Of a stretch of 26,151 nt of DNA, positions 1-26,151 are shown piece by piece; the stretch's first letter is position 1, and each line of letters begins with the position of its first letter. Position numbers and translations under genes: made by a program. The notes below the pieces were generated by a model. That model was not told the origin of the DNA. It saw only the letters and a list, made by a program, of their open reading frames with translations, and did not search any database. The DNA is from a virus: positions 1-26,151 of the IMG/VR virus record IMGVR_UViG_3300044638_006655; one strand, 5' to 3'.

Positions 1-1121
1 TCGTAGCAGTCGCCGGGATGATCCAGCCTGCTTTGCAGCGCCGCACGAATACCGCGATTCTGCACGCGATTCACCTGCGCCGAAAGGTTGCGCTCCAGAA
101 TGGACACATCCATGACCGGAGAAGGCCCTGCGGTAATCATCGCGTCCACAAACTCCGGGTCCCAGTCATCCGTGCGGGCCTTGGCGCGTAGCTCCGGCTC
201 CCCGATGCGGCACACCATCGCCACCCAGGGCGCATCGCGCACATCATCGCACCACGCGGGATAAATCACGTCAATGCCCGGTGTCAGGGCGCGAACGCAC
301 GGCCGGCCGGGTTTCTCCACCGGCAGGCGAAACTCCGCCACGCCTTCCGCCCGCATGTCCTTGATGATTTGCTTGATGCGCTTGGCTCCCAGCATGGGGT
401 AACGGCGCGAAATCAGCGCCTCCAACTCCGCCCCACGTCCGCCGCTTTCCAGCGCGTCCATGATCTCGGCTGTGCTTGCTTCGCTGATCAGTGCCGCCGT
501 CTGTTCATCCGGCTCAGCGCCCGTTTCAGCTTGCAGTTGCAGCAGACCTTCACTTGCCAGCAGTTCGGCCAGGTCTTGCTCGGTCAGCGTCTCCCTGCCG
601 GTGGTAAATTCACGTTTCCATGAGGTGTGAATGATCGCATGCCCAAAGAACCGCGTCCATTGCGTGAGGAAATTCATTTCGCGCCACAGTTCGGAGTTAA
701 GCCGCTGTTTCACCTCGTAGTTCAGCAGCGTTTGCACCCGGCCAGCGGCGTCGATGTCGCCCGCTTCCATTGCCATCACCCGCAGGTTGGCGCTGAAGAA
801 GGCCATCATGCAAAGCTGGCTGGTTTCATCCACCGCCGCGTCAATGAGCCGCACACGGGTGTCTGCCGCCCCTTCCCAGGGGAACACCTCCCGCGCATAA
901 TTCTTGCCCCACTTGCGCCCGTCCTCGCTTTGGCCGTCCCACAGTGCCAGCATGTTCTCTTCGTTGCTGCGGGCCTGCGCCAGCCATGCCCCGAGGTCGC
1001 CCATCTGGTTCTGCACTTGGTCAATGATCTTAACCGTCTCCACGCTGGGTTTCTTCGTGCTCGCGTTCACCGCCTCGTTCTCGAGGTCGTGCAGGCTTTC
1101 GTTCTCGGTGTCGGTGTCCAT
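1..1121 (-). CDS. Phage portal protein (C-terminus outside window)
   Basis: About 373 residues are visible, and the frame is open to the left edge. Residues 80-97 read FPWEGAADTRVRLIDAAV, the tryptophan/glycine segment typical of P22-like portals (usually YPFEGASDxRxxL). Further on are a YEVKQRL-type helix and a W-C-D-D-V-R-D-A-P-W block like that in portals of this class. Portals form the dodecameric ring at one head vertex, through which the terminase loads DNA. The start at 1119-1121 lies 9 bp after the stop of the upstream 81-aa gene. Position downstream of the large terminase fits a packaging operon. The portal family assignment is recalled from motif knowledge, not from a search. Confidence 0.82.
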   Translation of the reverse strand, partial: MDTDTENESLHDLENEAVNASTKKPSVETVKIIDQVQNQMGDLGAWLAQARSNEENMLALWDGQSEDGRKWGKNYAREVFPWEGAADTRVRLIDAAVDETSQLCMMAFFSANLRVMAMEAGDIDAAGRVQTLLNYEVKQRLNSELWREMNFLTQWTRFFGHAIIHTSWKREFTTGRETLTEQDLAELLASEGLLQLQAETGAEPDEQTAALISEASTAEIMDALESGGRGAELEALISRRYPMLGAKRIKQIIKDMRAEGVAEFRLPVEKPGRPCVRALTPGIDVIYPAWCDDVRDAPWVAMVCRIGEPELRAKARTDDWDPEFVDAMITAGPSPVMDVSILERNLSAQVNRVQNRGIRAALQSRLDHPGDCY

Positions 1122-1130
1122 GGGGGCAAA

Positions 1131-1376
1131 TCAGAGCTTGCGCTGATCGTTCACTTCATGTGAAAGACCCAGGAGAACCAGCACGACACGCCGCAGGTAT
1201 AGCGGCTTTGTCCGCCCCTTCAAGTAAATTCTCGCCTCTGATCCCGGCCCCAGCAGCACCCGCGCCGACTTGATCGGCACGCCCTCTTCCTCCGCAATGT
1301 CCTGCACCTGCCACCATTGCAGATACGTTCCCGTGTGTCGCTCCAGTGCCGGTTTCTTTGTGGGTGTCGTGGTCAT
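1131..1376 (-). CDS. Small hypothetical protein, possible DNA-binding fold
   Basis: An 81-aa protein directly upstream of the portal gene, separated by 9 bp. The segment around residues 24-60 (VQDIAEEEGVPIKSARVLLG, then a basic stretch with RIYLKGRTKPLYLRR) resembles a winged-helix or excisionase-like DNA-binding unit, but I do not recognise the family. Small proteins between terminase and portal are common in tailed phages and are often head-neck or packaging accessories. No Shine-Dalgarno (SD) sequence is visible before the ATG. Instead there is an ACCACACACGACC leader like that of several neighbours. Confidence 0.6.
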   Translation of the reverse strand: MTTTPTKKPALERHTGTYLQWWQVQDIAEEEGVPIKSARVLLGPGSEARIYLKGRTKPLYLRRVVLVLLGLSHEVNDQRKL

Positions 1377-1397
1377 GGTCGTGTGTGGTTTAAATGC

Positions 1398-1625
1398 TTA
1401 AAAGGGGCCAAAGGTTTGGTTTCTGCGTCTCAGTTCTTCTTCAATCCATGATGAACGGTGTGCATGCCTTGCCCACTTGTCTTGTGCCCACCATGCTACC
1501 GCGATAAGCAAGTTGAGCGGTGGCACCACATACAATTCTTGATTCCGCTCGACTGAGTAATAAGCCAAGCACATCCAAATTCGCGGGCGGATGTGCGGGT
1601 AAATCCATTCGTAAAACAGTTTCAT
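1398..1625 (-). CDS. Small hypothetical membrane-associated protein
   Basis: A 75-aa protein rich in W and Y. Residues about 31-47 (LYVVPPLNLLIAVAWWA) form one hydrophobic stretch that could cross or lie on the membrane, followed by a basic tail (HAHRSSWIEEELRRR). It belongs to a block with lower GC than the surrounding phage genes. No SD is seen before the ATG, only a CCCACACATAACC leader. The function is unknown. As a short protein it could be an artefact, but the stop-to-start spacing to both neighbours (13-21 bp) fits a compact operon. Confidence 0.45.
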   Translation of the reverse strand: MKLFYEWIYPHIRPRIWMCLAYYSVERNQELYVVPPLNLLIAVAWWAQDKWARHAHRSSWIEEELRRRNQTFGPF

Positions 1626-1638
1626 GGTTATGTGTGGG

Positions 1639-2493
1639 TTATGCTGCTTTCAAAGCTCCAGCCGCTGCGAGAAGTTGCAGCAGCCGCTTGGTGGTCTTGT
1701 TCGGCAAATGGTGCCTGCGGCTATGTCGCTCGATGGCTCGCTTAAACACTCTTAGCCTATTGTCGGTAAAGTATTTCTTCCTTGCGTCTTGAGTCATTGC
1801 GCTGCGGCAGCTCCACCATTCTTTCAAATTGGAATCGTCCACTATTCTCTGATCCATGCTGATTTGATTTGACCAAAGTTTCCACTTTTTCATGTGCTTA
1901 GCACGGTAGCGGCAAGCCAAGCACATCCCTAGCCGCGTTTTAATTTTGGAACCGTTGTCAACTTGGCCGAATAAATGAATATTTGTTGAACCCCAATCCT
2001 CATGCCCAAGCCCTTTAACAACCATAGACCTATAATCATGATTCCCTTCTCCAACATGGTAACCGCCACAGGCCACGCATAAAACGGGTTGATTCATCCA
2101 CCGAATAGTGACGGGCATTCCCAATTCATTCTGCCATAAATCTGTCAAAGGCGCCAAGTCCCATGTTTTTATAATCTCTACATCAGTTTTTCCAGCCATC
2201 CGCTTACGATGGTAAAATATTTGTTGAGGTTTTTCTGACACTTCATCCAACAAAACAGGGTCATACCCAGGGAGAAATTCAAACTGATACTTTTTTGATT
2301 CGATATAAGGCCACGGGACCATCATCAGGCGGCGGTAAGTTCGACCTTTAGAAATTGGATGATCGTAAAGATAAGAGCACGGCATCCATTCAAAATCTTC
2401 ATTAACACAATGAAGCGTGTAATATACAACGGCTTGGAGCCTATTACAGTCCCTAAGCATGCCCCTCGTCACAGTTGGTTCCCATGGTTTCAT
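1639..2493 (-). CDS. Hypothetical zinc-ribbon-like protein, AT-rich accessory gene
   Basis: A 284-aa protein I cannot name. It has a CVAC pair at residues 139-142 and a CLAC pair at 191-194, with H146, H152 and H164 between them, so a bound zinc is likely. The C-terminal third is strongly basic (KKWKLW, DARKKY, ERHSRRHHLPNKTTKR), which suggests nucleic-acid binding. The spacing is not clearly HNH. The gene is visibly richer in A and T than terminase and portal on either side. Its ATG overlaps the stop of the 196-aa gene in an ATGA, so the two are probably translated together. I infer an acquired accessory (moron-type) gene. Confidence 0.65.
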   Translation of the reverse strand: MKPWEPTVTRGMLRDCNRLQAVVYYTLHCVNEDFEWMPCSYLYDHPISKGRTYRRLMMVPWPYIESKKYQFEFLPGYDPVLLDEVSEKPQQIFYHRKRMAGKTDVEIIKTWDLAPLTDLWQNELGMPVTIRWMNQPVLCVACGGYHVGEGNHDYRSMVVKGLGHEDWGSTNIHLFGQVDNGSKIKTRLGMCLACRYRAKHMKKWKLWSNQISMDQRIVDDSNLKEWWSCRSAMTQDARKKYFTDNRLRVFKRAIERHSRRHHLPNKTTKRLLQLLAAAGALKAA

Positions 2494-3080
2494 GCGAGTT
2501 GAGTCAGGATTACAGCCAGCTCATGCCGGGTCACTTCGCAGGCCGAGCGAAAGATGACTTTACCATTCTTCACCGTCCAAAGGAGATGCTGACCACTTCG
2601 GACAACGGAGTTTTCCTTGCTCTGTGCTTGCTCTTCCAGCCATGCCCGCTGCGCCCCTGCGCTGCGGACATCCTGCGAGTCGAACACCTGCTTGCATTGA
2701 TGCTTTGTCAGATGGCGCACGTTGACTTGCAACAAATCAAACTTGCCGCCGTGGTTCACGACCAGTTCCACACTGCCATCCATGAGGCGCTTCTGCTCAC
2801 TGAGGGGCAGGCGTTGCAGATGAAATGCCGCTGGATAGTTCGATGCCAGCAACCTCGGCATGACTTGCTTGCGCCCGATGCGTTCAAACTGGGACAGCAA
2901 ATTGACATTGAGAAGTTCACTGCTCGCTTGTTGAACAATGTCTTCCAGACTCATGCCTTGCTCGTCCACAAGCTGAACGACAATTTCACCTGCCTTAGTC
3001 CATGAATTGATCCCATCTTCAATCAATTTTCCAAGTTCATAGATGCTATTTGTTGCTAACGATTGCGTGTTTGTTTTCAT
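2490..3080 (-). CDS. Hypothetical protein, coupled to the zinc-ribbon gene
   Basis: A 196-aa soluble protein with no family I recognise. The N-terminal half is helical (YELGKLIEDGINSWTKAGEI, then LEDIVQQASSELL). The middle contains a PLSEQKRLMDG segment, and the C-terminal part a short beta-rich region (QHLLWTVKNGKVIFRSACE). It begins 50 bp after the terminase stop, beyond a small hairpin, and overlaps the next gene by 4 bp (ATGA). The ATG follows an ACAACACAC leader and has no close SD. It resembles regulatory proteins of the replication or transfer type only vaguely. Confidence 0.6.
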   Translation of the reverse strand: MKTNTQSLATNSIYELGKLIEDGINSWTKAGEIVVQLVDEQGMSLEDIVQQASSELLNVNLLSQFERIGRKQVMPRLLASNYPAAFHLQRLPLSEQKRLMDGSVELVVNHGGKFDLLQVNVRHLTKHQCKQVFDSQDVRSAGAQRAWLEEQAQSKENSVVRSGQHLLWTVKNGKVIFRSACEVTRHELAVILTQLA

Positions 3081-3103
3081 GTGTGTTGTATTTCTGTTTT
3101 CCT

Positions 3104-3120
3104 CCCGCCTTCATGGCGGG
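3104..3120. other. Short GC hairpin between terminase and accessory genes
   Basis: CCCGCC and GGCGGG flank the loop TTCAT, a perfect 6-bp stem. It lies between the terminase stop and the start of the 196-aa gene. There is no T-tract on either strand, so it is not a standard intrinsic terminator. It could slow transcription or protect an mRNA end between the packaging and accessory genes. Confidence 0.4.
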
Positions 3121-3129
3121 AAATTCGTT

Positions 3130-5130
3130 TCAATAACTCCCGCCCCCCGCATCCTTCATCCAGTCCGGGTCAATGTGCTCCGGGTTCGCGGCCAACAGGA
3201 TGCGCAAGGCGTCAATCGGGTCTTTCCATGCGCTGCCGCTGCTCCCCGCCACGGCATAGCCAGGGTAATTCTGCAAAGCGCCAATGAGGTTGGTGCAATG
3301 CGCGGCGATCCACAGCGCCGGACCGCGTCCCTTCTGCGGGTCAAACTCAATCCAGCCGTTCACCGGATTGATCACGCCGCGCTCACGGTCCCACATGAGC
3401 ATGCTGTTGATATTTTGCTCCCCGCTCAGCACGTTGTCAGCCGCCGCATTGCCACCGGCCTGGCTGAAATACAGGCGGTTCTCTTCCATCCATTCAATGA
3501 TGGTTTTGCTTTCTTCCTGTCCTTCCACCTGCGTGTTGGTGGAGCGACTGTCTGAAATGCGGCGGCCATCCAGATTGAGCATGCTTTGCTCCATCGCTCC
3601 TTGCATGTCGGTCACGCCCTGCCAGGCCGCCAGCTTAGCCTCGATGCGGCGGATCTCCGCCGCACGGAATCCGTATCCGCACGGCCATTGCTTCTGCGCG
3701 TTGCCCTTGATGCCCAGCCCGTTCTTGCCACCGGCCACCGCCCATTCGCAATCTTCCCCCGTGTAAAGCGCCGCGCCCGGCACACTCACGATGTCGTTTG
3801 TCTGCGGATACTCGTGTGCAATGAGGATGTCACCCGGCCACATTTTGCCCCAGGCTTGGCCCAACACGAAGGCCCACAGTTGGAACCACGCACGGCCGCC
3901 GCTGGCGTTCGGGTCTTGGCTCATCCACCATGTTCCCATCTCGGCTGGTGGCAACCACTGCGGCACCGGCCGCACATGCACCTGCGGGTTGAAGTTTGGG
4001 AACGGCGAATCCGCCGTGCCTTCGGCGATGCCGTAGCACTTCCACAGCTTCTTGCTGCGCGGGCTGCCCATCTCAGCCTTCTTCATGCCCTCCCAGTTCC
4101 CGCCTAGCGGATTCTGCCAGGCATAGATCCACATAAACCGGCGTGTGGGAATCTTGCAATGCACCACGCACGGCAGCTTTTCACCGCCCAGCAGATTGCC
4201 GTCCGCATCAAAACGCGGCAGCAGTTCAGGATCGGCCTCAATCTCCTTCATCGTCGTGGCTCCATCCATGAACCAGCGCACCGTTTCCGTGTAGCCATCG
4301 CGGAACGTGTAAGTGATGAACTGCGCCGCCACCATCAGCCGGCCGATCAACTCACGCGGGAACCACAGTTCCGGGGCGGCTGCCTTGGCCTCCAGCAATT
4401 CCTGCCACTGCGGAATCATCTCATGCGTCCACTCGGCGGCGGTCAGCAGTCGATTCTCCACCGCTTCCAACACTGCCACCGGCACGCACTCATCACCCCA
4501 AGATGTCGTTGGCCTCGGACCTTCGAGCTTGCCGATGTCTTGCGCCCAGGTCTTGAACCGGCACACCGCCCCGCTCATCACCGCCACTTCGTTGTTGGTG
4601 AATCCACCGGCCCGATCATAGCCCATCTTCTGGTTCGCCATCTTCTTGAGGCGTCCCGTTTCGGTCTTGTAATCGTTCGGCTGCCAGAATCGAATCGTGG
4701 CCTCGATCACTTCGGCGGATTTGTCGTCATCGAAACTGAACGTCCAGAACGTGCGCTGGTGCTCCGGCATGTAAGGCGTCACCTGCTCCATCGCCAGCGA
4801 GTAGAACCGCCCCAGCGCAAACGTCTTGGCCGAGCCATTCGAGCCACCGATGCCCATCGTCACCGGCACGCCCGGATTGGCTACCCGCAGCCGCACTGTT
4901 TCCCACAAAATATCATCCCACGAACGGAAGAACCACCCGTGATGATACGGGTCATTGATCGCCTCTTGGATGCGCTCCTCCCGCGCCGCAATCGCCGCCA
5001 GCGCCTCTTCCGGCCCCAGCGCCTGCAACTCCGCCGCCGTCAACGCAGGCAGCATTCCATGCGGCCGCTGCTCCGCCGCCATGAGTTCATAGGCCAGCGT
5101 TTCTTCGGGAGATTGTTCCGGTTTTGTCAT
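3130..5130 (-). CDS. terL: Phage terminase large subunit
   Basis: A 666-aa DNA-packaging motor. The ATPase half carries a Walker A-type loop GGSNGSAKT at residues 95-103 and a Walker B-like TTSWGDE at 208-214, with the catalytic Glu after Asp. The nuclease half has a probable RNase-H-fold metal site: D406 in MSQDPNASGG, D527 in RRISDSR, and D637/D640 in AWKDPIDALR near the end. Length fits large terminases with an extended N-terminal region. It hydrolyses ATP to pump DNA through the portal and cuts the concatemer. The gene overlaps the preceding small ORF and lies downstream of a TerS candidate. ATG start at 5130. Confidence 0.9.
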   Translation of the reverse strand: MTKPEQSPEETLAYELMAAEQRPHGMLPALTAAELQALGPEEALAAIAAREERIQEAINDPYHHGWFFRSWDDILWETVRLRVANPGVPVTMGIGGSNGSAKTFALGRFYSLAMEQVTPYMPEHQRTFWTFSFDDDKSAEVIEATIRFWQPNDYKTETGRLKKMANQKMGYDRAGGFTNNEVAVMSGAVCRFKTWAQDIGKLEGPRPTTSWGDECVPVAVLEAVENRLLTAAEWTHEMIPQWQELLEAKAAAPELWFPRELIGRLMVAAQFITYTFRDGYTETVRWFMDGATTMKEIEADPELLPRFDADGNLLGGEKLPCVVHCKIPTRRFMWIYAWQNPLGGNWEGMKKAEMGSPRSKKLWKCYGIAEGTADSPFPNFNPQVHVRPVPQWLPPAEMGTWWMSQDPNASGGRAWFQLWAFVLGQAWGKMWPGDILIAHEYPQTNDIVSVPGAALYTGEDCEWAVAGGKNGLGIKGNAQKQWPCGYGFRAAEIRRIEAKLAAWQGVTDMQGAMEQSMLNLDGRRISDSRSTNTQVEGQEESKTIIEWMEENRLYFSQAGGNAAADNVLSGEQNINSMLMWDRERGVINPVNGWIEFDPQKGRGPALWIAAHCTNLIGALQNYPGYAVAGSSGSAWKDPIDALRILLAANPEHIDPDWMKDAGGGSY

Positions 5131-5347
5131 GGCTATCTGGAAAGTTGTTCTGGTTAGGCTTGATCCATTCAGGCGTGTGCAGATGGCACAGTTCTGATTC
5201 AGACCATGTTCCTGCTATGATTCGATCAGCGCTCAGGCTGTATGCAGCAGTGGCTTTTTGTAGAGCGGCAGCCATGGCACGCTCGAAGCCTAACCCGGCA
5301 TCACTGTCAACCGCTCGAAGCGGATCTGTTGTGGATTTAATGCTCAT
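5087..5347 (-). CDS. Small hypothetical protein overlapping terminase start
   Basis: An 86-aa ORF squeezed between the TerS candidate and the large terminase, overlapping the former by 11 bp and the latter by 44 bp. A helical segment FERAMAAALQKATAAYSLSADRII (about residues 21-44) looks protein-like. The C-terminal 15 residues lie inside the terminase frame and are low in character. Such overlaps are tolerated in phage packaging operons. Without it there would be a gap of more than 200 bp, so I keep it with moderate confidence. No family recognised. Confidence 0.5.
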   Translation of the reverse strand: MSIKSTTDPLRAVDSDAGLGFERAMAAALQKATAAYSLSADRIIAGTWSESELCHLHTPEWIKPNQNNFPDSHDKTGTISRRNAGL

Positions 5348-5954
5348 TGTTCGCGGTCGGCAGGATTTTGTCGTTTATTTCCGGTTCCAAAACCCGCACG
5401 GCTTCCACCTCCACGGCGAGCGGTGCTTCCGTCAGTTTCATTTTCTCGCGGGCCTTCTTCAGATACTCGTCAAACACCTTGGCCTTAGTGCCATCCGTGG
5501 TGTTGCCACTGATCCGGGTGGCCGCGCCCGTGCTGAGTTGCTTCACATTATAAACCGCCGTTAGCGCCATGCTTGCCGCGCCCAGATCCTTGGCCGCTTT
5601 GGCGGTGTAAAGCAGCTCCTCGATTTTGTCCAAGGCGTCGGCCGACAGCAGCGCGGAGCGCCGCCGGATGATTTCGTCAATCTCCCCCGGCTGAAATTCC
5701 TCGCGACTGTTGAACAGGGCAATGATGGAATTGCGCGACACGCCCGACAATCCACGCGAGGCCCTGTGCTCATCCACCATTTCCCTAATTTTGCTCTTAT
5801 TGGTCACGCCCAGCTCGCGCACCAGATACAGCGCGAAGCCATAGCTCTCCGGGTCCGTGCCCTTCCAGTTGCCTGCTGTGTGGACGCGATACTCCGCGCC
5901 CTCCTTGACGGGCACCTGCAAACCCAGTTCCGTGGTGGTGATGGCTTCGCTCAT
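5337..5954 (-). CDS. Putative terminase small subunit
   Basis: A 205-aa protein. Residues about 51-80 (NKSKIREMVDEHRASRG, then SRNSIIALFN) look like a helix-turn-helix. This is followed by a long helical region (EIIRRRSALLSADALDKIEELLY) and a charged tail. Position just upstream of the large terminase, size, and an N-terminal DNA-binding segment followed by an oligomerisation-type helical region all fit a TerS, which recognises the packaging site and recruits the motor. This is inference from context. A generic transcriptional regulator is the alternative. Confidence 0.5.
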   Translation of the reverse strand: MSEAITTTELGLQVPVKEGAEYRVHTAGNWKGTDPESYGFALYLVRELGVTNKSKIREMVDEHRASRGLSGVSRNSIIALFNSREEFQPGEIDEIIRRRSALLSADALDKIEELLYTAKAAKDLGAASMALTAVYNVKQLSTGAATRISGNTTDGTKAKVFDEYLKKAREKMKLTEAPLAVEVEAVRVLEPEINDKILPTANNEH

Positions 5955-5987
5955 AAAAATCAGGGTTGAATCGGTAAATTCGGCAGA

Positions 5988-6395
5988 TCAAAACGAGATG
6001 TCATCGTCTTCCATCCCCTCGCTCAGCCCGCCCGTGTCCTGTCCGCTGCTCACAGGCGATCCACCCGCAGGCCGGGCCGTGCGCTGACCACCGGCTTCAT
6101 ACTCCTTGGCATTGCCCAGGAACGGCAGATTAGGCGGCTCCGGGCTTTCACGCTCCGCCTTGGTCGTGCTTTCCTTGATCCAGTGCGTGTTGCCAAAATC
6201 ATCCTTGCCGTCCTTGTTCGGCACGATGTCGATCGACAAGCCCAGTCGGCCCGATTTCTCCGAGCGTTTGATGCGCGAGTTCTTCAACGGAATCACGAGG
6301 CATTCCGTGGGTTGTCCGGTCTTGTCTTTGAGGTTCATCAAAACCGCTCCCTGAAGTTTGGAAGGGTCGATGTAGGCATTCAGTTTGTTGTGCAT
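5988..6395 (-). CDS. Putative single-stranded-DNA-binding protein with SSB-type tip
   Basis: A 135-aa protein with three parts. Residues 1-75 are beta-rich (QGAVLMNLKDKTGQPTECLV, LGLSIDIVPNK) and could be an OB fold. The middle is a Gly/Pro/Ser-rich linker. The acidic end, EGMEDDDISF, is close to the C-terminal tip of bacterial SSB (DDDIPF), which docks partner proteins. The 16-bp spacing from the DnaB-type helicase stop and the linker-plus-tip architecture support an SSB role at the phage fork. The N-terminal fold is not proven. The start is preceded by an ACACACACACT leader and no SD. Confidence 0.55.
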   Translation of the reverse strand: MHNKLNAYIDPSKLQGAVLMNLKDKTGQPTECLVIPLKNSRIKRSEKSGRLGLSIDIVPNKDGKDDFGNTHWIKESTTKAERESPEPPNLPFLGNAKEYEAGGQRTARPAGGSPVSSGQDTGGLSEGMEDDDISF

Positions 6396-6411
6396 AGTGT
6401 GTGTGTTGGGG

Positions 6412-7995
6412 TTAAAAGCCCGGCAGAATCACCTGCCGGTTCTTGTCGTTGTTGGAATAGAGGTGCGTGGTGCGCCCCTCAAAGCGTTGCAGCGCAGGTT
6501 TGAACCGCAGGCAGATGTCGTCCGTGGTCGCGCCCCAGCGGTTTTTGGCGATGATAAAACGGGCGTGCTCGTTGTAGTCGGCCTGGGACACTTCGATGTG
6601 CGCGGGCAGGCCGCGCCCGTCATGCCAGCGCTCCGGGCAGTCGATCCTGAAGCCGTGCGTAAGGTCCTGCCATCGTGCCTGTTCCTTCTCATCCAGCGAC
6701 ACCCAGGGCCGCACTTCCGGCGGGCGATGAATGAAGGCGATGTGCGTCGGGTATTCGACCATTTCGCTGGCTCCGCGAATATCGCCTGGCGTTGGCGGGC
6801 GGTTACGGTCCTGCTTCTCACGGGCTTTCTTGTCGAGCTGCACGAACAGCACCACCAACACGCCGAGGTTGCGCCGGATCTCGTGCAGGCATTCCATGAT
6901 CTCCTTCTGGCCGATACGCTCATCCTTGCGTCCGTGGTCGCTACTCGGCTTAAGCTGGCCAAAGTGGTCGATCACCACCACCTTCACGCCATGACGGCGA
7001 ACATGAAGCTGCACCTTGGCGCGGAGTTCCGCCGTGGTGATGCTGCTTTTGTGGTCCCAGAAGATCGGAGCCATGGAAATTTCTTGAGCCGCCCGACTCA
7101 CCGCGCCCGTGTCTTCGCGCTTCATCATGCCGTTGCGCGACACGTTCACGTTAACCCCACTGCGGCCGAGGTAAAGGCGATGTCCCATGCCCGTGCGCCC
7201 CATTTCCAGCGGGAACACCAGCGTGGGCACCTTGCATTCCACGGCTATGTGCTCGATTAACGACACCGCCCCCACCGTTTTGCCCATGCCGGGGAAAGCG
7301 CCGATCATGAGCAAGTCACCATCACCATCCGGCGCGAGGCCGTGAAACGTGCGATCCACATCCGCCCAGCCGGTTTGCACACCCAGCACCTTGCCGCGAT
7401 TGTCGCAGATGCGCTGGAACGCATCCAGCCACTCGTGCGTCATACTCTTGGAATCGAGCACCTGCGTTTCTGGCCCGCCCTTGTTGGCGCTGGCGGCTTC
7501 GAGCACGCGGAAAATGCGTTCTTCTGCCCGTGCCACCACTTGCGCGGCGTCCTCCAAGTCTGCCGTGCTGCCATGCCCAAACGCCTCTTCCATGCCTTCC
7601 GCGCTGGCCGTGACCAGTTGCCGCATCAGCCATTTTTCCACCAGCGTCTTTTTATAAAACGGATAGTGCGATGAGATAGGCACAAACAAGAACAGTTCGG
7701 ACAGCATGGCCGGGCCTCCGATTTCATCGAGCTTGCCAAGTTCCTTGAGCCGGTGCGTCACCGCAGGCGGGTCAATGGGTTCACCCTTAGCCTGCATGTC
7801 CAGCAGCAGTTCATACACGGTGCGATTCTGCGGATGGTAGAACGCATCCGGCAGCAGATCCCGCTGGCACTCCATCACGCGGTCCACCGGGTCTTGCAGC
7901 AGGCAGGACAGAAGGCCCTTTTCAGCCTCGTCGCTGAACGGCATGCTTTGATTCAATGCGGCCAGTTTCCGCTCGGCTTGGTTGTCGTCACTCAT
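6412..7995 (-). CDS. dnaB: Replicative DNA helicase, DnaB family
   Basis: A 527-aa hexameric 5'-3' helicase. The N-terminal domain begins with a DnaB-like SDEAEKGLLSCLLQDP (residues 21-36). The RecA-type core has Walker A GAFPGMGKT (232-240), a PLEM motif (262-265) where DnaB has SLEM, Walker B VVVIDHFGQL (339-348), and a late KNRWG matching the DnaB arginine-finger segment KNRxG. Length is slightly above the usual 450-480. Its ATG overlaps the stop of the replisome-organiser-type gene (ATGA). An SD-like GGAGG lies about 10 bp before the start. It probably unwinds phage DNA after being loaded by the upstream protein. Confidence 0.9.
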   Translation of the reverse strand: MSDDNQAERKLAALNQSMPFSDEAEKGLLSCLLQDPVDRVMECQRDLLPDAFYHPQNRTVYELLLDMQAKGEPIDPPAVTHRLKELGKLDEIGGPAMLSELFLFVPISSHYPFYKKTLVEKWLMRQLVTASAEGMEEAFGHGSTADLEDAAQVVARAEERIFRVLEAASANKGGPETQVLDSKSMTHEWLDAFQRICDNRGKVLGVQTGWADVDRTFHGLAPDGDGDLLMIGAFPGMGKTVGAVSLIEHIAVECKVPTLVFPLEMGRTGMGHRLYLGRSGVNVNVSRNGMMKREDTGAVSRAAQEISMAPIFWDHKSSITTAELRAKVQLHVRRHGVKVVVIDHFGQLKPSSDHGRKDERIGQKEIMECLHEIRRNLGVLVVLFVQLDKKAREKQDRNRPPTPGDIRGASEMVEYPTHIAFIHRPPEVRPWVSLDEKEQARWQDLTHGFRIDCPERWHDGRGLPAHIEVSQADYNEHARFIIAKNRWGATTDDICLRFKPALQRFEGRTTHLYSNNDKNRQVILPGF

Positions 7996-8927
7996 CGTCT
8001 CATGTCCTCCAGTTTGATTCTCAGTTCCGTTTTGAAGCTCTCCGCGATGCCATGCCAGTTACCCGGCACCGGCACATCCGGCCAGCACAGCGCCCACGCT
8101 TCCCACCATCCCGCCGGTTCTTCCTCCACCGGCACGGCCTTTTCTTTTTTCGCCGGCGCTGGCGTGCCGTAGCCATTGCGCCGCTTGTCCTCGCGTGCCC
8201 ACTTGCGCAGGTCCGCCCGCCAGTCGGGAATGGGCACCTGCACACCACTGCGCACCGGCTGCCAGCCGCAGGAACAGCGGTCATCAAACCAGTTTCGCAC
8301 GCTGGCGTCCTCGATCACCAGCATCTCCGCGTTGCCCTTCGAGTAGCTTTCGGCATAGGTCAGCGCCTCCTCAACTGTCACGGGCACGCCCGCGCCCCCT
8401 TCTTTTTTTTCTGGCTCTGAACCAGTCGGCAAAGTCATGGGTGAGTGTGCGGAAGCTGCGTCAGCAGCGCTTCCACTCCCTTCCTTTCCCTTCCTTTCCC
8501 TTTCCCTGTTCCATTCCATGTGGGAGTGCTCCGGTAGGACTACGGTAGGACTACGGTAGTCCTCCGGTAGTGTTGTGGTAGCGTTGTCGGAGGATTCAGG
8601 GAGTAAAACCTTGATCTTACTGCGTGCGGGCTTGTTGATAACCTGGTGCTTTCTGAAGTTGGTGATGTGCCCGATGTCCCTCCCGTCATCCAGTCGGGCC
8701 AGTGAGAGGTAGCCAATCGTCTCCAACTCGTTCAACATCTGCTGAATCGGGCCGGGCTTGTCCAAAAATGGCATCAGCTCGCCGCGAATCAGCGCCGGAT
8801 GAGCCATGAAATAGCCCTCGTCGTCGGCCAAATTCAGCAGGCCGATGGCAAGCAATCGCACCTCCGCACGCTGCTGCGCCATGATCTGGTGCTTCCAAAA
8901 GTCGGGTTTAAGTGTGCGGATGCGCAT
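7992..8927 (-). CDS. Replisome organiser / DnaD-like replication initiation protein
   Basis: A 311-aa protein. Its N-terminus, MRIRTLKPDFWKH followed by RLLAIGLLNLADDEGYF and then ITNFRKHQVINKPARSKI, follows the pattern of phage replisome-organiser or winged-helix initiator N-terminal domains. The middle (about 120-175) is a charged linker. The C-terminal half (EEALTYAESYSKGNAEMLVIEDA, ending in W-rich segments) is probably the domain that contacts helicase or loader. It precedes dnaB with a 4-bp overlap. Five 11-bp iteron-like repeats lie inside the coding sequence, as in lambda O, where the origin sits in the initiator gene. A poly-A plus AAGGGGG element inside the gene could permit an internal start. 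Confidence 0.75.
   Translation of the reverse strand: MRIRTLKPDFWKHQIMAQQRAEVRLLAIGLLNLADDEGYFMAHPALIRGELMPFLDKPGPIQQMLNELETIGYLSLARLDDGRDIGHITNFRKHQVINKPARSKIKVLLPESSDNATTTLPEDYRSPTVVLPEHSHMEWNRERERKGKEGSGSAADAASAHSPMTLPTGSEPEKKEGGAGVPVTVEEALTYAESYSKGNAEMLVIEDASVRNWFDDRCSCGWQPVRSGVQVPIPDWRADLRKWAREDKRRNGYGTPAPAKKEKAVPVEEEPAGWWEAWALCWPDVPVPGNWHGIAESFKTELRIKLEDMRR
8476..8507. other. Uninterrupted 32-nt pyrimidine tract beside the iterons
   Basis: All bases on the plus strand are C or T (all purine on the minus strand). The tract contains three CCCTT/TCCC-type repeats and lies 25 bp from the 11-bp iterons inside the replisome-organiser gene. It encodes a charged R/E/K/G linker. Strand-biased tracts can unwind or form triplex DNA, so this could be part of an origin (inference). 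Confidence 0.5.
8532..8586. repeat. Five tandem 11-bp iterons, candidate phage replication origin
   Basis: Units begin at 8532, 8543, 8554, 8565 and 8576: CGGTAGGACTA twice, then CGGTAGTCCTC, CGGTAGTGTTG and TGGTAGCGTTG. The GGTAG core is invariant. The period is 11 bp, about one helical turn, and not a multiple of three, so the repeat is not produced by a repeated peptide although it lies inside a gene. Binding by the protein encoded around it is the natural guess. Confidence 0.7.
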
Positions 8928-9136
8928 CAGGCAAGACCCTCCATGTCAAAGTTCAGATCCGCCGCCCACTTGCGCACTTCCTTTAAGGACATGTGCGTGC
9001 GTTTTTGGAGTGCCGAGCCGCGCAGGCCATACTTGCGCCAGTGCTTCCAGGTGCGCAGCTTCTTGAGCTTGCCCTCGTCGTCACGAGTCGGCGTGGGTGT
9101 GTGTTGAGTTCGGAAAATGGTGGTGTCTGTTGGCAT
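8927..9136 (-). CDS. Small basic hypothetical protein
   Basis: A 69-aa protein with a basic centre (KLKKLRTWKHWRKYGLRG) followed by SALQKRTHMSLKEVRKWAADL, which could be a helix-turn-helix-like unit. Its stop shares one base with the start of the replisome-organiser gene (TGATG), so translation is probably coupled. Three bp separate it from the upstream 90-aa gene. Family not recognised. A small regulator or replication accessory is possible from context. Confidence 0.55.
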   Translation of the reverse strand: MPTDTTIFRTQHTPTPTRDDEGKLKKLRTWKHWRKYGLRGSALQKRTHMSLKEVRKWAADLNFDMEGLA

Positions 9137-9139
9137 AAA

Positions 9140-9412
9140 TCAAAGGTCGGGGGTGGGTTGGCTCTGGCCCAGTTGCGCAATGGTCTGCTGCGCTGCCTGG
9201 GCAGCGGCCATCCGCACGGCTGCGGCGTGTGCTTTCTCCAGGGGCGCGATCAACAGCGCCGCGTTTTTTTTGCCGCTGGAAACGGCTGCGTGGTCATCCG
9301 TGCGGATGTCGATCTGGCCGAGCGGCCAGAGCTGGCCTGAGTCGCGCACTTCGCACACGATCACGCGAAGGTTGACGGGCAGGGTCATTTTGCTTTCAAG
9401 GTCGGGGATCAT
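9140..9412 (-). CDS. Small hypothetical protein
   Basis: A 90-aa protein with a beta-like first half (LPVNLRVIVCEVRDSGQLWP, then IDIRTDDHAAV) and an alanine-rich helical second half (EKAHAAAVRMAAAQAAQQTI). The second half suggests a short coiled coil. Its start overlaps the upstream stop in an ATGA. No family recognised. It is part of the chain of tiny coupled genes leading to the replication genes. Confidence 0.55.
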   Translation of the reverse strand: MIPDLESKMTLPVNLRVIVCEVRDSGQLWPLGQIDIRTDDHAAVSSGKKNAALLIAPLEKAHAAAVRMAAAQAAQQTIAQLGQSQPTPDL

Positions 9413-9606
9413 CGGCGGAGGTCGCAGTTGAAGGGATCGCGCACCGGTTTGCTGGCGGTGGGCAGGTTGTGGTTGAGCACGGCCAGCGCCGTGTTGACTT
9501 CGCTGGTGGCAAACAGCAGCGCAGTCTTGCCGGTGGCGTCGGTGACTTCGTGCTGCACCTCGCTGAGTAGGCGGCGGGCCTCGATGAGCTTTTCCTGAGC
9601 ACTCAT
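9409..9606 (-). CDS. Small hypothetical helical protein
   Basis: A 65-aa protein (MSAQEKLIEARRLLSEVQ...). An upstream in-frame ATG at 9660 would add 18 residues, but I prefer 9606. It has a near-perfect SD (AAAGGAGGTGA, five bases before the ATG) and overlaps the upstream stop. The sequence is helical with a conserved-looking TSEVNTALAVLNHNLP segment. Family unknown. The gene ends in an ATGA overlap with the next gene. Confidence 0.6.
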   Translation of the reverse strand: MSAQEKLIEARRLLSEVQHEVTDATGKTALLFATSEVNTALAVLNHNLPTASKPVRDPFNCDLRR

Positions 9607-9767
9607 GGCTTCACCTCCTTTTGAAGAGCCAGCATGCGCCGCTCCGCCCAGCTCAGCCATTCACGCTCAGCGGGGTTGCGCTCCTCGTCCTTGGTCGCCT
9701 GGATGAAAAGCGCCTGCTCGCGCAGCATCTCCAGCCGCTCCTTGAGGAGTTCCGATGTGAGGCTCAT
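9603..9767 (-). CDS. Very small hypothetical protein (54 aa)
   Basis: A 54-aa ORF (MSLTSELLKERLEMLREQAL... ending LALQKEVKP), helical and charged, with ATGA overlaps at both ends. The start is preceded by a strong SD in the element AAGGAGGGCGCGGT. Both couplings and the SD support a real gene. The segment NPAEREWLSWAERRM is reminiscent of short phage proteins encoded near replication genes. Function unknown. Confidence 0.55.
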   Translation of the reverse strand: MSLTSELLKERLEMLREQALFIQATKDEERNPAEREWLSWAERRMLALQKEVKP

Positions 9768-10060
9768 ACCGCGCCCTCCTTTTTTTTGCCGATGATGCGG
9801 CGGGCCTCACGCAGCACTTCAAGGAAAGCGCTGTCTGCTTCATCCTCCGGTGCCAGCCCCGCCGCCCGCACGATGAGGTCTTCAAGTTGCAGAATCCGCA
9901 GCCCCATGGTCGTGAGGATCTTCATCGAAGCGCCATCCATGACCGCGCCCCCTTCTTTTTTTGGCGGCACCCCAGATAGGCAGGGGCAGTCGGGTTCGCG
10001 GCAGTCGTCGCAGTGGGCCAGAAGGCACTGCGGGCATTGGAGGTTTGCTAGTGTGTTCAT
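9764..10060 (-). CDS. Small Cys-rich hypothetical protein, possibly dual-start
   Basis: A 98-aa protein with six cysteines in the first 27 residues (CPQCLLAHCDDCREPDCPC), which could hold one or two metal ions, then a helical C-terminal half (LRILQLEDLIVRAAG). Residues 34-39 (KKEGGA) are encoded by a poly-A/AAGGGGGCGCGGTC element that precedes an internal in-frame ATG (MDGASMKIL). A 58-aa product could therefore also be made. The start overlaps the upstream stop in an ATGA. Family not recognised. Confidence 0.55.
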   Translation of the reverse strand: MNTLANLQCPQCLLAHCDDCREPDCPCLSGVPPKKEGGAVMDGASMKILTTMGLRILQLEDLIVRAAGLAPEDEADSAFLEVLREARRIIGKKKEGAV

Positions 10061-10464
10061 GTGGGCAATGTGAAAATTTTCTTCCCGGCTGAATGTATTG
10101 AGAGAGCGCGCGCGCGGATCGCGCCGGACCCCCCTCCCCCTCTGAAATCGAGCGCGGCCAGGTCAGCATGCGCCGTGGTTTCTGCCGGCCGGTATCCAGC
10201 AAACCGTCTAGCAGACTGGTTTCCGAGCGATTCACTAGGAGAAGCCAGCGCCGAACAACAGATTGCAAATCTAGTCTGCGGCATTTCCGCCAGCTTTAAG
10301 CCGCTCGATCCAGCCGCTCCGGCCCCAATCCCAACCGCCCGCGACAACGCCGCTTTTTCCTGCTCGTCTAAACCCTTTCCCCTGGCTGCCTGCTCGCTGC
10401 CTGCCGTGAAGTGTGAGATAACTGCTCCACATCCAAAGCGCTCAATTGAATAGAGGTCATTCAT
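10057..10464 (-). CDS. Hypothetical protein, weakly supported
   Basis: A 135-aa ORF (MNDLYSIERFGCG...). Its ATG overlaps the stop of the HTH gene (8 bp), and its own stop overlaps the next start in an ATGA, which argues for coding. Against this, the C-terminal half is rich in Gly, Ala, Arg and Ser with little character (DFRGGGGSGAIRARAL). A central helical segment GLDEQEKAALSRAVGIGAG looks more natural. If it is not a gene, about 400 bp here would be untranslated. A copy of the integrase-arm repeat is embedded at 10205-10214. Confidence 0.4.
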   Translation of the reverse strand: MNDLYSIERFGCGAVISHFTAGSEQAARGKGLDEQEKAALSRAVGIGAGAAGSSGLKLAEMPQTRFAICCSALASPSESLGNQSARRFAGYRPAETTAHADLAALDFRGGGGSGAIRARALSIHSAGKKIFTLPT

Positions 10465-10735
10465 TCGCGGTATTCCCTCCAGAAAAAAAAGAAACGGCGG
10501 GGCGGGCACACAGGCGGGCGTCCAGCGCATCCAGATCACGCACGCGCACACGCACCAGCCGGCCCAGTTTACGCACAGGCAGCACCGGCTGGCCGTCAGC
10601 GCACTGCTGACGTGTCCAGGCATAGACCGTCTGTAGCGGCACAGCAAAAGCCTCAGCCACCTCCTTGACGGTGCAAAGCGGCTCAGGCCCGGCTGGCCTG
10701 CCTCGCTTGCGTAATTGTGCGATTCCTTCACTCAT
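10457..10735 (-). CDS. Small helix-turn-helix protein (MerR/excisionase-like)
   Basis: A 92-aa protein. Residues 20-60 (LCTVKEVAEAFAVPLQTVYAWTR, then LPVRKLGRLVRVRVRDLDAL) fit the winged-helix pattern of excisionases and MerR-type DNA-binding domains: a helix-turn-helix, a wing with basic residues, then an R-V-x-x-x-D-L-D-A end. I chose the ATG at 10735. A longer frame starts only at a TTG. As the second or third class of gene in the early operon it could act as Xis for the phage integrase, or as a Cro-like regulator. Both roles are inference. Confidence 0.65.
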   Translation of the reverse strand: MSEGIAQLRKRGRPAGPEPLCTVKEVAEAFAVPLQTVYAWTRQQCADGQPVLPVRKLGRLVRVRVRDLDALDARLCARPAVSFFSGGNTANE

Positions 10736-10786
10736 CGTGCGAAAAAAAGAAAGCGGCGGGCGCAAAGGCGCAGCGCCAGGGTTGCC

Positions 10787-10948
10787 TTAGTCCTCCCACT
10801 CGTCCGTAGCCTCAGCCTCGAACAAGCTCACCACCCAGCGGCCCAGCCACAGCAGGGCAGCCAGGACCAAAAAACACACCAGCGCAGCGGCAGCGCCATC
10901 AAAGGCCACATCCGCCAGCGTCGGCTCATACAGGTGAAAATGGCTCAT
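10787..10948 (-). CDS. Small single-pass membrane protein
   Basis: A 53-aa protein (MSHFHLYEPTLADVAFDGAA...). One clear transmembrane helix spans about residues 19-43 (AAAALVCFLVLAALLWLGRW and onward), followed by an acidic end (EAEATDEWED). A strong SD, GGGAGGTG, lies 5 bases before the ATG, which overlaps the upstream stop in an ATGA. Small membrane proteins in the early operon of temperate phages may act in superinfection exclusion or host takeover. The sequence does not say which. Confidence 0.65.
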   Translation of the reverse strand: MSHFHLYEPTLADVAFDGAAAALVCFLVLAALLWLGRWVVSLFEAEATDEWED

Positions 10949-11133
10949 CGCGCACCTCCCACGGTTTCCGTCCAGCGCTCCACCGTGCGACGGCCACGGC
11001 GGTCATGCGTCACATGCCGCACTTGAAAGGCCATGCTCCGCGCCGTGCCCCCAACCACGGTTTCACGACGCGGAGCGCTCGCCACCTCACATGCTCTCGT
11101 CAGCAGGCGGGAAATAGATTCGCGCAGGTTCAT
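10945..11133 (-). CDS. Small basic hypothetical protein
   Basis: A 62-aa protein rich in arginine (MNLRESISRLLTRACEVAS, later HDRRGRRTVERWTETVGG). ATGA overlaps at both ends place it second in the early operon. Its net positive charge suggests nucleic-acid binding, but no fold is recognised. The only support is coupling and position. Confidence 0.5.
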   Translation of the reverse strand: MNLRESISRLLTRACEVASAPRRETVVGGTARSMAFQVRHVTHDRRGRRTVERWTETVGGAR

Positions 11134-11348
11134 ACTGGCACCTTCACGGTGAGGATCAGCCCGGCCTGCTTCCAGGACTCGCGCAGATCCGTGATGACCT
11201 TCTCCAGCTCCGCGTGGGCCACACGGGCCGCCGGATCATTCGCCCGGCGTGCAAACAGGCGCTGTTGCTCCAGCACCTCAGTCAATGCCACCTCACGGGC
11301 AGCGCTCAGTTCTTCATGGCGGAAAACGGCGTGAATTAAATCTGTCAT
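11130..11348 (-). CDS. First gene of the early operon, hypothetical helical protein
   Basis: A 72-aa protein with two long helical stretches (HEELSAAREVALTEVLEQQR and AHAELEKVITDLRESWKQ). It could be a small coiled-coil protein. It is transcribed divergently from the repressor across a 78-bp control region with two palindromes, so it is probably the first early gene and under repressor control (inference). The stop overlaps the next start in an ATGA. No clear SD: the bases before the ATG are TTGTTATCAATTCGGC. Confidence 0.55.
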   Translation of the reverse strand: MTDLIHAVFRHEELSAAREVALTEVLEQQRLFARRANDPAARVAHAELEKVITDLRESWKQAGLILTVKVPV

Positions 11349-11354
11349 GCCGAA

Positions 11355-11426
11355 TTGATAACAACTTGCACCACTTAGCGCAAGTTTAATTTGCGGATTA
11401 TGCTAATCTATGCAATTTGCTACACC
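11355..11426. promoter_or_regulatory. Divergent control region with two operator-like palindromes
   Basis: The short AT-rich gap between the early operon (minus) and the repressor (plus). Palindrome 1 is ACTTGC...GCAAGT (11364-11385, 10-nt spacer). Palindrome 2 is GATTA-TGC-TAATC (11396-11408). AATTTGC occurs twice (from 11389 and 11414). For the minus strand, TTGCGC and TATCAA, 17 bp apart, are a weak promoter candidate. No convincing sigma-70 promoter was found for the plus strand. Binding by the adjacent HTH protein is inferred. Confidence 0.5.
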
Positions 11427-11867
11427 ATGAACGCCACCCCACTAACCGCCAAAGTGCTGGCCGGAGCACTTTCAATGCACGGTTGGAACCAGTCAGAACT
11501 CGCCGACAAGTGCGGCATCGCCCGCCCAACAGTCAGCCACCATCTGAGCGGCATGCGCACCATCCGCGACGACCATCTAACCCTCTACGCTGGCGTCCTC
11601 GATAAAGCTGAGCAGTGCATACTTGTCAGCGCTTGGTTGCAAGACACGCTGCCAGACATCGCCGCCAGAAACGTGCTGGATGCGCAAAGCAACACCCTCC
11701 GCGAAGCCGTCCGCACCTGGAGGGCTGGGTTGGACGATGAGCAGCGCAGCATGCTGGACTGGTGGAGCGGGCAGATTGCCACCGATGCCGAGACAGACCA
11801 CATTTTCCAAGCCATCACCCGGAAAGCAGGCTGGACAGCCGACCGCCAACCCATCCCCGAACGCTAA
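11427..11867 (+). CDS. XRE-family repressor, candidate phage CI-like regulator
   Basis: A 146-aa protein. The helix-turn-helix lies at residues 20-43 (WNQSELADKCGIARPTVSHHLSG), typical of XRE/Cro-CI domains. The C-terminal part (DTLPDIAARNVLDAQ, later AGLDDEQRSMLDWWSGQIATD) is helical and shows no LexA/CI peptidase motif, so induction by self-cleavage is not expected. I chose ATG 11427. ATG 11400 and TTG 11391 are in frame, but they lie inside the palindromes. It faces away from the early operon and is followed, even within its last codons, by the first attC. It could be the phage repressor, or a captured cassette gene whose left boundary is lost. Confidence 0.75.
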   Translation: MNATPLTAKVLAGALSMHGWNQSELADKCGIARPTVSHHLSGMRTIRDDHLTLYAGVLDKAEQCILVSAWLQDTLPDIAARNVLDAQSNTLREAVRTWRAGLDDEQRSMLDWWSGQIATDAETDHIFQAITRKAGWTADRQPIPER

Positions 11868-11952
11868 GGCTGAGGCTGAGGCACCGAACGAATCAACACC
11901 ATGAACACAACAGCCCAACCCCGAGCCGCTGCCTGCATCCGATTTGTTCGGC
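11856..11952 (+). repeat. attC site 1 (97 bp)
   Basis: R'' ends in AAC at 11860-11862 and R' is GTTCGGC at 11946-11952. The inner arms GGCTGAGGCTGAGGC (11868-11882) and GCCGCTGCCTGCATCC (11925-11940) pair imperfectly. R'' (CCCCGAAC) predicts a cassette start GTTCGGGG, which is absent upstream, so the repressor is not a complete cassette. Confidence 0.75.
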
Positions 11953-12131
11953 TTTTGCCGCGCTGGGTAAAACAGATGGCCTATGCCCCCGCAATCTATC
12001 GCCTCGAAGAGAGGTGCGCCGAGATCAAGGGCGACATCGACACCGAGAAGGATGCCGCACGCCGTGAACGAATGATGAAGGAATATCTCATCTACTCGGA
12101 TGCATCCAGCTTTCTCGTGAATGATGAATAA
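11901..12131 (+). CDS. Cassette 1 gene, hypothetical protein
   Basis: A 76-aa protein from the ATG at 11901, which lies in the loop of attC 1, so residues 2-16 (NTTAQPRAAACIRFV) come from the attC arm. An internal ATG at 11976 (MAYAPAIYRLEERC) would give a 51-aa product made wholly of cassette sequence and may be the original gene. The rest is helical and charged (EIKGDIDTEKDAARRERMMKEY). No family recognised. The stop sits just before attC 2. Confidence 0.5.
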   Translation: MNTTAQPRAAACIRFVRLLPRWVKQMAYAPAIYRLEERCAEIKGDIDTEKDAARRERMMKEYLIYSDASSFLVNDE

Positions 12132-12234
12132 GCCGAACGACCCAACTCTGCCGACCAAAGGGGCGGCGACTGACGCATGAAAGCACGAAAAACTACATCC
12201 GCCCCGAAGGTTGGCAGCAGTGCCGTGGTTCTGC
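12132..12234 (+). repeat. attC site 2 (103 bp)
   Basis: R'' GCCGAAC (12132-12138) is complementary to the start of its own cassette, GTTCGGC at 11946 (AAGCCGAAC against GTTCGGCTT). The arms CTGCCGACC (12148-12156) and GGTTGGCAG (12209-12217) pair, with outer GGGGCG/CGCCCC. R' is GTTCTGC at 12228. Nearly the same site recurs as attC 6. Confidence 0.85.
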
Positions 12235-12500
12235 CTCGAACGGCTTTCTGGTATCGCTGCGCTCACTGCGGCAAGATCACCTTCCGCAAGACTGACAGGC
12301 TGCTTCCGAAACGGTGGATCAAGTCATACTGCGAAGAGACGGGCAAGAATGTGAGGCTGCAACTCATGCCTGCGGTGGATGAAATCACCCGAACCGTTCG
12401 CGCCCTCAAAAAGCGCGGTCTTTGGCAGAACAATAGAGGTGAGCTACCCCGCCCCGTAAGCGGCGGTGGCTCGCAGAAAGGACTACCAAATGAAAAATGA
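12177..12500 (+). CDS. Cassette 2 gene, small zinc-ribbon-like protein
   Basis: A 107-aa protein. C28-x-x-C31 in YRCAHCGKITFRK and C52 could form a zinc site, although a fourth ligand is not obvious. The region is basic. Residues 9-18 (APKVGSSAVV) are encoded by attC 2 and the last 25 by attC 3 (through PRPVSGGGSQKGLPNEK), so the cassette-specific core is about 70 residues. The ATG is in the attC loop. The stop overlaps the start of the RNA ligase gene by 11 bp. No family recognised. Confidence 0.5.
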   Translation: MKARKTTSAPKVGSSAVVLPRTAFWYRCAHCGKITFRKTDRLLPKRWIKSYCEETGKNVRLQLMPAVDEITRTVRALKKRGLWQNNRGELPRPVSGGGSQKGLPNEK

Positions 12501-12549
12501 ACTCACTGCGGAGAGCGGGGGCGGGGTTAGCTCGACCGATTTGTTATGT
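12425..12549 (+). repeat. attC site 3 (125 bp)
   Basis: R'' GCAGAAC (12425-12431, in GGCAGAAC) is complementary to the cassette start GTTCTGCC at 12228. Left arm GGTGAGCTACCCCGCCCC and right arm GGGGCGGGGTTAGCTCGACC pair with one unpaired T, the typical extrahelical base. R' is GTTATGT (12543-12549). Confidence 0.85.
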
Positions 12550-13146
12550 GCGTTCGTGGAATTTCCGAAAATCACTCGGCTATCCCGCGACTGCATCATC
12601 ACCGAAAAGCTCGATGGCACGAACGCGCAAGTCTGCATCACCGAAGACGGTCAAATGCTCATCGGCTCGCGGACGCGCTGGATAACACCAGAGCAAGACA
12701 ACTACGGATTCGCGGCGTGGGCATACGCTCACCGCGAAGAACTGATGACGCTGGGCGTCGGGCGACACTTCGGGGAATGGTGGGGGCAAGGCATCCAGCG
12801 GAAATACGGCATGGCCGAAAAGCGATGGAGTCTATTCAACGTCTCGCGCTGGTGTCTGGCCGGTGAAACTCCGCAGCGAATCCCAACCGCTGACCCGCGC
12901 ATCGTGAAAATGCAGGACGTGCTGCCCGCGTGCTGCTCGCTCGTGCCGGTGATGTATCGCGGCATCTTCACGACGGACGCCTGCGAAGCTGCAATCGCCG
13001 ACCTGCGGGCGAACGGCAGCAAGGCCGCGCCCGGCTTCGGGAAGCCGGAAGGAATCATCTGCTACCACGTCGCCGGAAACTTCGGCTTCAAAAAGACTCT
13101 CGAAAAGGACGACGTGCCGAAAGCACTGCAAGCACATAACGATTAA
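12490..13146 (+). CDS. Cassette 3 gene, RNA ligase (nucleotidyltransferase family)
   Basis: A 218-aa protein. Motif I is EKLDGTN with the AMP-accepting lysine at K40. A motif III-like WSLFNVSRW lies near residue 110, motif IV is KPEGIICYH, and the motif V-like lysines are in FGFKKTLEKD. This is the pattern of Rnl2-type RNA ligases, in a short form without a long C-terminal domain. Such enzymes seal RNA 3'-OH/5'-phosphate nicks, and in phages can repair tRNAs cut by host anticodon nucleases (known of T4; inferred here). Residues 1-20 (ending SSTDLLC) come from attC 3. A GTG at 12466 would add eight residues. Confidence 0.8.
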   Translation: MKNELTAESGGGVSSTDLLCAFVEFPKITRLSRDCIITEKLDGTNAQVCITEDGQMLIGSRTRWITPEQDNYGFAAWAYAHREELMTLGVGRHFGEWWGQGIQRKYGMAEKRWSLFNVSRWCLAGETPQRIPTADPRIVKMQDVLPACCSLVPVMYRGIFTTDACEAAIADLRANGSKAAPGFGKPEGIICYHVAGNFGFKKTLEKDDVPKALQAHND

Positions 13147-13226
13147 AGTCTGGCGACGGCGGGCGCTGGACATCCGAAACCATAAACAGGCAACTCCCCG
13201 CCGTTGCCAGCACTGCCGGGTTCTCC
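13134..13226 (+). repeat. attC site 4 (93 bp)
   Basis: R'' ACATAAC (13134-13140, in GCACATAAC) is exactly complementary to its own cassette start GTTATGTGC at 12543. The arms CTGGCGACGGCGGG and CCCGCCGTTGCCAG pair with one unpaired base. R' is GTTCTCC (13220-13226). The RNA ligase stop lies within the site. Confidence 0.88.
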
Positions 13227-13248
13227 GGCGAACTACCCAAGACATACT

Positions 13249-13524
13249 ATGGCCGAAAACACCGAAATGATGGAACTGCAACGCAGACTCCATGATGCCC
13301 ACGAATCATCAGCACGGCTGCGTGACCGCATCACGGAACTAGAAGGATGGGTGGCAGAAGGGAAGCGAAACGGCACACGCTGCGCCGAAGAACGCGACAG
13401 TGCCGCCGAACTGCTAGCCGAGATTATGCGCGATGAAGTGAACGCTCAAGACGAGGCTGAAAAATGGCTTCGGGCTTACGCTCCGCATCTGCTTTTCTCG
13501 GAGAACGATCAAATCCAGCCATGA
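13249..13524 (+). CDS. Cassette 4 gene, coiled-coil hypothetical protein
   Basis: A 91-aa protein starting at ATG 13249, 23 bp inside the cassette, so its N-terminus is its own. Residues 5-70 are predicted by eye to be a continuous charged helix with heptad-like spacing (MMELQRRLHDAHESSARLRD, then RITELEGWVAEG). Similar short coiled-coil proteins with a leading ELQRRL segment are common in phages, but I cannot assign a role. The stop TGA overlaps the ATG of the next gene inside attC 5. Confidence 0.6.
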   Translation: MAENTEMMELQRRLHDAHESSARLRDRITELEGWVAEGKRNGTRCAEERDSAAELLAEIMRDEVNAQDEAEKWLRAYAPHLLFSENDQIQP

Positions 13525-13624
13525 GCCTTCCCAAAATCTGCACATGCCCCACGGTCCCATCTGCGAACTGCCCGTTCCACCACCAAGAATCTCGTGGCTC
13601 ATTGGCTGCGATGCCGGGTTCAGC
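13500..13624 (+). repeat. attC site 5 (125 bp)
   Basis: R'' GGAGAAC (in CGGAGAAC) is complementary to the cassette start GTTCTCCG at 13220. The arms CAGCCATGAGCC and GGCTCATTGGCTG pair with one unpaired base. R' is GTTCAGC (13618-13624). The loop carries the stop of one gene and the start of the next. Confidence 0.85.
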
Positions 13625-13883
13625 TTCGGTTGATGCGATCTTGGCTGACGACACTGGTGACAGTTCGCTTATTCACAAGCTCGCTAACCGCGCCCGCGAA
13701 ATGGAGGCGCTCGCTACCACGCTGATGCGGATATGCTACGACGAAGCGAATCGCCTTGCAAACCACGGCAGCAACGGCCTCGAAAACCTGGTGATGTCTC
13801 AACTCTACGACGCCGCCAACGACGCGAAGAAGAAGCTGAACGATCAAACTCTGCCGACCGAAGGGGCGGCGAAAAAGTCATGA
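13521..13883 (+). CDS. Cassette 5 gene, hypothetical protein
   Basis: A 120-aa protein from ATG 13521, which overlaps the previous stop (ATGA). The first 35 residues (including CTCPTVPSANCPFHH) are encoded by attC 5. An internal ATG at 13611 (MPGSASVDAIL) gives a 90-residue product that is mostly cassette sequence. The C-terminal part is helical (KLANRAREMEALATTLMRIC, then MSQLYDAANDAKKKLND). No family recognised. The stop overlaps the next start in attC 6. Confidence 0.5.
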   Translation: MSLPKICTCPTVPSANCPFHHQESRGSLAAMPGSASVDAILADDTGDSSLIHKLANRAREMEALATTLMRICYDEANRLANHGSNGLENLVMSQLYDAANDAKKKLNDQTLPTEGAAKKS

Positions 13884-13937
13884 ATACAGAATCGTCTACA
13901 CCCGCCCCGAAGGTTGGCAGCAGTGCCATTGTTCAGC
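13835..13937 (+). repeat. attC site 6 (103 bp)
   Basis: R'' GCTGAAC (in GAAGCTGAAC) is complementary over 10 bp to its own cassette start GTTCAGCTTC at 13618. The arms are close to those of attC 2 (CTGCCGACC and GGTTGGCAG). R' is GTTCAGC (13931-13937). Confidence 0.88.
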
Positions 13938-14203
13938 TTGTGTGTGAGGAATGGCGCTGCCGCTGGTGCGGCCCGGAATCCGAAGCCCTCCGCGCTCCTG
14001 ACCCATTCAATGAGGGTGACACGCTTATAGCCTGCCCCAAGTGCCGCGAGCAAACGCTACACACATGCTGCGATGAGCCGACTTGCACGATGGAAGCGAC
14101 CTGCGGAACACCGACGCCAGAAGGCTATCGGTGGACGTGCGGAAAACATCAGCCGAACGACCCGGCTATGCCGACGGCGAGCGATGGACGCCCGCTTACA
14201 TGA
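13880..14203 (+). CDS. Cassette 6 gene, Cys-rich double zinc-ribbon protein
   Basis: A 107-aa protein with ten cysteines. C27-x-x-C30 and C52-x-x-C55 make a probable zinc ribbon (WRCRWCG ... ACPKCRE). C63, C64, C69, C75 and C87 with H90 suggest a second metal site. The N-terminal residues 9-17 (APKVGSSAI) are encoded by attC 6 and nearly match those of the cassette 2 protein. The ATG overlaps the previous stop (ATGA). The C-terminus runs into attC 7. Probably a small nucleic-acid or protein-binding adaptor; function unknown. Confidence 0.55.
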   Translation: MNTESSTPAPKVGSSAIVQLVCEEWRCRWCGPESEALRAPDPFNEGDTLIACPKCREQTLHTCCDEPTCTMEATCGTPTPEGYRWTCGKHQPNDPAMPTASDGRPLT

Positions 14204-14243
14204 CAGACACTTTCGAGCCGTTGGCATCAGCCGATGGTTCAGG
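14152..14243 (+). repeat. attC site 7 (92 bp)
   Basis: R'' GCCGAAC matches the complement of its cassette start (GTTCAGC) with one T-to-C change, the only imperfect pair in the array. The arms GGCTATGCCGACGGC and GCCGTTGGCATCAGCC pair with one unpaired base. R' is GTTCAGG (14237-14243). The right half is almost the same as that of attC 8. Confidence 0.82.
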
Positions 14244-14290
14244 GCACGGTGGCCCACAACACCGAAGTAGAAACCGAACAACCCAAGACA

Positions 14291-14617
14291 ATGACATACC
14301 AAACCGAAGACATCGTAGCAGATACCAAGACATGGCGGCGTGACATCGACGCCATCATCCAGCGCGTCAAAAACGTGACGACACTGGACCCAAACACACA
14401 AGGACCAGACGGCAAGCCAGCGCAACCCATCGGCTACCGCGCCAGCCGTGAACGCTCAATCGCGATCACGAAACTGCAAGAAGCAGTGATGTGGCTTGGA
14501 ATGGACCTCAAGGCACTCGCGGAGGAAAATCCCGGCTTGCTGGAGAATCCGTATCCGAACTCGAAAGACCCGAGCAACACGAAGATCGAACCCACCGCAG
14601 ACGGGCTGAAACTGTGA
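14291..14617 (+). CDS. Cassette 7 gene, possible Acb2/Tad1-like anti-defence protein
   Basis: A 108-aa protein. Residues about 52-74, SRERSIAITKLQEAVMWLG and following, match a pattern I associate with small phage proteins of the Acb2/Tad1 hairpin type (SRExSLAxTKLEEAxMWxNxAI). Members of that group sequester cyclic nucleotides made by CBASS or Thoeris immune systems. The N-terminal half (VADTKTWRRDIDAIIQRVKNV) is a second helix, consistent with a helical hairpin. The family link is from memory and only moderate. ATG 14234 within attC 7 would add 19 residues. The stop is followed by 48 bp before attC 8. Confidence 0.5.
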   Translation: MTYQTEDIVADTKTWRRDIDAIIQRVKNVTTLDPNTQGPDGKPAQPIGYRASRERSIAITKLQEAVMWLGMDLKALAEENPGLLENPYPNSKDPSNTKIEPTADGLKL

Positions 14618-14665
14618 ACAACCTGTGACGGGCGCTCACGAAGGCCGAAAGACTGACGTGAGTGC

Positions 14666-14758
14666 CCTGAACGCTCAGGCTGTGCCCAACGGCGAGCGAG
14701 ACGCGCCGCAAAAACAATAGATCAACTTCGAGCCGTTGGCACCAGCCGATGGTTCTGG
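14666..14758 (+). repeat. attC site 8 (93 bp)
   Basis: R'' CCTGAAC, in GTGCCCTGAAC, is complementary over 11 bp to its own cassette start GTTCAGGGCAC at 14237, the longest match in the array. The arms GGCTGTGCCCAACGGC and GCCGTTGGCACCAGCC pair with one unpaired base. R' is GTTCTGG (14752-14758). Confidence 0.9.
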
Positions 14759-14782
14759 AGCAACCCCGAAAACACAACAGAC

Positions 14783-15043
14783 ATGGAACTACAACTAGCC
14801 TCTAACGACGAAATCACACTGCCCGACTGGATCGGAGCAACATCACTCACCCTCGCTGAAATCGGCGCGGTGGCGTGCCTCGCCTGCATGAAAAACGGCA
14901 ACAAAGAATCCGGTGCCCGAATGCAAACTGAGGAAATGGCGGCAGCGCTCGGCACACTCAAAGAGAAGAACGTGCTACAAGTCTCACTCGAAGGGAAACG
15001 CCTTTCAATGGAGATCGACCTCGACGCCGTAGCGCCCGCATGA
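14783..15043 (+). CDS. Cassette 8 gene, hypothetical protein, winged-helix-like
   Basis: An 86-aa protein starting 31 bp inside the cassette. The order of elements fits a small winged helix: LTLAEIGAVACLACMKNG (helix), RMQTEEMAAALGTLKEKNVL (helix-turn-helix), and a two-strand wing QVSLEGKRLSMEIDL. It resembles the N-terminal domains of phage replication proteins that test for gene expression state, but I cannot place it in a family. No SD is visible before the ATG. The stop lies just ahead of attC 9. Confidence 0.55.
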   Translation: MELQLASNDEITLPDWIGATSLTLAEIGAVACLACMKNGNKESGARMQTEEMAAALGTLKEKNVLQVSLEGKRLSMEIDLDAVAPA

Positions 15044-15047
15044 GTCT

Positions 15048-15105
15048 CCAGAACGACAAGCTCTGCCATGAGGCTCTGCGAATTGGCAGCAGCGCCGTGT
15101 TCTCT
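15048..15105 (+). repeat. attC site 9 (58 bp, minimal)
   Basis: R'' CCAGAAC (in CTCCAGAAC) is complementary over 9 bp to its cassette start GTTCTGGAG at 14752. The arms CTCTGCCAT and AATTGGCAGCAG pair with an unpaired base. R' is GTTCTCT (15099-15105). It is the shortest site in the array, near the lower size limit known for attC. Confidence 0.82.
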
Positions 15106-15143
15106 GACGTTGGTGAAAAATCTTCAAATAAGGACTTGCACAA

Positions 15144-15160
15144 TGTAGCTTAATGCTACA
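15144..15160. promoter_or_regulatory. Perfect palindrome upstream of the cassette 9 gene pair
   Basis: TGTAGC-TTAAT-GCTACA, a 6-bp inverted repeat with a 5-nt spacer, lies in an AT-rich patch inside the cassette. It sits next to a possible -35 (TTGCAC, 15136-15141), with no clear -10. It is probably the operator of the XRE protein encoded downstream, which suggests that this cassette carries its own promoter. Confidence 0.5.
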
Positions 15161-15200
15161 CACTCCAAACATGCACACAACATCCACCGGCAGGTTCACA

Positions 15201-15398
15201 ATGACTCCAGACGCAAGCGACATCAAAACCGCCTGCGAAAAGGCTCGGCTCTCACGCATACTGTCCGCTCCAATCGACGCGGGCGGCAACTGGAAGGTAT
15301 CGCCAGAAGATCAAGCCTGGGCGATCCGGGTCAGCATGAGCCGCCCCGCCTGGGCAGTCGCCACCCTCGCCGGTCACGGAATCCATGACCGCCACTGA
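15201..15398 (+). CDS. Cassette 9, first gene: small hypothetical protein paired with an XRE regulator
   Basis: A 65-aa protein from ATG 15201 (MTPDASDIKTACEKARL). In-frame ATGs at 15153 and 15171 lie in or next to the palindrome and are less likely. An AGG eight bases before 15201 could be a weak SD. The gene overlaps the following XRE gene by 14 bp. Pairing with a small HTH gene and a private palindrome recalls toxin-antitoxin modules, but no toxin motif is visible. The segment DQAWAIRVSMSRPAWAV is the best conserved-looking part. Confidence 0.45.
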   Translation: MTPDASDIKTACEKARLSRILSAPIDAGGNWKVSPEDQAWAIRVSMSRPAWAVATLAGHGIHDRH

Positions 15399-15576
15399 AT
15401 ACAAAGCCGCCCGCGAGCACCTCGGCACACAAGCCGAGGTTGCCCGCTTGCTGGGCGTTAACCGTGTGACCGTCGCGAAGCGGGAGAATGGCACCATGAC
15501 ACTCACAACCGAGGCAGTCCTAGCGATTCAGTCGCTCCGCAGGCCGAAGCGTGCCCGCAAGTCAGAGAACGCATAA
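15385..15576 (+). CDS. Cassette 9, second gene: small XRE-family DNA-binding protein
   Basis: A 63-aa protein consisting almost only of a helix-turn-helix (AEVARLLGVNRVTVAKRENG, residues 17-36). It starts MTATEYKAAREHLG, and the cassette 11 protein starts MTSAEYKATRERLG, so the two are paralogues. It overlaps the preceding gene by 14 bp. Probably binds the palindrome at 15144-15160 and represses its own operon (inference). The stop TAA is part of attC 10. Confidence 0.7.
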   Translation: MTATEYKAAREHLGTQAEVARLLGVNRVTVAKRENGTMTLTTEAVLAIQSLRRPKRARKSENA

Positions 15577-15678
15577 GCTGAGGCACAGCCACCCCGAACA
15601 ACCAACGACATGAATACGCAAGAAACCATCGGACAACCTGAAGGCGGGGTGGCTGTTGCCTCCAGCGACTTGTTATGC
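15564..15678 (+). repeat. attC site 10 (115 bp)
   Basis: R'' AGAGAAC, in GTCAGAGAAC, is complementary over 10 bp to its cassette start GTTCTCTGAC at 15099. The arms GCTGAGGCACAGCCACCCCG and CGGGGTGGCTGTTGCC-TCCAGC pair, with two unpaired bases. R' is GTTATGC (15672-15678). Confidence 0.9.
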
Positions 15679-16566
15679 CCAGTCAAATTCACGAAAATCG
15701 TGTCGTTCAGCTTTGGTCAAACCAGCGGCTATATGCTTCGGAAACTGATGGATGCAAATCCGCAAACCTTCGATGACGACTTCTGTGTGGTGTTCGCAAA
15801 CACTGGACGCGAACACGAAGCAACGCTGGACTTCGGGCATGAAGTGGAAACCCGATGGGGAGTGCCGATAGTCTGGCTGGAATACTGCCGAGAGAATGAA
15901 GCGCACTCGCAAAAGGTGGTGGACTACGAAACTGCCGCCCGGCGCAACGCGCCAGGCCCGTTCGATGCGTGGCTGACAGTAACCAAGACGCTACCGAATG
16001 TGCGGAGTCGTGGATGCAGCAGCGACCTAAAAACTCGAATCATCAAGCGGTGGCTGAAATCAATCGGCGTCGAACACTACGAGGACTATGTGGGAATCCG
16101 GTCAGACGAGGCGCACCGCAAGCTGGAAATCCTCGCGCAGATGCCGAAATACATCACCGGCAAATTCCCTCTGTGCGATGACGGCACGACGAAAGAAACC
16201 GTAAACAAATGGTGGGACGCACACGACTTCCGGCTGAACATCCCGAACCACCAAGGGAACTGCGATATGTGCTTCCTGAAAGCGAAATGGAAGCGCCTAT
16301 CCATCGCGCAGCGTGAACCGCAACACGCGCAATGGTGGGCTGACTGGGAACGCAAGATGCGCGAACGCGGAGTGACTGGACGCGGGGCGCAATGGATAGC
16401 CGGCCAAAGCTACGAGGGAATTATCGCAGCATCCCAACACCCCGAATTTGATTTTAGCGAACAGGACGTGCCCTGCTCCTGTGCGGTCGGTGGCTATCGT
16501 GACGCGGACGATGAGGGGCATAACGTCCACATCCAGCCACATGAGGGGCGGGCTGGATGTGGATAG
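15610..16566 (+). CDS. Cassette 10 gene, PAPS-reductase / PP-loop family protein
   Basis: A 318-aa protein with an ATP-pyrophosphatase loop SFSFGQTSG (residues 32-40), CSSDLKTR (136-143) and IRSDEAHR (163-170), the order found in phosphoadenosine-phosphosulfate-reductase-like proteins. Cysteine pairs in GNCDMC (C218, C221) and C289/C291 may hold a metal or Fe-S cluster. Stand-alone phage members have no settled role. Relatives act in sulfur transfer to DNA or RNA. The first 22 residues come from attC 10 (SSDLLC echoes the RNA ligase N-terminus), and the last ten or more from attC 11. It is the largest cassette gene. Confidence 0.78.
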   Translation: MNTQETIGQPEGGVAVASSDLLCPVKFTKIVSFSFGQTSGYMLRKLMDANPQTFDDDFCVVFANTGREHEATLDFGHEVETRWGVPIVWLEYCRENEAHSQKVVDYETAARRNAPGPFDAWLTVTKTLPNVRSRGCSSDLKTRIIKRWLKSIGVEHYEDYVGIRSDEAHRKLEILAQMPKYITGKFPLCDDGTTKETVNKWWDAHDFRLNIPNHQGNCDMCFLKAKWKRLSIAQREPQHAQWWADWERKMRERGVTGRGAQWIAGQSYEGIIAASQHPEFDFSEQDVPCSCAVGGYRDADDEGHNVHIQPHEGRAGCG

Positions 16567-16615
16567 CAGGGGAGACAATGCCGCCCCTCATGTTGGCTGC
16601 GATGGCGTGTTCGTC
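16518..16615 (+). repeat. attC site 11 (98 bp)
   Basis: R'' GCATAAC, in GGGCATAAC, is complementary over 9 bp to its cassette start GTTATGCCC at 15672. The arms CATCCAGCCACATGAGGGG and CCCCTCATGTTGGCTGCGATG pair with two unpaired bases, one of the clearest hairpins of the array. R' is GTTCGTC (16609-16615). Confidence 0.9.
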
Positions 16616-16666
16616 CCCGTTCCCCAAGACTCCCGAAAGAATGTCACAAAAAGTTACATTTAGCGT

Positions 16667-16708
16667 TTGACTCTATGTCACCTTGGGTTACTATCTCCCG
16701 TAACCCAA
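16667..16708 (+). promoter_or_regulatory. Promoter with overlapping palindromic operator (cassette 11)
   Basis: TTGACT (16667-16672) and TACTAT (16689-16694), spaced by 16 bp, form a good sigma-70-type promoter. TTGGGTTAC and GTAACCCAA (16683-16691, 16700-16708) are a perfect 9-bp inverted repeat that covers the -10. A protein bound there would block transcription, and the HTH gene at 16940 is the likely source. The first start codon is at 16719. Confidence 0.65.
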
Positions 16709-16718
16709 TCCAAACAAT

Positions 16719-16940
16719 ATGACAATCAATCTTCAAATCACCGCCGCCGCAATCTCCCGCGCTATGTCCTTCGACTCCTTGCTCATCGCGAAGGGTAAAA
16801 AGTCCACAGTCGTGAGCGCCTCATCTGACAAAAACACCTGCGAATCACTCGCCTGGCATTATGCCCGCTGGGGATTCACTCTTGTGATGGAACCTAGCGA
16901 GGCCCACAAAGCCTATCACTCAATCACCGGCACATGGTAA
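16719..16940 (+). CDS. Cassette 11, first gene: small hypothetical protein paired with an XRE regulator
   Basis: A 73-aa protein (MTINLQITAAAISRAMSFDS...), followed directly by an XRE gene (TAATG overlap). It starts 10 bp downstream of the promoter/operator. The segment KSTVVSASSDKNTCESLAWH and the C-terminal EAHKAYHSITGTW give no family match I know. The arrangement (small protein, XRE protein, own promoter) mirrors cassette 9 although the first genes are not similar. A toxin-antitoxin-like pair is possible but unproven. Confidence 0.5.
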   Translation: MTINLQITAAAISRAMSFDSLLIAKGKKSTVVSASSDKNTCESLAWHYARWGFTLVMEPSEAHKAYHSITGTW

Positions 16941-17137
16941 TGACCTCCGCCGAATACAAAGCCACACGGGAGCGGCTGGGGATGACTCAGGCCGCTCTTG
17001 CCGTTGCGCTGGATGTCTCGCGCAAGGCGATCAACGAACGCGAGGCGGGCGGCACCATCACGCGGGAAGCGGCGATGGCCTTGGAGCTTCTGGAACTCCG
17101 AACAACCCCAAAGCGCCGCAAGGGGACGAACGTCTAA
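16940..17137 (+). CDS. Cassette 11, second gene: small XRE-family DNA-binding protein
   Basis: A 65-aa protein with an HTH at residues 14-37 (TQAALAVALDVSRKAINEREAG). I chose ATG 16940 over ATG 16934 because MTSAEYKATRERLG aligns with MTATEYKAAREHLG of the cassette 9 paralogue and because the stop of the preceding gene overlaps it as TAATG. Likely an autorepressor acting on the palindrome at 16683-16708. The stop lies in attC 12. Confidence 0.7.
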   Translation: MTSAEYKATRERLGMTQAALAVALDVSRKAINEREAGGTITREAAMALELLELRTTPKRRKGTNV

Positions 17138-17220
17138 AGTGAGCCACGCCATGAATAGACTCCACCGAGCGAAGCGAGCCACACGCGCCTTATGGCGTTG
17201 GCTCCACTGCCTTGTTCGCC
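17125..17220 (+). repeat. attC site 12 (96 bp)
   Basis: R'' GACGAAC, in GGGGACGAAC, is complementary over 10 bp to its cassette start GTTCGTCCCC at 16609. The arms GTGAGCCACGCC and GGCGTTGGCTCCAC pair with two unpaired bases. R' is GTTCGCC (17214-17220). It is the last complete site before the integron integrase. Confidence 0.88.
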
Positions 17221-17363
17221 CCGGCTACGTGGCGCACTTGGAGGACCTGCTGAAACATGTGGACATTCACGGGGCCTACAGGCGTGGAGGATACGACCAG
17301 ATGACTACCGCCCAGAAGGAGACATTCAACCGCATTGCCAGCCAGCCATTCACCTGGGAATGA
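17151..17363 (+). CDS. Cassette 12 gene, small hypothetical protein
   Basis: A 70-aa protein whose ATG lies in the loop of attC 12, so roughly the first 20 residues (up to LHCL) are encoded by the attC. The cassette part, YVAHLEDLLKHVDIHGAYRR then YDQMTTAQKETFNRI, is helical. No family recognised. The stop is just ahead of the attC 13 half-site. Confidence 0.5.
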   Translation: MNRLHRAKRATRALWRWLHCLVRPGYVAHLEDLLKHVDIHGAYRRGGYDQMTTAQKETFNRIASQPFTWE

Positions 17364-17365
17364 GG

Positions 17366-17372
17366 GCGAACA
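17366..17372 (+). repeat. attC 13 half-site (R'' box only)
   Basis: GGCGAAC, in GGGCGAAC, is complementary over 8 bp to the start GTTCGCCC of cassette 12 at 17214, as expected for that cassette's own attC. No GTT and no matching right arm occur between 17373 and the IntI start at 17428, so the site is truncated at the junction with the integrase gene. Confidence 0.65.
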
Positions 17373-17427
17373 GTGATTATCCAGAACAACTTTCCAGATA
17401 GCCACCCGAAAACCGGAAATCCTACCC

Positions 17428-18420
17428 ATGAATTTGACTGACACCCTAGAGCAAGTGCGCATCACCTGCCGCATGCGCAGGCTTTCGCGGCACACCGAAG
17501 ACACTTATGCCGCATGGATTGCCCGCTTTGCGCGTCACGTCGTCAGCATGCCCGGCACCACGCGGGAAGACCGCGTGCGCAGCTACCTCGAGCAACTCGC
17601 GCCCCGCAGTGCTGCCAGCACCCAAAACCAAGCTCTGAATGCCATTGTGTTCCTGTATCGGGACGTACTCAAGCAGCCGCTGGGCGATCTCGGCAAATGG
17701 GCACGCGCCAAACGCCCCGCACGGCTGCCCACTTGGCTATCCCCGCAAGAAATGCAGCGCCTCCTGGAAGTCATGCCCGCAGGAACCCGACTTATGGCCG
17801 AGCTAGCCTACGGCTCCGGCCTGCGCATTGCCGAGTTGCTGGCCCTGCGCATCAAAGACATCGACCTTGACGCTCACCTCATCACCGTGCGTGGCGGCAA
17901 AGGCGACAAAGACCGCGTGACCGTCCTGCCGAAAACCCTCGTGCATCGCCTGCACGTCCATCTGACCCGCATCCGCATCTTGCATGAGCAAGACCGCAGT
18001 GCCGGGGCCATGCCCATTTACTTGCCCGACGGCCTGGAACGCAAATTCCCCAATGCAGGCCGGGAATGGCCGTGGTTCTGGCTCTGGCCGGCCGCCAGCG
18101 AGTCCACCGATCCACGCACCGGCATTCTGCGGCGGCATCACGTTCATGAAGACACCCTTGGCAAAGCGCTTAAACTCGCCACCCGCAAAGCCGGTCTGCA
18201 CAAGCGAGTCACCGCCCACACTTTGCGGCACAGCTTTGCCACCAATCTGCTCGCAGGCGGAGCCAGCATCACTCAGGTGCAAGAATTGCTTGGGCATAAC
18301 AGCGTCGAAACCACCCAGGTTTATTTGCACTGCATTCCCCAGTTTGCCGCCACCATCACCAGCCCCCTCGATGTCCTGCCCCAGGCCCCCAACATCGTGC
18401 CATTTTCCCGCGCCGCGTAA
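17428..18420 (+). CDS. intI: Integron-type tyrosine recombinase (IntI-like)
   Basis: A 330-aa tyrosine recombinase. Catalytic residues are R133 (GLRIAELLAL), K158, H264 and R267 (HTLRHSF), H290 (LLGH) and Y299 (TTQVYLH). Integron integrases differ from XerC/D by an extra segment between K and H. Here residues 200-241 (LPDGLERKFPNAGREW, then STDPRTGILRRHHVHE) match that insertion closely (LARKYPNAxREWxWQ, DPRSGxxRRHHxHE). The N-terminal AASTQNQALNAI and AKRPARLP also fit. It would recombine folded single-stranded attC sites. Unlike usual integrons, it lies after the last cassette and on the same strand. No promoter was found in the 64 bp before it. Confidence 0.9.
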   Translation: MNLTDTLEQVRITCRMRRLSRHTEDTYAAWIARFARHVVSMPGTTREDRVRSYLEQLAPRSAASTQNQALNAIVFLYRDVLKQPLGDLGKWARAKRPARLPTWLSPQEMQRLLEVMPAGTRLMAELAYGSGLRIAELLALRIKDIDLDAHLITVRGGKGDKDRVTVLPKTLVHRLHVHLTRIRILHEQDRSAGAMPIYLPDGLERKFPNAGREWPWFWLWPAASESTDPRTGILRRHHVHEDTLGKALKLATRKAGLHKRVTAHTLRHSFATNLLAGGASITQVQELLGHNSVETTQVYLHCIPQFAATITSPLDVLPQAPNIVPFSRAA

Positions 18421-18438
18421 CCAAAGCCCAACAACGAA

Positions 18439-18465
18439 AAAGCCGCAGGAACCTCCTGCGGCTTT
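18439..18465. terminator. Bidirectional intrinsic terminator
   Basis: AAAGCCGCAGG and CCTGCGGCTTT form a perfect 11-bp stem with the loop AACCT. Plus-strand readers meet TTTCTTGT after the stem. Minus-strand readers meet a TTTTTCG run. It sits between the convergent IntI (plus) and phage integrase (minus) genes and can end both transcripts. Confidence 0.85.
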
Positions 18466-18481
18466 CTTGTGTCTTGAAACA

Positions 18482-20089
18482 TTACGCTCTGCGCCGTCCT
18501 TGCTCCTGCCTTTCCAGCCTGCCCGGCTGCGCCCGGTCGGCCAGCCGCCCGCCATGAATAACCGTGTATTTGCCCGGCACCACCCGCCGAGAAATCTCCG
18601 CCAGTCGCCGTTTGAGCACGGCCAAAGCCTCCAGTTGCTCATTCACCGTCTGCCGGTCCAGATCCTTCGCAGCCTCCTGCCGCAGCGCCTCGCGTTTTGC
18701 CGCCTGCACTGCCTGCCTCGCCAGCACCATCGCCGCCCGTTTCGCCTCACGCTGCGCCTGCACTTGACCCCAGGCACTCAGCGGCTCGGCACTGCCGTTT
18801 GCGGCAAACGGATTCACCAGCGGCACCACCTTTTTGTTCCTTGTGTAGGTTGAGCGCACCATGGCGGTGCTCGTGTGACCTGCCGCCGCCGCCGCCATCT
18901 CATCGCCCAGCGTATTGCGCAGCAGGTTCAGCTTGTGATGCCGGAACATGCTCATCTTCTTGGTGCCCGTCATGCCCAGCGCCGTCAGCCATTCATTGGC
19001 CGCCGTGTGGATGTGCAGCGCCTCGGTGGCATGCCGAGCGCCAAACAAATTTTCTGGTGTTCGCACCGCCAGCACCGCCTTCACGCATTCCGCGTCCACC
19101 AGGATGCGCGACTCATTGCCGCCCTTCGCCTCCGGCTGCGTCACCAGCCCGGTGCCATCCGCCAGCACCTCCAGCGCATCGCCCGGCAGGGCCGCCACCT
19201 TCCCCGGCCTGCCAGACACCCACGCGCAAAGCAGCACAAAGGCCCACACCTGCGGCTGCGCCTGCTGAAGCCTGGGCAACTCCGCCATGATCCGATGCAT
19301 TAGCTCGTCGTCGATCTCCCGGTGCCCCTTCGGTCTCGGCAGCAGCTTCGCCAGCTTCACATTCAAAAACTCCTCCAGCGGCGGCACCCTCACTCCGCGC
19401 AACACATGCTCACGGCTCAATCCATTAAAAATGCTTTTGGCGCTCACCACATGCCCAAAGATGGTCGTGTTCCACTCTGCCGTCGTCTTCGTGTCGATGC
19501 GCAGCTTGCGGGCGCGTTGCAGATCCCGCAGCTCCCGCCAGCCCGTAGCTGGCATGTTCTTACCAGCGCCCAGGCCCAGCCAGCCACGGCGGCCCGCCTC
19601 CTGCCGCAGCTCCACCCAATTATGCACCAGGTCCCGGTTCAGTTCTTCCCACACCATTTGCGCCATCTGCTTGCCTGTTGTCTGCTCATAAATTGTCCGC
19701 AGAAAATTCACCCGCTGCCTCCGGTCCTTCGGTCCTTTCTCCAGATACACTTCCAGCACCTCCGCCACCGTCGCCCACTTCTTTGGCGTGCGCAGTTCGT
19801 GCAGCCGGTCCATCTCCCCCCGTTGCAGCAGCGCCGTGTGCGTTTCAAGAAACGATCCTGCCCACTTCCGCACCGCCACCTGGCAGCCGCAATTCGGCCT
19901 CGTCTCCACCGGATTCCCCACCTCGGCCAGGCACTTGTCGCAAATCGGGTAGGGATGCTTCGAGCGCGTCAACGGCTTGTCCGTCCCCACAAAGAAGCGC
20001 ACCACCCATTTCCACTCATACTGCGGCAGCCCAGCCTCGCGCACCTTCGGCTGCCGATAAATCGAATAAGATCCAAGCGCGGTTTTCAT
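18482..20089 (-). CDS. int: Phage integrase, tyrosine recombinase family
   Basis: A 535-aa protein. The catalytic half shows R294 (SGRPGKVAAL), K322 (AKGGNES), H385 (RHHKLNLLR), H405 (AAAGHTS) and the probable nucleophile Y415 (STYTR). Where most relatives have HxxR, this one reads HKLN with an Arg only six residues after His, so the Arg assignment is uncertain. A CDKC...NCGC cluster (residues 50-69) suggests an N-terminal zinc unit. The long C-terminal tail (about 440-535) is a charged helix. I chose ATG 20089 because it overlaps the stop of the zinc-ribbon gene (ATGA) and has the SD GGAGG. It lies next to attP. Confidence 0.8.
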   Translation of the reverse strand: MKTALGSYSIYRQPKVREAGLPQYEWKWVVRFFVGTDKPLTRSKHPYPICDKCLAEVGNPVETRPNCGCQVAVRKWAGSFLETHTALLQRGEMDRLHELRTPKKWATVAEVLEVYLEKGPKDRRQRVNFLRTIYEQTTGKQMAQMVWEELNRDLVHNWVELRQEAGRRGWLGLGAGKNMPATGWRELRDLQRARKLRIDTKTTAEWNTTIFGHVVSAKSIFNGLSREHVLRGVRVPPLEEFLNVKLAKLLPRPKGHREIDDELMHRIMAELPRLQQAQPQVWAFVLLCAWVSGRPGKVAALPGDALEVLADGTGLVTQPEAKGGNESRILVDAECVKAVLAVRTPENLFGARHATEALHIHTAANEWLTALGMTGTKKMSMFRHHKLNLLRNTLGDEMAAAAAGHTSTAMVRSTYTRNKKVVPLVNPFAANGSAEPLSAWGQVQAQREAKRAAMVLARQAVQAAKREALRQEAAKDLDRQTVNEQLEALAVLKRRLAEISRRVVPGKYTVIHGGRLADRAQPGRLERQEQGRRRA

Positions 20090-20295
20090 ACTGCGCCCTC
20101 CGTGCCAAGGTTGGCAGCCTGCCATTGGCGCACCAGCCATTCCTGCGCAGGCCACGCCCCGCCGCCATCTCGGCAGTCGGGATTATCACACACTCGAGCG
20201 TAACCCGTGCGCATGCGTAGGTCTTCCTCCAGCTTCAGGTCCGCATAACAAGCCGGGCAATACCCGCAATCGATCTTGGCTTCAGTGGTAGTCAT
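20086..20295 (-). CDS. Small zinc-ribbon protein upstream of the integrase
   Basis: A 69-aa protein with CGYCPAC (C11, C14, C17) and CDNPDC (C37, C42), followed by AWPAQEWLVRQWQAAN. This resembles the small Lar-like zinc proteins of phages, in which a Cys pair, a second Cys pair and a W-N/W-R end are typical. I make no functional claim. The ATG at 20295 follows GAAACACAC and lacks an SD. A longer frame starts at 20364 but runs through the attP arm repeats. Its stop overlaps the integrase start, so it may be an Xis or accessory partner (inference). Confidence 0.6.
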   Translation of the reverse strand: MTTTEAKIDCGYCPACYADLKLEEDLRMRTGYARVCDNPDCRDGGGAWPAQEWLVRQWQAANLGTEGAV

Positions 20296-20320
20296 GTGTG
20301 TTTCGCAGGCCGGTTTGATC

Positions 20321-20604
20321 CTGCTAGACGGACTGCTAGACGAGCCAGCGACATAAATCAACATAATTCCGCATAATTGAAATGATCCGTTTCAGCGCCT
20401 CAAAAGCACAGCATGGCCCTGAAACCCTTATAAAATGGGCTTTCCAGCCTCATTCAGTCCACAATCCGCCCCGTTTAGTGTGGTTGCCTCACAAGGATTT
20501 GAACCTTGAATAACAGATTCAGAAGAGGTTATGCGGTGCGCCTGATACCTTGTAGAATATAGGCTCCAGCGCAAAATTCACCGCGCTAGAAGTTCTGCTA
20601 GACG
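20321..20604. repeat. Integrase arm-type repeats flanking attP (CTGCTAGACG x3)
   Basis: CTGCTAGACG occurs at 20321-20330, 20333-20342 and 20595-20604, all in the same orientation. A partial copy (GCGCTAGA) lies at 20583-20590. Two copies lie on one side and one on the other side of the tRNA-like core, as arm sites do in lambda-type attP. Confidence 0.65.
20481..20524 (-). other. attP: attP core: 3' part of a tRNA-Gln-like gene
   Basis: Read on the minus strand, this is a tRNA from the anticodon loop to CCA: loop TTCTGAA (anticodon CTG), a stem half TCTGT, T stem CAAGG/CCTTG around loop TTCAAAT, acceptor strand TGAGGCA, then A and CCA. A72 implies a U1 partner, which with CTG points to tRNA-Gln. 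No 5' half (TGCCTCA) is present, so it is not a full tRNA. Such a fragment next to an integrase marks an attachment core that restores the host tRNA on integration. The rest of 20296-20611 holds only the arm repeats and no gene. Confidence 0.75.
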
Positions 20605-20611
20605 TATTTTA

Positions 20612-20812
20612 TCAGAAAACGCTACCCAGCCAATAGAGGCCGTAAATGAACGCGGCACCGACCACAAGGCGTATCAGGGCGGTGGTGGCGATTTCGGACC
20701 AGCTTCGCGGGTCGGGCTGGTTGGAGCCTATGCCGTCTTCTGGCAGGCAAAGCAGCACGCCGACGGGAACGAGGCAGAGAATGAGGCAGACAATGCTGAC
20801 GAGCGTGGTCAT
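20612..20812 (-). CDS. Small membrane protein with two predicted helices
   Basis: A 66-aa protein. The first hydrophobic helix (TLVSIVCLILCLVPVGVLLCL, about residues 3-23) and second helix (LIRLVVGAAFIYGLYWLG, about 46-63) are separated by an acidic, polar loop (PEDGIGSNQPDPRSWSE). Size and two-helix topology are compatible with a small holin, but no lysis gene is visible beside it, so this is only one option. It follows the giant virion-type gene by 26 bp and is probably co-transcribed with it. Confidence 0.6.
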   Translation of the reverse strand: MTTLVSIVCLILCLVPVGVLLCLPEDGIGSNQPDPRSWSEIATTALIRLVVGAAFIYGLYWLGSVF

Positions 20813-20838
20813 GCGGAGAGCATACCATGCCTGTCAAA

Positions 20839-23800
20839 TCATCGCACCACCGCCGCTTTGGCGGTGTTCTTAATTTCCTTGGCGCGGCGCTGGATGGTCT
20901 TGTCCGCTTCCTCCACCGGCATTTGCAGCAGGTCGGAGCCTTCGAGGTGGAGCCATTCCTTGTAGCCTTGGCCCACGGCCTTCTCGTATTTCCACACCGC
21001 GTCACGTCCGAGCGTTTCCAGCGGCACGCGCACGTTGTCCTTGATGATGGTCACTTGATCGCTCGGCATCGGCAGGGCCAGGCCACGCGCCAGCAGGGCA
21101 CCGAGCACGCGATGCGCCTCGGCGCTCTCCACGCTGGTGTAGGCGCGACTCCACGGGGCGCGTTGCAGTTTGACCTCTTCGCCCAGCAGATTGAGCTGGG
21201 GCCGGCCGTCGTTCACGAACTTGCGGGCGAAGGGCATGCTGCGCAGCATCAGCTCGGCTGTGCCTTCGGGTTTGAAGTTGCGCGGATCGGTCCAGGTCTC
21301 GGCGTCCTTGATCAGCGTGGGCATGAATCCACCGGCAAAGTTGGTGCCGATCTTGACCATCTTATCAATCGTGCCGCTCACCGCGTCGGCGCTGAAAGTC
21401 GGCTCGCCAAACAGTTCCACCAGATTCCGCACGGCCGACACGTTCTTGATCTGCGTGTAGCCGGTGGCAACGCCGCGCAGCAGATGCCCAGCCGTGCCGT
21501 GTTCGGCCCAGCTTGCGGGTTTGTGGCGCTTCTCATCGAGCATCCCGCCCACCACGGCAAACAGGCCCATGGTCGGCCATTGCTTGTAGCTCACGCGGCG
21601 CACCTGGTCACCGTCGCGCTTCCACATCGTCAGGCGTTCGTAGCCTGCGGCCATGCGTTCCTTCGCCTGCTGCGGGTTCAAGGTGCTCCAGTCGCCCTCG
21701 ATCTGCCAGCCCTCGTCTTCGTCGTCGCTGTTCAGGAACACCGCCGCCAGCGTGCTTGCCAGCATCAGGCCCACCAGATTCTTGCCAAGTAAAAGCTCCT
21801 GCTGCATGCGGCTCACGTCGCGCCCGTAGAATCCCGCCTTGCCCAGCACATAACTGCCGGGGATGTAGCGCGTCAGATCCGCGCCAAAGTTAGCGCCAAA
21901 GCGCATGAACCGCGTGCCGGTGATGCCGTGCAAGGAACCGGCCATCATGCCAGAAATCACCCGTGTGAACCGGTTCGCCGTCACGTCCTCCGCATAGTCA
22001 CCCAGCCCGCGCTGAATGCTGCCGAGTCCCTGCTTCATCGCGCTGTAAACCACGCCGAACAGCCCGGTGGGGTCGTTCTGATAGGCCGCCATGTCGCCGA
22101 TCTCCGTCGCGGCGGCGTAATCGGCAGGCTTCACGGTGCCGTTGAGCAGTTCTCGAGTGCGAGCGCTCACCGTGGCACGTTCCTGGCTGGTCTGCGGCTC
22201 GTTGCCGCCGGTCACTTCACGCAGCGCTTGCTTGCGAGCGTCGGCACGTTCGGTCTCGGTGAATCCCACCTTGCCCTGGTAGAGTTCAGGATGCAGCGCG
22301 CGCGCCACGGCGATGGCCCCCTGCGTGGTGGCCGTGTTGTTGATGTGATCCGCCGCAGCCATCAGGCGGCCGGTGAACATCATCACAGGGGCCAGACCAT
22401 ACTTTTGAAAGGTGTTGCCGTTCTGCCACAGGTTTTCCCCCAGCGGCACGGGCGTCACGGATGTTTCACCTTCCAGCGCCTTCTTCAGATCGGCGCCAAA
22501 GCGTTTCAGGTAGCTGGTATCGCCCTTGAACAGGATTTGCCCGCTCTCCCGCACGCCTTCAAACAGTCCACGCCACCACTGCGCATGCGCGTCGATGGCC
22601 GCGCGGCCCTGGCCACGTGCCACGAGCCCGCCGATCTGCATCAGGTTGGTGCCCATGCCGTTCACCGCCGCCAGCCAGGTGTCAAACTGCGTGCGCAGGC
22701 CGGACAGCACGGCGGCGGTCCAGTATGAGTTCAGCACCTCGATCCAGCTCGCGCCGGTCTTCTTCTGAATGGCGTTCAGCAGGTCGCGGAGCTTCTGGTT
22801 GCGAATCACACCCTCCGGCAGCTTCCAGGCAGCTTCCGCCAGCGTGCGCAGTTGCGCGGTGTCGGCGCTCGTGAGCATGCGCAAGCCGTATTGGGGTGCC
22901 ACGGCATCCCGCCAGGCGGCGCTGTCAAACATGCCTAGGTTGATCATGCGGAGCATCTTCGGCAGCACGGCCTTGGCCTTCTTGCGGTCGCTGGCGTCCT
23001 TCTCGCCCAGCACACCGGCCTTATCCAGCTCCTTGTCGAAGACTTTCTTGCGGGCCCGCTGCCAGGCTTTGTCCAGTTCGTTCGTGAGCTGCAAACGTTC
23101 GTTGGCGCTCAGTTTCACCAGTGCCTTGTGCTGCATCAGGCGTTTATAGATTTCGCGCTGCCGCTCCAGTTGGGCGGCGGGCATCTCCGTGAAGATGTCC
23201 GCCCACTTCATACCGGGGGCCACTTTGGTGCGCAGTGAGTTCAGCAGCTTTGCCAGTTGGGGCGAGTTCACTTTTAGCAGATCCGAGCGGCGGGACTCGC
23301 GCACCTCAGTCTGATTGCCTTCCATGCCTTTGAGCCGGGCCACACCGGTTTCGATCATCACCGCAGCCAATCGGCGCGGATCACGCGGCAGGCGGCCCGT
23401 GAGGCGTTCCCAGGCTTGGCGGAGCCAGGTCACAAATCGTTGCCACAGGCCGGGGTTCTTGGCTTCCACCATCTGTCGCACGGTGTCCAGCGCTCGCACG
23501 CTGGCTTCCTCGTTGCGGTTGGCGGCATCGTAAAGCGCGGCGGTGATGTTCTCGATGGTGGCCCGCTCGTTCACGTCCAGGCTATTCCACAGCGCATCAA
23601 ACTGCTGGCGCATGGCCGGATCTTGAAACAGCAGGTGGCCGATTTCGTGCTCGATCTTGCCCACCACCTGGGAAGTTTCCAAAGCGGCGGCGTTCAGCTC
23701 CAGCACGTTGCCATTCATGCGGGCATCCCATTCCGCCTGCTCTTGATGCAGGATCTTCACACGCGGCGGCAGCGTGCCGCCAAAGTAGGTGCGGGCCGTC

Positions 23801-26151
23801 TGCGTGATGGCATTCACTGCCGCACGCGCGGCGGCAGGATCAACGGGCGGAGCCATCTCCACCGTGTCTTGCACCGCCTGCGCCACTTCCTGGCTGGCTT
23901 GGGTGTCGGCCTTTTGAATGATCACCTTGACCTTCTCCACCGCACCCTCGGCACCGCCTTCAAAGCGTTTGTCCATTACCACCTCGGCGCGTTGCACCAG
24001 GATGCGTTTGGTGGCCAGAATCGGGGCGATGGGCAGCAGCCGCGCATTCGCCGCGCCGACTTGTTGCAGGCCACGGCCCGCCTCACGGTTGATCACGTCC
24101 TGCCAGGCGATGCCGGCACGATCCAGCAGCGCCTCGGCTTGCAGGCGAATGATTTCCTTGTCGCTCGCCATCGTTTGCACCAGCCGCTGCATGGTCTGCT
24201 CCGCCAGTGCGGGCAGGTGATCCTTGCGCAGGCCCGCCGGTGGCAGGCCGCTTTCGATCTGCTGCACAGCGGTGGCATTGTCCACGGTGGCCAGCCATTG
24301 CGCCGCCTCGGTCTGCATCACGTCATTGCCTTGCACCTCATACATCCGTTGCTCCTGTTCGGGCCGGGCAAAGGCGCTGCGGTTCTCGCGCATCTCGGGT
24401 TCCGGAATCGCCGCCCCACTCCGCGACATCTGCATGCCTTGCTCCGTGCGCAGCACATTGTCGGGAAACTGCTGGGTCTTGCTGTAAGTCGCCAGTGCCT
24501 GCGCAAGCGTGTCGCGCAGAGAGGTGAGGTTCTCTTTGAAATAAGGCCGGATGTCACGGCCAAAGGTCGTGGTTTTGCGCAGCAGGGTGTCAATGAACCG
24601 CACCACGGCTTGAGCGAAGCGCTGAAACAAGGTGGGCTTGGTTTGGGCCAGTCGATTGAGGAAACCCGGCTCCAGCATCTGTGCGCCGATGAAATCCGCC
24701 ACCATCTCCTCGTTCATTTCCTGCGTCTTGTAACCAAGGTTCTGTAGCTTGGCGCGGTAGTCGTCGAGGTTCTGGCCCTCGGCCAGCACCACCTTCTCGA
24801 TTTCATCGTAAAGTTTCGAGTTTTGCGCCCGCAGCGAGTGCGTCAGCTCATGACCCAGGATGTAGAGCAGCGGATCAGGCGCGTTGATGTTCACCATCAG
24901 CACATTGCGCTGGCCGCGTGCCACCGCCCCGTTCAGCGTGGGTGGTGCGTCTATGAAAAGAACGCGCTTCCCGAAGAGCTTTTGGAAGGCGTTGCTCCAT
25001 CCGCTGAGTGCTTCTGTGCGGGCGTCCAGTTGGCGGGGACTGTCGTTCGGTTGATTTGCAAGCCCGCCGATTCGCACGGGAGTGATGCGCTGGCCTCGGT
25101 ATTCAGGATCGGAGCGCAAGACGCGGAGCGCGTCTCGCTCGGCATCGCTGAGGCTGGCTTCCGTTCGGGCGTCATAGGTAAAGAGATTGTTCGGCGCATC
25201 GAGCCGCTTGTCAAGAGCGGCGGGGGATTGGAGGGGAGCCGTTGACGATGGTTGACCGTTGTTGACGGTGGATGACGATGGTTCAGGAGCTGGCATCATC
25301 CTGATTGCCGTGCCCACGTTGGTGCCGGGCAGGGTTAAACCCGCCTGCGCGGCTTCCTGCTGGCTGCCTGCGCCTTCGAGGTAGAGCGTGCCGTTGTTGT
25401 AGCCTTCCTGGACTTGGGTCAAGAATTGGTCAACGGTCAAGGTGCGGTCAAGGAGACGGGCCTGCGCATAGACGCTGGACAGCGTGGCAAACTGCGTGCC
25501 ACTTCCACGCACGGCAGCGGTGTAAGCGGCATCCAAGGGAGCGCGGGCACTCTTGCCCGCTGCTGGCGATGATTGGAAGAATCGATTCACTCCCCTTGCC
25601 CCGCCACTTTCTGGCCGGGCTGCTGCTGGCCGAGCTCCTGGCGTGGGCGCTGAGATCATGCCTGCCAGAGCCGTCGAGGTCTGCGGCGCCTGCGCCCCGC
25701 TCGCCACCGCCTGCGCGTTCCGCATCAGGCCGCTGAAGTCCATGGTGGCGGCGCGGGAGAAAAGCGGTTCTTCGGGCACGCCCTCGGCGGCGGTGCGCTG
25801 CTTGGGGGTGAATTCATCCACGAAGATGCCGCTGCGGTTCTGCGGGTCGAACTGCATCAGGCCAAAGCGTTTGCCGTCCTCGATCACCACGTTCGTCAAA
25901 TAGCCGTCCTCGGTGTATTCGATGTTTTTCACCACGGCCTGCTCGCCGTCGATGGTCATTTCATCACCGGGGGCAATGTCTTCAAAGCGCACCTGGTCCT
26001 TGTCCTTCCGGCGGAGCGTCTGCTGTGTCTTCTCGAAGTCGATCACCTGCTTTTCCTCGGTCTCCAGCGCCTTCTCACGCGCCGCAAAATCCACGCGGTA
26101 TTGCTTGCGGCTGTCGATGCCTTCGCGCACCGCATCCAGGTAAAGCCCGGC
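20839..26151 (-). CDS. Giant phage polyprotein with two HExxH motifs (N-terminus outside window)
   Basis: At least 1,770 residues; the frame is open to the right edge. Numbering from the GTG at 26130: a beta-rich region (50-110), a Pro/Ala-rich linker (120-310), then a metallopeptidase-like unit with HELTH at 427-431 and a possible third ligand in NEEMVADF (E475). A second HEIGH motif lies at 828-832 in GKIEHEIGHLLF. A long helical C-terminal region follows, with hydrophobic segments near NLVGLMLASTLAAVF. This layout is that of large polyvalent phage proteins packaged in the head and ejected with DNA. The specific domain names (LPD type) are inference. It is adjacent to no recognised tail gene in the window. 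Confidence 0.75.
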   Translation of the reverse strand, partial: AGLYLDAVREGIDSRKQYRVDFAAREKALETEEKQVIDFEKTQQTLRRKDKDQVRFEDIAPGDEMTIDGEQAVVKNIEYTEDGYLTNVVIEDGKRFGLMQFDPQNRSGIFVDEFTPKQRTAAEGVPEEPLFSRAATMDFSGLMRNAQAVASGAQAPQTSTALAGMISAPTPGARPAAARPESGGARGVNRFFQSSPAAGKSARAPLDAAYTAAVRGSGTQFATLSSVYAQARLLDRTLTVDQFLTQVQEGYNNGTLYLEGAGSQQEAAQAGLTLPGTNVGTAIRMMPAPEPSSSTVNNGQPSSTAPLQSPAALDKRLDAPNNLFTYDARTEASLSDAERDALRVLRSDPEYRGQRITPVRIGGLANQPNDSPRQLDARTEALSGWSNAFQKLFGKRVLFIDAPPTLNGAVARGQRNVLMVNINAPDPLLYILGHELTHSLRAQNSKLYDEIEKVVLAEGQNLDDYRAKLQNLGYKTQEMNEEMVADFIGAQMLEPGFLNRLAQTKPTLFQRFAQAVVRFIDTLLRKTTTFGRDIRPYFKENLTSLRDTLAQALATYSKTQQFPDNVLRTEQGMQMSRSGAAIPEPEMRENRSAFARPEQEQRMYEVQGNDVMQTEAAQWLATVDNATAVQQIESGLPPAGLRKDHLPALAEQTMQRLVQTMASDKEIIRLQAEALLDRAGIAWQDVINREAGRGLQQVGAANARLLPIAPILATKRILVQRAEVVMDKRFEGGAEGAVEKVKVIIQKADTQASQEVAQAVQDTVEMAPPVDPAAARAAVNAITQTARTYFGGTLPPRVKILHQEQAEWDARMNGNVLELNAAALETSQVVGKIEHEIGHLLFQDPAMRQQFDALWNSLDVNERATIENITAALYDAANRNEEASVRALDTVRQMVEAKNPGLWQRFVTWLRQAWERLTGRLPRDPRRLAAVMIETGVARLKGMEGNQTEVRESRRSDLLKVNSPQLAKLLNSLRTKVAPGMKWADIFTEMPAAQLERQREIYKRLMQHKALVKLSANERLQLTNELDKAWQRARKKVFDKELDKAGVLGEKDASDRKKAKAVLPKMLRMINLGMFDSAAWRDAVAPQYGLRMLTSADTAQLRTLAEAAWKLPEGVIRNQKLRDLLNAIQKKTGASWIEVLNSYWTAAVLSGLRTQFDTWLAAVNGMGTNLMQIGGLVARGQGRAAIDAHAQWWRGLFEGVRESGQILFKGDTSYLKRFGADLKKALEGETSVTPVPLGENLWQNGNTFQKYGLAPVMMFTGRLMAAADHINNTATTQGAIAVARALHPELYQGKVGFTETERADARKQALREVTGGNEPQTSQERATVSARTRELLNGTVKPADYAAATEIGDMAAYQNDPTGLFGVVYSAMKQGLGSIQRGLGDYAEDVTANRFTRVISGMMAGSLHGITGTRFMRFGANFGADLTRYIPGSYVLGKAGFYGRDVSRMQQELLLGKNLVGLMLASTLAAVFLNSDDEDEGWQIEGDWSTLNPQQAKERMAAGYERLTMWKRDGDQVRRVSYKQWPTMGLFAVVGGMLDEKRHKPASWAEHGTAGHLLRGVATGYTQIKNVSAVRNLVELFGEPTFSADAVSGTIDKMVKIGTNFAGGFMPTLIKDAETWTDPRNFKPEGTAELMLRSMPFARKFVNDGRPQLNLLGEEVKLQRAPWSRAYTSVESAEAHRVLGALLARGLALPMPSDQVTIIKDNVRVPLETLGRDAVWKYEKAVGQGYKEWLHLEGSDLLQMPVEEADKTIQRRAKEIKNTAKAAVVR

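Follow-up and report, generated by a model that had tools for sequence, protein, structure and literature searches.

A complete integron in a phage genome, with cassette genes inverted relative to their attC sites

Integrons are regarded as bacterial, and lately also archaeal, platforms in which a promoter at attI reads the inserted cassettes. In bacterial chromosomal integrons, such as Verrucomicrobial arrays, genes point away from intI and each attC lies 3' of its gene. In Treponema, intI and the cassette genes are parallel, with intI upstream and read towards the cassettes (PMC3607928). Phage genomes are known to contain three complete integrons (Vibrio phage Va_90-11-286_p16, Shewanella phage M16-3 and an E. 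coli P1 isolate) and 17 CALINs, most of them pieces taken up from hosts or from class 1 integrons (Qi 2023; PMC9892861). The claim of an earlier note on this DNA that few, if any, phage-borne integrons are known therefore needs adjusting. The complete integrons have the canonical gene direction (checked directly here for M16-3), and CALINs in the virulent phages TJE1, P12002L and PH101 consist of small attC-delimited genes, some encoding methyltransferases, without an integrase (Qi 2023).

The window analyzed here is a 26,151-nucleotide stretch of viral DNA (IMG/VR record IMGVR_UViG_3300044638_006655). It contains a complete integron, with IntI, attI and twelve attC sites, and cassettes that span from AAC box to AAC box. 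The locus shares with bacterial chromosomal integrons the IntI family, the position of attI 5' of intI, attC geometry with extrahelical bases, and cassette boundaries, but its genes point towards intI, each with its attC on the 5' side, and the platform is embedded in phage operons. Unlike the complete integrons of Qi 2023, it has an intI that is inherited across a phage lineage, as well as inverted cassettes. Genes and intI are parallel as in Treponema, but the array is upstream of intI, with attI at the intI 5' end. We found no account in the literature of an inverted, phage-lineage form of integron. We infer a recently active integron of a phage lineage, with inverted cassettes, transcription from the phage side and swapping of accessory genes; this explanation is, as a whole, very probably correct, and it rests on sequence without experiment.

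The integrase, attI and array flanks are as follows; for attI and attC, the strand given is that of the canonical attC top strand.

17428..18420, plus strand: intI, integron integrase (TIGR02249, 347 bits against a cut-off of 265)
17365..17427 (approximate), minus strand: attI, box GGCGAAC then AGTGATTATCC, just upstream of intI
11427..11867, plus strand: HTH (Cro/CI-type) regulator (PF01381, 6.7e-06), fixed left flank of the array
18439..18465, plus strand: terminator-like hairpin (intrinsic type) just after intI; 12-bp stem, 7 GC pairs; pattern match only

The IntI-type gene that the earlier note saw beside the array is a true integron integrase: it exceeds the family cut-off, matches its nearest solved relative (IntI4, 2a3v) over the full length, and has the catalytic residues R133, H264, R267, H290 and Y299, which are invariant in the alignment. 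The attI block is conserved across the lineage, whereas everything to its left differs. As required of an insertion site, unrelated cassettes abut the attI AAC box in near-identical phages (L011, L012 and L013 are nearly identical to the right of this AAC and unrelated to its left). At the other end, the stop codon of the HTH gene lies just beyond the first AAC box, and a 57% identical homologue occupies the same place in contig L007. This gene was considered as a cassette and rejected, because the partner GTT box (GTTCGGG) is absent to its left.

The attC sites, all on the minus strand, begin at the 7-base box, four bases before the AAC.

11856..11952, minus strand: attC 1, AAC at 11860; weak stem; boxes CCCGAAC / GTTCGGC; GTT box 7/7 complementary to following AAC box
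12132..12234, minus strand: attC 2, AAC at 12136; hairpin, extra base in plus-strand 3' arm; left breakpoint of the block shared with L007
12425..12549, minus strand: attC 3, AAC at 12429; T-N6-G extrahelical bases on the plus strand; junction used in L004
13134..13226, minus strand: attC 4, AAC at 13138; hairpin, box complementarity; right breakpoint of the block shared with L007
13500..13624, minus strand: attC 5, AAC at 13504; hairpin, box complementarity
13835..13937, minus strand: attC 6, AAC at 13839; hairpin, box complementarity; junction used in L005
14152..14243, minus strand: attC 7, AAC at 14156; hairpin, box complementarity
14666..14758, minus strand: attC 8, AAC at 14670; hairpin, box complementarity
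15048..15105, minus strand: attC 9, AAC at 15052; short loop; box complementarity; junction used in L004 and L005
15564..15678, minus strand: attC 10, AAC at 15568; hairpin, box complementarity; AAC box directly joined to attI in L005
16518..16615, minus strand: attC 11, AAC at 16522; hairpin, box complementarity
17125..17220, minus strand: attC 12, AAC at 17129; hairpin, box complementarity

All twelve sites had been placed correctly by the earlier note. Attached to attC-type boxes in every case, they show the expected anatomy of R''/R' boxes, L arms, unpaired spacers, extrahelical bases on one arm, and a variable loop. A hairpin scan of the array region (AAC-stem-loop-stem-GTT, score of at least 9) recovered 10 of the 12, against a mean of 0.1 and a maximum of 2 in 100 dinucleotide shuffles; the weak stems at 11860 and 15052 were rescued by box complementarity. 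At the cassette ends, the left GTT and right AAC boxes are complementary at 83 of 84 bases (equalled by 0 of 20,000 permutations), and 11 of the 12 cassettes end in boxes that are perfect reverse complements of each other. An Rfam scan gave no match; we judge box complementarity and natural junctions to be stronger evidence than a covariance model from canonical attC sites, for which variable loops make a short alignment unreliable. The earlier claim of an integron cassette array is thus supported by IntI, attI, the attC sites and the complementary cassette ends together.

Extrahelical bases lie by definition on the R''-L'' arm, and determine the strand and the cleavage box (PMC2727003); a T-N6-G pattern of such bases has been described (PMC3053210). 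Across the array, the extra base or bases lie in the plus-strand 3' arm in 10/10 scanned hairpins (T-N5-6-C/G where two were resolved), and the same scan found the expected side in control arrays from the Shewanella phage, Verrucomicrobia and class-1-like integrons. It is the plus strand of the window that serves as the attC bottom strand in recombination, and attC orientation is canonical relative to intI. The cassette genes, which point towards intI, share this plus strand; attC is therefore 5' of the gene instead of 3', and the canonical arrangement (attC at the 3' end, gene in the attC top-strand direction) is not met. Codon-based calls of gene strand gave 28 plus to 1 minus in near phages and 32 plus to 0 minus in distant viral contigs, versus 2 plus to 13 minus in the bacterial controls (Verrucomicrobial chromosomal integrons); shared cassettes make some of these calls non-independent. 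Codon scoring replaced longest-ORF counts, which are misleading because genes extend beyond the following AAC box and long antisense ORFs occur in GC-rich DNA. The inverted orientation recurs across several IntI clades.

In other metagenomes, near-identical contigs carry different sets of whole cassettes, with joins at AAC boxes and at the conserved attI. In L005 (99.5% identical), AAC 15568 is joined to attI and AAC 13839 to AAC 15052; in L004, AAC 12429 is joined to AAC 15052; and L007 has 12132-13142 in common at 99.8%, embedded in far more divergent DNA. Related phages gain, lose and shuffle cassettes exactly at AAC boxes and attI, and we therefore infer that the integron has been active. 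The breakpoints, with none at GTT boxes, meet the expectation of crossover at the R' box with complementary cassette ends. The junctions also bear on a reading in which it is intI that is flipped, with attC sites in plus orientation, canonical genes and ordinary cassettes, as in Treponema, where genes are likewise parallel to intI (PMC3607928). For a plus-strand attC, the extra bases would be on the wrong arm at all 10 scored sites; the observed junctions lie at AAC boxes and at no GTT box; and in L005 the hairpin is lost together with the right-hand gene, not the left-hand one. Furthermore, Treponema intI is read in the direction of the cassettes, whereas here attI adjoins the intI 5' end. 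We regard this reading, to which we assign very little probability, as refuted unless a plus-strand GTT-box junction turns up.

IntI relatives at 63-100% identity occur in viral contigs, of which there are more than 20, and phage synteny is conserved in many of these: G009, L026 and others have DnaB, p135, the array, IntI, TerS and TerL on one strand. IntIs from phages group in several supported clades exclusive to phages. Relative G003 encodes a major head protein (phrog_1328, 1.4e-43), a tail assembly chaperone and an endolysin, by which the lineage qualifies as tailed phage (Caudoviricetes), and the distant contigs L147 and L149 encode terminase and portal. DnaB and a replication protein were recognized in the window itself, and no head or tail genes. 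Its TerL is putative, inferred from position, a Walker-like motif and synteny: there was no Pfam or PHROG match, a PDB profile search was without a hit, and an AlphaFold model from 5 sequences had a pLDDT of 35. Because the same intI lies amid replication, terminase and head genes in related contigs, it is resident in the phage lineage and not the product of a mis-join; synteny with DnaB, TerS and TerL in these contigs bears out the earlier placement of the array within a phage genome.

The integron might instead be a piece of a host chromosome or plasmid, newly captured by this single phage, with normal cassettes and nothing phage-specific. Published phage-borne integrons are mostly such captures, and integrons are common in Verrucomicrobia, which are possible hosts (81 of 289 genomes). 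Against this, the relatives described above extend across viral contigs with phage synteny, the nearest bacterial-genome IntI match found is 46% identical and on a MAG contig, and the cassette genes point the opposite way from those of bacterial arrays; recent host capture is strongly disfavored, and in our estimate highly unlikely. Among 388 genomes from the phylum to which the Verrucomicrobial MAG belongs, a host search by terminase relatives found two weak matches only. Least likely of all is a chimeric assembly of host integron and phage sequence, for which it can be said that the window is a metagenomic contig with linear ends and no isolate. The join of array, intI and recombinase recurs in L004 and L005, from different metagenomes, and the order of left flank, array and intI in L007, from another, in addition to the synteny in many contigs. 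The mis-joined host contig that the earlier note held would refute its claim is excluded by these independent contigs, which cross both flanks.

The cassette genes are all on the plus strand; a start placed in an attC loop is the first ATG in frame, and later TTG starts are possible.

11901..12131, plus strand: cassette ORF; start within attC 1; 63% homologue in L007 adjoining attI
12177..12500, plus strand: cassette ORF; start in attC 2 loop, stop in attC 3 loop
12490..13146, plus strand: RNA ligase cassette ORF (PF09414, 7.5e-12); start in attC 3 loop, GTG 12466 possible
13249..13524, plus strand: cassette ORF; stop overlaps following start (ATGA 13521-13524)
13521..13883, plus strand: cassette ORF; start within attC 5; stop/start overlap within attC 6 (ATGA 13880-13883); 90% copy elsewhere in G003
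13880..14203, plus strand: cassette ORF; start in attC 6 loop
14234..14617, plus strand: Tad1/Acb2-like, putative counter-defence cassette ORF (PF24729, 3.8e-07); start perhaps 14291
14783..15043, plus strand: cassette ORF without assigned function
15201..15398, plus strand: first ORF (small protein) of a two-gene cassette; inverted repeat 15144-15160 upstream
15385..15576, plus strand: second ORF of the same cassette, Cro-like HTH (PF01381, 4.1e-07); homologues in other phage arrays
15610..16566, plus strand: PAPS-reductase-like cassette ORF (PF01507, 4.3e-05); start in attC 10 loop
16719..16940, plus strand: first ORF of a two-gene cassette; promoter-like site 16667-16694, not above chance
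16934..17137, plus strand: second ORF of the same cassette, Cro-like HTH (PF01381, 2.9e-07)
17151..17363, plus strand: cassette ORF adjoining attI; start within attC 12

Most cassette genes have no known function. Some look like counter-defence cargo, to judge from profile matches, some of them weak, to Tad1/Acb2, Tad2 and methyltransferases. The PF24729 match of the Tad1/Acb2-like ORF exceeds its cut-off; a short local match to 8kbb (Tad1) is weak (E 0.048).

Because the cassette genes run towards attI, a promoter there could not transcribe them in sense; we infer from the plus-strand genes, called by codon use and Pfam hits, that no Pc promoter at attI/intI drives the cassettes. We class the platform as an integron variant, since the missing Pc concerns expression, not recombination. 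Rather than from Pc, transcription is inferred to enter from the phage side past the left-flank gene and to run through the array into intI, with additional internal promoters in some HTH cassettes, and would halt at the terminator-like hairpin. Translation of neighboring cassettes may be coupled at attC loops that contain starts and stops (ATGA overlaps). The platform would let the phage swap small accessory genes, partly counter-defence, against changing host immunity. A promoter search gave a single promoter-like match, not beyond chance, and the absence of a convincing promoter leaves some room for a silent store or relic, in which the array recombines, its genes are unexpressed and the inversion arose by drift. 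This we consider improbable, if less so than the other alternatives: reading frames are unbroken and their codon use resembles that of phages, cassettes have changed recently between near-identical phages, and the inversion recurs in several IntI clades.

We lean slightly towards a broader proposal, that phages maintain integron lineages distinct from those of bacteria and a pool of inverted cassettes of their own that fits phage operons, is enriched in counter-defence genes, and has start and stop signals in attC loops that render any cassette order translatable. The genes are reversed, consistently over several phage IntI clades, while the machinery of recombination stays the same; this would mean a phage cassette pool separate from the bacterial pool and would give phages combinatorial exchange of accessory and counter-defence genes. 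Reversed cassettes, with attC joined to the 5' rather than the 3' end, would also offer a direct way into the unsolved problem of cassette formation. Inverted arrays may be misread by software that takes gene direction to follow that of attC; the earlier note overlooked the inverted gene direction, as well as attI, the evidence for recent activity and the counter-defence cargo.

All twelve attC sites listed in the earlier note are present in the window, an IMG/VR virus record of 26,151 bases whose ends are linear. A scan of 11,801-17,430 for the pattern AAC, spacer, imperfect stem, loop, stem, spacer, GTT recovers 10 of them at a score of at least 9, compared with a mean of 0.1 sites and a maximum of 2 in 100 dinucleotide shuffles of this region; the remaining two (AAC boxes at 11860 and 15052) fall below that score and have stems that are short or imperfect. 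When an integron cassette exists as a circle, its two end boxes pair, and complementarity between them is expected. In a test independent of the hairpin scan and including all twelve sites, the left GTT and right AAC boxes of the twelve cassette intervals are complementary at 83 of 84 positions, a match reached by 0 of 20,000 permutations (best permutation 76); the two boxes within one hairpin are complementary at merely 4-7 of 7 positions.

The substrate for attC recombination is the bottom strand, folded as single-stranded DNA and recognised through extrahelical bases, whose defined place is the R''-L'' arm (PMC2727003); the best-excised form has bottom-strand T-N6-G (PMC3053210). Net extra bases occur in the plus-strand 3' arm of all 10 scored window hairpins (the one at 14670 has a compensating gap besides its extra base); resolved pairs are a T and either a C or a G, 5-6 bases apart. 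The position of these bases shows that the attC bottom strand corresponds to the plus strand of the window; the sites are therefore oriented minus, the canonical arrangement for an intI on plus. The same scan places extra bases on the expected side in Shewanella phage M16-3, Verrucomicrobial chromosomal arrays and a class-1-like array.

The IntI-type gene reported beside the array is an integron integrase by TIGR02249 (347 bits vs. a curated cut-off of 265), and a conserved block lies upstream of it:

17369 (AAC): attI block, AAC-AGTGATTATCC; about 25-70 bases upstream of intI across the lineage, with close variants in other contigs
17428-18420, plus: intI, integron integrase

In four related viral contigs (L011, L012, L013, L019), DNA to the right of this block is 95-100% identical and DNA to the left is unrelated, on which basis the block is identified as a repeatedly used attI.

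Natural junctions show the same array with other cassettes in related phages: three relatives (L004, L005, L007) differ from the window at AAC boxes. In L005, from another metagenome and 99.5% identical to the window over intI and the right flank, AAC 15568 is fused to the attI AAC at 17369, and AAC 13839 to AAC 15052; in L004, AAC 12429 is fused to AAC 15052. L007 (integrase 85% identical) shares window 12132-13142 at 99.8%, flanked by far more divergent DNA. In pairwise comparison of related arrays, many breakpoints map to AAC boxes, give or take a few bases, and no breakpoint maps to a GTT box; the mobile unit therefore runs from AAC to AAC, with its own hairpin at the left end. These comparisons demonstrate that cassettes are gained, lost and shuffled site-specifically, at AAC boxes and at an attI beside an IntI-type gene, and by recombination criteria the array is an integron.

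Some window cassettes (13504-13841, 13138-13507 and the HTH gene at 16934) also have relatives outside the main array of G003 (31418-31757, minus) and G004 (988-1357 and 38359-38551, minus). These lie on the opposite strand, either alone or as secondary insertions, perhaps at secondary sites.

A first scan found the integrase at 51-100% identity in 24 viral contigs, and further contigs were added by alignment. Gene order in two of the relatives is as follows:

G009 and L026, one strand: DnaB, p196, p135, array, intI, TerS, TerL

In G003, p135, array, intI, TerS and TerL follow the same order, with DnaB at the opposite contig end, as in a circularly permuted genome; beyond TerL lie a major head protein (1.4e-43), a tail assembly chaperone and an endolysin. 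Terminases are clear in the more distant contigs L147 and L149, the latter also having a portal. The window itself encodes a DnaB helicase, a replication initiation protein and a terminase assigned by synteny (82-84% identical to that of G002, G003 and L025). Both array flanks are found again in independent contigs, strong evidence against a host integron mis-joined to phage DNA, and residence inside a phage genome, as first proposed, is upheld by this recurrence and by the conserved synteny. In the tree, phage integrases group into several well-supported clades that contain only phages and lie among bacterial clades; more than one transfer is therefore likely. Qi 2023 (PMC9892861) described temperate phages with integrons that are host-derived or class 1, and virulent phages with clusters that lack an integrase; these differ in situation from the window lineage.

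IntI above cut-off was found in 81 of 289 sampled Verrucomicrobial genomes (the phylum of G001), with three or four copies in some. Beyond intI, the window encodes a 557-aa protein (18482-20155) without a match in Pfam, NCBIfam or PHROG; its C-terminus is tyrosine-recombinase-like by eye, it is 39-54% identical to proteins in more distant lineage phages, and it is possibly a phage integrase of an undescribed family. A 1763-aa protein (20839-26130), with no Pfam match, is related to a 2352-aa protein of G003, and its relatives are 50-91% identical over long stretches.

Pfam matches in the window array (only plus ORFs were scanned) comprise RNA ligase, a Tad1/Acb2 hairpin domain, PAPS reductase and two Cro-like HTH genes. 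A codon model trained on intI genes was used to call the strand of each cassette interval, with attC orientation minus relative to a plus intI. Calls were 28 plus, 1 minus and 12 unclear in close phage relatives; 32, 0 and 16 in more distant viral contigs; and 2, 13 and 35 in Verrucomicrobial chromosomes (close relatives vs. bacteria, Fisher p 2.7e-08, the counts being not fully independent because cassettes are shared). Non-overlapping gene calling in viral arrays agrees. Since attC orientation is minus and genes are called plus, phage cassettes are inverted, with attC ahead of the gene. With starts inferred, the first in-frame ATG lies within the attC hairpin in 7 of 12 window cassettes (11901, 12177, 12490, 13521, 13880, 15610, 17151); several upstream genes terminate inside the hairpin holding the next start, twice with an ATGA overlap (13521-13524, 13880-13883).

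Other layouts were also observed. L121, an IMG/VR record from isolate 2834908352, has ~17 class-1-like attC sites; judged by ORF length its genes run in the canonical direction, and the record probably represents a host integron that was classified as viral. In L150 (11457-12817), plus-oriented attC-like hairpins lie downstream of intI together with a plus gene, a Treponema-like layout.

Promoters on the attI side would read phage cassette genes antisense, and the phage side is therefore inferred to drive their expression. Where relatives carry the array within an operon, DnaB, the cassettes, terminase and every gene between them share one direction; the window array follows an HTH regulator and precedes intI, beyond which lies a 12-bp terminator-like hairpin (18439-18465). 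If cassettes were selected for co-direction with phage transcription, and attI set attC direction, consistent inversion would be expected. Departures from the canonical integron lie in promoter position and gene direction (novelty judged against open-access literature only).

Most of 76 surveyed phage cassette proteins have no match; matched domains include Tad1 (2), Tad2, N6/N4 and Dam methyltransferases, SspD-like/PAPS-reductase-like, DHH, HD, RNA ligase and exoribonuclease. A counter-defence role for part of the cassette pool is plausible, though not shown. Inverted repeats upstream of each HTH gene, TGTAGC-N5-GCTACA (15144-15160), GGGTTAC-N8-GTAACCC (16685-16706) and AACTTGC...GCAAGTT (11364-11386), look like operators, and an HTH cassette may come into the array with an autoregulated promoter of its own.
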